This document shows, piece by piece, positions 1 to 64,000 of a stretch of 64,000 nt of DNA. Both the position numbers and the translations under genes were made by a program. Source of the DNA: Candidatus Villigracilaceae bacterium. GTDB taxonomy: Bacteria > Chloroflexota > Anaerolineae > Anaerolineales > Villigracilaceae. The DNA lies in NCBI GenBank assembly GCA_026645935.1, contig JAPKMP010000018.1, positions 1 to 64,000 of the forward strand, written 5' to 3'. The notes below the pieces were generated by a model. It was not told the origin of the DNA, searched no databases, and saw only the letters and a list, made by a program, of their open reading frames with translations. The first letter of the stretch is position 1, and each line of letters opens with the position of its first letter.

Positions 1-217
1 CCTCTTCGAGTTTCTGTCGCGTCTCTTCGAGTTGGTCGTTGACCTCCAAATACGCGCGGACGGTGATGGGACCGGTGGCGGTGCCTTCGTCTTCTTCATC
101 GTTGAATTTGACGCCCTGCTCGGTCATCACGCCGTTGGGTGCAAAACGCGCCAATACATCCGCAACAGATTCAGCGAGTTCGCCATCGACGGTCAAAGAA
201 ACTTCAAGCCAGTTCAT
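1..217 (-). CDS. prmA: Ribosomal protein L11 methyltransferase PrmA, N-terminal part (runs off left edge)
   Basis: About 72 residues are visible, starting MNWLEVSLTV, followed by a segment on failing to ignore the other strand of a small alpha/beta domain and ending in a charged helix. PrmA trimethylates ribosomal protein L11; the N-terminal substrate-recognition domain characteristically begins with an M-x-W-x-E-V motif, as seen here. The SAM-binding domain lies outside the window. The start overlaps the end of the NUDIX gene by 14 nt, so the two are probably co-transcribed. Its position after hrcA-grpE-dnaK-dnaJ matches the order known in Firmicutes, which supports the call although only the N-terminus can be read. 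Confidence 0.75.
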   Translation of the reverse strand, partial: MNWLEVSLTVDGELAESVADVLARFAPNGVMTEQGVKFNDEEDEGTATGPITVRAYLEVNDQLEETRQKLEE

Positions 218-671
218 GCCTTAATTCCCTTGCCGCCCACCGGATCAAGTCCTTCTCAGCGAACAACATCATGGGTAAGCCATTTTTTACATCAAAGTAT
301 TTCATTTCCGAAATTTCATGCGATGGCTTGAACTTGCCACCCATTACCCTGCAAAGATATACCACCGTCAGATGATGATCTTCCTTCGCACTGACCACCG
401 TTAGCAATCGTTCAATCCCTGCCTGCATTCCAGTCTCTTCGAAAAATTCGCGTATAATCGCATCTGCAGGCTGTTCGTGGTATTCCAAACTTCCCGCAGG
501 GATCCCCCATTCAAATTTGCGATACGTATGCCGGAAGAGAAGCACCCGCCCCTGCTCATCGAATACCAATGCCGCCACCGCAGCGCGAAACCTCGTCCGT
601 ACCAATTTCGAAGCCAGGATATGCACCCACATCGGAAGTAAACGCCATAGCCGCAACAAAGGTTTTATCAT
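204..671 (-). CDS. NUDIX hydrolase
   Basis: The 155-residue protein holds a full NUDIX box at residues 60-82: G, five residues, E, seven residues, R-E, two residues, E-E, one residue, G. It would hydrolyse a nucleoside diphosphate linked to another group; the substrate cannot be told. I chose the ATG at 671 because upstream in-frame codons have no ribosome site and a TATAAT hexamer lies 9 nt before this ATG, consistent with a leaderless start. It sits between dnaJ and prmA, an insertion into an otherwise classical gene order, and overlaps prmA by 14 nt. No membrane segment is obvious apart from a hydrophobic N-terminal helix. Confidence 0.85.
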   Translation of the reverse strand: MIKPLLRLWRLLPMWVHILASKLVRTRFRAAVAALVFDEQGRVLLFRHTYRKFEWGIPAGSLEYHEQPADAIIREFFEETGMQAGIERLLTVVSAKEDHHLTVVYLCRVMGGKFKPSHEISEMKYFDVKNGLPMMLFAEKDLIRWAARELRHELA

Positions 672-680
672 AGTGGAAGC

Positions 681-686
681 ATTATA
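681..686 (-). promoter_or_regulatory. Probable -10 element of the NUDIX-prmA transcript
   Basis: TATAAT on the minus strand, 9 nt upstream of the NUDIX ATG. No good -35 hexamer was found at 16-18 nt. The distance would place transcription start at or next to the ATG, so the mRNA would be leaderless. Confidence 0.45.
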
Positions 687-727
687 CAAGACGATGGATG
701 CCCACCATAGGCCATTGTTCGACAAAC

Positions 728-756
728 AAAAACGAGCGGGTTCCCATCCACTCGTT
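728..756 (-). terminator. Intrinsic terminator after dnaJ
   Basis: On the minus strand AACGAG pairs with CTCGTT around a GC-containing interior and is followed by a run of T. It lies 30 nt beyond the dnaJ stop and before the NUDIX -10 element, so it separates the heat-shock operon from the NUDIX-prmA pair. Confidence 0.6.
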
Positions 757-785
757 TCTCATCACTCTTTACTGCTCACCTTCCA

Positions 786-1901
786 CTACCCGCCCAACGC
801 CTCATTCAACCAATCCAAAAATCCCTTTTCCTGCGGCTTGACCGTCGTGCCGAGGCTCTCTGCCAGTTTCTCGAACAACTCGCGCTGTTCCTTTGTCAGT
901 TTATTGGGAATCGCCACATTGACGATCACCAACTGGTTGCCGCGATCCTTGCGGCGTAAATATGGAACGCCTTTACCCTTCATCGTAAAAACCTTGCCGG
1001 GTTGTGTGCCTGCAGGGATTTTCAACTTCTCATCGCCATCGAGAGTTGGAACTTCGATCTCCGCACCGAGCACCGCTTGAGCCACGTTGATATCCAGGTT
1101 CAACAGGATATCGTTATCACGCCGTTTGAAAAATTTATGGGGTTGAACTTCGAGCACCAGGAACAAGCTTCCATTCGGACCGCCAAATTCCCCGGGTGCG
1201 CCTTCGCCTGCCAAACGGATTTGCGTGCCATGATCCACCCCGGCGGGAATGGATACCTTCTTCTTTACCTTTCTACGTTCCAGTCCGGTGCCGCGGCAGG
1301 TTGTACAGAGCGAAGCGATCGTTTCGCCGCGCCCGTTACAAGTGGGACATGGAGCCGTCTGCACCATCTGACCCAGGAATGTCTGACGTACCTGACGCAC
1401 CTCGCCTTGCCCGCCGCACGTTCCACACTTTATCGGGGTCGTTCCCGGCTCGGCGCCGTTACCGTTACAACGTGAACAAGTCTCGTCGCGCGAGAACTCG
1501 ATGTCCTTCTCAACACCGAAGACCGCTTCCTCGAAGGTAAGCGAAACCTGCATTTGCAGGTCCCGCCCACGGCGCGGAGAGCGGCGCGAACGTCGTCCGG
1601 TGGAGAATCCAAACCCGCTGAACAAGTCCTCGAATATATCGTTGAAGTCGGCGGTGTAATCGTGATATCCGCCCCCCATTCCGCCCAACCCCGCTTTGCC
1701 AAAACGGTCGTAACGCGCGCGTTTCTCTTGATCGGAAAGCACGCCATATGCCTCGTTGATCTCTTTGAACTTCTCCTCGGCATGAGGTTCTTTGTTCACA
1801 TCGGGGTGATATTGGCGCGCGAGTTTACGGAAAGCGGCTTTGATCTCGTCATCGCTCGCGTTCCTGTTCACGCCCAGGGTTTCGTAATAATCGTTGGTCA
1901 T
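786..1901 (-). CDS. dnaJ: Chaperone DnaJ (Hsp40)
   Basis: A 371-residue type I DnaJ. The J domain carries the HPD motif (residues about 32-34) that stimulates the DnaK ATPase. A Gly/Phe-rich stretch follows, then four zinc-binding repeats read as [24 protein letters not shown] and CTTCRGTG, then the C-terminal substrate-binding beta domains. Length and architecture are normal for the family. It is 51 nt downstream of dnaK in the hrcA-grpE-dnaK-dnaJ operon and should act with DnaK and GrpE in protein folding in the cytoplasm. Confidence 0.97.
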
Positions 1902-1952
1902 ATTTACCAGAAAGTGGAAAGCAGAAAGTGGTCACCCGCCACTTTCCAGTTT

Positions 1953-3833
1953 CTATTCTTTGACTTCACCCTCGACCACATCGGGATTCTCGCCAGACGC
2001 CGAACCCGCCTCTCCCCCGCCCGCGGTTGGATTCTGGTCATAGACGCTGGCGCCAATCTTTTGGATGGTCTGCCCGAGGGACTCAACCGCAGCTTTGATC
2101 TTCTCTACATCCTCGCCCATCGCCGCTTCCTTGACCTCGGCGCTCTTCGCCTCGACCTCAGCTTTGATCTCCGCCGGAACTTTATCGCCCAGATCGCGCA
2201 ATGCCTTCTCACCCGCATAGACGGTGTTATCGGCATTGTTGCGCGCTTCGATCAAATCCTTGCGCCTGCGGTCTTCCTCAGCGTGAGCCTCGGCATCCTT
2301 GCGCATCTTTTCGATTTCGGCTTCGTTCAAACCGGATGAAGCCGTAATCGTAATGTGCTGACTCTTGCCCGTCGCCTTATCCTGCGCGCTGACTTTAAGA
2401 ATGCCGTTCGCGTCCACATCGAAGGTCACCTCGATCTGCGGAACGCCGCGCGGCGCGGGCGGGATGCCATCGAGGATAAATTTGCCAAGAGATTTATTAT
2501 CCGCCGCCATCGGGCGCTCACCCTGCAGGACGTGGATCTCGACTTGAGTCTGGCTATCTGCCGCTGTGGAGAAGACCTGCGACCGGCGGGTCGGGATGGT
2601 GGTATTGCGTTCGATCTGCGGAGTTGCCACCCCGCCAAGTGTTTCGATCGCCAGCGTGAGCGGAGTCACATCGAGCAGAAGGATATCCTTCACTTCCCCG
2701 CCGAGCACGCCCGCCTGGATCGCCGCGCCGATCGCAACGACCTCATCAGGATTCACACCTTTATGCGGATCTTTATTGAAAAACGCACGCACACGGTCCT
2801 GAATGGCAGGCATGCGGGTCATGCCGCCCACCAAAACAATCTCATTGATGTCGCCCGCGTTCAAGCTGGCATCTGCCAAAGCCTGCTTGACCGGCGCAAT
2901 CGTTCGATCGACAAGATCCGCCACCAATTGCTCGAGCTTGGCGCGGGTGAGCGTCATCACCAAATGTTTGGGACCGTTCGCATCCGCTGTAAGATACGGC
3001 AGGTTGATTTCGGTCTGCATGACAGTCGAAAGCTCGATCTTCGCCTTTTCAGACGCCTCCTTCAAACGCTGAAGCGCCTGACGGTCGTTGTGCAGGTCGA
3101 TGCCGTTATCCTTCTTGAACTCGGCAATCAGGTAATCCATAATACGCAGGTCAAAGTCATCGCCGCCGAGGAAGGTATCGCCGCTTGTGGAGCGGACTTG
3201 GAACACGCCGTCGCCCACATCCAAAATGGAAACGTCGAACGTACCGCCGCCCAGGTCATACACGCAGATGACTTCGTTCTTCTTTTTGTCCAAACCATAC
3301 GCCAGCGAAGAAGCCGTCGGTTCGTTGATGATGCGCAACACTTCCAAGCCTGCGATCTTGCCCGCATCCTTGGTCGCATTGCGCTGGGCATCGTTGAAGT
3401 AAGCCGGTACAGTGATCACCGCCTGCGTAATCGTCTCGCCCAAATAGGCTTCGGCATCTGCCTTCATCTTTGCGAGAATCATCGCAGAGACCTCCGGCGG
3501 GGAGTATTCCTTGCCTCCGAGTTCCACGCGGACATCGCCATTTGGCGCTTCTTTAACAGCATACGGCACCCGCTTCTTCGTGCGCTCCACCTCGGGGTCG
3601 TCGGATTTTCGCCCCATAAAACGTTTCACAGAAAAGATCGTATTCTGCGGGTTGGTGATCGCCTGATTGCGCGCCACGCGCCCCACCAGGCGTTCACTAT
3701 TTTTGTTCACCGCCACGACCGAAGGCACAAGCCGTTCCCCTTCAGCCGATGGGATCACGATCGGTTCGCCGCCCTGCATCACCGCCGCCACCGAGTTCGT
3801 CGTGCCCAGGTCAATACCAATGATTTTTGCCAT
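1953..3833 (-). CDS. dnaK: Molecular chaperone DnaK (Hsp70)
   Basis: A 626-residue Hsp70. It opens with the phosphate-binding motif GIDLGTTNS, has the second nucleotide motif DLGGGTFD, the hinge [14 protein letters not shown] and a substrate-binding domain, and ends in an acidic tail EGEVKE. It binds exposed hydrophobic segments in an ATP cycle set by DnaJ and GrpE. It lies between grpE and dnaJ; the 82 nt gap to grpE contains no strong terminator. Heat-shock control by HrcA/CIRCE upstream of hrcA is likely to extend to it. Confidence 0.98.
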
Positions 3834-3915
3834 GATTTCTCCTAAGTTTTAAGTTGAAGGTTGAATGGTAAGGGATAATTAAACGTAACCTGTACCTATC
3901 ATCCTTGAACCAAAT

Positions 3916-4467
3916 TTACTGCGCCACCCTCACAAGGGCAGGTCGAAGAACACGTTCACCGATCACATATCCACTCTGGATCACTTCGATGACGTGGCCG
4001 CTCTCCACTTCCTCCGAAGGTTCATGGGAAATCGCTTCATGAAAGTTCGGGTCGAATGCCGCGCCTTTCGCCTCGATCTTTGTCAGGCCTTCCATATCCA
4101 GAATATTTTGGAACTTTCGCATCACAAGTTCGATGCCGTTTGCCCAGGCGTCATCTGCGGGGCGGTTCAACATGGCTCGCTCCAAATCGTCAAGCACGGG
4201 CAATACTTTTTTTATGATGTCGCCCTTCGTCGCAACTTTAAACGACTCATTATCGCGCTCCACGCGTTTGCGGAAATTCTGGAACTCCGCCTGAGACCGC
4301 GCCCACCCATCCTTATATTCGATCATCTTGGATTCAGCCTCTTTCAATTGCTGGATCAACGCCTCACGCTCCGCGTCGACGGGAGCCTCTTGGGTCGTCT
4401 CAGTCTTCGATTCCGCTGCGGCTTGAGTCTCTTCGTTTTCTTCGTGCCTGTTCATTTCTTCTGCCAT
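3916..4467 (-). CDS. grpE: Nucleotide exchange factor GrpE
   Basis: A 183-residue GrpE: an acidic, low-complexity N-terminal third, a long coiled coil (about residues 35-90) and the C-terminal beta domain with the G-x-V-I-x-x-V-x-x-x-G-Y pattern near the end. It releases ADP from DnaK. The ATG at 4467 is preceded by GGAAG at a suitable distance, so it is preferred over a GTG three codons upstream. Between it and hrcA lies an inverted-repeat element (4495-4551) that could cause differential expression within the operon. Confidence 0.95.
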   Translation of the reverse strand: MAEEMNRHEENEETQAAAESKTETTQEAPVDAEREALIQQLKEAESKMIEYKDGWARSQAEFQNFRKRVERDNESFKVATKGDIIKKVLPVLDDLERAMLNRPADDAWANGIELVMRKFQNILDMEGLTKIEAKGAAFDPNFHEAISHEPSEEVESGHVIEVIQSGYVIGERVLRPALVRVAQ

Positions 4468-4494
4468 AAATATCACTTCCGTTTGACGTTTAAT

Positions 4495-4551
4495 GTCATC
4501 CCTTCGGGATTTAAATGTATTTTATATTATCAAACAACCCCGAAGGGCGAC
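4495..4551. repeat. Inverted-repeat element of the GTCATCCCTTCGGG type
   Basis: The left arm GTCATCCCTTCGGGATT and the reverse complement of the right arm GTCGCCCTTCGGGGTT match with few differences; the centre is AT-rich. Each arm also contains a small self-hairpin (CCC-TTC-GGG). It fills the hrcA-grpE spacer. In RNA it would fold into a long stem, but there is no T-run that would make it a plain terminator. Confidence 0.6.
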
Positions 4552-4557
4552 TTGGTT

Positions 4558-5595
4558 TTATTCGCCTGAGATGTTATCGCTGACCAAATCGCTCAACAAC
4601 CCGGCGACGAACCTCACAGTGGGGATGGTCCGCGAGTAGGCCATGCGCATGGGACCGAGCACACCAAGCGCGCCTGTCGCCATACCGGGGACCCCGTAGC
4701 GGGCAATGACCATACTGCATTGACGCAGATCGTCGTATTCGCCTTCGCCGCCGATGAGCACCTGCAATGCGCCCACGTCACTGTTGCTGGTGGTGCGGGC
4801 AAGCAAGTCTTGCAGAGTGGCGCGTTCTTCAAAAATTTTCAACGCCCGCCGCGCTTCGTCGGATTCTGAGAATTCCGGTTCGGCAAGGACGTTGGTCAAA
4901 CCGTCCGTGTAGATTTCGCCGGAGGCTTTTTCGATCATGCGGCGCATGTCCTGTGCGATGAGCAGGAGGATGTCTTGATCGAGCGGGTCGGGGCGAGCCG
5001 TCAGCGTGGAAATGGCTTGGGCGGTCTGACCAGCCAAAAGCCCGTTAAGACGCGTGGCTGTTCCGCTGAGTCGCTCCTGGGGGACAGGTTCCGCCAAAGT
5101 CAGAATCTGCTGAGATACTTCCCCTCCCAGCATCACCAAAACCATGAGCACTTGCCTGCCTTGGGTGGAGATGAGCTCGACGTGCTTGAAATTTGTCGTC
5201 TCCACATGTGGCGCGGCAACAACCGAAACGCCCTGCGATTGGCTCGCGAGGATGGATGCCGCAAGGGTCATCCACTGGTCAAGTTCGGGGCGGGATTGAT
5301 AGAACTGGTGCGAGATGGTATGTTGAACTGTTTCCGGCAGTTCTGCGCTGTTCATCATCTCGCTGACAAAGTAGCGATAGCCCTCTTCGGTGGGCACACG
5401 CCCGGCGGAAGTGTGCGGCTGCCGAAGGTAGCCCATTTCGGTAAGGGATGCCATTTCATTCCGAATGGTCGCCGATGAAAGGTTAATATGATAATGCTCC
5501 GCCAACCGCTTCGAGCCCACCGGTTGGGCAGAGTCGATGTAATCACGGATGATCAACATCAGGAGGGTTTTCTGTCTTTCGGAAAGGTTTGTCAT
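4558..5595 (-). CDS. hrcA: Heat-inducible transcription repressor HrcA
   Basis: A 345-residue HrcA with an N-terminal winged helix (LSERQKTLLMLII and the VGSKRLAEHY helix), the LSSATIRNEM recognition segment, and a long C-terminal effector domain with the GPMRM-Y motif. HrcA binds CIRCE operators and represses heat-shock genes; GroEL activity normally keeps it folded. A CIRCE lies immediately upstream, so autoregulation is expected. An in-frame ATG at 5616 falls inside the CIRCE and is less likely than the ATG at 5595, which fits the usual HrcA N-terminus. Confidence 0.96.
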   Translation of the reverse strand: MTNLSERQKTLLMLIIRDYIDSAQPVGSKRLAEHYHINLSSATIRNEMASLTEMGYLRQPHTSAGRVPTEEGYRYFVSEMMNSAELPETVQHTISHQFYQSRPELDQWMTLAASILASQSQGVSVVAAPHVETTNFKHVELISTQGRQVLMVLVMLGGEVSQQILTLAEPVPQERLSGTATRLNGLLAGQTAQAISTLTARPDPLDQDILLLIAQDMRRMIEKASGEIYTDGLTNVLAEPEFSESDEARRALKIFEERATLQDLLARTTSNSDVGALQVLIGGEGEYDDLRQCSMVIARYGVPGMATGALGVLGPMRMAYSRTIPTVRFVAGLLSDLVSDNISGE

Positions 5596-5603
5596 ATCAT
5601 AAT

Positions 5604-5630
5604 TTAGCACTCTCATTCTGAGAGTGCTAC
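5604..5630 (-). promoter_or_regulatory. CIRCE operator (HrcA binding site)
   Basis: TTAGCACTC, nine bases, then GAGTGCTAC: eight of nine arm positions pair and the 9-nt spacer is canonical. It sits between the predicted promoter and the hrcA start, the usual position for HrcA repression. Confidence 0.95.
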
Positions 5631-5643
5631 CCGATGCAGGATA

Positions 5644-5672
5644 ATCATAACAGTGGGAAAAGGCATCGTCAA
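5644..5672 (-). promoter_or_regulatory. Sigma-70-type promoter of the hrcA operon
   Basis: On the minus strand TTGACG (5672-5667), a 17-nt spacer and TATGAT (5649-5644). Each hexamer matches five of six consensus positions. Transcription would begin just upstream of the CIRCE element. Confidence 0.7.
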
Positions 5673-5685
5673 TAAGAGCGACGTA

Positions 5686-5714
5686 AGAAAAACTCCCGCG
5701 GCGAAGCGGGAGTT
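5686..5714 (-). terminator. Intrinsic terminator of the kinase gene
   Basis: AACTCCCGC pairs perfectly with GCGGGAGTT around a six-base loop and is followed on the minus strand by TTTTTC. It lies just after the stop of the Ser/Thr kinase at 5721 and isolates it from the hrcA promoter. Confidence 0.85.
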
Positions 5715-5720
5715 GCTGTG

Positions 5721-7943
5721 CTAGGGTTCCTGAATGGCGGGCCGCCAGACAGGGTCGAAATCCTGTTCAGGACCGGAGGTTAGCCGGACTCGATCCCCTC
5801 CTGAAAGGGTCATGTAATACACGTCAATGTTCCCTGATTCCTCCGCGCCTTCATATGCAATATAGAAGCCGTCTGGGGAATAGTCGATGTTCTCAATATA
5901 AGTTAGGGTAAATGGTAAGCGCAATCCCTGCTCGGTTGACCGGTCGGTTGCCGATATACTCAAGAGGTATGGGTTGCAAAAGGTCTTTGCACATCGCTGG
6001 TTGAAAATGATCAGGTCGTTCTTCGGCGACCAGTTGGGCAGGTAGTCGGTGTATGCGACGCCGGAACGGATGATCTGGATCTGGTCAGAACCGTCCGCAT
6101 TCATCATCCAAATTTGATAGACGTTTAGGCGTTTGACGACGTACACCAATTGGGAGCCGTCGGGAGACCAGGCCGGCATACGTGACTCGACAAGGGACTG
6201 ACCCCGGGTAAGTTGGACAATCTGAGTGGGGTCTTCCACATCGATCAGGAAGATCTCCATTTGGCCGGTTCGCAGGGATGTGTATGCAATTGTCTTGCCG
6301 TCCGGCGACCAGGCAGGGTCGAAGTTCCCGCCCGGCGATGCATCGAGAGTGGTTAAACCTGTCCCGTCTCCATTGATGATATACAGACTGGCATTCGAAT
6401 AGCTGTCCGTGTTCCTGAGGCATGGAGAGATGAAAACTATTCTCAATCCATCCGGCGACCAGGAAGGTTGACAGGCACCATTGGGCATACTGGTCACCTG
6501 AAAGGCATTTTCACCATTGAGATCAACCAGGAAAATTTGTGGAGCGCCAACCCGTTCGGAAACGATGGCAACCTGCCCCGCCCCACCGCCTACGATGAGT
6601 GAAGCCGGGGCAGTGGCGGTTTCACCCAACACAGATTCTGTCACAACAGAGCGGGGTGTGGGTGTAAATGTGAACGTAGCTGTCGGTGTAGGTCTGGGTG
6701 TGCTCGTTGATGTGGTCGTGATAGTCGCTGTAGGCTCGAGCGTCGGCGTGGAAGAGGGAATTGAAGTGGGAGTGGTGGTTGCAGTTGGCACAAGGAAGGG
6801 AACCATGGCGCGTACATCAGCCGGCAATATCCCGGGAGAAAAATAAAGAACCGCACCGACTGTCAATAAAAGCAATCCGGCGATGACCGCAAATCGGATC
6901 AAAGATGCGCGACGTTTACGTTCGCGTTCCTTCTGCCGTTTCAACGGAGATACAAACGGCTGGTCTTCGTGCGAAGCGGCTGACTTGGGGGGAACGGGAC
7001 CCGGCGCCTTCCTGGCCTCGCCGACAGGTTTTTCTTCATCCACGACCGTTGCCTGGATGGCGCGCGGAGGGTGAGATACCGCTTCAGGCGGAGGCGGGAT
7101 CACCTTGTAAGAGCCTGGCACCTGCTGGGTCATCGATCCGGAGGCGAGCAGGGCCGCCTTGAATTCCTCGGCAGTCTGGAAGCGGTCACTGGGGTCAACT
7201 GCCATTGCCTTCTCGATGGTAGCGGAAAGTTTGCGTGAGACCTTTGGATTGCGTTTACGCAGGGGCGTCAATTGGGCATTATCCATTGCGCGCGCAAGGC
7301 CGTCTTCTGGAATGATACCGGTCAGCGCAGCATACAATGTAGCGCCAAGCGAATAGATGTCCGTGCGTGGATCGGTCCGTGCTGTGCCGTATTGCTCGGG
7401 AGGGGAATACCCGGGGGTCATGGCGCGCGCGCCGGTGGTTGTTGCCTGGCTTGCATTTTGATAGACTTTTGCCAAACCAAAATCCACAAGATAGATATGG
7501 CCGTCCGGCGATATTTTGACATTGCCCGGTTTCAAGTCGCGGTGCAAGATCGGCGGTTTCCGACTATGCAGGTATGCCAGTGCATCGCACATGGAGGCGC
7601 CGATATGCACGGCGTCCTCCTCTTCGAGCATGCCGAGACGCTCCATGCGGTAACGCAGATCCTCGCCTTCGATGAAATCCATGACGAGGTACTGACCCAA
7701 ATCCCCAAGCACGAAGTGATCCGATACCCGAGGCAGGTTCGGATGGCGAAGATTGGCAAGAATAACCGCTTCGAGCCGGAATTGACGGGCGTATTCATCG
7801 GTGGTGAACAAATTCTCCTTAAGCGCCACAGAAACGCCCAGGTTTTCATCTATCGCGCGGTAGACCGATCCCATCCCCCCCTGCCCGAGGATGTCGATAA
7901 TTCGATACCGATTATGAATGAGGGTGCCTTTTTCCAACGTCAT
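5721..7943 (-). CDS. Transmembrane Ser/Thr protein kinase with TolB-like (PD40) beta-propeller
   Basis: A 740-residue PknB-type kinase. Residues 1-265 form the kinase: glycine loop GQGGMGSVY, Lys42, catalytic loop HRDLKPGNVK, DFG as DFGLAK, and a PEQYG activation-segment end. A basic stretch precedes a single membrane helix near 345-365. A Thr/Pro-rich linker follows, then at least five PD40 repeats of the form W-S-P-D-G (for example PAWSPDGKTIAY), predicted to form an extracytoplasmic propeller. It probably senses an external ligand and phosphorylates cytoplasmic targets; the ligand is unknown. A terminator follows directly. Confidence 0.9.
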   Translation of the reverse strand: MTLEKGTLIHNRYRIIDILGQGGMGSVYRAIDENLGVSVALKENLFTTDEYARQFRLEAVILANLRHPNLPRVSDHFVLGDLGQYLVMDFIEGEDLRYRMERLGMLEEEDAVHIGASMCDALAYLHSRKPPILHRDLKPGNVKISPDGHIYLVDFGLAKVYQNASQATTTGARAMTPGYSPPEQYGTARTDPRTDIYSLGATLYAALTGIIPEDGLARAMDNAQLTPLRKRNPKVSRKLSATIEKAMAVDPSDRFQTAEEFKAALLASGSMTQQVPGSYKVIPPPPEAVSHPPRAIQATVVDEEKPVGEARKAPGPVPPKSAASHEDQPFVSPLKRQKERERKRRASLIRFAVIAGLLLLTVGAVLYFSPGILPADVRAMVPFLVPTATTTPTSIPSSTPTLEPTATITTTSTSTPRPTPTATFTFTPTPRSVVTESVLGETATAPASLIVGGGAGQVAIVSERVGAPQIFLVDLNGENAFQVTSMPNGACQPSWSPDGLRIVFISPCLRNTDSYSNASLYIINGDGTGLTTLDASPGGNFDPAWSPDGKTIAYTSLRTGQMEIFLIDVEDPTQIVQLTRGQSLVESRMPAWSPDGSQLVYVVKRLNVYQIWMMNADGSDQIQIIRSGVAYTDYLPNWSPKNDLIIFNQRCAKTFCNPYLLSISATDRSTEQGLRLPFTLTYIENIDYSPDGFYIAYEGAEESGNIDVYYMTLSGGDRVRLTSGPEQDFDPVWRPAIQEP

Positions 7944-8070
7944 TGAAGATCATTTACCTGCATATATTTGAATTATTTAATCAGAACCGCCATCAATAAT
8001 ACTATTACTGATACCTTCCATTCGATGGGGCGCATTATATCAGATGGAGTAAAACCTACAACCGAACGCC

Positions 8071-9045
8071 TTAAGATGTAGTTAAATTGAAATGTTTAAA
8101 AACCCAGGGCGCTCCGCCTGAAATCCAACAGCCTACCAAGGCGTAACGCAAATATCGCAGGGAATAGGCCATCAGGTCATCGCTGCGAGGAAAAACTGCG
8201 CCCAAGCCCTGCCAGAGGATCAAGACCCCGATAAATCCCAGGATAAACCGAAGTACCCGCTTCCACCCCGGACCGGCAGCCTGATACCCGCCCCTTTGGT
8301 GAGTCCACGCTACACCCAATGCGAGCCCGAAAAAAGTCCCGGCTGTGGAAAAGACCGCAGTCGGGTCGGTGGGATCCGGCCTGAGACCGGAGCGAAGCGC
8401 ATTCGTCAGCCAATCCTGAGGTAATTGGTAATCGATTAACGAGGTGTAAACAACCATCCCCAGTACCACGAAGACCACTGACACAAGGAAAGCAATTCCA
8501 ACTTGTCCCACAAAAGTTTTTCCAGCGAGCCAATTCTCAACCGTCTCCCAATTACGTGAAAACGCCCACAGCAATGCGCCTCCGATCAGCCAGCCGACTA
8601 CCACATCGTGCGGAAAATGCGTGCCGAGCACAAGCCGTGAAAAACTGATCATAAAAATGAGGAAAATGCAAAGGAGGGTCACCCAGATACGTCTTCGGTG
8701 TGACGCGATCATCCCCCAGATGCTCAGGGCATTTTGGGCGTGGCCAGAAGGAACGCCGAAGCCCGTCTCCGCCCATAACGGCCGGACATGTGAACTCACC
8801 CAATACGGACGCGGACCAGCGAAGGCCGCCTTGCCGATGGTATTTAGATAAATACTGGTTACCAAAATAAAACCCACCCGAAGACCAAGCGCGGAATCGA
8901 TGCACCAGTAGATCAAAGGCATTGCCATGAAGAAGAATTCTTCGGATCCGAGCTCGCTGAAGAATGTCATGATGGGATACACCCATTCCCCCATGCGTTG
9001 CAACACGATGACCAGGGAAATGCCGAAGTCGATAAGGGGTTGCAT
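8071..9045 (-). CDS. PAP2-family membrane phosphatase
   Basis: A 324-residue polytopic protein with all three phosphatidic-acid-phosphatase motifs: K72-x6-R79-P80, PSGH at 99-102, and S136-R-x5-H143-x3-D147. The family removes phosphate from lipid phosphates such as phosphatidate or undecaprenyl diphosphate. The C-terminal half adds four or more membrane segments, longer than the minimal six-helix PAP2 unit. ATG 9045 is preceded by GGAGGA, so it is preferred over a longer in-frame start at 9108. It is divergent from the transglutaminase gene. Confidence 0.85.
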   Translation of the reverse strand: MQPLIDFGISLVIVLQRMGEWVYPIMTFFSELGSEEFFFMAMPLIYWCIDSALGLRVGFILVTSIYLNTIGKAAFAGPRPYWVSSHVRPLWAETGFGVPSGHAQNALSIWGMIASHRRRIWVTLLCIFLIFMISFSRLVLGTHFPHDVVVGWLIGGALLWAFSRNWETVENWLAGKTFVGQVGIAFLVSVVFVVLGMVVYTSLIDYQLPQDWLTNALRSGLRPDPTDPTAVFSTAGTFFGLALGVAWTHQRGGYQAAGPGWKRVLRFILGFIGVLILWQGLGAVFPRSDDLMAYSLRYLRYALVGCWISGGAPWVFKHFNLTTS

Positions 9046-9079
9046 ATAGTCCTCCAGTGGGGTTTTTACAAGAATTCGA

Positions 9080-9109
9080 TTGACGGAACTTTTCTGTTCA
9101 TTGTACACT
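9080..9109 (+). promoter_or_regulatory. Probable promoter of the transglutaminase-cyclase operon
   Basis: TTGACG (9080-9085), an 18-nt spacer and TACACT (9104-9109), with the ATG only 6 nt further and no Shine-Dalgarno. This predicts a leaderless mRNA. Confidence 0.5.
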
Positions 9110-9115
9110 CAAAGA

Positions 9116-11488
9116 ATGGAAAAATCGCCTCTAAGAACGTGGGATCTACCCGCCAGCATGATCATGCTGATGGCTGTCCTTTTCTCGGTGTGGAGGCTGG
9201 AAAGCGCCGGCTGGACGGAAGGCCTCGGGCAGATACGGAACGTGGCGGTGATCGGTTTTCTGGTGGGGCTTGCACTCGGTCACAGCCAATTTCGGAAATC
9301 CAGTGTGTATATTCTTGCAGTTGCATATATGGTCATCATGATCACCTGGCAATTATTGGGGGCAATCGAATACAAAGAGACTCAGACCTGGCTTTTGGAT
9401 AAACTGACCATCCTCCTCGGAAGATTGACAACCGATTTTCAGGAACTGCTGTCAGGCAGAGCGGTGGAAGATCAATTTTTCGTCGTCGCGCTGTTGTGTC
9501 TTCCTTACTGGTTTACCAGTCTGTATAGCGGATATCATCTTTCGCGCGAAGGAAATTATCTAAAGACGATCCTGCCGAACGGTATTCTAATGATCATCGT
9601 GCATGCCTACCACTACACCAGCCGGGATTACACCTGGATGTTCGGTATCTATCTGTTTCTGGCGCTCATCCTTCTCAGCCGCCTTAAATACATTGCTGAC
9701 CGCAGAAAATGGGCTGAGTCGCGGGTCCAGGTTTCCAGCGAAAGCGGATTGGACCTGACAAATACAACGATCATGGCTGCGGCTGTACTAATTCTACTGG
9801 CATGGGGAACTCCATACATCCTGCCTGCCACAGCCGGGGGCCGCGAATTCTGGCGCAACACTTATGGAAAGCTCTTCCCTCCCGATCGCTTCGAAAACAT
9901 TTTCGCATCCGTCAACAAGGAAAACCAACCCAAACCCCGCAACTTTCTGACCGAACTCTCGCTTGGCACGCGCACCCCTCAAAGCGATCTGGTGGTCTTT
10001 CGCGTCTTTACACCCCAAAGCGCTGCAGACATTCCACGGCTATATTGGCGCGGACAAGTCTATGATCGATACGAAGAGGGGAGATGGCAAACCACCGGTG
10101 ATAAAGAATCGCGACGCGAACCTTCAAGCGGCGACATCAATATCCCGGATCGTTCCCACAGCCGGAGACTTGGATTCACATTCGATGTCCTCGTAGATGG
10201 CCAAACCATCCTTTACACTCCAGCACAACCGGTATGGGTCAATCATAATGCCATCATGTTGTATTCGGAGATTCCCGGTGTAATCGATGGGGAAGATCTG
10301 CTCCTCGATGTGATGGCGCTGCGGGCTTCACCCGCAATCAAAGCGGGTGATCTTTACCGAACAAGCGCAAGAATCGGCAACCCAACCGTGGGTGAACTGC
10401 GAGAAACGGACACCGATTATCCATTGTGGGTACGGGAAAAATACCTGCAACTGCCAGGGGATTTTTCGCCGCGCATCTTTGAACTTGCCAAACAGATCAC
10501 GGAGCCGTACGACAATTCATTCGACAAGGCGCTTGCAATCACAAACTTCCTTCGAAATGAGATCGAATACAGCGGGATCGTCGATCTGCCGGATGAAGAT
10601 GTTGACCCGCTGGAATACTTTTTATTCGAAAGCAAAAGAGGATTTTGTAATTATTACGCCACTGCCGAGGTGTTAATGCTGCGCTCGGTGGGCATCCCGG
10701 CGCGGATGGCGGTGGGATACGCCCAAGGCGAGCCAAACCAACAAAACAGCATTTATATCGTGCGTGAGCGCGACCTGCACGCCTGGCCTGAAGTGTACTT
10801 TTCCGATTATGGCTGGGTGGAATTCGAACCGACGACAAACCAGGATCCGCTTGAACGGCCGCTGACACGCGAAGAGAACGGTCCGGCTATCGCTCCATTC
10901 ATTAATCCTGTGGATCAAACACCTTTTGAAGAAGAGGATGAGCCGCCGGCTCCCGACCTCCAAGAAGAGGATAATGCCCGGGCGAATCCCTGGCTCAATA
11001 GGTTGACATCTATTCTCTCGTGGCTGGGAGGCGTGTTCTTCATCCTGCTGGCTCTTTCGATAAGAAATCGATATGCACCCCGCTTCACCGCCACTAATTT
11101 GCTGAGGCGCGCCATCGAACGAAGCGGATGGACCCCGCCGCGCTGGTTAAGCAGATGGCTGGTCTTTATCAATCGTACCGCCATCGAAAGGTACTTCCAC
11201 AGCATCAACATCAGCCTGCGATGGATGAAATACCCCCAGCCAGCCCACGTCACGGCGTATGAACGCGCACAATTGTTGAAGCGACTCCTGCCGGACGCCT
11301 CTGACTCCATCGAGACGCTTCTGCATGAACTCCAATTGCAGATGTTCACTCCACACAACGGAGACGAAGCGCGCGCACGCCAGGCTGCCCAAGCTCTTCT
11401 CTACAGAACTATTCGAAAGCGGCTAAAAATCGCAATCTTGGGATACAATTACACGGAGGTTCAAGACATCCCGCCGTATCCCTTATGA
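9116..11488 (+). CDS. Membrane-anchored transglutaminase-like protein (TgpA type)
   Basis: A 790-residue protein. The first 240 residues hold about six membrane helices. A large extracytoplasmic part follows, with a transglutaminase-like core: Cys511 in RGFCNYYA, His555 in LHAWPEVYF, and the acidic FEPT motif shortly after. One membrane helix near residue 645 and a cytoplasmic C-terminal domain complete a TgpA/DUF3488-DUF4129 plan. The catalytic triad suggests peptidase or amide-transfer activity outside the membrane; the substrate is unknown. Its stop overlaps the start of the cyclase gene (ATGA), so the two are translationally coupled. Confidence 0.85.
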   Translation: MEKSPLRTWDLPASMIMLMAVLFSVWRLESAGWTEGLGQIRNVAVIGFLVGLALGHSQFRKSSVYILAVAYMVIMITWQLLGAIEYKETQTWLLDKLTILLGRLTTDFQELLSGRAVEDQFFVVALLCLPYWFTSLYSGYHLSREGNYLKTILPNGILMIIVHAYHYTSRDYTWMFGIYLFLALILLSRLKYIADRRKWAESRVQVSSESGLDLTNTTIMAAAVLILLAWGTPYILPATAGGREFWRNTYGKLFPPDRFENIFASVNKENQPKPRNFLTELSLGTRTPQSDLVVFRVFTPQSAADIPRLYWRGQVYDRYEEGRWQTTGDKESRREPSSGDINIPDRSHSRRLGFTFDVLVDGQTILYTPAQPVWVNHNAIMLYSEIPGVIDGEDLLLDVMALRASPAIKAGDLYRTSARIGNPTVGELRETDTDYPLWVREKYLQLPGDFSPRIFELAKQITEPYDNSFDKALAITNFLRNEIEYSGIVDLPDEDVDPLEYFLFESKRGFCNYYATAEVLMLRSVGIPARMAVGYAQGEPNQQNSIYIVRERDLHAWPEVYFSDYGWVEFEPTTNQDPLERPLTREENGPAIAPFINPVDQTPFEEEDEPPAPDLQEEDNARANPWLNRLTSILSWLGGVFFILLALSIRNRYAPRFTATNLLRRAIERSGWTPPRWLSRWLVFINRTAIERYFHSINISLRWMKYPQPAHVTAYERAQLLKRLLPDASDSIETLLHELQLQMFTPHNGDEARARQAAQALLYRTIRKRLKIAILGYNYTEVQDIPPYPL

Positions 11489-13197
11489 CAGACAATTCCA
11501 CACGCCCACGCACCGTTCACGACCAGTTGACCGCGCTTGCCATTCTTTCTGCAAAGGTCCGCGCTCAACTAAACAGCGACAAGATCAAAGCCCCAAAGGA
11601 CCTGCTGGAGCAGATGCAGTACCTGCAATCCACGCTGGAGACTTTGAGCGGAAAGATCGAAACTTTCCAACGAGAACACGGCAACATGCTGGCGCTTGTC
11701 GAGACCGGGCAGGTCATCAATTCATCTCTCGAACTCGATGAGGTCCTGCGCATCGTAATGGACAATATTGTGCGCCTCACCAAAGCCGAGCGCGGCTTTT
11801 TGATGTTGAGAAACGAGAACGGAGAAATGACGGCGCGCATCGCCCGTAATTGGGAGATGGAATCCATCAACTCGGCGGAGAAAAACGTCAGCCGGAGCGT
11901 TGTCCAACGCGTGATCGACACCGGTGAATCAGTCGTCACCACAAATGCCCAGGAAGACAAGCGCTTTGTAGGTCAGGAAAGCATCGTCGCCTTCAACCTG
12001 CGCTCCATCTTGTGCGTGCCCCTCAAAGTGAAGAACGAACTGATCGGCGTGCTCTACGCCGACAACCGAATTCGCACAGGTATCTTTGCAGAAACAGAAA
12101 AGGAATTGCTGGAAGCCTTCGCAAACCAGGCTGCCATCGCCATCGATAATGCGCGTCTGTTCTCATCGCTCAAACAAACCCTTGAAGAAGTAACCGCGCT
12201 CAAGAACCTGATGGATAACGTTTTTGCTTCCATTGCCAGCGGGGTCATCACGGCGGATATTCAGGACAAGATTACACTTGCCAATCGCGCCGCGGAAAAC
12301 ATCCTTGGCTCGCCTACTCAGGACATCATCGGTCATTACCTGAACGAAGCGCTGGCTTCGGTCTCCAGTGAACTGGGTCCGCATCTGACGGAGGTCCGCA
12401 AGACGGAAAAACCGATCGTGGACCTGGAGATCAGCCATAGCATGCCCAAACGCGGAATCGTGGACTGGCGTCTGAACCTCTCCCCTCTCAAGGACGCGAG
12501 TCAAAAAACCCAGGGCGTGGCAATCGTTTTGGATGACCTGACAGAACGAAAGAAATTGGAGGCGCAAAGGCGCCTGTTCGAAAGGATGGTTTCGCCCGCC
12601 GTCATCGATCAACTCGACCCAAACAGTTTGCAGCTAGGGGGTAAACGCGCGGAGATCACCGCCCTCTTTGCCGACATTCGTGGATTCACCACGTACAGCG
12701 AAAAACTTCCGCCGGAGAGATTGGTGAGCATTCTCAACCTTTATCTTGCCGCGATGGCAGATGCCGTCCTGGCGCAGGAAGGCACCGTGGATAAATTCAT
12801 GGGCGACGCGATCATGGCCTGGTTCAACGCACCTGTGCCTCAACCGGATCACACCCTGCGCGCCGTAAAGACCGCGCTTGCCATCCGCGATTCCGTGGAA
12901 AATTTATACAAGGAATTATCGCCTGATGCGCATCTTGCTTTTGGCGTTGGCATCCACTTCGGCGACGCCGTGCTCGGTTTGATCGGCACCGAGAAGCGGC
13001 TCGAATATACTGCCATCAGCGACTCCGTCAACACCGCGAAACGACTCCAGGAAAACTCGGCGAAGAACCAGATCGTCATCAGCAAGGAAGCCTACGAGCG
13101 TGTGAAGAAACAGGTGGAAGTGAAACCTCTTGAGGCAATGATGGTGAAGGGCAAATCGAAACCGGTGGATGTCTTCGAGGTGGTGGGTTTGAAATAA
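11485..13197 (+). CDS. GAF-PAS class III adenylate/guanylate cyclase
   Basis: A 570-residue soluble protein. After a short coiled coil come a GAF domain (about 65-220), a PAS domain (about 235-345) and a class III cyclase domain (about 390-570). Metal-binding aspartates appear in ALFADIRGFT and in FMGDAIMAW, and the dimer-contact region reads TAISDSVNTAKRLQ. It should make cAMP (or possibly cGMP) in response to a ligand bound by GAF or PAS. Coupling to the membrane transglutaminase suggests the two act in one pathway, but that is inference. A possible receiver is the Crp-family protein at 21.7 kb. Confidence 0.9.
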   Translation: MTDNSTRPRTVHDQLTALAILSAKVRAQLNSDKIKAPKDLLEQMQYLQSTLETLSGKIETFQREHGNMLALVETGQVINSSLELDEVLRIVMDNIVRLTKAERGFLMLRNENGEMTARIARNWEMESINSAEKNVSRSVVQRVIDTGESVVTTNAQEDKRFVGQESIVAFNLRSILCVPLKVKNELIGVLYADNRIRTGIFAETEKELLEAFANQAAIAIDNARLFSSLKQTLEEVTALKNLMDNVFASIASGVITADIQDKITLANRAAENILGSPTQDIIGHYLNEALASVSSELGPHLTEVRKTEKPIVDLEISHSMPKRGIVDWRLNLSPLKDASQKTQGVAIVLDDLTERKKLEAQRRLFERMVSPAVIDQLDPNSLQLGGKRAEITALFADIRGFTTYSEKLPPERLVSILNLYLAAMADAVLAQEGTVDKFMGDAIMAWFNAPVPQPDHTLRAVKTALAIRDSVENLYKELSPDAHLAFGVGIHFGDAVLGLIGTEKRLEYTAISDSVNTAKRLQENSAKNQIVISKEAYERVKKQVEVKPLEAMMVKGKSKPVDVFEVVGLK

Positions 13198-13225
13198 GTT
13201 GATGAATTGAGGAATAGCAACTTGG

Positions 13226-13253
13226 AAAAAGCCCCCGGCAGCGGAGGCTTTTT
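13226..13253. terminator. Bidirectional terminator between the cyclase and the M20 peptidase
   Basis: AAAAAGCC and GGCTTTTT form the arms, with a GC-rich interior. T-runs occur in both directions, serving the two convergent genes. Confidence 0.75.
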
Positions 13254-13288
13254 GTATTCTTGCTTTTCAATCCGATGTACACAACGTA

Positions 13289-14380
13289 CTATTCATTCCC
13301 GACCGAACTAATAAACCCCGCCAAACTCTCCATCCCTTTTTGAATTGGTTCAGTATCGATATATTCATTCAACGTGTGTGCCCCGCCGCCGGTTGTGACC
13401 CCCATGACGACAGCGGGTATTCCTTTGCTGAGCGGTATGTTTGCATCGGTCGAACCGGAAGTGAGGGCCGCTTCGATCCCCTGATCTTGAACACAGTTCA
13501 TAGCAAGTTTCACCAGCGAATGATCGGACGGGACCTCTCCTGCCGGGCGTTCGCCGATGATTTCAGCCTGGATCTTCACACCTTCATGATTCCAGTCAAG
13601 GATGATTTTCTCGACCTGGGAAACGATTTTCGCAAGGGCGGCAGGGTCTTCAGAACGCAAGTCCAATTCGCATTTAGCTTCCGCGGCGATCACGTTCACA
13701 CCTGTTCCCCCTTGAAGGGTGCCAACGTTCATCGTCGTGCGTGGTTCGAGGGGTAAACGACTCTGTGTCAATCGCGCAATCATCGAGGCAAGTTCATGAA
13801 CTGCCGAAGGCTGACCGTAATCCGACCAGGAATGTCCGCCGCGAGTCTTCGCCGTGATGCGATACCGTCTTACGCCAATGGCGCGATGATAAATATGCCC
13901 CAATGCCAGGCCTTCCATGACAAGATAGCCAAGAACCTCCGATCCAAAACGCTCCACCACGGCGCGCATCCCACGCAGATCGCCCAAACCTTCCTCTCCC
14001 ACGTTTGCAACGATCCAGACATCATGCTTCAATTCGATTTTCCGTTCGCGGATCATCCAAAGGATTCCAAACAATGCCGCGACACCGATGGAGTTATCCC
14101 CGATCCCGGGACCGAAGACCTTCCCCGCTTCCTCCCGGACCTGTAGCCGGGTCCCTGCCGGAAACACCGTGTCGGTGTGGGCGGATACGATCAATGTCTT
14201 GGCTTTCTTCTGTCGCCCCGGTAAGCGCGCGAACACATTCCCAAGCGAATCCATTGAGACGTCTTCAAGTTTTTCCTTTATCAATAAATCACGGATGACC
14301 TCCGCGCGTGGTCCTTCCGCAAAGGTAGGCGCAGGAATTTGCTGGATTTGAATAGCAAGGTCAAGAAGGCGTTTGATCAT
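13289..14380 (-). CDS. M20-family metallopeptidase (PepT/ArgE-like)
   Basis: A 363-residue zinc peptidase. Metal and catalytic residues are visible in SAHTDTVF (His, Asp), GIGDNSIG (bridging Asp), GEEGLGD (catalytic Glu-Glu) and, at the C-terminus, GGAHTLNEY (His). The inserted dimerisation domain (about residues 175-285) includes GGHSW. The family hydrolyses small peptides or N-acyl amino acids; specificity is not evident. No signal peptide is seen, so it should be cytoplasmic. It converges with the cyclase gene and lies just downstream of the PfkB-like gene on the same strand. Confidence 0.88.
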   Translation of the reverse strand: MIKRLLDLAIQIQQIPAPTFAEGPRAEVIRDLLIKEKLEDVSMDSLGNVFARLPGRQKKAKTLIVSAHTDTVFPAGTRLQVREEAGKVFGPGIGDNSIGVAALFGILWMIRERKIELKHDVWIVANVGEEGLGDLRGMRAVVERFGSEVLGYLVMEGLALGHIYHRAIGVRRYRITAKTRGGHSWSDYGQPSAVHELASMIARLTQSRLPLEPRTTMNVGTLQGGTGVNVIAAEAKCELDLRSEDPAALAKIVSQVEKIILDWNHEGVKIQAEIIGERPAGEVPSDHSLVKLAMNCVQDQGIEAALTSGSTDANIPLSKGIPAVVMGVTTGGGAHTLNEYIDTEPIQKGMESLAGFISSVGNE

Positions 14381-14429
14381 GAGATCTGGCAGATAGATAA
14401 TTTGGTCCTTGGGAAAGAATAGGGCAACA

Positions 14430-15440
14430 TTAAATCTCCCTTGCCATTTCCCTCAAGGAGTGAATTCGCGCCTCAGCCAACCCGGACAATGCATCCAATG
14501 GGGAGAAGGGACCCGTTCCTTCGATTTTCAGAGAAGCAGAGACATTGCCAAACAATGCGGCAGTAAGCGGGTCGTTCGTACGCTGGTAACCGGCGAGGAA
14601 TCCGCCGCAGAAAGCGGACCCTGCTCCGGTAGGGTCAACGAGCCGCGCAGGGTAGGCGGGAATCTCATATCGCCGTTTTGCTGCGGCGTCATAGACGTAC
14701 TGTCCATGTGCGCCGCGTTTAATAACGATGATCCCTGGACCGTATTCGCCGACCTTATGCGCCATTTCCCAAAGGTCATTGGTTTCGCCCCAGAACAAGG
14801 CGCGCATTTCTTCCTCTGAAGGCAGAAATGCATTCACACCGAGAAGCACCATGCGAAGGTCACGCCGAAGGGAGGGATTCATATAGGACGGATCGGGATC
14901 GAGGCACAGGATCTGGATTGAGCCGCCTTTAAATAGATTTACCATTTGACCCTGACTGGTGAAATCGAAGGGGCAGAGATGCACGGCACGAATGTCACGA
15001 TACTCCTTCGGCACGCGCAAGGAATCCGGCGAAAGCGGATCGGTATCGCGCAAGGGATTGGGTAATTCCTCCGGCGGCTGATAACCCAGCAAAGATTTTG
15101 GAAATGTCATTTCGCGACGCGAAAAATGCGAGACAGCATTGGAATGGCTGCGCTCGTTCGTTTCCGTATAGGCAATAAAATCACGCGGGTCGGCGTTTTC
15201 CAAATCCCTGTCGACATAGATTCCTCGCGTATCCAAACCACGAGATTTCAGGTCATCCAGCCATTCATCCGGATAAGCCGGGGTTATTTTCGAGATCAAT
15301 GCAATGGAACTGTCCCAAACCGCCAGACCGCCAGCCGCATACAACGAGCACCCGCCGGGGGCATCCAGCCGGGGAGAACCGTTTGGCGGGAGGAGGTATT
15401 CGCGGGTCAGCCTGCCTGCAATGGCAAAGGTCGGTATCAT
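14430..15440 (-). CDS. PfkB/ribokinase-fold protein with altered catalytic motif
   Basis: A 336-residue protein of the PfkB carbohydrate-kinase fold. The C-terminal signature reads DPTGAGSAF followed by CGGFLAGY. In active kinases the fourth residue of GAGD is the catalytic Asp; here it is Ser275. The N-terminal substrate motif is also weak (APGGCSLYAAGGLAVW). This resembles the MAK32-like branch more than ribokinase. A TATACT hexamer (15453-15448, minus) lies 7 nt before the ATG, so translation may be leaderless. It may be a divergent kinase or a non-catalytic binder; a sugar substrate cannot be named. Confidence 0.75.
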   Translation of the reverse strand: MIPTFAIAGRLTREYLLPPNGSPRLDAPGGCSLYAAGGLAVWDSSIALISKITPAYPDEWLDDLKSRGLDTRGIYVDRDLENADPRDFIAYTETNERSHSNAVSHFSRREMTFPKSLLGYQPPEELPNPLRDTDPLSPDSLRVPKEYRDIRAVHLCPFDFTSQGQMVNLFKGGSIQILCLDPDPSYMNPSLRRDLRMVLLGVNAFLPSEEEMRALFWGETNDLWEMAHKVGEYGPGIIVIKRGAHGQYVYDAAAKRRYEIPAYPARLVDPTGAGSAFCGGFLAGYQRTNDPLTAALFGNVSASLKIEGTGPFSPLDALSGLAEARIHSLREMAREI

Positions 15441-15496
15441 TGCATCTAGTATACAAGGTGAATGTCGGTTTTAGAAGCGTTCGTCAAATGAAGTAA

Positions 15497-16042
15497 TCAC
15501 ACCTTCATCCATGCCGGTTTTTTCGCGGCGATTTTATTGAAGATGGGGCAATCCCTCTGGTGCGCGCCGGGGAGGTAGCCTGTGGACATCAGGAATTCGT
15601 TTACGATCTCGCCGCCGGTAAAGACAAAGGTCTTTTTGAATAACCTGGTCCATTCTTCCTTCGATAGCGGATGGTTCTTATCGAGCCATTTTTTGAACGA
15701 GCCATGTTCCTTTTGTAATTCAAGGATCCGCTGCGCGTTTTCGATGGCGGCATCGATCTTCAGCCGATTACGGATGATGCCTGCATTCTTGAGAAGGCGT
15801 GCGCGATCCTTCGCCTTGTACTTCGCCACCTTGGCGACGCTGAAGCTGTGATAGGCCTTGCGGAAATTTTCGGCTTTCTTAAGGATGGTGATCCACGACA
15901 ATCCTGCCTGATTAATCTCGAGGATGAGCCGCTCGAAGAGTTCGTCGTCGCTTTTCAGCGGATAACCATATTGGGTATCGTGATAATTCCTATTGAAGGT
16001 ATCTTCGGGATGGGTGTTGCAATAATCGCAATAAGTGGTCAT
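15497..16042 (-). CDS. tag: DNA-3-methyladenine glycosylase I
   Basis: A 181-residue Tag protein. It shows the zinc-binding Cys and His near the N-terminus (YCDYCNTHPED), the NYHDTQYGYP segment, the LSWITILKK helix and the C-terminal GYLPGAHQRDCP zinc motif. The enzyme removes 3-methyladenine from alkylated DNA. Its ATG overlaps the stop of the TfoX-like gene by 3-4 nt, giving a compact operon GNAT-TfoX-tag. Length is typical of the family. Confidence 0.92.
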   Translation of the reverse strand: MTTYCDYCNTHPEDTFNRNYHDTQYGYPLKSDDELFERLILEINQAGLSWITILKKAENFRKAYHSFSVAKVAKYKAKDRARLLKNAGIIRNRLKIDAAIENAQRILELQKEHGSFKKWLDKNHPLSKEEWTRLFKKTFVFTGGEIVNEFLMSTGYLPGAHQRDCPIFNKIAAKKPAWMKV

Positions 16043-16275
16043 GATGCTTCGACCTCACGCCTGAGTTGATCACGGATGTCCTGAGGCAATTCCTGGAAGG
16101 GGATATCCAGCAGGGCTGCTTGCAGACCGTAGAGCATATTCAGGGATACTCTTTCTGGGTAGGCTGCTTTTACCATTTTATACGTCTCGACCACGCCAAG
16201 ACGGGCAACATCCTCAAGGGAATGAATGCCGATTGAGGCGAGCCATTCACTGCTTTTTGGTCCAATATTTTTCAT
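16039..16275 (-). CDS. TfoX C-terminal-domain / helix-hairpin-helix protein
   Basis: A small 78-residue protein beginning MKNIGPKSSEWLASIGI, a typical TfoX C-terminal domain with a helix-hairpin-helix-like start. In competence regulators this domain follows an N-terminal TfoX domain, but here it stands alone. The function of the stand-alone form is not established. It overlaps the GNAT gene by 4 nt upstream (ATGA) and tag downstream, so all three are translationally coupled. A much longer in-frame extension upstream runs antiparallel to no homology and overlaps the GNAT frame; I rejected it. Confidence 0.8.
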   Translation of the reverse strand: MKNIGPKSSEWLASIGIHSLEDVARLGVVETYKMVKAAYPERVSLNMLYGLQAALLDIPFQELPQDIRDQLRREVEAS

Positions 16276-16730
16276 AGTGTCATATCCATTACCGGTAATA
16301 ATCGTGGTTGACCGTCCACTTCGCTGTGGTGTTCGCCAGTCCGCCGCGTACCCATGCGGATATAAAAGTTTTCTGCGTTGGGGTCGGCTTCGATATTCAA
16401 TACAGATGCGCCGCGTATACGACTTCTTTCCAACGCATGCGAAAACAATTTCCTCCCGATTCCCTTTCCCATACAAGCGGCCAACACCCAGAGATAATCC
16501 GGCCAGAGATGTTCGGCAACCTGCTTCAATGAATACCAGGCGACAGGTTTGAATTGCATGGCGGCGATCCATGATTCGTTTGCGCAAATGTACTCGGCAG
16601 AGACGGAGAGAACGGGCAGCCAGTATTGAATCCAATGTTCGGGGTAATTCCAGTGCCGTTTGGCGGTAAAGGCAATCTCGGTCAACGCATCGACGTGGGA
16701 GGGCTGGGCGGTATGAATGAGAAATTCCAT
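16272..16730 (-). CDS. GNAT-family N-acetyltransferase
   Basis: A 152-residue protein with the GNAT acetyl-CoA loop around GKGIGRKLFSHAL (a variant of Q/R-x-x-G-x-G/A) and the downstream NIEADPNAENFYIRMG motif, where the Asn and Tyr are typical of motif B. It transfers an acetyl group to an unknown amine. The ATG at 16730 leads the GNAT-TfoX-tag operon, downstream of the rplI terminator. Confidence 0.85.
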   Translation of the reverse strand: MEFLIHTAQPSHVDALTEIAFTAKRHWNYPEHWIQYWLPVLSVSAEYICANESWIAAMQFKPVAWYSLKQVAEHLWPDYLWVLAACMGKGIGRKLFSHALERSRIRGASVLNIEADPNAENFYIRMGTRRTGEHHSEVDGQPRLLPVMDMTL

Positions 16731-16743
16731 TGGTTAAAAACAA

Positions 16744-16770
16744 ACTCACCCGCGGACATCCGGGGTGAGT
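16744..16770 (-). terminator. Terminator after rplI
   Basis: ACTCACCC pairs with GGGTGAGT; on the minus strand the stem is followed by TTGTTTTT. It ends the rplI transcript just upstream of the GNAT start. Confidence 0.7.
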
Positions 16771-16781
16771 CAAATTGCGGA

Positions 16782-17330
16782 TTACTCAGTTTTGGCTTCT
16801 TCTGCCTGTTCTTCTTTCTTCGCAGCATCCTTGGCAGGTTTTGCCGTTTCTTCAGGCTGGGCGCCAGTCACAGTATCCGGACTTTCGCCTTCGCGATGGA
16901 CGATCACTTTGATCTCGGGCACCAGGTCCATCGTCAGACGGATGCGGGCGGTGAATTCGCCGAGGGCGCGGATCGGCTGGGAATCCACCTGCTGGCGTTT
17001 GATCTCGAAGCGGGCTTTTTCGGTCAGCGCAGCGGCGATATCCCCGGTTGTGATCGAGCCATAGAGTTTTCCAGTCTCACCCGCTTTGACGGGAAAGATC
17101 AGGCTCACATCCTTGATCTGGTCGGCAATGCCTTTGAGTTCATTATTTTGAGCGTTGCGGCGAATCTCCGCCTGGGATTTGATCTTCTCCACCTGTTTGA
17201 GCGCGCCTGCAGTGGCGAGGACGGCAAGCCCTTGCGGAAGGAGGAAATTGCGCCCGAAACCGTCGGCCACCTTCTTGATGTCGCCTGCGCGTCCGAGTTT
17301 ATATACGTCCTTGATGAGCAAAACTTTCAT
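16782..17330 (-). CDS. rplI: 50S ribosomal protein L9
   Basis: A 182-residue L9. The N-terminal rRNA-binding domain begins MKVLLIKDVYKLGRAGD and includes GFGRNFLLPQGLA; the connecting helix and C-terminal domain follow. The usual length is about 148 residues; here an extra 30-residue Ala/Glu/Lys-rich tail follows the C-terminal domain, probably disordered. It is monocistronic with its own terminator and diverges from the FtsB-like gene. Confidence 0.95.
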   Translation of the reverse strand: MKVLLIKDVYKLGRAGDIKKVADGFGRNFLLPQGLAVLATAGALKQVEKIKSQAEIRRNAQNNELKGIADQIKDVSLIFPVKAGETGKLYGSITTGDIAAALTEKARFEIKRQQVDSQPIRALGEFTARIRLTMDLVPEIKVIVHREGESPDTVTGAQPEETAKPAKDAAKKEEQAEEAKTE

Positions 17331-17414
17331 GGTTTAAGCCCTTTCGTAAAAAATTGATGTCGGGTCGAAGGGTACAACGACTCGCGAGGCGGGATTTTAC
17401 CACAAACGGGGGAT

Positions 17415-17443
17415 TTGCCAACTGTAGCGATAACGGTTAAGAT
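17415..17443 (+). promoter_or_regulatory. Promoter of the FtsB-like / diguanylate cyclase transcript
   Basis: TTGCCA (17415-17420), an exact 17-nt spacer and TAAGAT (17438-17443). The ATG at 17450 follows after 6 nt with no ribosome site, so the mRNA is predicted to be leaderless. Confidence 0.6.
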
Positions 17444-17449
17444 ACGGTC

Positions 17450-17827
17450 ATGAACCAGTTCCCCATTCGGTTCAGGCGTGTGGCTGTCTTTGCAGGAATC
17501 TTCATCCTTATCCTTTTCGTCATCGAATTCAATACGCGACTTGAGGAATTGAACCGCCTGAACGAACAGCGCGATGAAATGCGCGCGATCGCCACTCAGG
17601 CAGTACAGACCCAGATCGCCCTGCAAACCCAGGTGGCTTATGCCGCTTCGACCGATGCCGTAGAGGAATGGGCGCGCGCTGATGGGCATTACCTTCAGGA
17701 GGGAGACCAGCCTGTCATTCCGGTGGAATTACCGGGTAGCGCGCCGGTCATTATGAATACGCCTGTGCCGGTTCCCACCCCGATGCAAAACTGGGAAATC
17801 TGGTGGACTCTGTTCTTCGACCGGTAA
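17450..17827 (+). CDS. FtsB/DivIC-like small membrane protein
   Basis: A 125-residue single-pass protein. A cytoplasmic basic N-terminus is followed by a membrane helix (about residues 11-25) and then a coiled coil (about 28-65) ending in a Pro-rich tail. This topology and size match septum-formation initiators of the FtsB/DivIC family, which bridge cell-division proteins. Sequence identity cannot be confirmed by eye because the family is short and variable. It is followed after 9 nt by the GGDEF gene, suggesting one transcript. Confidence 0.55.
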   Translation: MNQFPIRFRRVAVFAGIFILILFVIEFNTRLEELNRLNEQRDEMRAIATQAVQTQIALQTQVAYAASTDAVEEWARADGHYLQEGDQPVIPVELPGSAPVIMNTPVPVPTPMQNWEIWWTLFFDR

Positions 17828-17836
17828 TGTGACCGA

Positions 17837-20377
17837 ATGGAAACATATCTATCGGCATATCTGATCTGTCTTGCCCTTCTTGTCGTGATCATTTCGGGGA
17901 TAGCCATTCGAGCTTTCATCAATTGGCAAACTCCCGGCGCACGCACGCTTGGCGCACTGATGCTCTCCATGGCGGTGTGGGCCGGATTTTACTTTCTGGA
18001 AATTGTCCACCCATCGATCCAGGCAAAAATCTTTGCGAGAAGGATGCTTTATCTCGGCATGACTCTCTCCCCGCCGCTCTGGCTCGCATTTGCGCTCAGA
18101 TATACCGGCATCGGCGCATGGTGGTTAATGAACGGCCGCATTTTTTTACTTGCCATACCCGGGGCAGTCGCATTTCTCCTTGGCAGCACGAACGATCTCC
18201 ATCACCTGGTCTGGACATCGCTCACTTCTACGGGGGTACATTTCGCACCATTGGATGCCGAGTACGGGATCGGTTTTTGGATCTACTTTACCCTTGCCTA
18301 TACGATGGTTGCAACAGGGATCATTGTATATTTTATTAGTTATTTCAAAGCCGAGAAGGCGCTCCGTGTAAGAACGGGCATTGTCCTTGCCGGTGTGATC
18401 TTGACCACTATCGTAAATGCCGTTTTCGTCTACTTTGAAAATGGCATATCCCTTGACCCGACGCCTCTTTTCCTGGGGTTTTCTGCTCCTCTCATCGCGC
18501 TTGGATTTTTCCGTTTCGGAGTGCCAAGCCTGTTTCCCCTTGCCGCAGCCATCGTCATTGAGAATCTTCAAGATGCGATCATCGTCGTCAACCGCGAAGG
18601 CGAGATTGTCAATCTAAACCCTGCGGCGGGCAGGCTGCTTGGTATGAATACATTTTGGTTTGGGAAGAACGCTCTCTCGATCCTGCCGCAGGCGGAAAAA
18701 TTTAATGAAATTTGGGATTCCCCGGGGTCGAATCTCAATGTCGAACTGAAAAGCAGCGGTACTACGAAATGGTACGATGCCCGTGTCATACCAATACAAA
18801 AAAATGGCGACGGCCTGCTTGGTCGGGTGGTTGTTCTTCATGACATCACCAACGAACAGGCTCACCTGCGTGCGGAAGAGCGCCGTTCACGTCAACTTGC
18901 CCTCCTGGAAGAAGCCGGAAGACGGATCGCAGATAGCTTCGATGAAAGGGAAATCCTTCAGCGCGCGGTGGAAACGGTCACCCGTCAGTTTGGATATGCC
19001 GAAACCGCCATTTCGCTCCTGACCGTCGATAACATGCTGGAAATCGCCGCAATCTCTGGCGCGGAAGATTTCGGTTACAGGCCCGGCTACCGGCAAAAGC
19101 TGGGCGAAGGAATTATAGGCTATACCGCCGGCCTTCAAAAGACATATGTATCGGGGAACGTTTCGGAAGACAGTCATTATTATTCAACCAGCACGAAGTC
19201 CGGTTCAGCCATCTGCACACCCATCTTCCAACAGGGCGCACTATATGGCGTGTTCTACGCCGAGAGCCTGGAACTCAACGCGTTCGGCGAGTTGGATATC
19301 CTAACCCTCGAAACCCTCGCAAGCCAGATCTCCGAGTCGCTCCACCGTGCGGCGTTATATGCCCAGACCCAATCCGACCTGCGGACACTCACTGCCATCC
19401 AGGAAATCTCGAAGCTTGTCGCCAGTTCGCTCGACCTCGAAACCATCAGTCGCACCGTCGTCAAAAGCCTGAAGGAGGCATTTGGGTACACCCATGTCAG
19501 CATCTACTTTTTGAACGACGATTATCTGAATCTTTCAGCGCAGGTGGGATACCCTGAAAACATGGTTATAAAAAAGATACATATCAGCCAGGGAGTGGCG
19601 GGCCGGACGATCCGCACCAAGTCCGTTCAATTCATTGAGGATGCGAAAAAAGAAGATACTTTCCTGAAAGCGGACACCAACATAACAAGCGAAATTTGTG
19701 TTCCCCTGATAAAAGATGACAATGTGTTGGGTGTGCTGAATGTTGAGTCCGGTGAGGAGGCTTGGCTGAAAGAAGCCGACGTGAAACTGCTGACCACCAT
19801 TGCCGGTCCGATTGCCGTTTCCGTAGACAATGCCCGGCTTCATGCTGAGATCAAGAAAATGGCGACCACCGATGCTGTGACCGGGCTCTCGAATCGGCAC
19901 ATCTTCGAACAGGCGATCAACGCCGAAGTCGAACGCGCGGAAAGGAAGGGAACCCAATTATCCCTGATCGTCTTCGACATCGATTTCTTCAAGGAATACA
20001 ACGACAAGTGGGGGCATCCCGCCGGGGATGCCCGCTTGAGAGCCGTGGCAAATCTTATCAAACTCAATCTGCGGAAGTACGATATCGCCGCGCGGTATGG
20101 GGGCGACGAATTCGCCATTATTCTTTCGGAGTGCGACCAGCCTAACGCCGTGCAATTTGCCCAGCGGTTGCGCAATGGAATTCAAGAAGGTGCGCCACAC
20201 CCCCCGACAGACGGCGAGGGCGTGTCCGGGTACACCCTGAGCATGGGTATCGCAACATTCCCGCTGGATGCCATCCTGCCTGCCGAACTCCTGATCGCGG
20301 CAGATCATGCTGCCATGCGGGCAAAACAACAGGGACGGAATCGCATTAAACTCGCCAGCGACTATGAATCGGCTTGA
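17837..20377 (+). CDS. 7TM-PAS-GAF-GAF-GGDEF diguanylate cyclase
   Basis: An 846-residue sensor. Seven membrane helices (about 1-230, HisKA_7TM-like) precede a PAS domain (about 235-350), two GAF domains (about 365-510 and 525-675) and a GGDEF domain. The active site GGDEF is intact at 755-759, and an inhibitory site RxxD (R746-D749) lies five residues before it, so product inhibition by c-di-GMP is expected. No EAL or HD-GYP domain was seen. Its last 14 nt overlap the start of lysA, probably by compaction rather than shared function. Confidence 0.9.
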   Translation: METYLSAYLICLALLVVIISGIAIRAFINWQTPGARTLGALMLSMAVWAGFYFLEIVHPSIQAKIFARRMLYLGMTLSPPLWLAFALRYTGIGAWWLMNGRIFLLAIPGAVAFLLGSTNDLHHLVWTSLTSTGVHFAPLDAEYGIGFWIYFTLAYTMVATGIIVYFISYFKAEKALRVRTGIVLAGVILTTIVNAVFVYFENGISLDPTPLFLGFSAPLIALGFFRFGVPSLFPLAAAIVIENLQDAIIVVNREGEIVNLNPAAGRLLGMNTFWFGKNALSILPQAEKFNEIWDSPGSNLNVELKSSGTTKWYDARVIPIQKNGDGLLGRVVVLHDITNEQAHLRAEERRSRQLALLEEAGRRIADSFDEREILQRAVETVTRQFGYAETAISLLTVDNMLEIAAISGAEDFGYRPGYRQKLGEGIIGYTAGLQKTYVSGNVSEDSHYYSTSTKSGSAICTPIFQQGALYGVFYAESLELNAFGELDILTLETLASQISESLHRAALYAQTQSDLRTLTAIQEISKLVASSLDLETISRTVVKSLKEAFGYTHVSIYFLNDDYLNLSAQVGYPENMVIKKIHISQGVAGRTIRTKSVQFIEDAKKEDTFLKADTNITSEICVPLIKDDNVLGVLNVESGEEAWLKEADVKLLTTIAGPIAVSVDNARLHAEIKKMATTDAVTGLSNRHIFEQAINAEVERAERKGTQLSLIVFDIDFFKEYNDKWGHPAGDARLRAVANLIKLNLRKYDIAARYGGDEFAIILSECDQPNAVQFAQRLRNGIQEGAPHPPTDGEGVSGYTLSMGIATFPLDAILPAELLIAADHAAMRAKQQGRNRIKLASDYESA

Positions 20378-21656
20378 CCTATTCCCCGTCACGACTCGAA
20401 TCGATAACGAAACACTGACCATCGCCGGACAGAATCTCGCTTCTCTCGCGGACCGATATCAGACTCCCCTCTATGTGTACGACTCTGCGACCCTGAATAT
20501 TCTTGCCCAAACCTACGCTCGAGCCTTATCTGCCCATTACCCCGGCCTTTCCAACATCACTTATGCTGGAAAGGCGTTTTTATGCAAAGCGATTGCGCAG
20601 TGGACTCAAGTGCACGCATTGACGGTCGATTGCACCGGCGAGGGTGAGATCGGGATTGCCGTCGCTGCAGGCGTGCCGCGCGATAAGATTCTAGTGCACG
20701 GGGTTAATAAAACAATCTCAGACTTGAAAGCCGCCATTCAACATGCCGGCACTATCGTTGCAGATAATCTCAGTGAATTACATCGAATTATCAATTTACC
20801 AGCTGCCAATCTACCGACTCTCTGGCTCCGCCTGCTTCCCGGTGTTTCCGTCACAACCCATCATGTCCACACGCAGACAGGCCACTACGAAAGCAAGTTT
20901 GGGATGACGCGCGAAGAGATTCCCGAAGCGGCGGCGTTTTGTAAAGTACACGGCTTGCCAATGAACGGTATTCACTTCCATCAAGGCTCAAACTTCCGCG
21001 ACCCTGAGCCGTTGATTCCTGCGATTGAGATGGCGCTCGACCTTGCAAAAGAAACCGGCTTCAAAGATGAATGGCATTTTTGCCCCGGCGGCGGCTGGGG
21101 CGTGGCATATCATGAAGATGAATTGCCGCATCCATCCATCGAAAGTTATGTGCGTGGAATCTCTGAAGCGGTAATCGAGGGATGCAACTCCCGCGGCCTC
21201 GATCTCCCCCATCTACACCTTGAGCCGGGGCGCAGTCTCGTGGCGCGGGCGGGCGTGGCGATCTATCGCGTGGGTGCGGTTAAGGAACGCGGTCACAAAA
21301 CATGGTTACTGACCGACGGCGGCATGGCGGACAATCCGCGTTATGCGCTGTACGGGGCGAGATACTCCTGTTTGCCGGTAACAGGCGTCGGGTTGGAAAG
21401 AAGCGAGAACGTCTCCATCGCCGGACCGTATTGCGAGTCCGGGGATATCGTCATCGAAGACCTTCCCATGCCGAGAATCCAGGAAGGGGATTTGATCGCC
21501 ATCCCCATGAGCGGGGCGTATCAGTTGAGCATGTCGTCCAATTACAACGGCGCGCGCAAGCCGGCGGTGGTTTGGCTGGAAGAGGGAAATGTGAAATTAA
21601 TTCAAGACCGGGAAAGAGTCGAAGATTTACTGCGGCGCGATCTGACGCTCGGTTAA
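20364..21656 (+). CDS. lysA: Diaminopimelate decarboxylase
   Basis: A 430-residue fold type III PLP enzyme. The PLP lysine is Lys70 in TYAGKAFLC. Later motifs include GIHFHQGSNF, EPGRSLVARAG and the C-terminal YNGARKP, which supplies a substrate-binding Tyr. It converts meso-diaminopimelate to lysine. The internal ATG at 20364 is chosen because it matches the family N-terminus; it overlaps the GGDEF gene by 14 nt. The stop overlaps that of the convergent Crp-family gene. Confidence 0.9.
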   Translation: MNRLDLFPVTTRIDNETLTIAGQNLASLADRYQTPLYVYDSATLNILAQTYARALSAHYPGLSNITYAGKAFLCKAIAQWTQVHALTVDCTGEGEIGIAVAAGVPRDKILVHGVNKTISDLKAAIQHAGTIVADNLSELHRIINLPAANLPTLWLRLLPGVSVTTHHVHTQTGHYESKFGMTREEIPEAAAFCKVHGLPMNGIHFHQGSNFRDPEPLIPAIEMALDLAKETGFKDEWHFCPGGGWGVAYHEDELPHPSIESYVRGISEAVIEGCNSRGLDLPHLHLEPGRSLVARAGVAIYRVGAVKERGHKTWLLTDGGMADNPRYALYGARYSCLPVTGVGLERSENVSIAGPYCESGDIVIEDLPMPRIQEGDLIAIPMSGAYQLSMSSNYNGARKPAVVWLEEGNVKLIQDRERVEDLLRRDLTLG

Positions 21657-22330
21657 CCGCGTTCGACCATGCGCGCCAGGCCTTCGCGGTCGGTTAGCAC
21701 AAATTCGGTGCGGGTCACTTCAATTAATTTTTTGTCCGAAAAACTATAAAGAGCCCGGCAGACCATTTCACGAGTGGTGCCAATGTGCGCAGCAATATCG
21801 TCGAGCGTGAGATCGCGGGAAATGGCGGAATCACTGGCAGTATCGAAGTTATCCAGCAGGAAGCGTGCCAATCTACCCGCAACCGGCTGAAATGCCAGCC
21901 CCTCCAAAATTTCGCTGGCGCGCTGCATTCGTTCCGCCATTAGACGGCTGAGTTCCCATGAGGCTTGACCGTTGCGCAGCAGGAGAGGCAAGATGGCGTC
22001 CCGCGCCCACAGGTAGATTTGACTGTCCTCGCGCGCGCCAAGCGTGACGGGCATGGGGGCATTTTCGTGAAAAAAAGCCAGTCCCCAAAAAAGTTCGCCT
22101 GCAAGAAAAGAAACCACACGCAGGATGCGCCCCTCGCCAGATTCCTTTATTGCTTCGATCTCCCCGCTTTTCACCATGAAAAGATGCGGCCACACGTCGC
22201 CGTAGAGAATTATTTTTTCGCCTTTCAAATAGGAACGGACGCGAGCAAGTCGAACGGTTTCCTGTTGGTCAGAGGGGGATAATCCAGCAAGGACGGGATT
22301 CTTAACCAGGATTTCGGGAAGTTGTCTCAT
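21653..22330 (-). CDS. Crp/Fnr-family transcriptional regulator
   Basis: A 225-residue regulator with an N-terminal cyclic-nucleotide-like beta roll (about 20-110), a dimerisation helix and a C-terminal winged helix. The recognition helix reads TTREMVCRAL, giving R187-E188-x3-R192, the arrangement by which E. coli CRP reads TGTGA. It lacks the N-terminal cysteine cluster of Fnr, so it is not an Fnr-type Fe-S sensor, and the cAMP-binding motif is not obvious. It diverges from the FmdE-like lipoprotein gene; TGTGA-N6-TCACA-like sites lie in that shared spacer and before two downstream units, so it probably controls them. Confidence 0.88.
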   Translation of the reverse strand: MRQLPEILVKNPVLAGLSPSDQQETVRLARVRSYLKGEKIILYGDVWPHLFMVKSGEIEAIKESGEGRILRVVSFLAGELFWGLAFFHENAPMPVTLGAREDSQIYLWARDAILPLLLRNGQASWELSRLMAERMQRASEILEGLAFQPVAGRLARFLLDNFDTASDSAISRDLTLDDIAAHIGTTREMVCRALYSFSDKKLIEVTRTEFVLTDREGLARMVERG

Positions 22331-22365
22331 CAGGGAATGCCTCAGGGAAATTATATCAACAGTGG

Positions 22366-22381
22366 TTTGCGTTAAGGCAAA
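22366..22381. promoter_or_regulatory. Palindrome TTTGC-N6-GCAAA (copy 1)
   Basis: TTTGCGTTAAGGCAAA, an inverted repeat (5-6-5). The identical 16-mer occurs in inverted orientation at 24088-24103. In both cases a TGTGA-type palindrome follows after exactly 16 nt. Confidence 0.6.
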
Positions 22382-22397
22382 GACATTGTCACTTATT

Positions 22398-22413
22398 TGT
22401 TATAAATTTCACA
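22398..22413. promoter_or_regulatory. CRP-type operator upstream of the FmdE-like lipoprotein
   Basis: TGTTA-N6-TCACA, one base off the TGTGA-N6-TCACA palindrome. It lies in the spacer between the divergent regulator and the lipoprotein gene. A further half-site GTGACA follows at 22419. Confidence 0.6.
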
Positions 22414-22468
22414 TATACGTGACACAATATTGGCCACGAGTCAGACACATTCACATAAAGGAGAAGCA

Positions 22469-24010
22469 ATGAAAAGTTTATGTTTTACCTTCGCGGTGGC
22501 GATCATCGCCGCGCTTGTACTGGCGGCCTGCGCCCCTGCTCCCGCTCCAGCCACGGAAGCGGTCAGCGAGCCCGCGCCCGCCACCGAAGTCCTGACCCAA
22601 CCAGATGTGGTGGAAGAGCCATCGTCCACTGAAACTGCGGAACCTGCCTTGTGGACGCAGGATTACATCACGCAGGTGGAACCCATATGGATGATCGATC
22701 CGTATTTCCAAATCTTCGGGCAGTCGCAAGTGGCAGTTCCTTATTACTACGAGGAAGCTGCAAAACTGGCGGGGCATTCCTGCGGTGCGACCGCTGGCGC
22801 CTGGACGATCACCCGCAAGGCGCTCGAAGTTTTGTATCCCGATGGTGAAATCCCGGTGCGCGGACAGATCGCGGTGCAAACGCCCGGCGCTGAAGATGAA
22901 TGGTTCGTGGGCGTGTTCGGCGAGGTGATCACCTTCGTGACCGGCGCATCCCCGAAAACGGGTTTCATCGGCGCGGAGTTCGGGCAGACCAACGATCTCT
23001 TTGTGCGCCAGAACAAAATGGTTTACACCGACGAACCCACCGGGACGCCTCCCCCGCAGATGGAGTGGATCTTCACCCGCCTGGATACCGGCGCGAAAGT
23101 GGGCGTGAATTTCAATCTGGCGGTCATCACCCCCGTCGCAACCCCCGAGCGCCAGGAAATGGGTAAGAAAATGGCGGCAGGCACAGCCACTCCCGAGGAG
23201 GCGGCTGATTACTACGAGTATTGGAACGCCAGGGCGAAATTCGTCTTCGATAATGCGGATACGCTGGAGGGTTTCTTCAACGTCAAAGTCTACCAGGAAC
23301 CCACCGCCACCCCCGATGCGAGCATCGAAAAGGCTGCGCCCGCCTCAGTCGAGGAGTTTGCCTGGGAGCAGGCGTACATCACCGAGGTCCCGCCGATCAT
23401 GATGACGGAGCCGTACTTCGGCATCTTCGGACAGACGACGGGACCCGTCCCCTATTATTACGAGGAAGCCGTCAAACTGGCTGGACATTCCTGCGGCGCG
23501 ACCACGGGCGCGTGGATCATCACCAAGAAGGCGCTTGAAGTGCTGTATCCCGACGGGGAAATCCCGGTGCGCGGGCAGATCGCGGTGGAAGCCCCCGGCG
23601 CGGAAGATGAGTGGTTCGTCGGCGTGTTTGGCGAGATCATCACCTTCATCACCGGAGCATCGCCTCATACCGGTTTCATTGGCTCGGAATTCGGAACAGT
23701 GAACGATCTCTTCGTGCGCCAGAACAAGATGGTGTACAAGGACGAGCCAACGGGTCAACTCCCCCCGATGCGGGAATGGGTCTTCACCCGCCTGGATACC
23801 GGCACGAAAGTGGGCGTCAAATTCAACCTTGTGATCATCCTGCCAATCCCAACCCCTGCACGCACGGAGATGGGCAAGAAGATGGCGGCCGGCACAGCCA
23901 CGCCTGAAGAAGCGGCGGATTATCAGAAGTACTGGAACGACAGGGCAAAATTCGTCCTGGATAATGCCGATTTGGACGGTTTCTTTACAGTGACCGTTTA
24001 CGAAAAGTAA
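22469..24010 (+). CDS. Lipoprotein with two tandem FmdE-like domains
   Basis: A 513-residue exported lipoprotein: signal peptide with lipobox LAAC (Cys21), an Ala/Pro/Glu-rich linker, then two near-identical domains (about 60-290 and 297-513) offset by 237 residues. Each contains GHSCGAT (His103-Cys105 and His340-Cys342) followed by a helix and the IPVRGQIAV strand. This resembles the G-H-x-C-x-G-x-x-x-G motif of FmdE-family proteins, where His and Cys bind metal. The DNA of the two repeats is also very similar, pointing to recent duplication or gene conversion. AAAGGAG precedes ATG 22469. A strong terminator follows, so it is a single-gene unit under the Crp-like operator. Confidence 0.7.
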   Translation: MKSLCFTFAVAIIAALVLAACAPAPAPATEAVSEPAPATEVLTQPDVVEEPSSTETAEPALWTQDYITQVEPIWMIDPYFQIFGQSQVAVPYYYEEAAKLAGHSCGATAGAWTITRKALEVLYPDGEIPVRGQIAVQTPGAEDEWFVGVFGEVITFVTGASPKTGFIGAEFGQTNDLFVRQNKMVYTDEPTGTPPPQMEWIFTRLDTGAKVGVNFNLAVITPVATPERQEMGKKMAAGTATPEEAADYYEYWNARAKFVFDNADTLEGFFNVKVYQEPTATPDASIEKAAPASVEEFAWEQAYITEVPPIMMTEPYFGIFGQTTGPVPYYYEEAVKLAGHSCGATTGAWIITKKALEVLYPDGEIPVRGQIAVEAPGAEDEWFVGVFGEIITFITGASPHTGFIGSEFGTVNDLFVRQNKMVYKDEPTGQLPPMREWVFTRLDTGTKVGVKFNLVIILPIPTPARTEMGKKMAAGTATPEEAADYQKYWNDRAKFVLDNADLDGFFTVTVYEK

Positions 24011-24032
24011 GGTGGATAAACCCCGATGCAAG

Positions 24033-24075
24033 AAAAAAAGACAGGCAACTCCGAGAAAGTTGCCTGTCTTTTTTT
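24033..24075. terminator. Strong bidirectional terminator after the lipoprotein
   Basis: The arms AGACAGGCAACT and AGTTGCCTGTCT pair perfectly around a 7-nt loop, flanked by runs of A and T. Confidence 0.92.
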
Positions 24076-24087
24076 CTCCTGGCTGCG

Positions 24088-24103
24088 TTTGCCTTAACGC
24101 AAA
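24088..24103. promoter_or_regulatory. Palindrome TTTGC-N6-GCAAA (copy 2, inverted)
   Basis: TTTGCCTTAACGCAAA, the exact reverse complement of the element at 22366-22381. It is followed after 16 nt by a perfect TGTGA-N6-TCACA palindrome, repeating the arrangement upstream of the lipoprotein. Confidence 0.6.
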
Positions 24104-24119
24104 GAAGTTAAATATATAT

Positions 24120-24135
24120 TGTGATATATTTCACA
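24120..24135. promoter_or_regulatory. CRP-type operator upstream of the membrane-protein operon
   Basis: TGTGA-TATATT-TCACA, a perfect match to the Crp-family palindrome, 31 nt before the ATG at 24167. Confidence 0.75.
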
Positions 24136-24166
24136 TGTAAATCGAGCTATCCATAAGGAGGATGCC

Positions 24167-25012
24167 ATGAAGGACACATCTCAGAACCACCGTCTGATAC
24201 TGGCGATATTGGCGGTCGTCGTCGGCTTGTTCATGGTCGCAGTTGCGCCCTTCCTGATCCAAACGTCATTGGAGCGGGTCGTTGCGGCATTGCAGATTGT
24301 TTCGGCGGAAAAGCCAGCTTATGCCAGCGGAATTCTGATCTTTTCCTACGCTTTTCCACTCTATCGGGGATTGATCTTCATCGGCGGGATCGCCCTTCTC
24401 TGGCTCGCCGGTCCGATCCATCGCGGGGAGGAGTGGTCGTTTCCAGCCGGGTTATTGGCGTCGGCTTTTCCATCCGCAGGCGGAATGTTCATGATGATGC
24501 CCTATGTTTCCTTTGTGGATGGTTTTCCCCTTCCAACAGCGGTCTCAATTGTAGGGCTGATCTTCTTCTGGTCGTTCATCCTGCTGCGCAAAGTGGATAA
24601 ATGGTTGAAATGGGGTCAATTTCTGGCACTGACCTTTGCAGGGATGCTGACCACACATGCATTCATCGTTGGAACCGGCAATCTGCGCACGCTGTTGACG
24701 CGTCCCGGAAAGCCCATGTACGATGGATTGGGAACCTGGGTGCTGGCATGGTCGCAGCCGATCCAATGGATTTGCGTGATATTACTGTTCGTTGCCATCT
24801 TCCAAATCGCTGCCCGCAAATTCTCCGGCTGGTGGCTGGCATTGATCTCGGTGACATCTCTCGTGGCAATTGACGTTCCAATGCAGATTATCCGCCTCAC
24901 CATGACAGACTCCACCGCTTGGGATTACACCTATGGCATGCCGGTCATCATCGGGTTGTTATTTGTCCTGCTCTTCCCAAAATTCAAGCAGGCGTTGATT
25001 GCCGAAGAGTAG
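24167..25012 (+). CDS. Polytopic membrane protein of unknown function (first gene of putative respiratory block)
   Basis: A 281-residue protein with about seven or eight membrane helices and no recognised catalytic motif. The start is secured by AAGGAGGATGCC before ATG 24167. A segment around residues 108-135 (MMPYVSFVDGFPLPT) resembles FFPAIPAMDSHLPTP in the protein at 26063, so the two are probably distant paralogs. It follows a perfect Crp-type operator. Its neighbours (Fe-S ferredoxin, 12-TM His-rich protein, heme-O-synthase-like enzyme) suggest a role in a membrane redox complex, but nothing in its own sequence proves this. Confidence 0.7.
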   Translation: MKDTSQNHRLILAILAVVVGLFMVAVAPFLIQTSLERVVAALQIVSAEKPAYASGILIFSYAFPLYRGLIFIGGIALLWLAGPIHRGEEWSFPAGLLASAFPSAGGMFMMMPYVSFVDGFPLPTAVSIVGLIFFWSFILLRKVDKWLKWGQFLALTFAGMLTTHAFIVGTGNLRTLLTRPGKPMYDGLGTWVLAWSQPIQWICVILLFVAIFQIAARKFSGWWLALISVTSLVAIDVPMQIIRLTMTDSTAWDYTYGMPVIIGLLFVLLFPKFKQALIAEE

Positions 25013-25032
25013 TTCGGCACATTCTCCTTACG

Positions 25033-25062
25033 CCCTCGCCCCTAATAAAATTGGGGCGAGGG
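25033..25062. repeat. Perfect 10-bp stem-loop
   Basis: CCCTCGCCCC and GGGGCGAGGG flank an AT-rich 10-nt loop, in the spacer between the 24167 gene and the small ORF. There is no T-run after it on the plus strand, so it is more likely an mRNA-stabilising or repeat-derived hairpin than a terminator. Confidence 0.6.
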
Positions 25063-25071
25063 TCAAACGCA

Positions 25072-25233
25072 ATGAAAATTCATCCTCGCTATTACCCCGC
25101 CATCATCATCACTGCATATGTGATTTTCCTATTGATTGGCATCCTGCTTGGCTTTGGACCTGAGCGCGGCGGCGCTGGTCATGGAAGAAGCGCGTTGATG
25201 CAATTCACCGCAGCGTTGGAGGGGCTGACATGA
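25072..25233 (+). CDS. Small single-pass membrane protein (53 residues)
   Basis: A 53-residue ORF beginning MKIHPRYYPAI, with one strong membrane helix (about 9-27) and a short Gly-rich hydrophilic tail. It overlaps the next gene by the ATGA junction, which argues that it is really translated and coupled to the ferredoxin. It resembles in size the tiny accessory subunits of respiratory complexes, but no family is recognised. No good Shine-Dalgarno is seen; the hairpin at 25033-25062 is immediately upstream. Confidence 0.55.
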   Translation: MKIHPRYYPAIIITAYVIFLLIGILLGFGPERGGAGHGRSALMQFTAALEGLT

Positions 25234-26066
25234 CCGCTGTCAAGCCTTTCTCGCTCGCCAAAAGCCGCCGCACAATTCAATGGATGGTGGTCATTGGCAC
25301 TCTGGTCATTGGACTGCGACATATCATGCCCGGCGAAGCCTCACGCGGCGGCTCGTTCGATTCGTTCTGCGCCTTTGGTGGGATCGAAACCATCTTGCCT
25401 TTTCTTTTCACCGGGCACACGCTCAAATCCACCAACCTGCTCAATTTTTCGGTTCAGCTCGGGACGTTGGGTGTCTCTCTTGTCGCAGGACGCGCCTTCT
25501 GCGGCTGGCTGTGCGGATTGGGCGCAATCCAGGATTTCATCACACAATGGACACGGAAATTTATTGGAGAGAAGCGACACATCCGCGGCAGGCAAAGCAC
25601 AGCCATTTTTCCCCTGCGCCTGCCCTCCATCCTAGATCATCCGCTGCGCTACGCAAAATATCTGGTGCTGACAGTGGTTTTGATCGCCAGTCTCTTTATG
25701 GCATTCCCGCCACTGCGTGATTTTTGCCCCGTGCGTGCCGTGTTCGGTCTCCATATGACTGCGTTGCTGTGGGTAACACTCGCAGTCTTTCTGGCAGGTT
25801 CGGTTTTAGTGGAACGCTTCTGGTGCAAATATCTCTGTCCGCTTGGCGCGACGCTTGCCATCTTCAACAAACTATCTCCTGTGCGTCTCGTCCTGGACAA
25901 TCATCACTGCAACGGCTGCGGACGTTGCGACATCGAATGTTCGATGGGCATCGCCGACGTGCCGCATCACCTCGACCATCCCGAATGTGTGCGGTGTATG
26001 GAATGTCTCAACACCTGCGCGGTGAACGGTTCACTTATTTTGATATATGAAAAGGAGAAAAAATGA
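25230..26066 (+). CDS. NapH/NosR-type membrane polyferredoxin (4Fe-4S)
   Basis: A 278-residue protein with four or five membrane helices. Cysteine pairs at 91/95 (FCGWLCG) and 199/203 (WCKYLCPLG) mark the cytoplasmic ends typical of the NapH/NosR/CcoG group. Two C-terminal 4Fe-4S motifs follow: C227-x2-C230-x2-C233-x3-C237 and C253-x2-C256-x2-C259-x3-C263. Such proteins pass electrons between the quinol pool and periplasmic or membrane reductases. It is coupled by ATGA overlaps to both neighbours (25072 and 26063), so it belongs to the same complex or pathway as those. Confidence 0.88.
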   Translation: MTAVKPFSLAKSRRTIQWMVVIGTLVIGLRHIMPGEASRGGSFDSFCAFGGIETILPFLFTGHTLKSTNLLNFSVQLGTLGVSLVAGRAFCGWLCGLGAIQDFITQWTRKFIGEKRHIRGRQSTAIFPLRLPSILDHPLRYAKYLVLTVVLIASLFMAFPPLRDFCPVRAVFGLHMTALLWVTLAVFLAGSVLVERFWCKYLCPLGATLAIFNKLSPVRLVLDNHHCNGCGRCDIECSMGIADVPHHLDHPECVRCMECLNTCAVNGSLILIYEKEKK

Positions 26067-26860
26067 AGAACAACCATAAGCTCGGAGCCGCGCTTGCCGT
26101 CCTCGGCATTGTGGCGGGGTTGCTGGCTTTCTTTTTGATCGCCAGCCAATACAACCAGGTGATCAGCGTGAAACTTGCCACCGACCGCATGGACGAAGCC
26201 TGGTCGGTGCGTATCACCTACGCCGTCCTCGGCTGGATCGGAACCGCCTCCACCGCGATTTGGGCGGCGGTGCTTTACGGCTTTCTGCAAAAAAAGGAGT
26301 GGGCTTGGTTCTGGGGCGCGGTCGCGGCGACCATTCAATTGCTGGTGGGTTTCTTCCCAGCCATCCCTGCCATGGACAGCCACCTGCCCACCCCCACCTT
26401 GATCGTCTTTGCGCTGGGCGGTATCCTGTGGTTTGGTATGCTCTTCATCGGCGGCGTGAACGGGAAAATTATCACACTCACTTTCATTGCAGGCCTTGCG
26501 TATGTGTTGACGTTCATTGATGGCGTTGCGCCAATCGCCAAATTCACCACCTCGCGCGATAATCCCTTTTGGAACGGGATGTACGTGATGACCCAGCAGG
26601 TCAGTTGGTGGGGCGCGGCGGCGTGGGCGATCTTCATCTTTGCAGTTTTGAGGAAGAGAGCATGGGCGATTCCCGTCGGTATTTTCGCGGGGACGATGTC
26701 CATGTTGGCGGGATATCCATTGGGCTTGTACAACGCATTGGTGGAAGTACATCGCTTCTCAATGTTCCTGCCTGCGCCTCTCTTTGGCACGGGGCTGTTG
26801 ATCTACCTATTACTGCCATCCACGCGGAAGATGCTCGAGGAATGGAATGCCACTGCGTAA
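26063..26860 (+). CDS. Polytopic membrane protein of unknown function
   Basis: A 265-residue protein with about seven membrane helices and no cofactor motif that I recognise. The ATG overlaps the stop of the polyferredoxin gene and has AAAGGAG upstream. Its region FFPAIPAMDSHLPTP resembles part of the protein at 24167, suggesting an old duplication within the operon. It ends the first transcription unit; a 186-nt spacer with two operator-like palindromes follows. Confidence 0.7.
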   Translation: MKNNHKLGAALAVLGIVAGLLAFFLIASQYNQVISVKLATDRMDEAWSVRITYAVLGWIGTASTAIWAAVLYGFLQKKEWAWFWGAVAATIQLLVGFFPAIPAMDSHLPTPTLIVFALGGILWFGMLFIGGVNGKIITLTFIAGLAYVLTFIDGVAPIAKFTTSRDNPFWNGMYVMTQQVSWWGAAAWAIFIFAVLRKRAWAIPVGIFAGTMSMLAGYPLGLYNALVEVHRFSMFLPAPLFGTGLLIYLLLPSTRKMLEEWNATA

Positions 26861-26966
26861 CCGGTTCGAGCGTGGAATCAGATCGAGGGATCAGCGAACA
26901 GGTATGGTCGTGTCTGGAAGCGATTTGTCTCGGAGCAGAATGAAGGAATTGCACACATCAGGTATT

Positions 26967-26982
26967 TGTGACATAAGTCACA
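26967..26982. promoter_or_regulatory. CRP-type operator (site 1) upstream of 27047
   Basis: TGTGA-CATAAG-TCACA; with flanking bases TTGTGACATAAGTCACAG, so the inverted repeat extends to TGTGAC-N4-GTCACA. The flanks recall HcpR-type sites of other bacteria. Confidence 0.75.
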
Positions 26983-26999
26983 GTATTTTAGATAATATT

Positions 27000-27015
27000 T
27001 GTGCAATAATTCACA
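27000..27015. promoter_or_regulatory. CRP-type operator (site 2) upstream of 27047
   Basis: TGTGC-AATAAT-TCACA within TTGTGCAATAATTCACAA, a TTGTG-N8-CACAA palindrome. Its centre is 33 bp from site 1, three helical turns, so both could be bound on one face of the DNA. Confidence 0.6.
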
Positions 27016-27046
27016 AGAAGGACAATTTCATAATAAGGAGAATGCC

Positions 27047-27646
27047 ATGAAAGACATCATCTTCCTTCTGCTCACCGGCGTGATCGCCGCGTACCTGTGC
27101 TGGTATTTTTATCAGCGCTACCAGTTGCACAAAGCACTGCATAACCTGTACTACTTGATGGGTTTTGCGGTGCTTTTGGTTTCTGGATTGCTGCTCATCT
27201 TTCTCGGGATGGGAATCCTCGCCTCGCCCTACGTCCTGACAGTTGCCAGTCTGATCCCGTTGGGTATTTCCATGGGGCTGGCTGAGGAATACTTTCCCGC
27301 CTGGAAGAGGGCATTCAAATGGTTTGCCGCACTTGGATTCCTTGCGATCGCTGTAACAAGCATTGGCGGGATGGATAATCTTCGGAAGATCGCGGTTCCG
27401 CTTTTTCACGGTATCGCTGGCCTTGTGATCTTCATCGGTCCATTCATTGCAAAAGGCGCGCCAAAAGGGTTTTGGTGGGTCGGCATCGGCGGATTGTTGA
27501 TCGGGCTTGGCGGCATCGCGCTCGCTTTCATAACAATGGGCAGACAACTGCTATTCTTCAGCCCCGAGTTCGTCATGCTCATCATCACTCCCCTGCTATT
27601 CCTGATGACAGGGGCATATGCGCTGGGCTTCGCCAAGAAAGGATAA
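27047..27646 (+). CDS. Polytopic membrane protein, paralog of 31305
   Basis: A 199-residue protein with six or seven membrane helices. The segment HGIAGLVIFIGPFI and the later GIGGLLIGLGGIAL closely match HGIAGMTIFLLPII and GVGGALIGIGGLFL in the protein at 31305, so the two are paralogs flanking the 12-TM gene. The His of HGIAG is the only candidate ligand. AAGGAG sits before ATG 27047. It leads the transcription unit behind the tandem operators. Function is unknown. Confidence 0.7.
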   Translation: MKDIIFLLLTGVIAAYLCWYFYQRYQLHKALHNLYYLMGFAVLLVSGLLLIFLGMGILASPYVLTVASLIPLGISMGLAEEYFPAWKRAFKWFAALGFLAIAVTSIGGMDNLRKIAVPLFHGIAGLVIFIGPFIAKGAPKGFWWVGIGGLLIGLGGIALAFITMGRQLLFFSPEFVMLIITPLLFLMTGAYALGFAKKG

Positions 27647-27663
27647 AAGTCCCCCATTCCCTA

Positions 27664-27711
27664 CCCTTCCCCATCAAGGGAAGGGAGCCCCTCTCCCATG
27701 TTGGAGAGGGG
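27664..27711. repeat. Two adjacent stem-loops
   Basis: CCCTTCCC/GGGAAGGG (27664-27685) and CCCCTCTCC/GGAGAGGGG (27688-27711), followed by GTGGGGTGAGGGCG. This is a dispersed-repeat style spacer, reading on into the ribosome site of the next gene. Confidence 0.6.
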
Positions 27712-27738
27712 TGGGGTGAGGGCGTTTGGAGGCTATTC

Positions 27739-29274
27739 ATGCAGTTTATGAAAACACGATTCAACTATCTCTTCGGTTCGACAAAAGGGTTGACGCTGAT
27801 CGCCATTGCGGTGGTTTCGCTCATCACTGCCATCTTCGGTACGCTTTCAGGACCGATGGTGGAATGGGGCATCCGCGATGTGGTCGTGCGCCTGTTGAAA
27901 ATGGAATTGATACCGGCGGCGCGCGAAGGTCGCATCATCATGTTGTATCACACCATCGCCATGACCATCGTCGCCATCGAAGTGTATTTCATCACTGAAC
28001 TCGTCCCGATGAAGCGCCATGAGCAGACGATGATCAATGCCACGATCACCGTTGGTTATTTGATTTCGGTCGTCTTCGGCATGGCATTCGCTTACTGGGG
28101 GCGCAATTTCGCCTTTCATGGCTTGTTCCTTCTTGGGCAGTCGCTGGTGTTCTTTGCGGGCATCCTGCTTGCGGTGGCGCTCGTACCGTGGAAAAAAGAA
28201 TACCGCCTGCCCGCGGACTCTCTCCTCGCCCGCACAAAAAGCGGACTTGACCTGGAGCGTGTTGCTTTCTTTGTTATGGCAGTATCCACCCTGCTTTCCG
28301 CCGCGTTCGGCGCGGTCTCAGGTTCGTACTGGAGCAACGGTCACGAAACCTTCCTCGCCGAAGACCTGATCCGTAACCCGTTCAAGACTTATCTGCAAAA
28401 AGCCATCATCGGTCACCTCCACATCATGCTGACCCTGATCGCCATCGCCATCACGCTCATCGTCGGGCGCTGGCTGAACTTCAAAGGCATCCTGCATCGC
28501 ATCGCCATGCCGCTGATGATCTCAGGAACGGTCATCATCACTGCAGGCGCGCTCTCGGTGGTGTGGGTGGAAGCGGCACATACCATCATCTACGTCGGCT
28601 CAGTCTTCGTGATGCTGTCGGCGCTGTTCTTCGTCATCTATTCGTGGGGCATGCTCATCCGCGAAGGCACGGCGGGCATCGAAAAGCCGACTTTCGGGCA
28701 GAAGATCAAAGCATTGCTCCGCGACCCGATCAAGTTCGGTCCAGGCTGGCAAATGGTCTTCATGAATTTCACCGTCAGCGGGGTGGGCATCTTCATGGCG
28801 GTCAAACTGACCGAAATCTTCCGCGTCTGGCCCCATCGTGAGGAGCGCATCATCCTGACGGGACACTGGCACATCCTCGCCAGCCTGATCGCCACCATCA
28901 TCCTGTTCTACATCGCCGATCTTTCGGGGCTGAAGGGCAAAATCCGCAAATGGTTCGGCTGGACGATCATCATCATGTCCAACATTGCCTTCGCTTCCGT
29001 GACCATTTTCTCGATGAAGCGTCTGTTCGTCACCGAAGCCGAGCAGCAAAACGTCGTCAACTGGACGATGCTGCTGACCGACATCGGTCTGGCGACGGTG
29101 CTGCTCGTGTTGGCGATCTTCATGGTCTGGCGTTTGCTCGACCTGTTCAAGGCAAAAGGCTGGTGGACGCAGGAATACAAATCGGAGATCAAGAGGTCGG
29201 CGGAAATCGAGATCGAGGAGCAGAAACGCAAACTCAAGGAACTCGAAGAAACTCTCAAGGAGGTGGAGAAATGA
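27739..29274 (+). CDS. 12-TM multi-histidine membrane protein, heme-copper-oxidase-like layout
   Basis: A 511-residue protein with twelve predicted membrane helices and a charged C-terminal coiled coil. Intramembrane histidines are His71 (helix 2, LYHTIAM), His226/His228 (helix 6, GHLHIML), His281 (start of helix 8, EAAHTI) and His376/His378 (helix 10, GHWHIL). In heme-copper oxidase subunit I, a 12-helix pseudo-threefold protein, helices II, VI and X carry heme and CuB ligands and helix X has His-x-His. The paired His of helix VII is missing, so this is not a standard oxidase or NorB. GGAGG precedes ATG 27739, and the stop overlaps the SUMF1 gene (ATGA). Function is inferred only from layout and neighbours. 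Confidence 0.6.
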   Translation: MQFMKTRFNYLFGSTKGLTLIAIAVVSLITAIFGTLSGPMVEWGIRDVVVRLLKMELIPAAREGRIIMLYHTIAMTIVAIEVYFITELVPMKRHEQTMINATITVGYLISVVFGMAFAYWGRNFAFHGLFLLGQSLVFFAGILLAVALVPWKKEYRLPADSLLARTKSGLDLERVAFFVMAVSTLLSAAFGAVSGSYWSNGHETFLAEDLIRNPFKTYLQKAIIGHLHIMLTLIAIAITLIVGRWLNFKGILHRIAMPLMISGTVIITAGALSVVWVEAAHTIIYVGSVFVMLSALFFVIYSWGMLIREGTAGIEKPTFGQKIKALLRDPIKFGPGWQMVFMNFTVSGVGIFMAVKLTEIFRVWPHREERIILTGHWHILASLIATIILFYIADLSGLKGKIRKWFGWTIIIMSNIAFASVTIFSMKRLFVTEAEQQNVVNWTMLLTDIGLATVLLVLAIFMVWRLLDLFKAKGWWTQEYKSEIKRSAEIEIEEQKRKLKELEETLKEVEK

Positions 29275-30296
29275 AACGGATCATCATGTCGCTGCGAGCA
29301 GTTTTCGCGAAGCAGCCCCCTTCTTCAAACGGGAGGTTTCTTCGGGCTATCGCCCTCGCAACGACATTAATTCTGATCGCATCCTGCGCCCCTGCCCCAA
29401 GTGTTGCCGCAATCACGCCTCCTTACATTGACACGGGAATTGATCACGAATCCTGGGCTTTGATCCCCGCTGGAAGTTTCCCTTACGGACAGCATGATCA
29501 CATCACGGACGTGGATTACGACTACGAAATGATGGTCACGCCGGTCACCAACGAGCAGTTCGGCCGCTTCCTGAACGAAGCGTTGGCGGCAGGCGCGATC
29601 CGCGTCGGCGAGGTGGAGGTCGAGACTGGCGAGCAGGTTTGGGTGGAGGTCGGAGCGCATGGCTTTTATCCGGGCGATCCTTATGACGGGTACAAGCACG
29701 AAGAGGAGATCAAGCCCGGCGACAAACTCTTCTTCCCCACCGAAGCGGATGGGGTGCGCATCACGTTCGATGGTCAGATCTTCCGCGCGATCCACGAATA
29801 CAGCAACCACCCCGCCACGATGGTGACCTGGTTCGGTGCGAAAGCCTATTGTGAGTTCTACGGCTGGCGTCTGCCAAGCGAGATCGAATGGGAAAAAGCC
29901 GCACGCGGCACAGAGTTGGTGGATGGGCGCGGACTAGCCTTCCCGTGGGGCACACACATCGAGCGCAACAACGCCAACTATTATTCGTCGTTCGACCTGT
30001 TCGTGAAGATGTTCGGCAAACTGGGCAACACCACGCCTATCGGTTTTTACAACGGCAAGACATACACACTTGCGGAGGGCAGTTACACAACGCTGGATTC
30101 CGCTTCGCCCTACGGACTGTATGACATGGCAGGCAACGTCTGGCAGTGGACGGGCGACGACTATCCCAAACAGCATTACCGTCACATGCGCGGCGGAAGT
30201 TTTTACTCGTACGAAGTGGACCTGCGCGTGTGGAAGTTCAACAGCGCGGGACCCCAGCACTACAGTCCGCAGGTTGGGTTCCGTTGTGCGCGGTGA
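29271..30296 (+). CDS. SUMF1/formylglycine-generating-enzyme-domain lipoprotein (NirV-like)
   Basis: A 341-residue exported lipoprotein (lipobox ASC, Cys39) with a C-terminal FGE-sulfatase/SUMF1 domain. Hallmarks are LPSEIEWEKAARG, GLYDMAGNVWQWTGD, MRGGSF and the final VGFRCAR. Members include formylglycine-generating enzymes and NirV, a protein of unknown function next to nitrite reductase genes in denitrifiers. It is coupled by ATGA overlap to the 12-TM gene, so it is likely an exported partner. Residues 6-32, within the signal peptide region, are encoded by an inverted-repeat element. Confidence 0.85.
   Translation: MKRIIMSLRAVFAKQPPSSNGRFLRAIALATTLILIASCAPAPSVAAITPPYIDTGIDHESWALIPAGSFPYGQHDHITDVDYDYEMMVTPVTNEQFGRFLNEALAAGAIRVGEVEVETGEQVWVEVGAHGFYPGDPYDGYKHEEEIKPGDKLFFPTEADGVRITFDGQIFRAIHEYSNHPATMVTWFGAKAYCEFYGWRLPSEIEWEKAARGTELVDGRGLAFPWGTHIERNNANYYSSFDLFVKMFGKLGNTTPIGFYNGKTYTLAEGSYTTLDSASPYGLYDMAGNVWQWTGDDYPKQHYRHMRGGSFYSYEVDLRVWKFNSAGPQHYSPQVGFRCAR
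29286..29366. repeat. Inverted-repeat element inside the SUMF1 coding region
   Basis: The left arm starts ATGTCGCTGCGAG and the reverse complement of the right arm starts ATGTCGTTGCGAGG; both go on with GC-rich CGAAG-containing sequence. The 81-bp element is the same family as 37245-37336 (ATGTCATTGCGAG). It is in frame and supplies part of the signal peptide. Confidence 0.65.
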
Positions 30297-30300
30297 AGAA

Positions 30301-30332
30301 GCAAACAAGTAGACAGGCAAACAAGTAGACAG
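30301..30332 (+). repeat. Tandem 16-bp direct repeat
   Basis: GCAAACAAGTAGACAG occurs twice head to tail. A partly complementary copy (TAGACAGGTA read in reverse) occurs at about 30385-30400, so the whole 30301-30400 spacer can fold on itself. Confidence 0.7.
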
Positions 30333-30413
30333 GTATACTTGCCGCCTGAGATCACTACCCTGTTTCCTTGTTTACTAGTTTACTTGTGTACCTGTCTACA
30401 TTAGGAGTAATCA

Positions 30414-31304
30414 ATGACCACCATCGCCGCTCAATCGCAAATCGTAAATCTGAAATCGAAAATCAGAGCCTACTGGGCATTGATCAAACCCCTGCAATCG
30501 GGTTTGCTGCTTGCAACAGGATTGGCTGGCTACATGAGCGCGCGTTGTCCCGTGTTTAACATGGGAACCATCCTGCAGCTCTCAGCAAATTTGTTTCTCG
30601 CCATCGCGGGAAGCACCGTCCTCAACATGTGGTGGGACCGCGACATCGACGCCAAGATGGGACGCACGGAAAAACGAGCCACATCGAAGGGACTGGTGGA
30701 GGAAAACGAAGTCCTGCGCGTGGGCTTGATCCTCTCGGTCATCGGCGTCGGCTGGGCGGTGGCGATGGACGCGCTGTACGGTCTCATCGTCTTCGCAGGT
30801 CTGTTCTTCGACGTGGTCGTGTACAGCATATGGCTCAAACGCCGCACCGCGTGGAGCATCGTCTGGGGCGGCATTTCGGGTGCGATGCCCATTCTCGCGG
30901 GGCGTGCGCTCGGTCTCGGCTACATTGACTGGGTCGGCGTCACCCTCGCGTTCGGCATCCTCTTTTGGATCCCGACCCACACGCTCACTTTCAGCATGAA
31001 ATTCGCCAAAGATTATGAAGCCGCTTGTGTCCCGACCTTCCCATCCACGTATGGTCTTGCCATCACCCGCGCCACTATTGCAATCTCATCCATACTTGCC
31101 GCGGCTTCCATGATTGTCGCAGGGTATGGCATCGGCATGGCCTGGGGTTTCCTGCGACTGCTCGGCGTTTTATCTGCGGGTTTGCTCATGCTGGCGGTCG
31201 CCATCACCTTCAAACCATCCGAACGCGTCAACTTCGGTTTGTTCAAGTATGCATCCATTTACATGCTTGCCGCGATGATCCTGGTTGTGCTGGAAGTCAT
31301 CTAA
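30414..31304 (+). CDS. UbiA-type prenyltransferase, heme O synthase (CtaB)-like
   Basis: A 296-residue polytopic UbiA enzyme. The first Asp-rich site is N71-x3-D75-x3-D79 (NMWWDRDIDAKMGRT), typical of heme O synthases, and the following VYSIWLKRRT matches their Y-T-x-x-L-K-R-x-T motif. The usual PHFW-like segment is replaced by PTHTLTFSMKFAKDY, a divergence. Heme O synthase farnesylates heme b for oxidases. TAGGAG precedes ATG 30414. The first 20 residues are encoded by A/T-rich near-repetitive DNA. Location next to the 12-TM His-rich gene suggests it supplies that protein's heme, which is inference. Confidence 0.75.
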   Translation: MTTIAAQSQIVNLKSKIRAYWALIKPLQSGLLLATGLAGYMSARCPVFNMGTILQLSANLFLAIAGSTVLNMWWDRDIDAKMGRTEKRATSKGLVEENEVLRVGLILSVIGVGWAVAMDALYGLIVFAGLFFDVVVYSIWLKRRTAWSIVWGGISGAMPILAGRALGLGYIDWVGVTLAFGILFWIPTHTLTFSMKFAKDYEAACVPTFPSTYGLAITRATIAISSILAAASMIVAGYGIGMAWGFLRLLGVLSAGLLMLAVAITFKPSERVNFGLFKYASIYMLAAMILVVLEVI

Positions 31305-31910
31305 ATGAGGTTTTCTTCCCTTGACCGCGTCCTTCTGTTGCTCACTGTCCTGCTGGCATCCTATCAAGTTTCGGCAGGCATAGATGGGTTTGGGACTCTC
31401 CCCATCGTCGCCTATACCATCGCCTTCGGCGTGATTCTCGTCGCGGCGCTGCTTATTTTTATTTTGGGGATGGAGGTGCTGGACTCTCCCGTGGTCATCA
31501 TCGTCTCTACGATCATTCCACTGAGCCTTGCTGTCGGTCTCGTCTGGCAGCACCTCGCCTCCCTGCGGACCTCGTACCTGGTCTTCGCCATTATCGGTTT
31601 CCTTGCTGTGACTCTAACCCGCACGATTCAGATACCCGGAAAGTCCCCCACCTTTGTCCTTGCCATCACCCACGGCATCGCGGGTATGACGATATTTTTA
31701 CTGCCCATCATTCTTTCCATCCAGGGAGCGGTGAAGCCGCTCTTCTCTCTTGTGGGAGTCGGCGGCGCGTTGATCGGTATTGGCGGCTTGTTTCTTTCGT
31801 TTTTGAAGACCGGCAAACCCATCCTGTCGAGAGGGATGATCATGAGGTTGTTTCCAATGTTGCTCCTGCTGACAACAGCCCTTTTTGTAGCAGGTTTCAA
31901 ATTCGGCTAA
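31305..31910 (+). CDS. Polytopic membrane protein, paralog of 27047
   Basis: A 201-residue protein with about seven membrane helices. Shared blocks with the 27047 product are HGIAGMTIFLLPII and GVGGALIGIGGLFLSFL, plus the same helix spacing. The ATG directly follows the stop of the CtaB-like gene. A terminator hairpin follows. No catalytic motif is recognised. Confidence 0.7.
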   Translation: MRFSSLDRVLLLLTVLLASYQVSAGIDGFGTLPIVAYTIAFGVILVAALLIFILGMEVLDSPVVIIVSTIIPLSLAVGLVWQHLASLRTSYLVFAIIGFLAVTLTRTIQIPGKSPTFVLAITHGIAGMTIFLLPIILSIQGAVKPLFSLVGVGGALIGIGGLFLSFLKTGKPILSRGMIMRLFPMLLLLTTALFVAGFKFG

Positions 31911-31913
31911 TCC

Positions 31914-31945
31914 GTAGCGCAGGTCTGAGACTTGCGCTACTTTTT
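31914..31945 (+). terminator. Intrinsic terminator
   Basis: GTAGCGCAGGTC and GACTTGCGCTAC (one G-U pair) enclose a 3-nt loop and are followed by TTTTT. It ends or attenuates the operon before the gene at 31964. Confidence 0.85.
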
Positions 31946-31963
31946 CTATAAAAGGAGAAAACA

Positions 31964-32653
31964 ATGTCCACAAATAGTTTCTTTGCCAGGTTCCTGCGAT
32001 TCATCGGCATCGTGCTGATGGGCTTGACGGGTGGCTTCACCCTGCTGGGTGGAATCGGCACTTCCTGCGCTGCATTCAATCCCATTGGATTCGGCGACAG
32101 CATGGCCTTGCTCGCGCCGTTCCAATGGCTCTACATTCTGTTCGTTTTGGTCGGGGTGGTTCTTGGCATCATGGGCATCCGTGCCACAATCATGCTCGTG
32201 AGAGGCTCGGACAAGTCCTACCGATATGCGCTCATCGTGTTGATCGCAGGCGTTGTCATCGGCTTCATCCACATTTTCGCCTCGCGTGCCTTGCGCGGCA
32301 AGTCCATGCCGGTGGATGCAGTGGTGTACACCACGCTTCTAACTCTGGTGATCTTCCTGCTCTTCAAGGTACCGACGATCTGGCAGGGTGTCGATTTTGC
32401 GAAAGCCAAAACCAGCCAGAACAAACCGGCAGGCGGCGCGGCGGCGATCCTGCTGGGAATCATGACCCTCACCATCCAATTCACAATGGGAACAACGCAC
32501 ACCTGGGGCGGGATCAATTATGCGGACGCTTTCAACGCGTCCATGACTGTGATCGGGATCGGATTACTATTGCTGGGGGTGGGAATCTTCGTCAGCATGG
32601 CGAAGGCTTGGGAGAAAGGATACAGGCTTGAGTTAAAGAACCGAGCCGCGTAA
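31964..32653 (+). CDS. Polytopic membrane protein of unknown function
   Basis: A 229-residue protein with about six membrane helices and a cytoplasmic basic tail. AAAGGAG precedes ATG 31964. It has no motif I recognise; His-containing HIFASR and THTW are the only polar features in the helices. Lying after the terminator at 31914-31945, it may be a partly independent gene of the same block. A second terminator follows it. Confidence 0.65.
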   Translation: MSTNSFFARFLRFIGIVLMGLTGGFTLLGGIGTSCAAFNPIGFGDSMALLAPFQWLYILFVLVGVVLGIMGIRATIMLVRGSDKSYRYALIVLIAGVVIGFIHIFASRALRGKSMPVDAVVYTTLLTLVIFLLFKVPTIWQGVDFAKAKTSQNKPAGGAAAILLGIMTLTIQFTMGTTHTWGGINYADAFNASMTVIGIGLLLLGVGIFVSMAKAWEKGYRLELKNRAA

Positions 32654-32673
32654 AGTCCGGTGCATGTCCCCTC

Positions 32674-32712
32674 GAAACGACATCCCCGTCTTCATGGCGG
32701 GGATGTCGTTTC
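32674..32712. terminator. Bidirectional terminator
   Basis: GAAACGACATCCCCG pairs with CGGGGATGTCGTTTC around a 9-nt loop, followed by TATTTTT. It marks the end of the putative respiratory block and the 3' end of the convergent gene at 32712. Confidence 0.85.
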
Positions 32713-33212
32713 TATTTTTCCACTTTATCCGGCATACTTACGGATGGAGATGCGGCTGACTTTCGCAACTGGTCTTCCTGCACCATGCGGATGCCGTTAT
32801 TGACCTGATTGCTGAGTTTGGCGATCTGATCCTGCAATTGCATGAGCATATCGAGGACGTAATTATCAGCGTCGGCGCGGATGGCTTCGGCTTCGGCACG
32901 CGCCTGCGAAACGATCTGGTCCGCGCGGCGCTGGGCTTCCTGCGTGACGATATCCTTTTGGACCAGCTGGTCCGCTTTGTCACGCGCGATCTGCAGGGTG
33001 CGGTTGGATTCCTCCTGGGCTTGCGCCATGACGCGTTCGCGCTGGGCTACGATCTGTTGGGCTTTCTTCACCTCTTCGGGGATCGTAATCCGCATCTGGT
33101 CGATGAGCTCGAGCATCTTATCTTCATCAACAACAACGTTATGCGTGAAAGGCACAGCCTTCGCATCGTTGAAGAGTTCTTCGAGACGGTCGATTAATTG
33201 AAGAATGTCCAT
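32712..33212 (-). CDS. Coiled-coil protein (DivIVA / ATPase-subunit-like), downstream of coaD
   Basis: A 166-residue, highly charged, Gln/Ala-rich protein. Most of residues 40-150 form heptads with no Pro or Gly breaks, so a long coiled coil is predicted. It resembles the cytoplasmic coiled-coil proteins found beside coaD in Chloroflexota. A biochemical role cannot be assigned. It is 41 nt downstream of coaD on the same strand and likely shares its transcript. Confidence 0.65.
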   Translation of the reverse strand: MDILQLIDRLEELFNDAKAVPFTHNVVVDEDKMLELIDQMRITIPEEVKKAQQIVAQRERVMAQAQEESNRTLQIARDKADQLVQKDIVTQEAQRRADQIVSQARAEAEAIRADADNYVLDMLMQLQDQIAKLSNQVNNGIRMVQEDQLRKSAASPSVSMPDKVEK

Positions 33213-33253
33213 AAGTCACTCGCGAATGGGGTGATTTCCCTTATTCTAGCACA

Positions 33254-33772
33254 TTAATCCCGAAGCGCATTCGGCAGGGACTGTTCCCCCATTTGGGCGA
33301 CTTTCTCCTTCAAAGCCCGGTCAACGTGCGGCGGCACCATGCTGGAAACATTGCCGTCGAGCATGGCAATCTCGCGCACGGTGGATGATGAAAGGAAGGT
33401 GTGCTGTTCAGCAGTGATAAGCGCGACCGTTTCGACCGCATCCCCCGCCAGACGCTGGTTCGCCAATGCCATGCGGAATTCGAACTCGAAATCGGAAAAA
33501 ACCCGCAGCCCGCGCACGATGACATGCGCATCGATCTTCCTGGCAAACTCGATGGTCAATCCGCTGTAGCCGGTGACTTTGATCTTGGCGTTATCCTTGA
33601 ACGCCTCTTTCACCAGTGCAATCCGCTCCTCTGGTGAAAACATAAGCGACTTCAACGGCTTGTCGTAAACCGCCATCACCACTTCATCGAACAACTTCGA
33701 GGCGCGGTTGGCAATGTCCATGTGGCCGTAATGGATCGGGTCGAACGTTCCGGGAAATAAGGCTCTGACCAT
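33254..33772 (-). CDS. coaD: Phosphopantetheine adenylyltransferase
   Basis: A 172-residue CoaD. It begins with the nucleotidyltransferase motif FPGTFDPIHYGHMD (T/HxGH type) and has the conserved loops FEFEFRMALANQ and SSSTVREIA. It transfers AMP from ATP to 4'-phosphopantetheine in CoA synthesis. Length is slightly above the usual 160. It lies downstream of recG with a 58-nt spacer that contains a hairpin. Confidence 0.95.
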   Translation of the reverse strand: MVRALFPGTFDPIHYGHMDIANRASKLFDEVVMAVYDKPLKSLMFSPEERIALVKEAFKDNAKIKVTGYSGLTIEFARKIDAHVIVRGLRVFSDFEFEFRMALANQRLAGDAVETVALITAEQHTFLSSSTVREIAMLDGNVSSMVPPHVDRALKEKVAQMGEQSLPNALRD

Positions 33773-33791
33773 GTTTCTCCAAAATTTCTTT

Positions 33792-33827
33792 ATTCGTAGG
33801 GACTCGATCTATCGCGTCCCTACGAAT
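33792..33827. repeat. Perfect 12-bp stem-loop between recG and coaD
   Basis: ATTCGTAGGGAC and GTCCCTACGAAT flank a 12-nt loop. On the minus strand it follows the recG stop but lacks a T-run, so a role in mRNA processing or as a small dispersed repeat is more likely than termination. Confidence 0.6.
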
Positions 33828-33830
33828 TAT

Positions 33831-36353
33831 TTATGATAAGTCGCTTGTCGTGCCTTTCCAGAATCTTTCGAAGGATTCGGCGAGGAGTGCGTGTTCCGGC
33901 TGGGAAAGGTATGGGTCGCGCTCGAACAACGCTTTTGCGTGCTCGCGTGCTTTTTCGATCAATGCCACATCAGTGATGCTTGCCATCTTCAACGACGAGG
34001 CAAAACCAGCCTGGCGGGTGCCGAGGAATTCGCCCGGTCCGCGCAGTTTCAGATCGAGGTCGGCGAGTTCGAAACCGTTATTGGTGGTCGCCATCGCCTG
34101 CAAACGTTCATTCTCCGCCTCGTCTTCGTGCGTGGGAATCAACAGACAGGTGGACGCCACCGAGCCGCGCCCGACACGCCCGCGAAGTTGATGCAGCTGC
34201 GCCAGGCCGAATCGGTCCGCGCCTTCGATGAGCATCAGTGTTGAATTGGGTACGTCCACACCCACTTCGATGACCGTCGTCGAAACAAGGATGTCGAATT
34301 CCTTATCTCGGAATTTCAGCATCACTTCGTCTTTTTCGCCCGGTTTCATCCGTCCGTGAAGCAGGGCGAGTTTCAGGTCGGGGAACACCTGGTTGGATAG
34401 CGTCTCAAAATCGTCGACCGCCGCGCGGACATTAATCTTTTCGCTCTCGTCGATCAAAGGATAGACGATGAAAGCCTGGTTGCCGTTCTTCACCTGCGCG
34501 CGGATCATCGTATAGGCGCGTTCGCGCTCCTGCGGACGAAGAACATGCGTCGCGATGGGTTGTCTCCCGACAGGCATTTCATCCATGACGGATATATCGA
34601 GGTCACCGAACATCGTCAGCGCCAGCGAACGCGGAATGGGCGTGGCGGTCATGACCAGAAGATGCGGGTTCGTGCCCTTGCTCCTCAACTCGGCGCGCTG
34701 CTCCACGCCAAAGCGATGCTGTTCATCGATGACCACAAATTGCAATTCCTTGAACTGAACATCCGGTTCGATGACCGCATGGGTGCCGATCACGATTTTG
34801 ATCGAACCATCCGCCAAACCGGCGCGGATCGCCTCCTTCTCGGACCCGGTCGTGCTCCCCACCAGCAGGCGGATCTCGTCCTGCCGTAAAAATCCATTTT
34901 CTCCAGCGAGCAAACTGCTGATCGTGCGGTAATGTTGCTCCGCCAGGATCGAAGTCGGCGCCATGACCGCGGCTTGCGCCCCGTTCGTGATCACCATGCT
35001 CGCCCCAAGCGCGGCAATGACCGTTTTGCCGGAGCCCACATCGCCTTGAATTAGCCGATTCATCGGTTTGCCCGAATCCAAATCCTTGCGAATATCGCTC
35101 AACGACTTTTGCTGGGCAGAGGTCAGGGTGAAGGGCAAAGCCGCCAAACGCGCATTCAGCCACTCGTCCGGGACTGCGAAGCGTTTGCCTTCCACCGACT
35201 GCCAATCGCGTTTTTGCCTCAACACACCCATTTGCAAATAAAAGATCTCATCGAAGGCGAGGCGTTCACGCGCAAGTTTGAGCCGCGCCTGTGAATCGGG
35301 GAAATGCGCCTGCGTTAACGCTTCGCCGAGCGAGACCAATTGCGCCTCGCGTTTGATCGTGTCGGGCAGGGCATCCACCACGGCAGGCGCCCAATATGAA
35401 ACGACCTGCTTCATCTGGTTGCGAAGCCACTTTTGTGTGATGCGCTCCGTCAACGGATAGATCGGCACAATGCGATTGGTGTGCAGATTTTCCATCTCCA
35501 CGCTTTCCCAATCGGGGCTGTTCATCACGATGCGCCCAAGATACTGATCGATCTTTCCGGAAACGGAAATGGCGTCGCCCTGTTTGAGCCGGTTAATCAA
35601 CCACGGCTGGTTGAAGAAAGTGATCCGCATCGAACCTGTGCCGTCGCTGATGATGACCTCGATGATGTTCATCTTGCCGCCGCGCACCGGGCGGTTGTGA
35701 ACGCTTTGGATCGTCCCAAGCACAGTCACCACATCGCCGTACATCAACGCATTGATCGGCTTGAGCAATGTGTAATCTTCGTAGCGGCGCGGGAAGTAAT
35801 ACAGCATATCCCCCAGCGTCTTCATCCCAAGTTTTTCCAGAGATTCGGCGTTGCGAGGTCCCACACCCTGCAAAACCGTCAACTGCGCGTTCAACGCGGC
35901 AGGAGTCTGGCTGTGCCTTGCGCTGGTTGCAGAATCGAATCTCTGCCCCGGCGCATGTTTTTGTCTTTGAGGATGCGGACGCCCCTGGTTTTGATTCTTC
36001 GACGGAGCGGGTGCGGCTTCTGGAGCATATGCCTTCCCATTATCATCGCTTCGCGGCGGACGGGGAGGCTGGTTCTGCGTCTTTGGCTTTTGCCCCGCCT
36101 CGGGGTAGGTCTCGCCGATCCGCTTCCAAAGTCCCTTCAAAGAATCCGCCCGCCCGGCGGGAGGCAGTTTCTCGTAAGCTCGCAAACGCGAAACGACCGC
36201 TTGTATCACTTCCTCGGTGATGCCGTCGGCGCGCGCCTCCCCTTCCCAGTAATCGAGCATTTTGGCAAGTCCGCCGATGATGGCGGTGTTCTCGTATTTG
36301 TTTTCGTGTTCGAGCCGGAAGAATTTTCTCAGTTTTTCCAGTGAGGGTTGCAT
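33831..36353 (-). CDS. recG: ATP-dependent DNA helicase RecG
   Basis: An 840-residue RecG. Helicase motifs: Walker A GDVGSGKTVIAALGA, motif II DEQH (RecG variant of DEAH), motif III TATPIPRSLAL, and motif VI QLHQLRGRVGRG. An OB-fold wedge domain precedes them. The first 160 residues (helical, then a Pro/Lys-rich linker) are an N-terminal extension beyond the usual 690 residues, as in cyanobacterial and Chloroflexota RecG. It remodels stalled replication forks. It heads the recG-coaD-coiled-coil group. Confidence 0.95.
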   Translation of the reverse strand: MQPSLEKLRKFFRLEHENKYENTAIIGGLAKMLDYWEGEARADGITEEVIQAVVSRLRAYEKLPPAGRADSLKGLWKRIGETYPEAGQKPKTQNQPPRPPRSDDNGKAYAPEAAPAPSKNQNQGRPHPQRQKHAPGQRFDSATSARHSQTPAALNAQLTVLQGVGPRNAESLEKLGMKTLGDMLYYFPRRYEDYTLLKPINALMYGDVVTVLGTIQSVHNRPVRGGKMNIIEVIISDGTGSMRITFFNQPWLINRLKQGDAISVSGKIDQYLGRIVMNSPDWESVEMENLHTNRIVPIYPLTERITQKWLRNQMKQVVSYWAPAVVDALPDTIKREAQLVSLGEALTQAHFPDSQARLKLARERLAFDEIFYLQMGVLRQKRDWQSVEGKRFAVPDEWLNARLAALPFTLTSAQQKSLSDIRKDLDSGKPMNRLIQGDVGSGKTVIAALGASMVITNGAQAAVMAPTSILAEQHYRTISSLLAGENGFLRQDEIRLLVGSTTGSEKEAIRAGLADGSIKIVIGTHAVIEPDVQFKELQFVVIDEQHRFGVEQRAELRSKGTNPHLLVMTATPIPRSLALTMFGDLDISVMDEMPVGRQPIATHVLRPQERERAYTMIRAQVKNGNQAFIVYPLIDESEKINVRAAVDDFETLSNQVFPDLKLALLHGRMKPGEKDEVMLKFRDKEFDILVSTTVIEVGVDVPNSTLMLIEGADRFGLAQLHQLRGRVGRGSVASTCLLIPTHEDEAENERLQAMATTNNGFELADLDLKLRGPGEFLGTRQAGFASSLKMASITDVALIEKAREHAKALFERDPYLSQPEHALLAESFERFWKGTTSDLS

Positions 36354-36382
36354 ATGGATAATTTTATCATGGAGGAATTAAG

Positions 36383-37219
36383 TCACTTCTTTATAGCCGC
36401 AAAACCCAGACCGTTCGGTCCAAGATGCGTGCCGATCACCGCCGTGACGTTGACGAAAAAAATATCCCTAGGCACAGACTTTCTTGCCTGTTGCATCAGG
36501 GAATTCAATAGATTTTGCGCGCGGGCTTCTGCGTTGGTGTGCAAAATGGCGAGACGTTCCATCTCGCCAATTTCCAGCGCAAAGTTCAAGATTTTTTCGT
36601 CCACCAGCGCTGTCGTGCGGACCGCGCCGATGGCTCTCACCTCGCCATCGCGCAGTTCGATCATCGGCTTGATGGAAAGCAATCCGCCCAAATTGGCGAC
36701 CACACCCGGTACGCGTCCGCTTCGTTTGAGGTATTCCAGCGTGTCGAGCGCGGCTTTGACTTGTAATCGTTTCCGCGCGGATTCTGCGGCTTCGAGAGCG
36801 GCCTTCAAACCCAGGTCGCCCGTTTCGGCGGCGGCAAGGACTTGAAAGCCCAGCCCCATCGAAAGCGAGCCGCTATCCACTACAGTGACTTTGCCGGGGA
36901 AATTTCCCGCCGCCTGTTTTGCGATGTTGACGATGGCCGTCAATTGCGAAGCGGCATGGATGGAGAGGATATGGTCACAACCTGAATCGAGCAGGGTCCG
37001 ATACGGCGAAAGAAAATCTCCAATCGACGGCGCGGCAGTCGTCGGATGGGATCGAAGCGTGGGAAGGCGGGAATAAAACTCTTCGCGGGTGACGCTAATC
37101 CCGTCCTTGTATTCCTTTCCATCCAACACAAGGATGGTGGGTACGACATTAATCCCGTGTTGTTCGATCAGGTACGCAGGCAGGTCGGAGGTCGAGTCGG
37201 TGACAATTCCCAGTTTCAT
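36383..37219 (-). CDS. DegV family (fatty-acid-binding) protein
   Basis: A 278-residue DegV protein starting MKLGIVTDSTSDLP, with the lipid-headgroup motif TSRDEF-like TREEFYSRL and SQLT-type positions in the middle (SAASQLTAI reading) and a C-terminal alpha/beta domain. DegV/FakB proteins present a bound fatty acid to the FakA kinase. ATG 37219 is the family start; a longer frame reading upstream enters the repeat at 37245-37336 and is rejected. A FakA-like gene lies 2 kb away at 38809, so the two may function together. Confidence 0.85.
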   Translation of the reverse strand: MKLGIVTDSTSDLPAYLIEQHGINVVPTILVLDGKEYKDGISVTREEFYSRLPTLRSHPTTAAPSIGDFLSPYRTLLDSGCDHILSIHAASQLTAIVNIAKQAAGNFPGKVTVVDSGSLSMGLGFQVLAAAETGDLGLKAALEAAESARKRLQVKAALDTLEYLKRSGRVPGVVANLGGLLSIKPMIELRDGEVRAIGAVRTTALVDEKILNFALEIGEMERLAILHTNAEARAQNLLNSLMQQARKSVPRDIFFVNVTAVIGTHLGPNGLGFAAIKK

Positions 37220-37244
37220 GAAGGAAGTGTAGCATAAAAGAACG

Positions 37245-37336
37245 ATGTCATTGCGAGAAGGAGCGAAACGACGACGAAGCAATCTCCCCATCATTTTGGA
37301 GATTGCTCCGGGCGCTGTGCGCCGTAGCAATGACAT
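37245..37336. repeat. Inverted-repeat element of the TGTCATTGCGAG type
   Basis: The left end ATGTCATTGCGAG and the right end reading AGCAATGACAT are inverted copies; the interior has GAAGCAATCTCC against GGAGATTGCTCC. The 92-bp element fills the DegV-PadR spacer. The same family occurs at 29286-29366. Confidence 0.75.
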
Positions 37337-37357
37337 TCCTAACCTTATATTTTACCC

Positions 37358-37386
37358 TTGACATATTGTATATCACACAGTATAAT
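37358..37386 (+). promoter_or_regulatory. Consensus sigma-70 promoter of the padR-HAAS operon
   Basis: TTGACA, 17 nt, TATAAT: both hexamers match the consensus exactly. The spacer holds an imperfect palindrome (ATTGTA-N10-TATAAT), a possible operator for the PadR product. Confidence 0.85.
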
Positions 37387-37403
37387 GCGGCAAAGGTTGA
37401 AAT

Positions 37404-37733
37404 ATGGCAAACACAGAATCGCTCGAAAATGTCGTATTGGAGTTGCGGCGCGGGGTGATCGTGCTCGCGGCGCTCAGCCAACTGGGCGCGGCGGAATACG
37501 GTTACTCCCTGCTCAAGAAACTCGCCGACCTCGGCTTGGAGGTGGATCAGGGCACGTTGTATCCCCTCCTCCGCCGGTTGGAGGCGCAAGGGCTGCTCGA
37601 ATCAGATTGGAAGATCGAAGAGTCGCGCCCGCGTCGGTATTATGTCATCAGCACGGAAGGAAAAAAACTCCTGCCGAAACTGAAAAAGGAATGGACGGGC
37701 ATCGTGTCCGTGATGGATAGGATGCTCTCGTAA
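37404..37733 (+). CDS. PadR-family transcriptional regulator
   Basis: A 109-residue winged-helix regulator. The motif DQGTLYPLLRRLEAQGLLESDW is the classical PadR wing and recognition region, with the YGYSLLKKL helix before it. PadR proteins commonly repress a co-transcribed membrane protein until a signal relieves them. It is followed after about 20 nt by a HAAS protein, the typical pairing, and has a perfect promoter with a palindrome in the spacer, so autoregulation is likely. Confidence 0.9.
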   Translation: MANTESLENVVLELRRGVIVLAALSQLGAAEYGYSLLKKLADLGLEVDQGTLYPLLRRLEAQGLLESDWKIEESRPRRYYVISTEGKKLLPKLKKEWTGIVSVMDRMLS

Positions 37734-37752
37734 TGAAAGGAAAGGAATAACC

Positions 37753-38760
37753 ATGAACCTCATAGATCGTTATGTCGCCGAAGTCGGCAGGCGCCTTTTG
37801 CTCGTCAAGGGGCGGAAGGATATCGAAAATGAATTACGCTCCACGCTCGATGATATGCTGGAGGAACGCGCAAGCAAAGCAGGCACACCCGCCGACGAAG
37901 CCATGCAAATGGAATTGTTGAAAGAATACGGCGCGCCGCACAAGGTCGCGCAGACGTATAACCCGCATCCGTATCTGATCGGTCCGCGCATCTATCCCTT
38001 CTTCACCTTCATTTTGAAGATCGTGCTTGCGGCAGTGGCATTTGGATTAAGTATCGCCCTGGTGATACAGATCATTTCACAGTCGCCCATGTCTGCCGCG
38101 GAGTTTTTATCGACGGTCGGCAAAGGCATTCTGAACATCATCTCGGTGGGCATCGCCGTGTTCGGGAATATGGCGCTGGTCTTCGCACTGATCGAGCGCT
38201 ACGCCCCCGCCGCAGATTTCAAAATGGACGAAGACAAGGAATGGGATCCTGCCGCGCTCAAGAAGGAACCGGAACCGGACGAGGTCAAGATTTGGGAGCC
38301 GATCCTCGCGATTGTCTTCACCTTCATCGCGCTGAGCATCTTCAACTTCAACCCTCAGTTGATCGGCATCTACTACTTGAACGGCGATGGCTGGCAGGTC
38401 ACGCCGCTGCTCTCCGAAGCCTTCTTCCGCTGGCTGCCCCTGCTGAATGTCGTATGGGTCGCTGAAATCGTTCTGAACGGCATGTTGTTACGCTCAGGCA
38501 AGTGGACGAACGGTGCCAGACTCTTTTCCATCGGCATCAAGCTGGTCCAGGTCTTCATCATCGTCATGCTTTTGATGGGACCATCCATCCTGGCTCTGAC
38601 GCCTGAATCAATGGCGTCAGGCGGCATCACCGACCCCGACGCCGCCGGGAAACTCAACGAATTGGCTCACACCGCAATCAAGTTCGCGCTCGGATTTGCC
38701 GTGCTGGGAACGGTGGTGGAGGTCATCAAGTCCTTGTACAAGATGGTGACACAAAAATAA
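37753..38760 (+). CDS. HAAS-domain membrane protein (PadR partner)
   Basis: A 335-residue protein. The N-terminal 80 residues (helical: DRYVAEVGRRL, VKGRKDIENELRS, LLKEYGAPHKVAQ) form a HAAS domain, followed by seven or so membrane helices with an acidic cytoplasmic loop (residues about 155-180). HAAS proteins pair with PadR regulators in many bacteria; the membrane part probably senses a stimulus. AAAGGAA precedes ATG 37753. It converges with the FakA-like gene over a shared terminator. Confidence 0.8.
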   Translation: MNLIDRYVAEVGRRLLLVKGRKDIENELRSTLDDMLEERASKAGTPADEAMQMELLKEYGAPHKVAQTYNPHPYLIGPRIYPFFTFILKIVLAAVAFGLSIALVIQIISQSPMSAAEFLSTVGKGILNIISVGIAVFGNMALVFALIERYAPAADFKMDEDKEWDPAALKKEPEPDEVKIWEPILAIVFTFIALSIFNFNPQLIGIYYLNGDGWQVTPLLSEAFFRWLPLLNVVWVAEIVLNGMLLRSGKWTNGARLFSIGIKLVQVFIIVMLLMGPSILALTPESMASGGITDPDAAGKLNELAHTAIKFALGFAVLGTVVEVIKSLYKMVTQK

Positions 38761-38777
38761 CAAGGGATGTCATACAT

Positions 38778-38816
38778 AAAAAAGTGACTGTCGCCTTCGA
38801 GGGGACAGTCACTTTT
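38778..38816. terminator. Bidirectional terminator of convergent genes
   Basis: AAAAGTGACTGTC and GACAGTCACTTTT pair around an 11-nt loop. The right arm overlaps the last codons of the FakA-like gene. Confidence 0.8.
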
Positions 38817-40494
38817 CGTTCCAAAAATCATTCAATCGAAAGGATAAATTGATAATGCGGCTGCCCCCCTCCTGAACCTCGACCTCGAGATTGGAGTATT
38901 TTTCACGGACGTGATCCGCGACCCGGTTGGCGTCGGCATGAGATAGATCCGCTCCAAAAAACAGGGTGACGATCTCGCATTGACCCGCTTCCGCTTTTTC
39001 GAGCAGGTCGAACACCCCTTTTTCGATGGAATCGGCGGAAGCGACAAGTTTGCCATCCAGAAGAGAGATCACCTGTCCCTCTTTCACCGTTACCCCGTCG
39101 ATCTCCACCGAGCGTGTGGCAACCGTGATCTCGCCGGTCTTCGCGTTGTTCATCGCGCGGTTCATCTTCGCGGCGACCGCTTCCACATCGCCAGCGGGGT
39201 CGAACGAAAGCATGGCGGCAAGTCCCTGCGGAACGGTGCGGGTTGGAACCACTTGCACTTTCTTCACAGTGACTTCCTTCGCCTGGTTCGCCGCCATGAT
39301 GATATTTTTATTATTCGGCAGTATGATCACTTTATCCGTCGGCATATTCTCGAACGAACCCAAAATATCCTGCGTGGAGGGATTCATCGTCTGTCCGCCT
39401 TCCACAACGGCGGCAACCCCGAGGCTGGCAAAGATGCGGCTGATTCCCGTTCCCGGCGAGACGACCACCACGGCAATATTCCCAGGCTCCACCGTGCTGA
39501 ACTGAATCTGCGAAGACTTGCTTTTCTGAATATCATCCATCTGTGCCATCAAATTTTCAATGGCAACCTTCGTCACGGTTCCGATTCCCATGATGTAATC
39601 GATGGGCGTATAACGGTTCTCGGTCGGGACGTGGATATGCATGCGATACATCCCATCCCCTTCGCCCACCTGGATCGACGTGCCCATCTCTTCAAGTTTT
39701 CCATAAAACCCATGCAGGTCCAGCTCGCCGGTCGGGACAAAATCAACGACCACTTCATAATCCTGTCCCTCCTCCACTTCCTCCATCGCACCTTCCAAAC
39801 TCATCGCCGAGAGCGATTGGACCTGCATCGTCGGCGTTTCAAGCGACTCGCCGTAAACATGTCGCAGCATTCCCTCCATAAAAAAGAACAAACCTTTTCC
39901 GCCCGAATCCACCACACCCGCCTGTTTCAGGATCGGAAGTTGTTCGGGGGTTTTCCTGACCGCTTCATCCGCAGCGCGGACCGCCGCCTCGAGCAATTCC
40001 AACGCATCCTTCACGGACCCGGAAGCTGATTCGGCCGCATTGGCAGTTTCTTTAATGACGGTCAGGATCGTCCCCTCGACAGGCTTGACCACGCCTTTAT
40101 ACGCCGTATCGCGCGCTTCGCCCAACGCTTTGACGAATGTTTGGATATCCAATGATTCGCTTTCATGCACGGCGCGTGAAAAACCGCGCAGGATCTGGCT
40201 GGTGATCACCCCCGAATTGCCGCGCGCGCCCATCAACGCACCCTTGGAAAAAGCCCCTGCCATCTCGCCAAGATGACGCGTACCTTTATCTTTGATCTCG
40301 TTCCATGCCGCCTGCAGGGTCAAACTCATATTCGTGCCGGTATCCCCATCCGGGACCGGAAACACGTTCAACGCATTGACCACCTGCTGGTTTGTCCGAA
40401 GCCAGGTCAACCCGGCTTCGACAAGGCGTTTGAATGCCTGCCCGTCAACGGTACGCTTACGCAATTTCTCCACTCGCGCGGTATCGATCGCCAT
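38809..40494 (-). CDS. DAK2-domain protein, FakA-like fatty acid kinase subunit (YloV)
   Basis: A 561-residue protein. The N-terminal DAK2 domain (about 10-200) has the ATP/Mg motif NVFPVPDGDTGTNMSLT and GARGNSGVI. The middle and C-terminal parts match the FakA/YloV layout (DegV-like C-terminal half with LPNNKNI). FakA phosphorylates fatty acids held by DegV/FakB proteins; a DegV gene lies nearby at 36383. It is 12 nt after the Asp23-family gene, the standard neighbour in Firmicutes and Chloroflexota. Confidence 0.85.
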   Translation of the reverse strand: MAIDTARVEKLRKRTVDGQAFKRLVEAGLTWLRTNQQVVNALNVFPVPDGDTGTNMSLTLQAAWNEIKDKGTRHLGEMAGAFSKGALMGARGNSGVITSQILRGFSRAVHESESLDIQTFVKALGEARDTAYKGVVKPVEGTILTVIKETANAAESASGSVKDALELLEAAVRAADEAVRKTPEQLPILKQAGVVDSGGKGLFFFMEGMLRHVYGESLETPTMQVQSLSAMSLEGAMEEVEEGQDYEVVVDFVPTGELDLHGFYGKLEEMGTSIQVGEGDGMYRMHIHVPTENRYTPIDYIMGIGTVTKVAIENLMAQMDDIQKSKSSQIQFSTVEPGNIAVVVVSPGTGISRIFASLGVAAVVEGGQTMNPSTQDILGSFENMPTDKVIILPNNKNIIMAANQAKEVTVKKVQVVPTRTVPQGLAAMLSFDPAGDVEAVAAKMNRAMNNAKTGEITVATRSVEIDGVTVKEGQVISLLDGKLVASADSIEKGVFDLLEKAEAGQCEIVTLFFGADLSHADANRVADHVREKYSNLEVEVQEGGSRIINLSFRLNDFWNEK

Positions 40495-40506
40495 GAATCG
40501 CTTCTC

Positions 40507-40863
40507 CTAATCCGTATTGCTGATTCGCAATCCCGCCACATGCACATTGACCGTGCTGACTTTCAATCCCAAGGCCTTTTCCACATGGAAGCGGACCGTA
40601 TTCGCCACACTCTCTGCCACGGCGTTGATACGCGTCCCGAATTCGACGATGACATGCACGTCGATATGGATCTCATCCTCCAGGTACCGGACGGAGATTC
40701 CCCGTGATGGTTCGCGGGTGATGCTGGAGACGATGCCGTCTGCCAGGTTCTTGGGAGCCAGCCCCACCACCCCGTAAGATTGAAGCGTGGCATGATACGC
40801 AATCGTCGCCACCGCATTCGGCGAGACGTGGATCCCGCCCAGTGAAGTCGTTTCTTCGCCCAT
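40507..40863 (-). CDS. Asp23/Gls24-family envelope stress protein
   Basis: A 118-residue Asp23 protein with the characteristic VSPNAVATIAYHAT and HVIVEFGTRI motifs. GAGGAAC sits before ATG 40863; a longer in-frame start lacks a ribosome site and adds an Arg-rich, non-homologous stretch. It leads the transcript with the FakA-like gene. Asp23 proteins are associated with the envelope in alkaline stress; the exact role here is unknown. Confidence 0.85.
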   Translation of the reverse strand: MGEETTSLGGIHVSPNAVATIAYHATLQSYGVVGLAPKNLADGIVSSITREPSRGISVRYLEDEIHIDVHVIVEFGTRINAVAESVANTVRFHVEKALGLKVSTVNVHVAGLRISNTD

Positions 40864-41074
40864 AGGTTCCTCAGTCGTTTTCAACTCGAACCGCCGTCCC
40901 CGGCGGCGTGAACGATTCGATCTTGCGCTGTCACGGCGCAAGGGACAAAATTTCAGTATGTCCCTATTTTAACATCTCTTCTTGAAGTTGGTTACGTTCT
41001 ATGGTAAAATGCCGTGCCTTCGAAAAGGGCAAATGGAATTATTGCAAGGAAAGATGAAGAAAGGATTCTCAGAC

Positions 41075-41260
41075 ATGGCAAAGTGCAACCACTGCGGCAA
41101 AACGACCACCTTCGGACACAACCGCTCCTTCTCACAGCGCGCCACCAACCGCACCTTCAAACCCAATCTCCAAAAGGTTTCGGTGATGGAAAAAGGTCGC
41201 CTCGTGAAGAAGACCCTGTGCGCCAAGTGCATCAAGACGCTCGGCAAAGTAGCAGCGTAA
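41075..41260 (+). CDS. rpmB: 50S ribosomal protein L28
   Basis: A 61-residue L28 beginning MAKCNHCGKTTTFGHN, with zinc-type pairs C4-C7 and C49-C52. ATG 41075 matches the family start and has AAGGA upstream; the in-frame extension to 40982 adds non-homologous sequence and is rejected. It ends at a strong terminator. Two Cys pairs mark the zinc-binding (C+) form of L28. Confidence 0.95.
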   Translation: MAKCNHCGKTTTFGHNRSFSQRATNRTFKPNLQKVSVMEKGRLVKKTLCAKCIKTLGKVAA

Positions 41261-41279
41261 GGGTCATTCCCTTGTGAAG

Positions 41280-41311
41280 AAATCGCGGCGCATAACGCCG
41301 CGATTTTTTTT
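41280..41311. terminator. Strong terminator after rpmB
   Basis: AAATCGCGGCG pairs with CGCCGCGATTT around a 5-nt loop and is followed by a long T-run on the plus strand. It is shared with the convergent rpe gene. Confidence 0.92.
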
Positions 41312-41975
41312 ATCCAATAGCGATCTCTTTCAAAGCATTCACGCCTGCCCCGCTGCCTTTCGGATGTTTGAAAACTGCGTTCCCCGCCACGAAGACATTT
41401 GCGCCAGCTTTCTTCATCAAGGGCAGGGTATCTGCGTTGATGCCGCCGTCCACCTCGAGATGGGCGTTGGAACGGAGCGCATTCAATTTCGCGCGAATCT
41501 CCTCGACCTTGGAGATCGTCTCTGGCATGAGCTTTTGACCGGAAAAACCGGGGACGACGCTCATGACAAGAACCAGGTCTACCAATGGCAGGGCGGAGTC
41601 GATGGAAGAGGCTGGCGTTGCGGGATTCAACGTCACACCGGCGGTACAGCCCAAAGACTTAATTTTTTTTATAACATGCGGCAGATCGGGGCAGGTTTCG
41701 ACATGGACAGTGAGGTTGCTCGCACCGGCTTTCGCAAATGCTTCTATGTGCTTCTCCGGTTCGAGAATCATCAAATGCACATCGAGAGGGAGTTTGCTCA
41801 TCCCTTTAAGAGATTCGACAAATAAGGGACCAACGGTAATTGTAGGCACGAAATGGCCGTCCATCACATCCACGTGAATCCAATCGGCTCCAGCAGATTC
41901 GATGGCAGCGACTTCGTCGGCGATATGTGCGAGGTCTGCGGCGATGATGGAGGGGGCGAGAATATTAATTGACAT
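41310..41975 (-). CDS. rpe: Ribulose-phosphate 3-epimerase
   Basis: A 221-residue TIM-barrel enzyme. The N-terminal LAPSIIAADLAHI, the metal-binding WIHVDVMDGHFVP, DVHLMI, VMSVVPGFSGQKL and the C-terminal EVDGGINADTL are the classical Rpe blocks with the catalytic Asp pair. It interconverts ribulose 5-phosphate and xylulose 5-phosphate in the pentose phosphate pathway. The gene stands alone, with a repeat element upstream. Confidence 0.96.
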   Translation of the reverse strand: MSINILAPSIIAADLAHIADEVAAIESAGADWIHVDVMDGHFVPTITVGPLFVESLKGMSKLPLDVHLMILEPEKHIEAFAKAGASNLTVHVETCPDLPHVIKKIKSLGCTAGVTLNPATPASSIDSALPLVDLVLVMSVVPGFSGQKLMPETISKVEEIRAKLNALRSNAHLEVDGGINADTLPLMKKAGANVFVAGNAVFKHPKGSGAGVNALKEIAIG

Positions 41976-41986
41976 TATTCATAATA

Positions 41987-42067
41987 ATGTCACTCTGAGC
42001 GCAGCGAAGAGTCTCTCCCAATGGCAGGGAGATCCTTCGCGGCGCTTTGCGCCACTCAGGATGACAT
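41987..42067. repeat. Inverted-repeat element of the GTCACTCTGAGC type
   Basis: The left end ATGTCACTCTGAGCGCAGCG and the right end reading GCCACTCAGGATGACAT are inverted, and AGAGTCTCTCCC faces GGGAGATCCTTCG. The 81-bp element fills the spacer between rpe and the kinase gene. It is a different family from 37245-37336 but has the same architecture. Confidence 0.7.
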
Positions 42068-42078
42068 GATCGGGATTA

Positions 42079-43212
42079 TTAACTTGGCGGAAAATAACTG
42101 AAATAGATAATCAACCCGAATGGGATCAATCCGCCCCAAGCCAGGACAGCGAGCAAGCCAAGGCCGACTGCCACCCAGTCGATGGGTTCAGCGGAAGATT
42201 CGGCTCGATAGGCGGGAGCAGGTTCCGGCTGAATCGTCTGAGGCGGGTATGGGGGTTGATAATATTCCGGTTCAGGTTCCGGCTGTGGACGCGGTTGACT
42301 CGGAGGGGAGAGTCGATCCGCAATGTCCTGTTTGATGGTGATGACCTGCGGCGCAGAAACGGGTTCCTTTGCGGCTTTGAGCGGCGCGGGAGCCGTCCCG
42401 AATTTTTGCAGGACGCGGCCGAGTTGATCGGCGGTGCGATAACGCGCGGAAGGTTCCTTGGAAAGAATCTTCATCACGATCTCTTCGAGCGCAGGCGGAA
42501 TATCGGGGACATATTCGCTGACGGGCAGCGGCCGCGCGGAAAGATGCAGGCGCGCAAGTTCATCGGCAGAGTGGGCGGTGAAAGGCGGCGTGCCAGTGAG
42601 AATTTCGTAGAGGACAACGCCCAGCGAATATACGTCGGAGGCGGGAGTGGGCGTTTCACCTGCCGCCTGTTCGGGCGCGAAATAAAGCGGCGAGCCCCAA
42701 ACAACGTCGTTGCGCTCACCGGGTTTGATTGTGGCCAGGGCGCGCGCGATACCAAAGTCCGTGACCTTGAGCCGCATATCCTTCGTGACGATCATGTTGT
42801 GCGGCTTGATGTCGCAATGCACCAGCCCGGCGCGATGGGCATACCCCACGCCCGCACACGCCTGGATAATGAGCGGAATACCCTGCTCGTATGGATAACG
42901 ACCGCGTTCGCGGACTAGCGCCTTAAGGTCCTTGCCGGGGACGTGCTCCATGACGATGTAGATCAGGTTGTCGGCGATGCCGAAATCGTGCACGGTGACG
43001 ATATTGGGATGCGAAAGATTCGCTGCGGCGCGCGCCTCGAGCAGGAATTGTTTCTGGAAATTTTCGTTGGCAGAATATTCCTTGCGCAGGACTTTGATGG
43101 CGACGGGGCGGTCCAGCACGACATCGCGGCCAAGATACACATTCGCCATGCCGCCGGAGCCAAGCACTTCCTGGAGTTGATATCGGTCGTTGAGTAATGC
43201 GCCTTCTGTCAT
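42079..43212 (-). CDS. Ser/Thr protein kinase (PknB type) with C-terminal membrane anchor
   Basis: A 377-residue kinase. The N-terminal 265 residues show GSGGMANVY, the Lys in AIKVL, HCDIKPHNMIV, DFGIAR and APEQAAG. A Pro-rich, Tyr-containing linker follows, and a single hydrophobic helix at the C-terminus anchors it. No extracellular sensor domain is present, unlike the kinase at 5721. TATAAT (43227-43222, minus) lies 9 nt before the ATG with no Shine-Dalgarno, suggesting a leaderless message. Confidence 0.92.
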   Translation of the reverse strand: MTEGALLNDRYQLQEVLGSGGMANVYLGRDVVLDRPVAIKVLRKEYSANENFQKQFLLEARAAANLSHPNIVTVHDFGIADNLIYIVMEHVPGKDLKALVRERGRYPYEQGIPLIIQACAGVGYAHRAGLVHCDIKPHNMIVTKDMRLKVTDFGIARALATIKPGERNDVVWGSPLYFAPEQAAGETPTPASDVYSLGVVLYEILTGTPPFTAHSADELARLHLSARPLPVSEYVPDIPPALEEIVMKILSKEPSARYRTADQLGRVLQKFGTAPAPLKAAKEPVSAPQVITIKQDIADRLSPPSQPRPQPEPEPEYYQPPYPPQTIQPEPAPAYRAESSAEPIDWVAVGLGLLAVLAWGGLIPFGLIIYFSYFPPS

Positions 43213-43303
43213 TGTGAGGGGATTATACCGTGAGATGGAGGGCGGTTGCAGAAAAGGATATGATTTGCGATTTGTATGGCGGTCAACAATGAATTATTGC
43301 ATA

Positions 43304-44425
43304 TCACTCTCCGGTATATTCACCCCACGCCATATCGTTATACTGAGATACGAATTCTTTCGAAAAGTACTCCGCAAAATCTTCTCGTCCCTGCAAATGA
43401 TAACCAAAGAAGGCTACAGCAAAATGCGCCATGCGGGCGGTCATCTCTTCATCGTAAATCATCATGTGATCTCGACCAATAAATGAGATCAAACTTTTAT
43501 CGGCGATGCCGAGATGCTCGAAGATCAAGATGTTTTCCCGATACAGTTCATCCTCGGTGGAGACAATGATCAAGGTGGGACGGTCCACTGCCGCCAATCC
43601 CCTCTCACCGAACAGCCACCAGCCTTCGCCCGCCATCGGCATCACCGCCCGGATGCGAGGGTCGGTTAGTGGCTGCCAAAGTCCGTCATTGCTGGTCGTG
43701 ATGGAGTCTCCCACATGGGCGGTGAATTCATCCCATTTACCCGCCGGGGTGCAGCTGAAAGCGGATAGTTCCCCCAGGATCGCTTCGGTTGTGGCGTCCG
43801 GGGTTGGGCATTGGGAGAGGTAATATTCAGGGTCGACTCGCGCCCCGCTCATCGCCAGGGAGTTGAATCCATCGAAGGAGTATCCAATCGTCCCGGCGTT
43901 ATTTGCGTCGATCAATCCTTCCAATCCTTCAGGAGGATTGTCTCCCATCTGGTCGAGGGAAAACAGGATATCCAGAGGCTGGTCGATCGCGCCTTTATAG
44001 AACGCCATGTAAGAATCGAGCCCTTCCACGCTCGCCCAGGTAAACCCGTGGCTTACAAGGTACGGAGCGAAAATCTCTGCCACTTTCGCCGAAGAAAGGA
44101 TCAGCGGATAAGGCGCTTCCCGCATATCCGGGATGGCGTCTTGAATGAATTTTCCACTTTCCGAACCAGGGGGCCGCTTTGCCGGATACCAAAATTTAAC
44201 CTTGACGCGACGGTCACGGACGGAATCTTTAAAGGTAAAACTGCGCCGTCCTACTTCATAAGGTCCGGGAACTGAAAGGGTAAATGCCGCAGGTTCTAGG
44301 GTAGCCGCTTTCACGGTTTCTGTTTTCACAACCTCTGCTGCTGGAGCGGTCTCGATCATTGCAGAACTGCAACCAGCAATGGAGAGGATCAATCCAACCC
44401 TTACGAGGAATTTTAATGAAATCAT
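43304..44425 (-). CDS. Alpha/beta-hydrolase lipoprotein (PAF-acetylhydrolase-like)
   Basis: A 373-residue exported lipoprotein: signal peptide with lipobox IAGC, then an alpha/beta hydrolase. The nucleophile elbow reads GYSFDG, a likely acid is in VSTEDELY, and the His is in GRDHMM. The order and the N-terminal GPYEVGRRSFTF / DRRVKVKFWYPA are typical of platelet-activating-factor acetylhydrolase and dienelactone-hydrolase-like proteins. It should act as an esterase outside the cell membrane; substrate unknown. The next gene downstream in the chromosome (44473) lies upstream on the same strand and may be co-transcribed. Confidence 0.8.
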   Translation of the reverse strand: MISLKFLVRVGLILSIAGCSSAMIETAPAAEVVKTETVKAATLEPAAFTLSVPGPYEVGRRSFTFKDSVRDRRVKVKFWYPAKRPPGSESGKFIQDAIPDMREAPYPLILSSAKVAEIFAPYLVSHGFTWASVEGLDSYMAFYKGAIDQPLDILFSLDQMGDNPPEGLEGLIDANNAGTIGYSFDGFNSLAMSGARVDPEYYLSQCPTPDATTEAILGELSAFSCTPAGKWDEFTAHVGDSITTSNDGLWQPLTDPRIRAVMPMAGEGWWLFGERGLAAVDRPTLIIVSTEDELYRENILIFEHLGIADKSLISFIGRDHMMIYDEEMTARMAHFAVAFFGYHLQGREDFAEYFSKEFVSQYNDMAWGEYTGE

Positions 44426-44472
44426 TTATGACTCCTATCCTTGGTTGTCAAATACTGCCAGAATGGTTTGTG

Positions 44473-44973
44473 TCAGGGAGACAGCACGGTAAAACTCAAA
44501 CTGTTCTCGAAATTCCCCCACTCCACCCCGTTCTTGATGAACCATTTGTAGGCGACTGTGTGCCTGCCCGGCGCGGGATTGGAAATACAAACATTCCAGG
44601 CGCGCGCCCGCTTGTCTTCATAATCCATGTCGAAAGTGCCGAAAGCGGGCAGGTCAACGGCATAGCCGTCGAAGGTCATGCTCCATTCGGAACCTTCCCA
44701 ACCGAGCTCCAGGTCTTCCTGGTTGTCCCTCAGCAGGGAGGTTGAGATCCAAAATTTGGTCAGATCGGCTGGGATTTCACAAGTCCCGTCGACGAGAGTC
44801 TCGAACCCCCCGCAAATGTCATTGAAATTTGGAGCCTGGCAGTTTTCCCACTCGTTGATGAATTCCATATCCCCGATCTTGCCACCCGGCTGAATTTTGG
44901 TTCCCGGCATTTGGCACGATGCGATCAACAAAGCTGCCATGAACGAACCAAGGAAAAGGATCATTGCTTTCAT
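44473..44973 (-). CDS. Lipoprotein of unknown function
   Basis: A 166-residue exported lipoprotein with signal peptide and lipobox IASC. The mature part is Trp-, Asp- and Cys-containing (pairs in ENCQAPNFNDICGGF) with alternating hydrophobic patterns of a beta sandwich, and ends GVEWGNFENSLSFTV. Family not recognised. The ATG at 44973 has GGAGAAG upstream; an in-frame extension to 45003 is rejected. The hydrolase gene follows on the same strand. Confidence 0.6.
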   Translation of the reverse strand: MKAMILFLGSFMAALLIASCQMPGTKIQPGGKIGDMEFINEWENCQAPNFNDICGGFETLVDGTCEIPADLTKFWISTSLLRDNQEDLELGWEGSEWSMTFDGYAVDLPAFGTFDMDYEDKRARAWNVCISNPAPGRHTVAYKWFIKNGVEWGNFENSLSFTVLSP

Positions 44974-45129
44974 GAACTTCTCCGATCCGAATTGCTTTTT
45001 CAAATTTCGAGAATGATCATCCTATCGACGAAAAAAATGAGCATATTGTTACAATTATCACAAAGTCATTGTACAACAAAAAAAAGAAAATACAACCAAT
45101 TCTGGTCGAGTCTTTTCCGACCCATCAGA

Positions 45130-45135
45130 TATAAT
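45130..45135 (+). promoter_or_regulatory. -10 element before the DAG-kinase-like gene
   Basis: TATAAT, 8 nt before the ATG, with no Shine-Dalgarno in between; a leaderless start is predicted. The -35 match is poor. Confidence 0.5.
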
Positions 45136-45143
45136 TTCCCCCC

Positions 45144-46088
45144 ATGCGCAAGGGACTTTTACTCTACAACCCCGCCGCCGGGCGGTTTCCCGTCCGGCGT
45201 TTTGTGCGTGGAATTATCAAACCACTGAGCGAGGCAGGCTGGAGCATCGACATCGCAGAAACGTTAAGTGGCACACACGCCGTCCAGACGGCACACCAAG
45301 CCGCAAGGGAAGAATACGACGCAGTCTTCGCCATCGGCGGCGACGGGACGGTGGGACAGGTTGCGAGCGGATTGGCTCGCACGGAAACCGCATTGGGCGT
45401 GCTGCCCGCCGGAACGACCAACGTCTGGGCAATCGAACAGGGACAAAAACCGTTCAGTTGGTGGCATCCCGGCAACCTGCGCGAGAACGCAAGACTGCTG
45501 GCGAATGTCGAACCGCAATACGTGGATGTCGGCGATTGCAACGACCAGCCGTTCCTGTTGTGGGCGGGCATCGGGCTGGACGCGCAAGCCATCAGCAAGA
45601 TCGAGCCGCGTCCGCGCATTTTCAAACACATGGCTTTCCCGCATTACTTTGTCACAACCGTTTTGGAAGCGACGTTCTGGCACGGGCTGAATCTAAGAGT
45701 CTATGCAGAAGGCAGCCTTGTGGAGGGTCATTATCTCGTTGCGGTCGCCACGAACATCCGTCACTACGCGGGCGGCCAGGCGGTCATCTCGCCGAACGCA
45801 CTGCTCGACGACGGCGAAATGGATCTGTGGCTTCTCAGCGGCAACAGCCTTGCCGATACTTTCCGCCATTACTTCGATCTCGTCGCCGGGCGTCATCTCA
45901 CTTCCGAGGAAGCGCGCCGCATCCCGTTTCAAAATGTGCGCATCGAATCGGATGCGAACTTTTCCATTCATGTCGATGGCGACCCGATGCTCGGCGGCCA
46001 CAAGGCGGAGATCAAGGTCAAACACCGCGCGCTTAAAGTGTTGATTCCCGAAAACGCTTTATACTTGTTGAAAAACCCGAAAAGATAA
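45144..46088 (+). CDS. Diacylglycerol kinase / sphingosine kinase-like lipid kinase
   Basis: A 314-residue protein of the DAGK catalytic family. It has the nucleotide-binding GGDGTVGQVASGL and the PAGTTNVWA (GTxN) motif, and a C-terminal beta domain with HVDGDPMLGG. It phosphorylates a lipid such as diacylglycerol, or a related substrate. No membrane segment is seen; it should be a peripheral cytoplasmic enzyme. An SH3 protein follows after 1 nt. Confidence 0.85.
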   Translation: MRKGLLLYNPAAGRFPVRRFVRGIIKPLSEAGWSIDIAETLSGTHAVQTAHQAAREEYDAVFAIGGDGTVGQVASGLARTETALGVLPAGTTNVWAIEQGQKPFSWWHPGNLRENARLLANVEPQYVDVGDCNDQPFLLWAGIGLDAQAISKIEPRPRIFKHMAFPHYFVTTVLEATFWHGLNLRVYAEGSLVEGHYLVAVATNIRHYAGGQAVISPNALLDDGEMDLWLLSGNSLADTFRHYFDLVAGRHLTSEEARRIPFQNVRIESDANFSIHVDGDPMLGGHKAEIKVKHRALKVLIPENALYLLKNPKR

Positions 46089-46089
46089 A

Positions 46090-46563
46090 ATGGATTTACG
46101 CCCTTATTTGAAAAGCCCGGTCATCTTCGGCGCATTGATCGTCGCCGGGATTCTGATCCTGATCACGCTCATTCTCATCGGCTGGACGTCCCCCCGCTTC
46201 TCTCCCGAAGTTGGGTTTGCCCCGGCCGACCTGACCATGATCCCCGCCCCGACCCACACTCCCGCCGCGTCTGCGACTCCCACCATCGACCCGCTCGCCT
46301 CGCCCACCGTGGATCCGACCACCATTCATATCGAAGGTTATGTGCAGATCATCGAAGTGGGCACAGACGGTCTGCGCATCCGCTCGGCGCCGGGCTTGAA
46401 TACTGAAACCGTTTTCCTCGGCGAAGAAGCGGAAGTGTTTCTCGTCAAAGACGGACCCCAGGATGCAGACGGCTATACATGGTGGTATCTTGTCGCGCCG
46501 TATGACGATAAACGCGCAGGCTGGGCCGCCGCGGACTTTCTGGCGGTCGTGCCTGCGCCGTGA
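46090..46563 (+). CDS. Single-pass membrane protein with extracytoplasmic bacterial SH3 domain
   Basis: A 157-residue protein. One membrane helix (about 13-32), a Thr/Pro-rich linker, then a bacterial SH3 domain (about 80-155) with the LRIRSAPGLNTETV and GYTWWYL motifs. Such domains bind peptidoglycan or other cell-wall ligands. It is co-transcribed with the DAG-kinase-like gene (1-nt gap), so a link to envelope lipid or wall sensing is possible but unproven. Confidence 0.8.
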   Translation: MDLRPYLKSPVIFGALIVAGILILITLILIGWTSPRFSPEVGFAPADLTMIPAPTHTPAASATPTIDPLASPTVDPTTIHIEGYVQIIEVGTDGLRIRSAPGLNTETVFLGEEAEVFLVKDGPQDADGYTWWYLVAPYDDKRAGWAAADFLAVVPAP

Positions 46564-46572
46564 TCCAGCGTA

Positions 46573-46594
46573 ATCGGCGTTCTCTAACGCCGAT
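46573..46594. repeat. Short perfect stem-loop
   Basis: ATCGGCGTT and AACGCCGAT flank a 4-nt loop. No T-run follows, so function as a terminator is uncertain. Confidence 0.5.
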
Positions 46595-46636
46595 GGGCGC
46601 GTAAGAGAACATGCCCTACCCAAATAAAAGGAATAT

Positions 46637-46972
46637 ATGACCGAAAAACCCACCGGAGTTACAGCAAATAAAAGCAAGAAGGAATTCACGATCACATGGG
46701 ACAGCGGACATGTCAGCGTTTATCCGTTCTGGCTGTTGCGGGCGGCTTGTCCATGCGCATCATGCCGCGGCGGACACGAGAACATGAAATCCGAGCCGGA
46801 TGAAGATGTGTTTACAAAAGTCATGGAGGATAATGCTTCGACACGATTATCCAATGTGGTCGCTGTCGGTTCGTACGCGCTAACCATCGTCTGGGAGGAT
46901 GGGCACGATTATGGAATCTACAACTGGCATTACTTGCGGAAGTTATGTCCGTGTGCGGAGTGTCGAAAATAG
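46637..46972 (+). CDS. DUF971 protein (gamma-butyrobetaine hydroxylase N-terminal-like)
   Basis: A 111-residue protein. The pattern FTITWDSGHVSVYPFWLLRAACPCASC and the C-terminal YNWHYLRKLCPCAEC place it in DUF971. Two CxxC-like clusters (CPCASC and CPCAEC) could bind zinc or an Fe-S cluster. In several bacteria members of this family are linked to Fe-S or carnitine metabolism; the function here is unknown. AAAGGAA precedes ATG 46637. It is followed by a terminator shared with the TPR gene. Confidence 0.8.
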   Translation: MTEKPTGVTANKSKKEFTITWDSGHVSVYPFWLLRAACPCASCRGGHENMKSEPDEDVFTKVMEDNASTRLSNVVAVGSYALTIVWEDGHDYGIYNWHYLRKLCPCAECRK

Positions 46973-47002
46973 TAGATTGGCAAATTGGTGCTTGATGATT
47001 TG

Positions 47003-47037
47003 AAAACGGGCAGGCGCAATATGAGCCTGCCCGTTTT
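47003..47037. terminator. Bidirectional terminator
   Basis: AAAACGGGCAGGC pairs with GCCTGCCCGTTTT around a 9-nt loop; ATTTTT follows on the plus strand. It separates the convergent DUF971 and TPR genes. Confidence 0.88.
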
Positions 47038-47059
47038 ATTTTTCTGTAACCGGTTTTCG

Positions 47060-48955
47060 TTATGGTGTTGCCGTCACATTTGGAGTCGGAGTTGGTGATG
47101 GTGTTCTCGACGGAGTCCGCGTCGGCGTGGCGCCAGGCTTCTGAGTTGCCGTGGCAGGCGTCGGCGTGGATGATGAGGCGCCTCCGCGGGGTGTCCGGCT
47201 CGGCTCGGGAGTATCCGTCGGCGGGACGAGTTCCTTCAACCGCGCTTCGGCTTCCTCGCGCATTTCAGCGGTCATCACATCTTCATCCAATTTGAGCAGG
47301 TCGTTCCAGGATTTGATCGCATCCCGAATGTCGTTGCGCTGTTCTTGGATTTTTGCGCGCCAATACAACTCAAGCGCTTTTTCCTCGTCTGTTTCCACCA
47401 GCGAACGCGCCGCTTCGATCTGCAGGAAAGCGCTGCCAAATTTATTGTCCGCGTAAAGAGCCTGGGCGTAACCCAGCCGCGCAGGGAAGGACCGGGGCTC
47501 TTCATCGACGGCGACATTTAAGTCGTCCACAGCTTCTGCGCCGCGGCCGAGAGCGACAAGCGACAATCCGCGATAAACGAGGTAGGGTTTCATTCCCCTT
47601 TCGTTGGCCTGTGTTCCATTGCTGACGGCGAGCACGGCGTTCTCATACTCGCCAAGGAAGTAATAAGCCATTCCAAGTTTGCCGTGCCCGGTGGCGTCTT
47701 CCGGCTGATAGGCGGTATAGAAGCGCAGGGCATCGGCGGCGTTTATATAATCTTCGCGAGCAAGGTAAAGATCGCCAAGCATTTTATAAGTGGATAGATT
47801 GAGAATATCGGCGGCATATGCTTTCTGGGCATATTCCAGGGCTTTCTCGTCGTCACCCTGTTCTTCGTAGGCGCGCGCATAAGCCAGATACACTTCGGGC
47901 GAACCGGGCAGGATTCTTTCAGCGAGTTCCAGGTCTTCAAATGCGTCTTCGATATCGCCGCGCCCGATCAGCCAGCGCGCCCGTTCCAGGTAAGCCTCGC
48001 CCATATTCGGGTCGAGATCGATGGCTTGCGCGAACAAATTCGCCGCGTTGAAATCGGGGTTCGCCATCAGGCGCACCCGCGCAAGGCCGAGATACGCCGG
48101 GGCGAAATCCGCTTCCAGATCGATGGCTTCGTTATAGAATCTGGCTGCGACGGATGTCTCCCGTTTGAAGCGATACGCTTCGCCAATGTAATAGGGAATA
48201 TCCGGTGCGTCCGGTTCCATGCGCTGAAGTAAAAGCATGTTCTCGATGAAGGCATCCCATTCGCTCTTCTTGTAATGGTCAAAGGCGATTCGGTATTGTT
48301 CCGACGAACCCGAGGAGCGCCTGGTCACAACGTAGAGCGCGGTCGGGGTGTAGGTGGCGTCTAAAAAGTATTCGATGGGCGTTGGCCCGCTGAATACCCT
48401 GGTTGGTTCAGCGGTCGCTCCGAAGAATGTGGGTGTTGCCGTAAACGTGGGAGATGGACCGGGTGTGTTCGTGGGTGCCCGCTCGGCGGGGCCAAAACGG
48501 GGCAGGAGGACCCCGAAATAAATTCCAATGCACATGCCAATGCCGATCACCGCGAGGCTTGCCAGCCGAAGAATCGGATTTCTCAAGACAACACGCAATC
48601 CGCGTTCCTTCGGTCTTTCGTGCGCAAGGAGCAATTTCTCCTCCCACGCGCGCGGATGGTTCATTGGGAAAGGCGTGATGGTTTCGTCAGGCGCAAGCGC
48701 GCCGAGCAGGATCAATCCCCGTTTTGCTGTGGAATTTTCCGGGTCGAGTTTGAGCGCGGTTTGCAGGCAATAGATCCGCTCTTTTGGAGTCTCGACTGCC
48801 GCGCTGAGCCAGATCCAATAGGTAGCGTTGTTTTGGTTGGTCTTTAGCAGACGGGTCAGCAATTCCTTGGCGCGCGGCTTGTCCCCGCGGCGCAGGGCGG
48901 CGATTGCATCCTGAAAAATGGTTTCGTTGTTCTGCTCTCTGAGTTCGCCGGTCAT
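47060..48955 (-). CDS. Membrane-anchored TPR-repeat protein
   Basis: A 631-residue protein. An N-terminal cytoplasmic TPR pair (about 10-75) precedes a membrane helix near 130-150, a Thr/Pro-rich linker and then ten or more TPR units (about 235-560), ending in a Thr/Pro-rich tail. It looks like a scaffold that faces the outside of the membrane. The first codons lie 9 nt after the AMMECR1 stop on the same strand. No catalytic motif is seen. Confidence 0.85.
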   Translation of the reverse strand: MTGELREQNNETIFQDAIAALRRGDKPRAKELLTRLLKTNQNNATYWIWLSAAVETPKERIYCLQTALKLDPENSTAKRGLILLGALAPDETITPFPMNHPRAWEEKLLLAHERPKERGLRVVLRNPILRLASLAVIGIGMCIGIYFGVLLPRFGPAERAPTNTPGPSPTFTATPTFFGATAEPTRVFSGPTPIEYFLDATYTPTALYVVTRRSSGSSEQYRIAFDHYKKSEWDAFIENMLLLQRMEPDAPDIPYYIGEAYRFKRETSVAARFYNEAIDLEADFAPAYLGLARVRLMANPDFNAANLFAQAIDLDPNMGEAYLERARWLIGRGDIEDAFEDLELAERILPGSPEVYLAYARAYEEQGDDEKALEYAQKAYAADILNLSTYKMLGDLYLAREDYINAADALRFYTAYQPEDATGHGKLGMAYYFLGEYENAVLAVSNGTQANERGMKPYLVYRGLSLVALGRGAEAVDDLNVAVDEEPRSFPARLGYAQALYADNKFGSAFLQIEAARSLVETDEEKALELYWRAKIQEQRNDIRDAIKSWNDLLKLDEDVMTAEMREEAEARLKELVPPTDTPEPSRTPRGGASSSTPTPATATQKPGATPTRTPSRTPSPTPTPNVTATP

Positions 48956-48964
48956 GCGCCCATT

Positions 48965-49540
48965 CTAATTCAATTCATGGAATTCTTCGACCTGATAGGT
49001 ATATACCTGCAATTTTGTATTCCGCCAGAGATTCGCGCGCTCGCCCATCTTGTAACAGAGCTGATCGAGAAACTCCGCCGGGTCGGGAATCTTTTCCCAA
49101 ACCTGCGGAAGAAAGGTCGCCTTATGAAAGCCGTGCTTGAGGATGACACCGTCGATATGCGAACGTAATTTGCGCATCAAGTCTTCGCCTGTGGAGTATT
49201 CCAATTCCTGCGGCGCGGTCAGCCGCGAGACCTCGATCTGGATGCGATTCAGTTCCGATTCGGTCACCGGGGGAAATCGCGGGTCTTCCAACGCCGCTGA
49301 AATGGCGTGTTCGCGCACATCCTCGGCAAGGGGTTGATAGGCTTCCAGCGCCCCGATACAACCCCGCAGGTCGCCGTGAATCGTGAGTGTGACAAAAGAC
49401 GCTCCCTTCTCGAGCAGGGGTTGAGTCAAGGATCCCGGATCGAGAGGCTGAAGTTGCTTTCCCCGCACTGCACCCTCGACCGCCTCTCGTGCGAGGCGCA
49501 ACAGCATCTGCTTTTCCCCATCGGTCAATGGAATTGACAT
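48965..49540 (-). CDS. AMMECR1-domain protein
   Basis: A 191-residue protein with the AMMECR1 signature LRGCIGALEAYQPL and the following EDPRFPPV segment. The family is conserved from bacteria to animals; its biochemical role is not firmly established. ATG 49540 has GGAGGGTAAG in front and is preferred over an in-frame ATG at 49561. It probably shares a transcript with the TPR gene downstream. Confidence 0.88.
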   Translation of the reverse strand: MSIPLTDGEKQMLLRLAREAVEGAVRGKQLQPLDPGSLTQPLLEKGASFVTLTIHGDLRGCIGALEAYQPLAEDVREHAISAALEDPRFPPVTESELNRIQIEVSRLTAPQELEYSTGEDLMRKLRSHIDGVILKHGFHKATFLPQVWEKIPDPAEFLDQLCYKMGERANLWRNTKLQVYTYQVEEFHELN

Positions 49541-49582
49541 CTTACCCTCCAATTCCTGCATGACGCGGAAGGCTGTTCCGCG

Positions 49583-50089
49583 CTACAACTTCACCAAATT
49601 CCAATACTCGCGGTTGTGATAGATCAGTGGGTCTCCGCTCCCGGCCCCTCTTGCAGCGAGGACTTCCGCGATAAACAGGGTGTTCATTCCCGCGCCGTGC
49701 GTATGAGCGACGCGGCAATCCATCCAGGAAAGCCCGCCCACAATAAGGGGCGAACCGGTCACAAGGGTCTCCGTCTGCACATGGGAGAAACGTTCATCCG
49801 ATTCCGGCAGGCGGCCCGCGAACAGGTCGGAAACCCTCTTCTGCGCCGTGGAAAGGATCGTCAACCCGAAAGCGCGGGATTTCATCACAAGGTCATGCGT
49901 GCGTGTGTACCGTTGCAGCGCAATCGTGATCAGCGCAGGGTCGAGCGAAATGGATGTGAATGAATTTACGGTCATGCCGTGCTTTTCGTTTTCGTATGCG
50001 GCGGCGACCACGGTCACGCCTGCCGACCACGCGCGCATGGCGGACCGCAGGGCTTCAGGGTCGAGAGTCATAATCGGGAGAGTCTCCAT
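49583..50089 (-). CDS. Flavin reductase-like domain protein (FMN-binding)
   Basis: A 168-residue protein of the flavin-reductase-like fold (HpaC/DIM6-NTAB type). Markers are AWSAGVTVVAA, MTVNSFTSISLDPALITIAL and the His-containing AGMNTLFIAEVLA. These proteins bind FMN and reduce it with NAD(P)H, feeding oxygenases. No oxygenase gene is next to it. Its start lies in a spacer of 127 nt, divergent from the C39 gene. Confidence 0.85.
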   Translation of the reverse strand: METLPIMTLDPEALRSAMRAWSAGVTVVAAAYENEKHGMTVNSFTSISLDPALITIALQRYTRTHDLVMKSRAFGLTILSTAQKRVSDLFAGRLPESDERFSHVQTETLVTGSPLIVGGLSWMDCRVAHTHGAGMNTLFIAEVLAARGAGSGDPLIYHNREYWNLVKL

Positions 50090-50218
50090 TTGATTTCATG
50101 ATAATTGCGTGGAGATTCGAAGTCAAGTCAAAAAAGTCATCACCCAAGTTAAACAGCGGGATAATCTCCAATTTCCCATCTTAATTGCCATTCATCCATG
50201 CATGGTAAACTCACGCGC

Positions 50219-51451
50219 ATGTCCAAAAAAGTCAGAAACATGGTTATCGGGGGCGCTGGCCTGCTCCTGCTGGCTGTATTGATCTATCAAATCCCCGCCG
50301 TCAAATCGCGTCTTGAATGGCGGTTGGATGTCTTCCAGGTCTACGTGAAAAATATCATCGATCCTGTCGGACCCGTACCGACCGCCCTGCCAGTCATGCC
50401 ACAGCCCGTCACGCCGACCACCGCAAGCACAAACACAGCCGCTGTGCAAACCCTGCCAGCGGTCACTCCAACTTCCACCTTCCCACCGCTCCCTCCGCAG
50501 GCGTCGATCAAATCGCCGGAATACGAAAAACAAACGGCGAATAATTGCGGTCCCGCCACGCTTTCGATGGCGTTGCAATTATATGGCTGGGAGGGGAATC
50601 AAACCGACATCTCGAATCTCATCAAACCTATTAGCGGAGATCGAAACGTAAACCCGGAAGAACTGCGGTATTACGTCCGCACGCAGGCAGGATGGCTCAA
50701 TCTTGAATATCGCGTTGGCGGCAGCATCGAACTTCTCAAGCGTTTGCTTGCGGCGAATTACCCGGTCATCGTCGAATCGGTCACCTCGCTCAATCCCGGC
50801 GATGCGCTCGGTCCGACCGATGATCTTTGGGCGGCGCATTACCTGCTTATCACAGCATACGACGACTCGACTCAGGAATTCATCGTGCAGGATTCCTATC
50901 ACGGACCAGATCTCACGATCACCTATTCCCAGCTCGAGAAGGAATGGAAACCGTTCAATAACGTCTATCTATTGATCTATTTCCCCCAGTTCGAAGAGGA
51001 AGTCAGGAACCTTCTCGGCTCAGACTGGGACCCGAACCTGAATCGGCAACGAGTCCTTTCATACACCGAATCCCTGATCTCCGACCCCAACGCCGACGCC
51101 TTCGACTGGTTCAACTATGGGAGCAACCTTACCTATTTCGAACGCTATGATGAAGCCGGGCGCGCGTACGATAAAGCTCGCGAGTTGGGATTGCCCTTAA
51201 GGATGTTCCGCTATCAATTCGGTCCGTTCCTGGCCTACTTCCATTCGAGCCGCAACGACGACCTGCTCGCGCTTACGAATTACGCCCGCGGTGTGACGGA
51301 AATGTCTGAAGAAGCATGGTTGTGGTATGGTTTCGGTCTATACCGCGAAGGCGATTACGACGGGGCGCTCAAAGCCTGGCAGAAAGCGGATTCGATCAAC
51401 CCGAACTTCTTCGAAGATCAGGCGAACAAGGCAATGCAACTGGTGCAATAA
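50219..51451 (+). CDS. Membrane-anchored C39-like peptidase with C-terminal TPR region
   Basis: A 410-residue protein. A membrane helix (about 9-26) and a Thr/Pro-rich linker lead to a C39-like peptidase domain with Cys110 (NNCGPATLSM), His207 (WAAHYLLI) and Asp225 (VQDSYHG), the expected catalytic set. The C-terminal 130 residues form TPR-like helices (EEAWLWYGFGLYREGDYD). It likely acts outside the cytoplasm as a peptidase or peptide binder. The ATG 50219 is preceded by TAAACT after 7 nt and no ribosome site, hence probably leaderless; an in-frame ATG at 50198 lies within that region. Confidence 0.85.
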   Translation: MSKKVRNMVIGGAGLLLLAVLIYQIPAVKSRLEWRLDVFQVYVKNIIDPVGPVPTALPVMPQPVTPTTASTNTAAVQTLPAVTPTSTFPPLPPQASIKSPEYEKQTANNCGPATLSMALQLYGWEGNQTDISNLIKPISGDRNVNPEELRYYVRTQAGWLNLEYRVGGSIELLKRLLAANYPVIVESVTSLNPGDALGPTDDLWAAHYLLITAYDDSTQEFIVQDSYHGPDLTITYSQLEKEWKPFNNVYLLIYFPQFEEEVRNLLGSDWDPNLNRQRVLSYTESLISDPNADAFDWFNYGSNLTYFERYDEAGRAYDKARELGLPLRMFRYQFGPFLAYFHSSRNDDLLALTNYARGVTEMSEEAWLWYGFGLYREGDYDGALKAWQKADSINPNFFEDQANKAMQLVQ

Positions 51452-51477
51452 GTTTATAAATTGGTAAATTCGTATCC

Positions 51478-52425
51478 ATGATAAAGAAAATACTCCCGTT
51501 CATCATCCTCTTCATTTCGGCATGCCAGCCCGCATCGACTCCGACGCCCGAAGCGACCCGGCCCCCTTCCGCCACACCACTTCCGCCAACAGAAACGGCG
51601 ATTCCCTCTCCAACAGGGACATCTCTACCCACCATTACACCCACGCCGGATACGATTCGCATCTCGCCAAAAGACGGCATGACGCAGATTCAAATTCCCA
51701 GCGGGACGTTCTTCATGGGCGGCATGGACGTATACCGCGAAAACGACGAACAACCCGCGCGCGAAGTCTTCATCGATTCGTTTTGGATGGACCAGGTGGA
51801 AGTGACGAACGGCATGTTCGAACTCTGCGTACGCGCGGGGGTATGCCGCCTCCCAAAGGAATTCCGTTCGGATAACCGTGAGAATTATTTCGGGAACCCG
51901 GAATTCCGCGATTATCCCGTGGTCAATATCGCCTGGTACGACGCGAATGCCTACTGTCAATGGGCTGGGCGACGCCTGCCGACCGAAGCGGAATGGGAAC
52001 GGGCTGCGCGCGGAGACGATAAACGCAACTATCCTTGGGGCAACGAGCTTCCCAATGAATTCAACTCCAACTCGTTGAACATCGTCGGCGATACGACGCG
52101 CGTCGGTTCGTATGCCGAGGGCGCGAGTCCGTATGGGATATTGGATATGGCGGGGAACGTTTGGGAGTGGGTGGCGGACTTTTACAAGCCAAACTACTAT
52201 GCAGTTTCCACGCTCGACAACCCGCAGGGTCCTACAAGGGAGGAGGCGCGCAGTGACCAGCGTGTGATCCGCGGCGGATCATTTCAGGAGGACGGCATTT
52301 TTCTTAGGCTGGCGAATCGCAGTTTTCTCGAGGGTCCAGATCCATCCGTGCTTCCGGATGATATTGCCTATTACGGCAAGAGTTCGAATCGAATCGGGTT
52401 TCGCTGCGCGGAGGATGACAGATAA
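51478..52425 (+). CDS. SUMF1/formylglycine-generating-enzyme-domain lipoprotein
   Basis: A 315-residue exported lipoprotein: lipobox ISAC, a Thr/Pro-rich linker (about 20-60) and an FGE-sulfatase domain with FFMGGMDVYREND, LPTEAEWERAARG, GILDMAGNVWEWVADF, IRGGSF and the final RIGFRC. Active FGE enzymes need two Cys near the C-terminus; only the terminal RC is visible here, so classical formylglycine activity is doubtful. It follows the C39 gene by 26 nt and may be co-transcribed. It is a second SUMF1 protein distinct from 29271. Confidence 0.88.
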   Translation: MIKKILPFIILFISACQPASTPTPEATRPPSATPLPPTETAIPSPTGTSLPTITPTPDTIRISPKDGMTQIQIPSGTFFMGGMDVYRENDEQPAREVFIDSFWMDQVEVTNGMFELCVRAGVCRLPKEFRSDNRENYFGNPEFRDYPVVNIAWYDANAYCQWAGRRLPTEAEWERAARGDDKRNYPWGNELPNEFNSNSLNIVGDTTRVGSYAEGASPYGILDMAGNVWEWVADFYKPNYYAVSTLDNPQGPTREEARSDQRVIRGGSFQEDGIFLRLANRSFLEGPDPSVLPDDIAYYGKSSNRIGFRCAEDDR

Positions 52426-52505
52426 CGCTCAGGGGAGACAAATCTTGATAAACCCGAATCAGGCTCCGGCTTCGTTCGAGCCGTGGCTTTCGTCCTGAAA
52501 ATTTA

Positions 52506-52534
52506 TTGACGCTCATTTTTTGCTATGGTATTAT
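52506..52534 (+). promoter_or_regulatory. Promoter of the metK riboswitch transcript
   Basis: TTGACG (52506-52511), 17 nt, TATTAT (52529-52534); each hexamer has five of six matches. Transcription would start about 25 nt before the aptamer. Confidence 0.75.
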
Positions 52535-52565
52535 CAACGCGCAACAAAATAGTCCCGTAAAGACG

Positions 52566-52680
52566 CTCTTATCCAGAGAGGCGGAGGGAACGGCCCGATG
52601 ATGCCTCGACAACCAGTGAGCGATTCAAAACCGCGCACCAGGTGCCAATTCCGACAGACGGATGTTCTGGGAGATGAGAG
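52566..52680 (+). ncRNA. SAM-I (S-box) riboswitch aptamer
   Basis: The conserved core reads CAGAGAGGCGGAGGGAACGG, then GCCCGATGATGCC, ACAACC, CAGGTGCCAATTCC and GATGAGAG, in the order and spacing of the SAM-I class. The P1 stem pairs CTCTTATC with GATGAGAG. It lies directly upstream of metK and is followed by a terminator, so rising S-adenosylmethionine would stop transcription. This 330-nt spacer otherwise contains only the promoter and terminator. Confidence 0.95.
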
Positions 52681-52702
52681 GGTAAATATAGCAACGCTTG
52701 TA

Positions 52703-52735
52703 TTGCCCTTTCTGCTCGTCTGAAAGGGCAATTTT
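52703..52735 (+). terminator. Expression-platform terminator of the SAM riboswitch
   Basis: TTGCCCTTTC pairs with GAAAGGGCAA around a 9-nt loop, followed by TTTT. It lies between the aptamer and the metK ribosome site, so it is the regulated terminator. Confidence 0.85.
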
Positions 52736-52755
52736 CATTTACAAGGAGAAACAAA

Positions 52756-53970
52756 ATGAGCAATACTTTTATGACCTCCCCCAAGCTGATGTTCACATCG
52801 GAATCAGTGACGGAAGGACACCCCGACAAGATCTGCGACCAGGTCTCGGATGCCGTGCTGGATGCCTGCCTCGAACAGGACCCGCGTTCGCGCGTGGCTT
52901 GCGAAACCGCCGTCAAGACCGGTTACGTGATGCTGCTCGGCGAGATCACCACCAATGCCCAGTTCAATTACGATGAACTGGTGCGCAAGACCGTCAATGA
53001 GATCGGTTACGACTCGAGCGAGAAGGGCTTCGACGGCAGTTCCTGCGGCGTGCTGGTGGCCATCGCGAAGCAATCCGGCGACATTGCCATGGGCGTCAAT
53101 CACGCGCTCGAGACCCGCGACGGACATCACTTGACGGACGAGGAAGTGGAATCCATCGGGGCTGGCGATCAGGGCATGATGTTCGGCTACGCTTGTAACG
53201 AATCCCCGACTCTGATGCCGATGCCGATCTATCTGGCTCACAAACTGACCCGCAAGCAGAGCGAACTGCGCAAGAGCGGCGCGATCAAATGGCTGCGCCC
53301 TGATGCCAAGAGCCAGGTGACCATCGAATACTCCAAGGGTAAACCTGTCCGCGTGGATACGGTGCTCATCTCCACCCAACACGCGCCTGATATTTCGCAG
53401 AATGAGATCACTGAAACCATCACTGAAGAACTCATCATGAAGACCCTGCCCAAGGAATTCGTGGACAAGAATCTGAAGGTGTACGTAAACCCGACAGGAC
53501 GCTTTGTGGTCGGCGGTCCGATGGGCGATGCCGGTGTGACCGGGCGCAAGATCATCGTCGATACCTACGGCGGCATGGGCCGTCACGGCGGCGGCGCTTT
53601 CTCGGGCAAAGATCCCACGAAAGTGGATCGCTCGGCGGCGTATGCAGCCCGGTATGTGGCGAAGAACGTCGTCGCCGCAGGTCTCGCGGACCGCGTGGAA
53701 GTGCAGGTCGCTTACGCCATAGGTGTGGCGCATCCGCTTTCCGTCAACGTGGAGACCTTCGGCACCGCCAAGATCGCCGATGACAAGATCGCCAAATTGA
53801 TCGACGAACACTTCGACCTGCGCCCCGGCGCGATCATTCGCGATCTCGGCCTGCGCAAGCCGATCTACCGCAAGACGGCGGCATACGGGCACTTCGGCCG
53901 CGACGACATCGAATTCCCCTGGGAGCGCACCGACAAGGCGGAGGCTTTGAAGAAGGCCGCCGGGGTGTAG
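52756..53970 (+). CDS. metK: S-adenosylmethionine synthetase
   Basis: A 404-residue MetK with [17 protein letters not shown], the [10 protein letters not shown] and [15 protein letters not shown] motifs (the last holds the ATP-binding Lys and Asp) and the FGR C-terminal element. It makes S-adenosylmethionine from methionine and ATP. AAGGAG precedes ATG 52756. The SAM-I riboswitch upstream gives direct product feedback on its transcription. Confidence 0.97.
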
Positions 53971-53996
53971 TCGTAGTAAGTAGCGGGTGAAAATTC

Positions 53997-54026
53997 AAAG
54001 CGCCTCTGAGAGATCAGGGGCGCTTT
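53997..54026. terminator. Terminator after metK
   Basis: AAAGCGCCTCTGA pairs with TCAGGGGCGCTTT around GAGA. It is shared with the convergent cbiO gene. Confidence 0.8.
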
Positions 54027-54050
54027 ACGTTTCACTCTTCATGTATCACT

Positions 54051-54806
54051 TTACGGCTTCTCCAACCCATGCGCGTTCAAAAATGATTCATTTCCCAAAA
54101 TTTCAGAAGTCAAACTATCTGCCACTACGCATCCTTCATCCATCACAACCGTGCGTGGAAAGAGTTCCTGCACCAATTTCATATCGTGGGTGGAAACGAG
54201 CATCGTGATTGGGAGATCGCGCAGCAGGTTGATCAAAGTCCGCCGCGCGCGTGGGTCGAGGCCTGCCGAAGGTTCGTCCAAGACTAGCAATCTCGGCTGC
54301 ATAGAAAGCACGGTCGCAATCGCAATGCGTTTCTTCTCACCCACACTCAAATGATGGGATAAACGATCCCGGTACGAATTCATTCGCACTGCTTCGAGCG
54401 CCGCATCCACCCGCGAGCGGACCTCCGCTTCGGGCAAGCCCATATGCAGCGGACCGAACGCCACATCCTCGAACACGGTCGGCGAGAAAAGTTGGTCGTC
54501 CGGGTTTTGAAAAACGAGTCCAACCATGGAGCGGATCAAGGGCAGATTGTCCCGTGTGAGGCGTTTGCCCGCGATCTCCACATCGCCGCGCCCTGTCAGG
54601 ATCCCGTTCAAATGCAGCATCAATGTCGATTTGCCCGCGCCGTTCGGTCCCACCAGCGCGACCTTATCGCCTTCGCAAAGTTTCAATGAAACCCCGTTCA
54701 AGGCGGCATGCCCATCGGGGTACGAAAAATAAAGATCGTTTACGGCAAGGATGTCACCGTCGCATTCAGGCGCGATAAAACGACTCGTGAGATGTGTAAC
54801 CGGCAT
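54051..54806 (-). CDS. cbiO: Energy-coupling-factor ATPase of Ni/Co transporter
   Basis: A 251-residue ABC ATPase: Walker A GPNGAGKST, Q-loop FQNPDDQ, signature LSVGEKK (a variant of LSGGQ), Walker B LLVLDEPSAG and H-loop STHD. It powers the CbiMQ permease. The ATG overlaps the cbiQ stop. The order cbiM-cbiQ-cbiO with fur in front forms a single operon on the minus strand. Confidence 0.92.
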   Translation of the reverse strand: MPVTHLTSRFIAPECDGDILAVNDLYFSYPDGHAALNGVSLKLCEGDKVALVGPNGAGKSTLMLHLNGILTGRGDVEIAGKRLTRDNLPLIRSMVGLVFQNPDDQLFSPTVFEDVAFGPLHMGLPEAEVRSRVDAALEAVRMNSYRDRLSHHLSVGEKKRIAIATVLSMQPRLLVLDEPSAGLDPRARRTLINLLRDLPITMLVSTHDMKLVQELFPRTVVMDEGCVVADSLTSEILGNESFLNAHGLEKP

Positions 54807-55597
54807 TAAAACCTTCCAATCACCTGCATCAGAAAAATGACCGCAATCGCAAAGGCGGTCGCGTAATAATCTGCGGATTTCATCTCGTGCGGATTCAACG
54901 TATAGAGATGACCGGCATATCCGCGCGCCAGCATGGCATTGTAGATGCGGTCACTGCGTTCGTAACTTCTCAGGAATAATTGACCTGCCATATTTCCGGC
55001 GATTTTTGCCCGCCACATCACGCCTCCCCCGGACCGCGAGCCTGGCGCGGCCGCCGAGCGGCTTTCCCTCGCCCGAAGCAGACGGAAGACTTCATCCGTC
55101 AGCACGAAAAGATATCGATAGAGAAACGCTATGATGGTCGTGAGGATCGCAGGCACGCGCAAATGTTCGAAGGCGTGAACCAGATCCGGGAAGCGGGTGA
55201 CAGCGACAAGCAGGATTGCCATCTGCACCGAAAGCCACGAGCGGATAAGGATACTGATAAAACGAAGCAGTCCGGCGTCGGTGATGGTGAAGTCCCACAT
55301 CAGAAAGCGGAAAGTGGAAATCGGGTTGCCAGGGATCGAGAATAAAACGGTGATGGCGATCAAGGCAAAGGGTAAAGCAATGATGGAGCGTTTCAGGGTG
55401 TAGGTATATCCCAATTTCGAGAACAGATTGCAAAATAGCAGAAATAACCAGGCAAACCCAAACGCGAACCACGCGCCGTCGGGGAGCAGCGCATTGGAGA
55501 CGATAAAGACGACCGTCACCACGGCCTTCACGCGCGGGTCGAGGCGGTGGATGAAACTATCATGATCGTGGTAACGGTCAAAAGCATCGAAGTGCAT
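54806..55597 (-). CDS. cbiQ: ECF transporter T component CbiQ
   Basis: A 263-residue polytopic T component. The N-terminal FDRYHDHDSFIHRLDPRVKAV and the cytoplasmic Ala-Arg-containing coupling motifs (RALRARES-like LLRARESRSA and the later MLARGYAGH) are diagnostic. It couples the ATPase to the substrate-binding CbiM. It overlaps cbiO by a few nucleotides. Confidence 0.9.
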   Translation of the reverse strand: MHFDAFDRYHDHDSFIHRLDPRVKAVVTVVFIVSNALLPDGAWFAFGFAWLFLLFCNLFSKLGYTYTLKRSIIALPFALIAITVLFSIPGNPISTFRFLMWDFTITDAGLLRFISILIRSWLSVQMAILLVAVTRFPDLVHAFEHLRVPAILTTIIAFLYRYLFVLTDEVFRLLRARESRSAAAPGSRSGGGVMWRAKIAGNMAGQLFLRSYERSDRIYNAMLARGYAGHLYTLNPHEMKSADYYATAFAIAVIFLMQVIGRF

Positions 55598-55603
55598 GAA
55601 ATA

Positions 55604-56539
55604 TTACGACTTCGCCTTCATTCCGCGTCCGACAAGGACGATGAGTATGCCGACAACGACGATCCCCGCCACTCCGGCAAGAATGGTTGAAAGCGCCGTT
55701 TCTCCAAGGAAGGGCAGTGTGTAATCGGGAATGATCTCATACGGCGCGGACCGACCGGTGTCGATAAAGCCCATGTTGATTGCAACGCGCTCCAACCCGT
55801 CCGGGTCGGCAGAGGCGAACGGCGAAAGCAGGACGACGAGGAGTGAGATCAAGCCCCCGGCGTAGATCCATCCACGCCCGGCTTTGGCGGATTCTGAACC
55901 TTCGCCCAACAGGTCGGGCCGGGTCTGCATGATGAACGCCAGGGCAAATACAGTGATGAGCGCTTCGCCGACACCGATAAGAGCATGGACGCCAAGCATT
56001 GCGGGGATGACAATGCCGAGCTGGGAAGTTCCGCTCAACCATAATTGCAGGGAGGTAAGCAGAGCGCCAGCCATCACTGAAAGCCATGCGGCGACACCAG
56101 CCACACCTAATCTGGCAGTCTTAGTCCCGCTGCTTACCGAGCGATATAATCCATAACCGATGGCGGCGGTGACGAGACCCATGTTGAGGATGTTCGCGCC
56201 CATCACGAGCAAGCCACCGTCCTGGAAGAGAAGCGCCTGCACGGCAATGACCGCGGTCATCACCAACATCCCCGCCCAGGGACCGAGTACGATTGCCGCC
56301 AACGCGCCGCCGAGCAAATGCCCGGAGGTGCCGCCCGCCACAGGGAAGTTGATCATCTGCGCTGCGAAGATAAACGCTGCCATTACACCCATGAGCGGGA
56401 TTTGCCTCTCACCAAGGGATTTATTCGTGCGGGAGATCGCCGCGCCAAGCGTGAGGGCGGTGATGACCCAGCAAATGATGGAGACGATCAGGCTTAGGAA
56501 GCCATCCGGGATATGAAGAGGGGCCGGTGAATACAACAT
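55604..56539 (-). CDS. cbiM: ECF transporter substrate-binding protein CbiM (with fused CbiN-like region)
   Basis: A 311-residue CbiM/NikM fold with the metal-site motif HIPDGF and six or seven membrane helices, plus a C-terminal region with the PDGLE motif (ADPDGLERVA) typical of the fused CbiN/NikN part. It carries Co or Ni into the cell. In the family His2 directly follows the initiator Met and coordinates the metal; here an eight-residue leader MLYSPAPL precedes HIPDGF (His9). No start codon lies closer to the motif. AAGGAG sits upstream of ATG 56539. The gap to fur is 1 nt. Confidence 0.9.
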   Translation of the reverse strand: MLYSPAPLHIPDGFLSLIVSIICWVITALTLGAAISRTNKSLGERQIPLMGVMAAFIFAAQMINFPVAGGTSGHLLGGALAAIVLGPWAGMLVMTAVIAVQALLFQDGGLLVMGANILNMGLVTAAIGYGLYRSVSSGTKTARLGVAGVAAWLSVMAGALLTSLQLWLSGTSQLGIVIPAMLGVHALIGVGEALITVFALAFIMQTRPDLLGEGSESAKAGRGWIYAGGLISLLVVLLSPFASADPDGLERVAINMGFIDTGRSAPYEIIPDYTLPFLGETALSTILAGVAGIVVVGILIVLVGRGMKAKS

Positions 56540-56540
56540 C

Positions 56541-56969
56541 TTATAACTCTCCTTTTTGACAATCAGGACAAAGACCAAAAAACGTCAGGTGGCGGTCGGT
56601 CAACCGATAACCGCTTTCGGATTCCAAACGCGCATACATGGATTTGAGAATGGCGTGCTCGACCTCCATTTCGTTGCCACAGCGACGGCAGATCAGGTGG
56701 TGATGCTCGTGTCTGGCGATCTCATAGGCGATATGACCGTTCCCATTCAACGCCGGGCGTGCCAGGTGGTTCTCCGCCAGAAATTCGAGCGTTCGATAGA
56801 CAGTCGCCTCGGTCAGCCCCGGCAATTCCCGTCGCGCCGCGTCGAAAACCTCCACGGGGGAGAGATGCCCGCCGTTGTGATGCAGGATATGTAAAATCGC
56901 CAGTCGCTGGGGCGTCATACGGTAGCCGCGGGCGCGGAGTTGGGGGGTGTATTCTTCGGCGCAGGTCAT
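56541..56969 (-). CDS. Fur-family metalloregulator (Zur/Nur-like)
   Basis: A 142-residue Fur protein. The winged helix shows GYRMTPQRLAILHILHH and LTEATVYRTLEFL. The metal-site cluster is HEHHHLICRRCG (Cys94, Cys97), and a second pair is Cys134/Cys137 (LCPDC). It is the first gene of the cbiM-cbiQ-cbiO operon, so nickel, cobalt or zinc sensing is more likely than iron; the exact metal cannot be told. ATG 56969 has AAGGAGAGA upstream; an alternative TTG at 56999 falls in the operator. An inverted repeat overlaps the promoter region. Confidence 0.9.
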   Translation of the reverse strand: MTCAEEYTPQLRARGYRMTPQRLAILHILHHNGGHLSPVEVFDAARRELPGLTEATVYRTLEFLAENHLARPALNGNGHIAYEIARHEHHHLICRRCGNEMEVEHAILKSMYARLESESGYRLTDRHLTFFGLCPDCQKGEL

Positions 56970-56982
56970 CCATTCTCTCCTT

Positions 56983-57000
56983 ATTGCAACTTTTTGCAAT
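56983..57000. promoter_or_regulatory. Probable operator of the fur-cbi operon
   Basis: ATTGCAA-CTTT-TTGCAAT, a perfect 7-4-7 palindrome just upstream of the fur ribosome site. It is a candidate binding site for the Fur-family product, implying autoregulation and metal control of cbiMQO. Confidence 0.6.
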
Positions 57001-57115
57001 TGCCTATTTCATAGATTATCACACACGAGTATTTCTTACAGACAAAAATTCCCCTCACCATGTTGATGAAGGGAATCGGGGTCTAAACAGGATCTCTATG
57101 CGAACTCGGGCGGTT

Positions 57116-57850
57116 TTACGGTTCCCACGCAAAATGGATGAGCGCGGCGAGCATGGGCTTTCCCTCCTGCCGGGCCATCCCCACTGCCCAGGTCTCCCAA
57201 TTCAATCCATCAAATTCAGTTGTGCCGGGAAAATGCACGGAGTAAAAATCCATGCCTTGATAGGGCCATTCGGGAAGATACGTCGCACCGCCGGTTCTCA
57301 ACTCATTGCAAGCAACAACCGGGTTGGATGAAAAGACCAGTTCAAGCGATGGCAGGACGATCTCCTGGAACGATCCTTTCACAGGAAGTCCGCTCCCCGC
57401 GCCGAGACCCCAATCCGCTTCGTAGGTTGTCTCGAAGACGAATTTGATATTGTCGAAATACGTCACGACCTTTCCTTCGCGGATGAAGCGCACGCCCACT
57501 CCTGTGCCCGGACTAACGAGCGAGGCAAGAAATTTCCCATCCTTATTTTGGATCGCAGATTGCAGGTCGTGGAGCAATTGCAGAGCGCGGGTATCCTGAC
57601 AAAAATCGGGGTTGAAATTCTCAGGAACGGAGGTGAGATATGCCGGAATGTCGTTCAGCGCAAGAGCCGCCTGGGGATCTGGCGTCGATGTGGGAATCGT
57701 CAATGTTGGAGTTATGGCAGGAAGGATTTGAGGCTCAGTCGGCTGCGGCGACTCGGCTGCGAAAATGGATGTTGGCGGAGGCGGCGCATCCACGGGCGGG
57801 GCGCAAGCAGAAACAATCAGGACCATCGAGATGAAAAGCAGACGGTTCAT
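57116..57850 (-). CDS. Lipoprotein of unknown function
   Basis: A 244-residue exported lipoprotein: MNRLLFISMVLIVSAC gives a lipobox VSAC, followed by a Pro/Thr-rich linker and a globular domain with a Trp-rich C-terminus. No family recognised. The ATG at 57850 sits directly before the signal peptide; the in-frame upstream extension to 57871 is rejected. A weak stem follows near 57040. Confidence 0.6.
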   Translation of the reverse strand: MNRLLFISMVLIVSACAPPVDAPPPPTSIFAAESPQPTEPQILPAITPTLTIPTSTPDPQAALALNDIPAYLTSVPENFNPDFCQDTRALQLLHDLQSAIQNKDGKFLASLVSPGTGVGVRFIREGKVVTYFDNIKFVFETTYEADWGLGAGSGLPVKGSFQEIVLPSLELVFSSNPVVACNELRTGGATYLPEWPYQGMDFYSVHFPGTTEFDGLNWETWAVGMARQEGKPMLAALIHFAWEP

Positions 57851-57980
57851 CGTTCGTCCTTTCAAAAACAAAACCGGCGTTTCAGCCAGTTCATTGTACT
57901 ATTCTGCGTCCGCTTTTGTATCGTTTTTTCTCGAATCCTTGTTTTTCATCTTCATGATAAATCCTGTTTTCCAACTTGTC

Positions 57981-59141
57981 TCAATCTTCCTTCGGCTCGC
58001 CAAATACAATGACAACGATATGTTGATTAAGGAACTTTGGCTTGGATTCCTCATCCGGAGTTACCACCTGCCCCAGCGTATATCCCCCGGCAACCGGAAC
58101 GGACTCACCGAGGATCTCCTGCACAGCGGCAATCTCCGCGCCGGGATGGGCTTTGAGCAGCATTTGCCAGGCAACATCCACCAGCACGAGGGCGAGGCGG
58201 GGTTTTGCATCCCCAAGTTTAAGCAAGGCTTGCTGGGCAGCCGTCTTGGCGGCACGTTCACAAGAGGCGGGACTTCCCACAAGCAGGAACGCATCCACGC
58301 CATCGCGAATGGCGGCGTTCATGCGGAAACTCCCGTCCGCTTCCACGCGGATCGGCGCACGCACAACCAATCCATCCTGCTGTTCCATGCCGAGCGGGTA
58401 CAAACGCGCAAGATAGCTGAGCGGCGGGAATGCCCAATCTCGGGCGGGATAACCGAACAAACTTGCGTACGCTTCCGAGGCGGGACGTCCATCCAGAGTG
58501 CGAAGCCAAAATCCGCGGGAACGCGTTACGCGAAATTGATTCCCGACCGGGTCCCATCCATGGGCGGCTCCGATACCGGTGTTGATTCCTCCGCGAATGA
58601 ATGCCGCCGTCATACCGCCCATGCCAGACTGGCTGCCTATGATTTGATAAGTGGAACCCGTGTGCAGGTCGCCGCTTGAAAGCGCTCCGGTCACATCCAA
58701 AGCTGGGGACAGCGAGTTACAAAACTGTTCCGCGTCTCCGTTAAATCCATCTGCAAAAAAGAGAATCGATTGACGTTCGGTTCGTGCCGAAGCATGATTT
58801 TCGACTTTCGATGCGGTCTCGCGTCCGGATTGAGCGTAGCCCGGCAGCCAAAGTGTCTCAGCCTGAAAATCACCGCTCAGAAGTGCAACCACAACAGAGT
58901 GCGGGTGCTGGCCATCGCGGGTCAATCCCGCTGGAGAACTGAAACCGATCAGGGGCGTATCGCCCAACAAACTGGATGCGCCGTTTAGCACTTCTCCCGC
59001 CTGGTATTGATGAGATGCGATCACCACCGCCAGGCCAGGAGCGTTTGCTCCAAGTCGGTTCAAAGCCTGATGTGTCGCCTGCAAGCCCGCCTCGCGCCCA
59101 TCCAATGCCTGAGCAGTTCCAACCGATCCGGTAACTGTCAT
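57981..59141 (-). CDS. FIST-domain sensory protein (FIST N + C)
   Basis: A 386-residue protein with an N-terminal FIST_N part (ALVVIAS-like APGLAVVIASHQY, DTPLIGFSSPAG) and a FIST_C part (FLLVGSPASCERAA, GALSSGDLHTGS). FIST proteins are thought to bind small ligands, perhaps amino acids, and act in signal transduction. The histidine kinase gene is directly upstream on the same strand with a 7-nt gap, so the two are likely one sensory system. Confidence 0.88.
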   Translation of the reverse strand: MTVTGSVGTAQALDGREAGLQATHQALNRLGANAPGLAVVIASHQYQAGEVLNGASSLLGDTPLIGFSSPAGLTRDGQHPHSVVVALLSGDFQAETLWLPGYAQSGRETASKVENHASARTERQSILFFADGFNGDAEQFCNSLSPALDVTGALSSGDLHTGSTYQIIGSQSGMGGMTAAFIRGGINTGIGAAHGWDPVGNQFRVTRSRGFWLRTLDGRPASEAYASLFGYPARDWAFPPLSYLARLYPLGMEQQDGLVVRAPIRVEADGSFRMNAAIRDGVDAFLLVGSPASCERAAKTAAQQALLKLGDAKPRLALVLVDVAWQMLLKAHPGAEIAAVQEILGESVPVAGGYTLGQVVTPDEESKPKFLNQHIVVIVFGEPKED

Positions 59142-59148
59142 CTTGACC

Positions 59149-62100
59149 CTATTCCTCTGCCACAGGAACCGTGAAATGGAAAACGGTACCTTTGCGGTAT
59201 TCGCTTTCGAACCAGATTTGCCCGCCCTGCATTTCGACGAGGCTCTTCGTGATGTTCAAGCCAAGCCCCGTACCCGGTGATTCGCGCGCTTTGGGATCCT
59301 CCGAGCGGAAGAATTTCTGGAATATCTTTTGCTGATCCTCGGGAGCCATGCCGATCCCGCTGTCCTTTACCCAGAGATGAAGAACGCGCGGCGCTCCATC
59401 GGGATCCCATTGGTTTGGGCTTTCCGCGACCCCTACGTGAATACGTCCGCCCTCCGGAGTGTATTTATATGCATTGCTGACGAGATTCGTCAGCACCTGC
59501 CCGACACGGACGCGGTCCGCCCACATATCGGGCAGGTTCGGCGGCACGGTCAATTCGAGTTTCTGTTTCTTTTCCTCCAATTGACGGGTGAATGTGCGAA
59601 CCACATCATCAACGATTTCAGCCGCGGTGATGGCTTTAAATTCGAGGCGCAGACGTCCCGCTTCGATCTTGGAATTGTCGTTGAGGTCGGAAACCAGGGT
59701 GGACATGCGCTCGACGTTGGATTTGATCGTCGTAAGGAAGTTCGTCTGCATCTCGGTGATCTGCCCCACAGCTCCGCTTGCAAGCAGGTCGGTATACCCT
59801 TTGATGGAAGTCATTGGGTTTTTAAGTTCGTGCGCGACCAAGGATACAAAATCGCTCTTTGCCAGGTTGGCGCGCTGAACTTCGCTATAAAGCTGGGCGT
59901 TCGAAATGGCGATGGCGGCGTGGTCGGTGAGACGCGTGAGGAAGTCGATATCCACCTGCGTATCGCCGATGCTTTCCAGGTAAAGCAGGCCGATCACGGT
60001 AATCTCGCGGCGGATGGGAATCACCATCTGGTTTCGAGATGCCAGGAGCAGTTTGTTCTTCGAGGCTTCAACCGCCACTTCCACATTTTGGGGAAGGCCG
60101 GTCTCGACAGCGGCGATCATGGAGGGCAGTTCGATCTTCATCACCAATTGATCGCCGAGGTTGGCCATCTGCTCATCCAACCCCTGATGTGCCATCACGC
60201 GCAATCGTCCTTCTTCGAGGATGCCGATCAAACCCGCCTCCGCACCGGACTGGCGAAGCGCCCAGTCGAGCGTGATGCGCATGGCACGGTCTATCTCCAG
60301 GCTGGCATTCAACTCGCGGTCGATCCTCTGCATGACCGAAAGTTCCTCGACGCGGTTGGCGAGCTCCTGATCGGTAAGAGTGTATAAGCGGGCGTTTTCT
60401 ATGGCGACCGCTGCCTGACCCGCAAAGGCAGTCAGCAGGGTTTCGTCATTCGTGATAAAGGGCAGTCCATCGCGCCGGTTGATGACCTCGATCACACCAA
60501 TCACGCGGTCCTTTGCCTGAAGCGGCACTGCCAGAAGAGAGCGGCTGACGAATCCTGTCTGCTGGTCCACCCCTTTGAATCGTGAAGGCGAATTTTGGTC
60601 TTCGTTTTCGATGACGGGTCTGCGTGTTTGCACGGCACGTCCCACAATTCCAGTACCGGGCGCAAGGCGTTTACCGACCAGGTTGCCTGCCACGGGTCCC
60701 ACCGTTACGCGGAAGACCAGCTCATCGGTCTGGTCGTCCACCATGAACAGGCTGCCCGCTTCACAGTTCAAAATTCCGACGGCGTTCTCGAGGATGTTTT
60801 GAAGCAACGGATTCAATTCCAGGGTCGAAGTCAATTGACGGGTGATGTCATTCAGTGTTGTCAGTTGATGCGCGCGTTCCTGGGTTTCCTTCAACAAACG
60901 CGCCTTCACAATGGCGCCGGCCGTTTGATCTGCAATGGCTTGCAGGAGTTCCAATTGCGCGCGGGTGTAGACCGTTGAGCTGTCGCGGCTGCCAACACTG
61001 AGCGCGCCGATGGTTTCAGCGCCGGCGTTGAGGGGCACCCCCATCCATGCGAAGACATTTTCGATGGTCGGGATAAGGTTGCGCGCCTGACACTCCCGGA
61101 TGAAATCCTGTGTCATGATTGGGCGGCTCTTGCGGATCACTTCCGGCGAAAGCCCGATATTCGCCGCAAATGGCTGGTTTTCACGCTCGCCGATGCGTTC
61201 GTTATTCTCGAGACAGAAACCGTAATAGTAATACTCGCTGTCCTTGTTATAAAGAGTGATGTGGAAATGCGAAGTCGGCAGGATCTGCGCCGTCTGGGCA
61301 TAAATCAATTCCAGCACATCGTCGAAGGTCAGGGTCACATTCACGCCCTGCGATACGCGGGTCAAGGCGTTCATTTCCTGGATCCGACGTTCGAGATGCG
61401 CCACCGTTTGTACGCGTTCAATGGCAACCGAAGCCTGGTCGCAGATATTTTCAAGAAAACGCAGATCCTGTGGGGAATAGGGTTGGGCGGTCAGGCGCGG
61501 ACCCAACGCCATCCAGCCGTTGGGTTTGTCCTTGCCGGGAAATGCGATGAACAGCCGCGCTCCCAACAAAGCAATGCGGGATTGCTCTGGGCGTAAAGAA
61601 TCCGGAAGGTCCGTGCCGCTATCCAAATAGAGCGGCAGGCTTTCGCGTTTGAAGTAAGACACCAACGGACTTCCCGAAGTAAAACGGATATCGGTCGTCG
61701 CGCGGCGCCCCTCGCCGGGCGAGGCGGTGTAAAAATCATTCAGTGAATCGTAGGTGAAAATGTGAATCTGCTCAGGAGCCAGGGTCGAGGCGATCTGGTC
61801 CCGAAGAAGCGAACTGATGGCGTTCAAATCAAGAGCGGTGGTCAGCCTGTGGGAAAAATCCTCCAATTGCTCCGCAGCCACGCGCGACCCGCGGAAGAAT
61901 ATCGCATCGGTCAGGTTTTGAAGGCGGGACCGGAGCGGTTCGAGGACAAGGGCAAGGACAAGGATAAAAATTCCCGCAAGATAATTTTTGGGCAGGGCAT
62001 TCCCGAACAACAAACCCGCGCCGGAAGAAACCAGCGCATACCCAAGCGTAACAATGACCGTGAGGATGGCATACATGACTCCGCGCCGGGCGAAATCGTC

Positions 62101-63147
62101 GGTGCGAAGGAAACGGAAACGCATGATGTTATACCCCATCACAGCCGGGAAAATGACAACCGGCAGGAACAGCAGGGGAGAAAATGCGATAGAGAAGACC
62201 GCGCCAAGCGAAAGGAAGATCGCCAGCGGACCGAGGGCGAAGAACGCGCCCAACAGCGTGCTGCGCGCCTGTGACTTCACCACAGGCGACGGCGAGGAGA
62301 ATGCATAATTGAAATTAAACCCAAGCAGGATCAAAATGCAGAGCGCATCGAAATAATATATGTTCTGCCACAAGGGGATATAAGCCGTCGGCTGTTCCCG
62401 GTTGAAGATGTAGGGGGTGACCGCCAATGCAAGCACAAGGCTGAATAGAAAACCCACCCATCGCATATACGGACGGTTGACAAGGAGACGTGGAGAAGAT
62501 GGAAAAGACAAAGCCAGGGCAAGGGTCGAGCCGCCAGCAATGGCGATGGCAAACGTCCAGAGCAGGGTCAATTCGTGGCTCGTCCAGATGTTGAAGATGG
62601 TGCCGGTCACTATCGCAAAGGAAGAGGCGAACATGGTGAACGCGCGACCGGCTGGTTCGTTCCGCCGCAAACCGAACGTCCAAATACTGAGCGCGATAAA
62701 AATTATGGAAATGATGAAAGGCAGGAGCAGATAAACGTTGACGCCGTCTTCCGGAAAGCGCTGCAACTCGACGCTCAAGTCGCGCGTTTCGCCTTCCGCA
62801 AATTGAACTGTGAGGTTGACGTTTTCACCGGGCACGAATTTACCGACGATGATGGAACGCACATCGCGGCTGGTTTCCACCTCCAGCCCATTGACCGCCA
62901 AAAGGCGATCGCCGCTTTTCACCGCTTCGTTGAAGACCCAGGCATCGCCATCCCCGCCAGTATCGGTGAAGACAAGCGTGTGTTCGTAGAAGGTGCCGAG
63001 AAACGGTTCCCGAATCCACTGGACGGCAAGGACAAGCGACCAAACCAGAGCAACGATTGCCAGCGCTTGATAAAGAAAAACGATCCCCGTCAGGATGCGG
63101 TCCAGCAATTTACCGGAAAGACGAGTGTTCGACGAGTTGTATCCCAT
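59149..63147 (-). CDS. Large hybrid-sensor-type histidine kinase: TM/PDZ-like input, multiple GAF domains
   Basis: A 1332-residue sensor kinase. A membrane helix (about 19-41), then an extracytoplasmic PDZ-like segment (RLLAVNGLEVETSRDV, about 60-125), about eight membrane helices (130-410), four GAF domains in series (about 440-1085), HisKA with phosphorylated His1106 in VAHELKNP, and an ATPase with N, G1 (KDSGIGM) and G2 (PGTGLGLNI) boxes. No receiver domain was seen, so an external response regulator is needed and none is in the window. It precedes the FIST gene in the same operon. The start at ATG 63147 begins MGYNSSNTRL. Confidence 0.9.
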   Translation of the reverse strand: MGYNSSNTRLSGKLLDRILTGIVFLYQALAIVALVWSLVLAVQWIREPFLGTFYEHTLVFTDTGGDGDAWVFNEAVKSGDRLLAVNGLEVETSRDVRSIIVGKFVPGENVNLTVQFAEGETRDLSVELQRFPEDGVNVYLLLPFIISIIFIALSIWTFGLRRNEPAGRAFTMFASSFAIVTGTIFNIWTSHELTLLWTFAIAIAGGSTLALALSFPSSPRLLVNRPYMRWVGFLFSLVLALAVTPYIFNREQPTAYIPLWQNIYYFDALCILILLGFNFNYAFSSPSPVVKSQARSTLLGAFFALGPLAIFLSLGAVFSIAFSPLLFLPVVIFPAVMGYNIMRFRFLRTDDFARRGVMYAILTVIVTLGYALVSSGAGLLFGNALPKNYLAGIFILVLALVLEPLRSRLQNLTDAIFFRGSRVAAEQLEDFSHRLTTALDLNAISSLLRDQIASTLAPEQIHIFTYDSLNDFYTASPGEGRRATTDIRFTSGSPLVSYFKRESLPLYLDSGTDLPDSLRPEQSRIALLGARLFIAFPGKDKPNGWMALGPRLTAQPYSPQDLRFLENICDQASVAIERVQTVAHLERRIQEMNALTRVSQGVNVTLTFDDVLELIYAQTAQILPTSHFHITLYNKDSEYYYYGFCLENNERIGERENQPFAANIGLSPEVIRKSRPIMTQDFIRECQARNLIPTIENVFAWMGVPLNAGAETIGALSVGSRDSSTVYTRAQLELLQAIADQTAGAIVKARLLKETQERAHQLTTLNDITRQLTSTLELNPLLQNILENAVGILNCEAGSLFMVDDQTDELVFRVTVGPVAGNLVGKRLAPGTGIVGRAVQTRRPVIENEDQNSPSRFKGVDQQTGFVSRSLLAVPLQAKDRVIGVIEVINRRDGLPFITNDETLLTAFAGQAAVAIENARLYTLTDQELANRVEELSVMQRIDRELNASLEIDRAMRITLDWALRQSGAEAGLIGILEEGRLRVMAHQGLDEQMANLGDQLVMKIELPSMIAAVETGLPQNVEVAVEASKNKLLLASRNQMVIPIRREITVIGLLYLESIGDTQVDIDFLTRLTDHAAIAISNAQLYSEVQRANLAKSDFVSLVAHELKNPMTSIKGYTDLLASGAVGQITEMQTNFLTTIKSNVERMSTLVSDLNDNSKIEAGRLRLEFKAITAAEIVDDVVRTFTRQLEEKKQKLELTVPPNLPDMWADRVRVGQVLTNLVSNAYKYTPEGGRIHVGVAESPNQWDPDGAPRVLHLWVKDSGIGMAPEDQQKIFQKFFRSEDPKARESPGTGLGLNITKSLVEMQGGQIWFESEYRKGTVFHFTVPVAEE

Positions 63148-63279
63148 GGCGAAATTCGATGGAAATTTTACTCCACAAAACCACCGCCGGACTATGGTAC
63201 TTTCATGACAAAGGTGAAAGGAATCCCGCCTCGCCCCGGACTTCAGGCTGATTCCCCTCCCTCGAGCGGATTCTCCCCC

Positions 63280-64000
63280 TTAAGGTTTATGTTTTGCGAG
63301 CAGGGCCTCGTACACCGATTCAGGAATGTCCGTCACTTTATAGATCTGGATGTACTCCAGCCCGTCGATGTAGATCACCTTCTCCGGTTCCACCACGCCT
63401 TCGAATTCAGAAAGCATCTTTTCAGTCTCAGGATGTTTGGCGCGGGTGATCGGATACAACACGAGATAATCCGACTTCCGCATTTCGTCCGTGATGGTAA
63501 CAAAGTCATCGTTCAATATATTGATGCGTTTCAAAACGATGGTCTCGCCGGGGAAATACCACGAGAACGTCCCCATGCCGTTGTAGACGTAGGCTTTGAT
63601 GTTTTTCGCATCCGGCTTTTGGGAGAGATAATCTGAAGCTTCCGCCAAACCTTCACCGTAACCCAAAGTCGCCGCCTCTTTTGCCAAGGGATTGCGGTAG
63701 GTGAAATAATAAGGCGCATATGGCAATCCGAAACCGATCTGCGCGAGGATCAAAACGACGGATGCCATGAGCGGCGCAACAAGTTTCGAGAATCCCTTCC
63801 CACTTGAAGCCAGCCATGCAATAGCGCTCCCCCAGCCGACTCCCGCAATGACATCGAACCCGACAAAGGCGTTCATGATGTAGTGCGCGTGGTTGCGTCC
63901 CTGCGCGATGCCAAACATCAATATGAACAGAACGCCAAGCAGGGCAAGATACCCGATCATCGAGCGGACCTGGTCGGAAAAACGCTCCTTCCCTTTGGTA
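63280..64000 (-). CDS. Polytopic membrane glycosyltransferase-like protein, C-terminal part (cut by right edge)
   Basis: At least 240 residues of a membrane protein whose N-terminus is beyond the window; the reading frame is open to base 64000 without a stop. The visible part has four membrane helices and then an extracytoplasmic domain of alpha/beta character with KINILNDDFV and YLVLYPITRAKHPET. This is the layout of ArnT/PMT-type (GT39/GT83-like) lipid-sugar transferases, whose catalytic loops would be outside the window. The assignment rests on topology only. Confidence 0.6.
   Translation of the reverse strand, partial: TKGKERFSDQVRSMIGYLALLGVLFILMFGIAQGRNHAHYIMNAFVGFDVIAGVGWGSAIAWLASSGKGFSKLVAPLMASVVLILAQIGFGLPYAPYYFTYRNPLAKEAATLGYGEGLAEASDYLSQKPDAKNIKAYVYNGMGTFSWYFPGETIVLKRINILNDDFVTITDEMRKSDYLVLYPITRAKHPETEKMLSEFEGVVEPEKVIYIDGLEYIQIYKVTDIPESVYEALLAKHKP

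Follow-up and report, generated by a model that had tools for sequence, protein, structure and literature searches.

Subunit I of heme-copper oxidases holds its low-spin heme through histidines in TM2 and TM10 and its high-spin heme through a histidine in TM10, as given in PMC10256718, and the NO reductase families (cNOR/qNOR, eNOR, sNOR and gNOR) are listed in PMC8756737 with Glu, Gln, Asn or Asp in TM6. The window (the whole stretch of DNA that was analysed, 64,000 nucleotides from a Chloroflexota bacterium) encodes a 511-aa protein, TM12 (27,739–29,274, + strand), whose predicted 12-helix fold was like that of CcoN from cbb3 oxidases (Z = 23.6), of subunit I from the ba3, aa3 and bo3 types, and of cNOR (Z = 20.6). 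It also appeared to resemble the oxidases in having a TM2 His, a TM6 His and a TM10 HxH, but differed in showing about 9% identity and no COX1 Pfam match, in having one His at TM7/8 instead of two, in lacking the TM6 Tyr and in carrying extra histidines in TM4 and TM6. A further difference was that the module has no in-line cytochrome c or CuA gene, and encodes a SUMF1 lipoprotein instead. Unlike the NO reductases, TM12 had none of their TM6 Glu, Gln, Asn or Asp residues; use of quinol by a single subunit would be a similarity to qNOR, and an Asn at position 285 in distant TM12 relatives recalls the Asn of sNOR, but occupies a different helix.

NnrS is a protein of several membrane passes with links to heme and NO, for which an electron-transfer or protective heme-binding role has been proposed. 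TM12 itself did not match NnrS (PF05940, E up to 1). Formylglycine-generating enzyme (FGE) binds Cu(I) through an active-site Cys pair; in 45 rows of SUMF1 lipoproteins, conservation at 93% or above was limited to two Cys, that of the lipobox and that of GFRC, and there was no conserved FGE-type Cys pair.

Organization of the module

The module comprises 11 genes on the + strand (22,469–32,653), located where an earlier sequence-only reading had placed them, and a divergent regulator on the - strand (21,653–22,330), which belongs to the Crp/Fnr family (PF13545 and PF00027, both over cut-off). The first gene encodes an accessory FmdE-like lipoprotein (22,469–24,010), with a lipobox read in the sequence and an internal duplication that leaves the domain in two tandem copies. 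It is followed by TM281 (24,167–25,012), an accessory 281-aa membrane protein to which loci of Ignavibacteriota and Calditrichota have distant counterparts; a 53-aa membrane protein (25,072–25,233) that recurs beside NapH in several loci; an accessory polyferredoxin (25,230–26,066); TM265, a 265-aa membrane protein (26,063–26,860); and the membrane protein TM200 (27,047–27,646). Neither TM281 nor TM265 belonged to a Pfam or NCBIfam family. Downstream of TM12 are a SUMF1/FGE-fold lipoprotein (29,271–30,296; PF03781, 121.8 bits), a CtaB-like heme O synthase (30,414–31,304), TM201 (31,305–31,910), a predicted 7-helix protein (AlphaFold pLDDT 93.5) with one invariant His (H123), and the membrane protein TM229 (31,964–32,653; no Pfam match over cut-off).

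Several of these identities had been proposed from the sequence alone. The SUMF1 and heme-O-synthase assignments were upheld, the latter narrowly: the module copy resembles CtaB/CyoE in its conserved motifs (DxDID, WLKRxT and WIPTH) and scored just over the TIGR01473 cut-off (212.8 against 210.3 bits, some orthologs falling just under), but differs in being the second, lower-scoring copy of a genome that also holds a 322-bit CtaB. The other two shared domain matches with their namesakes but remained below family cut-offs. The polyferredoxin is NapH/MauN-like (PF12801, 62 bits; TIGR02163, 82.9 bits) and far under the curated NapH thresholds (82.9 against 213.05 bits, and 75 against 234 bits), and the FmdE domain match (PF02663) stopped just short of the Pfam cut-off (20.6 against 22.9 bits).

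As had been claimed, the genes are tied together by shared operators, by ATGA overlaps read in the sequence (small protein/NapH at 25,230, NapH/TM265 at 26,063, TM12/SUMF1 at 29,271) and by a paralog pair, TM200 and TM201, which showed 34% identity and had the invariant His in common. The stop of CtaB also abuts the start of TM201 (31,304/31,305). A fold search with TM201 was uninformative, returning receptors and rhodopsins of the general 7-helix type (best Z = 13.9).

A palindrome, TTTGCSTTAAVGCAAA, occurred at two places in the 64 kb, 22,366 and 24,088 (4 matches on both strands, 0.02 expected); the first copy reads TTTGCGTTAAGGCAAA (22,366–22,381) and the second TTTGCCTTAACGCAAA (24,088–24,103). 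Crp-type boxes (TGTGA-N6-TCACA, up to one mismatch) numbered six in the window against 1.6 expected, and four of these, including both exact copies, preceded FmdE, TM281 and TM200: one with a single mismatch at 22,398–22,413, 71 bp before the FmdE start; an exact copy at 24,120–24,135, 47 bp before TM281; an exact copy before TM200 at 26,967–26,982, overlapping a promoter-like match (26,968–26,996); and a second before TM200 with one mismatch (27,000–27,015). Promoter-like matches were about equally common in shuffled sequence. A terminator-like hairpin with a 17-pair stem and T run followed the last gene (32,674–32,712, + strand), and terminator-like sites numbered 25 in the region against 12.8 in shuffles.

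The boxes recurred elsewhere. Across 48 homologous loci, 55 of 78 lay immediately in front of module genes, in stretches that make up 8.2% of the bases, and a box likewise stood 47–48 bp before TM281 in L021, L039, L043 and L065. Of 33 loci with room, 19 had a Crp-family match of any kind (E up to 1e-4) no more than 8.5 kb from TM12. The seven intergenic stretches scanned contained no site of Fnr type (TTGAT-N4-ATCAA, with two mismatches allowed). The boxes of the module are Crp-type, not Fnr-type, and so lend no support to control by oxygen or NO; this was counted against the preferred reading.

Conservation of the gene neighbourhood

The SUMF1 lipoprotein was encoded directly downstream of TM12 in 44 of 46 loci, usually followed by CtaB (37 of 41) and then the 7-TM protein TM201 (35 of 41), while TM229 was present in 29 of 41. 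Among 33 loci with room, TM200 was found in 19, TM265 in 18, TM281 in 15, the polyferredoxin in 11 and the FmdE lipoprotein in 5; the polyferredoxin and the FmdE lipoprotein are accessory and outside the core. The sequence-only reading had put forward, as a check, conserved linkage of the 12-TM gene with the polyferredoxin, CtaB-like and SUMF1 genes; such linkage was seen across several phyla for the 12-TM, SUMF1, CtaB and 7-TM genes. The core gene set occurred in MAGs of Chloroflexota, Calditrichota, Ignavibacteriota and Aminicenantes, and further Calditrichota had an identical core gene order; TM12 copies were supported in 7 of 40 Calditrichota genomes, one being a fragment. The scan of named genomes used six peptide patterns that detect close relatives only, and so it is no census. 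A Spirochaetales copy (L056) fell inside a supported, otherwise Chloroflexota group, and its CtaB, TM201 and TM229 genes lie on the opposite strand; it may represent transfer or mis-binning, MAG labels being uncertain.

There was no CuA or c-type cytochrome subunit among the module genes, in agreement with the earlier claim for CuA. A scan of 49 loci (the window included) for CXXCH and CuA motifs identified no co-directional c-type cytochrome or CuA; multiheme cytochromes appeared on the other strand only (L028, L061, L064 and L069), and the short + strand matches, to the extent that they were inspected by eye, came from reading the Crp box. A multiheme cytochrome also lay about 7.3 kb after TM12 in L166. 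Ignavibacteriota and Calditrichota operons included a FadL/TodX-type porin (L057, L166) and a TetR regulator. No such porin was found among the gene clusters common to Chloroflexota loci, where Crp boxes occur instead.

Predicted fold and putative active site of TM12

The AlphaFold model of TM12 had a pTM of 0.83, with weak stretches (pLDDT < 50) at 196–212 and 351–375, beside the TM10 histidines. When the model was searched against the PDB with Foldseek, ranks 1–11 all went to heme-copper oxidases, with E values from 8.7e-4 to 0.095 of which one was below 0.001, and the earliest unrelated match was rank 12, with a probability of 0.25. Comparison by VIA aligned 403 residues to cbb3 at the Z value given above, and all 50 listed entries were oxidases, NO reductases or oxidase-containing complexes (Z = 18.7–23.6). 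TM12 is thus predicted to have the 12-helix fold of heme-copper oxidase subunit I.

The sequence of TM12 matched no Pfam or NCBIfam model; PF00115 (COX1) gave no match at E up to 1, either to TM12 or to its distant relatives, and a search of PDB chains with the TM12 profile gave no match at E up to 10. Alignment with 28 COX1 proteins by hhalign was not meaningful (probability 4%). A threefold internal repeat was rejected: repeats 2 and 3 matched (E = 3.3e-7), yet 1 of 40 block-permuted controls scored equally high, and repeat 1 was not significant against either, the case resting mainly on the GHxH motif. Searches of the open-licence PMC literature brought up no paper recognised as describing the family, which has no name to search by.

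Seven histidines (H71, H127, H226, H228, H281, H376 and H378) were invariant in all 13 rows of an alignment that reached down to 38% identity. In the predicted model they appear to match the superfamily ligands in TM2, TM6, TM7/8 and TM10 by helix position, H71 (TM2), H376 and H378 (TM10) falling at the low-spin and high-spin heme positions. The three-His set of CuB or FeB was incomplete: H228 (and H226) was present in TM6, and near the position of the TM7 pair there was a single His, H281, preceded by an invariant Ala280. None of Tyr, Glu, Gln, Asp or Asn occupied the usual place in TM6, where the cNOR/qNOR Glu was replaced by Thr (H228+4) or Met (H226+4). Oxygen reductases carry a cross-linked Tyr in TM6 (A and B) or TM7 (C); TM12 had no invariant Tyr in either helix, Y285 lying in TM8. 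The motif H281-xxx-Y285 was invariant in a 35-row alignment of the main clade, and position 285 was Asn in both distant relatives (L034 and L035), which kept all seven histidines.

CtaB, ordinary oxidases and nitrite reductases

Twenty-seven TM12 carriers (G000, 16 genomes, and the genomes of 10 of 35 named loci, hand-picked) were compared with 11 non-carriers, that is, TM12-negative genomes from the same genus or family. COX1 was found over cut-off in 20 of the carriers and in all 11 relatives. The seven carriers without it included G072, at 99% completeness, and in each of the seven the operon copy was the sole CtaB match above 50 bits; since this was their only strong CtaB, a heme O cofactor is likely. 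Four (G403, G404, G406 and G407) lacked both COX1 over cut-off and cytochrome bd; the oxidases missing from G403–G407, MAGs of unstated completeness, may be assembly gaps.

The idea that an operon-type CtaB always implies TM12 proved wrong, as nine of ten CtaB loci were without TM12 and the tenth (L141) was the L057 operon. Four of the nine (L135, L137, L138 and L139) come from TM12-negative genomes and have CtaB as their only module gene; two more (L136 and L140) have CtaB with TM201. Of the other three, L142 is an additional CtaB-TM201-TM229 set of G377, a genome in which TM12 is accompanied by a CtaB of its own; L143 lies some 156 kb from the TM12 of G046, at whose locus (L029) no CtaB is seen; and L144, a CtaB of 43% identity, belongs to G192, which carries one of the distant TM12 relatives.

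NirS was present in 8 of 27 carriers against 0 of 11 non-carriers (p = 0.08), NirK in 12 against 7, and either enzyme in 15 against 7. This co-occurrence does not separate carriers from non-carriers and offers no support for NO.

Discussion

The conserved gene set, predicted fold, invariant histidines and common Crp-type boxes are supported by calculation. The preferred reading, to which we assign a probability of about 0.4, is that the module makes a quinol-fed, heme-O small-gas reductase with TM12 as its catalytic subunit. H71 and H378 would hold the low-spin heme and H376 the high-spin heme, with a partner metal on H228 and H281 (at the start of TM8, near the CuB histidine pair of oxidases); H226 and H127 would line the pore, which known oxidases leave empty, possibly around a third cofactor. 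Heme O would be supplied by the operon CtaB. Electrons would probably come directly from quinol, because no CuA or c-type cytochrome gene is in line with the core; the NapH-like protein may aid their supply in some lineages, and the SUMF1 lipoprotein would take the place of an extracytoplasmic subunit. Counted against this explanation were, among others, the missing sequence match to COX1, the incomplete set of TM6 and TM7 residues and the weak stretches of the model beside the TM10 histidines; further, a gas reductase would not need a FadL/TodX-type porin, and CtaB, with or without TM201/TM229, persists in some oxidase-bearing relatives that lack TM12.

The gas reduced would most likely be NO and less likely O2, in detoxification or respiration. 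Two distant relatives were counted as links to NO, L034 having a flavorubredoxin-like protein and a DUF438-hemerythrin protein alongside, and L035 an adjoining COX1 in which Asp stands opposite the TM6 CuB His in the alignment; the Asn that both have at 285, in place of the main clade's Tyr, was counted likewise. Weaker pointers were the match to NnrS, below cut-off, of one of four upstream 410-aa proteins (L047), and the NrfA genes found 4–9 kb upstream, on the opposite strand, in two of the 48 loci (L061 and L069), the former also having an NrfH-type gene. Our best guess is that NO is somewhat favoured over O2. The suggestion of a novel terminal reductase, made when only the sequence had been read, gains from the predicted fold of the 12-TM protein, but as a denitrification enzyme it found no backing in NirS/NirK co-occurrence.

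Oxygen might instead be reduced or scavenged by TM12, with Y285, one helical turn from H281, replacing the cross-linked Tyr, as the invariance of this pair in the main clade and the association of CtaB with O2-reducing oxidases would allow; in the four carriers without COX1 and bd, TM12 would then be the sole oxidase-like protein of these kinds. The Asn at 285 in both distant relatives despite all seven histidines, the lack of an invariant Tyr in TM6/TM7 and the COX1 already present in most carriers make this unlikely. Slightly less likely again, TM12 could bind heme and serve in electron transfer or protection, as proposed for NnrS, handing electrons on to the SUMF1 lipoprotein or a non-gas substrate, perhaps a hydrophobic compound entering through the FadL-type porin. 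Such a role would suit the incomplete binuclear-site ligands, the two extra histidines, the SUMF1 protein without a conserved Cys pair and the porin and TetR genes of Ignavibacteriota and Calditrichota, but the predicted fold and the apparent TM2/TM10 ligand pattern point to terminal reductases, and the porin is not among the common clusters of Chloroflexota loci. A role for the module in assembling or maturing the cell's ordinary heme-copper oxidases is very improbable, for although CtaB is normally an oxidase maturation enzyme and 20 of 27 carriers have COX1, seven have none over cut-off, and the module is dispensable for the 11 TM12-negative relatives, all of which have COX1.

A bolder and more doubtful proposal is that TM12 defines a new, deeply divergent class of heme-copper oxidases. 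Its members would be quinol-fed, heme-O reductases of NO (or O2) in which the binuclear site is altered, a further His-lined cofactor site occupies the pore that other members leave empty, and a SUMF1-fold lipoprotein serves as the extracytoplasmic subunit; they would occur across several phyla, largely uncultured, and escape the sequence models in common use. Surveys of respiratory metabolism and of where NO and N2O come from rely on COX1, NorB and bd sequence models, and a conserved protein of predicted oxidase fold that the COX1 model misses would alter the breathing or detoxification predicted for some genomes that otherwise seem to lack terminal oxidases. TM12 would also provide a very distant branch for studying the origin of the binuclear site. 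The predicted structure suggests an overlooked branch of O2- or NO-reducing enzymes in an uncultured Chloroflexota bacterium.

Gene order and operators of the module

In the Candidatus Villigracilaceae genome (4.33 Mb, 98.7% complete), the module comprised eleven plus-strand genes and, on the minus strand, the gene of a Crp/Fnr regulator. These lay between a PLP-dependent decarboxylase (20,361-21,656), upstream of the regulator, and a gene read as DivIVA-like, which had no Pfam match, beside genes that we take to be coaD and recG. Gene overlaps and paralogs were as the sequence-only reading had described them, and the shared operators it proposed proved to be of two kinds: a 16-bp palindrome in two copies (at 22,366 and 24,088) and Crp-type boxes (at 22,398, 24,120, 26,967 and 27,000). 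A scan of seven intergenic stretches revealed no Fnr-type site. The positions of the Crp boxes suggest that the module is likely to be divided into three units: the FmdE-like lipoprotein gene (22,469-24,010); TM281, a 53-aa small protein, the NapH-like polyferredoxin and TM265; and TM200, the 12-TM protein (TM12; 511 aa, 27,739-29,274), the SUMF1 lipoprotein (29,271-30,296), the heme O synthase-like CtaB (30,414-31,304), TM201 (31,305-31,910) and TM229 (31,964-32,653). A hairpin followed by a T run was seen by eye 3' of the FmdE gene (24040-24077); it was unlisted in a scan limited to loops of 3-8.

Across 48 homologous loci, 55 of 78 Crp boxes (at most one mismatch) fell just upstream of module genes, in stretches covering 8.2% of the sequence (binomial p = 8e-42, a value inflated by the kinship of the loci). 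At least one box was present in 28 of 40 main-clade Chloroflexota loci, while none occurred at this threshold in the six loci labelled as other phyla or in two distant relatives (L034 and L035). A TetR-type regulator lay upstream of TM12 in four of those six loci, assigned by Pfam in one of the four.

Predicted fold of TM12

TM12 had no match in Pfam, NCBIfam or PDB sequence searches; one PDB search returned a single match at chance level (E = 0.7) and another returned none. Its AlphaFold model, made with 35 homologs, had a pLDDT of 78.8 and a pTM of 0.83. Foldseek placed heme-copper oxidases at ranks 1 to 11, only one of them with E < 0.001, while the 50 entries listed by VIA-align were all oxidases, NO reductases or complexes holding an oxidase (Z = 18.7 to 23.6). 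Residues 12-490 of the model aligned in order with residues 12-475 of CcoN, the cbb3 oxidase subunit, over almost the full length.

Seven histidines (H71, H127, H226, H228, H281, H376 and H378) were invariant in 13 of 13 alignment rows, at identities down to 38%. In known members, TM2 and TM10 provide the ligands of the low-spin heme, and TM6, TM7 and TM10 those of the metal and the high-spin heme (PMC10256718). By helix and order, H71, H228, H281, H376 and H378 would fit these places, a mapping limited by the weakness of the model just before TM10. TM12 differs from known oxidases in that the histidine pair of TM7 is cut to one (A280-H281), and from known members in having neither Tyr nor Glu four residues past the TM6 histidines (Thr232, Met230). 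In known heme-copper oxidases, one pore of the threefold arrangement is vacant; by the same arrangement, H226 and H127 would point into it. Since some defining features looked for in TM12 (a COX1 match, three metal histidines, and Tyr or Glu) were absent, assigning it to the heme-copper oxidases is not yet justified. The model supports a predicted oxidase fold, and TM12 probably works like a heme-copper oxidase.

Distribution and core genes

TM12 was present in 17 of 400 Chloroflexota genomes (18 by profile, the last through a weak 66-residue match), in 7 of 40 Calditrichota genomes, one as a fragment, and in 35 loci of a named genome collection, where Anaerolineales MAGs held the closest relatives of the window's copy. 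Labels included Melioribacteraceae, Calditrichota, Chlorobiota, Aminicenantes and Spirochaetales, at 63-72% identity. Among the papers returned by searches of open-licence PMC, none was recognised as a description of the family; the terms SUMF1, formylglycine, CtaB and heme o synthase do not occur in the main text of a study of alternative NO reductases in Chloroflexi (PMC8756737).

Each gene was counted over the loci long enough to include it. Conserved co-occurrence with TM12 was borne out for SUMF1 (39/41) and CtaB (37/41), but not for the polyferredoxin stressed by the sequence-only reading, which is an add-on (NapH, 11/33). TM201 was found in 35/41 and TM229 in 29/41, followed by TM200 (19/33), any Crp family member (19/33), TM265 (18/33), TM281 (15/33) and FmdE (5/33). 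Five Calditrichota loci, one being L059 repeated, kept TM12, SUMF1 and CtaB in order. On these counts and this gene order, the core of the module is TM12, SUMF1, CtaB and TM201. The Chlorobiota locus L060 had TM200 and no match to TM201, its paralog. A FadL/TodX-type outer-membrane porin occurred in the module in an Ignavibacteriota locus (L057:10147-11352) and a Calditrichota locus (L166:14469-15647), where DUF423 and small membrane proteins recurred nearby.

SUMF1 lay directly 3' of TM12 in 44 of 46 loci, a constant placement which suggests that the lipoprotein is a subunit; the exceptions, L034 and L035, had no other core gene. SUMF1 showed no conserved Cys pair across 45 alignment rows.

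Heme supply and electron donor

COX1 above the Pfam cut-off was absent from 7 of 27 genomes with TM12 (G072, G367, G403, G404, G405, G406 and G407; completeness is known for G072, 99%, and G367, 94%), G406 having one sub-threshold match. The 11 genomes without TM12 from the same genus and family all had it (difference from carriers, p = 0.08). In each of the seven, the operon copy was the only CtaB match above 50 bits, the match in G367 spanning one stop codon. This pattern makes the strongest case that TM12 is served by the operon CtaB and would therefore use heme O; against it, CtaB, sometimes with TM201, was kept in some oxidase-bearing relatives lacking TM12. One chromosomal spot, from the decarboxylase to div-coaD-recG, varied among relatives: some had the whole module, some a shorter version, and others CtaB-TM201-TM229 or just CtaB. 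The module looks to have been gained and lost there around CtaB. The decarboxylase adjoined CtaB in three spots without TM12 (L135, L137 and L143); L143 kept recG-coaD-div-CtaB-decarboxylase with the remaining module absent.

The 49 loci scanned showed no CuA motif or c-type cytochrome co-directional with the module within 9 kb, so that quinol is the likely electron donor; where present, the NapH-like protein may help to feed the module. L028, L061, L064 and L069 had multiheme cytochromes on the opposite strand, and in L166 one followed at about 7.3 kb.

Candidate substrates

Nitric oxide is tentatively favoured as the substrate, with a probability of about 0.4. In its favour, the L034 relative directly followed a protein resembling flavorubredoxin (NF008887, E = 3.8e-69, below the cut-off) and a DUF438-hemerythrin-PAS protein, but flavodiiron and hemerythrin proteins also act on O2. 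A COX1 gene preceded the L035 relative by 0.1-0.15 kb, its product having Asp in alignment with the CuB histidine of TM6, and both distant relatives had Asn at position 285. One protein upstream of TM12 matched NnrS weakly, and 2 of 48 loci (L061 and L069) had NrfA-type cytochromes on the opposite strand, 4-9 kb upstream. Nitrite reductases argued against NO: NirS occurred in 8/27 carriers and 0/11 non-carriers, NirK in 12/27 and 7/11, and either of them in 15/27 and 7/11. A substrate other than NO or O2 is also quite conceivable. Oxygen seems less likely; in its favour, Y285, one turn from H281, was invariant in the main clade, and four carriers had neither cytochrome bd nor COX1 above the cut-off.

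Several neighbouring genes were recorded in their own right. The COX1-family protein of L035 (L035:10816-12444) was the sole COX1 match of its genome and is possibly an unusual NO reductase. Membrane proteins of about 400 aa near TM12 in four loci (L032:1101-2324, L037:5928-7106, L047:6907-8127 and L050:5647-6873) are perhaps another unrecognised relative; one matched NnrS (E = 1.7e-4) and COX1 (E = 0.0065) weakly. Two Promineifilum MAGs encoded NrfA (PF02335, 490 bits) divergently from the module (L061:4833-6662 and L069:1114-2974), with a NapC/NirT-type partner by Pfam in L061. In the genome under study, a single contig carried bd oxidase, canonical COX1, NirS and NirK (G000:C11:89470-125605), likely a separate denitrification/respiration region.

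The module is real and conserved, and centres on a hitherto unrecognised protein predicted to fold like an oxidase.
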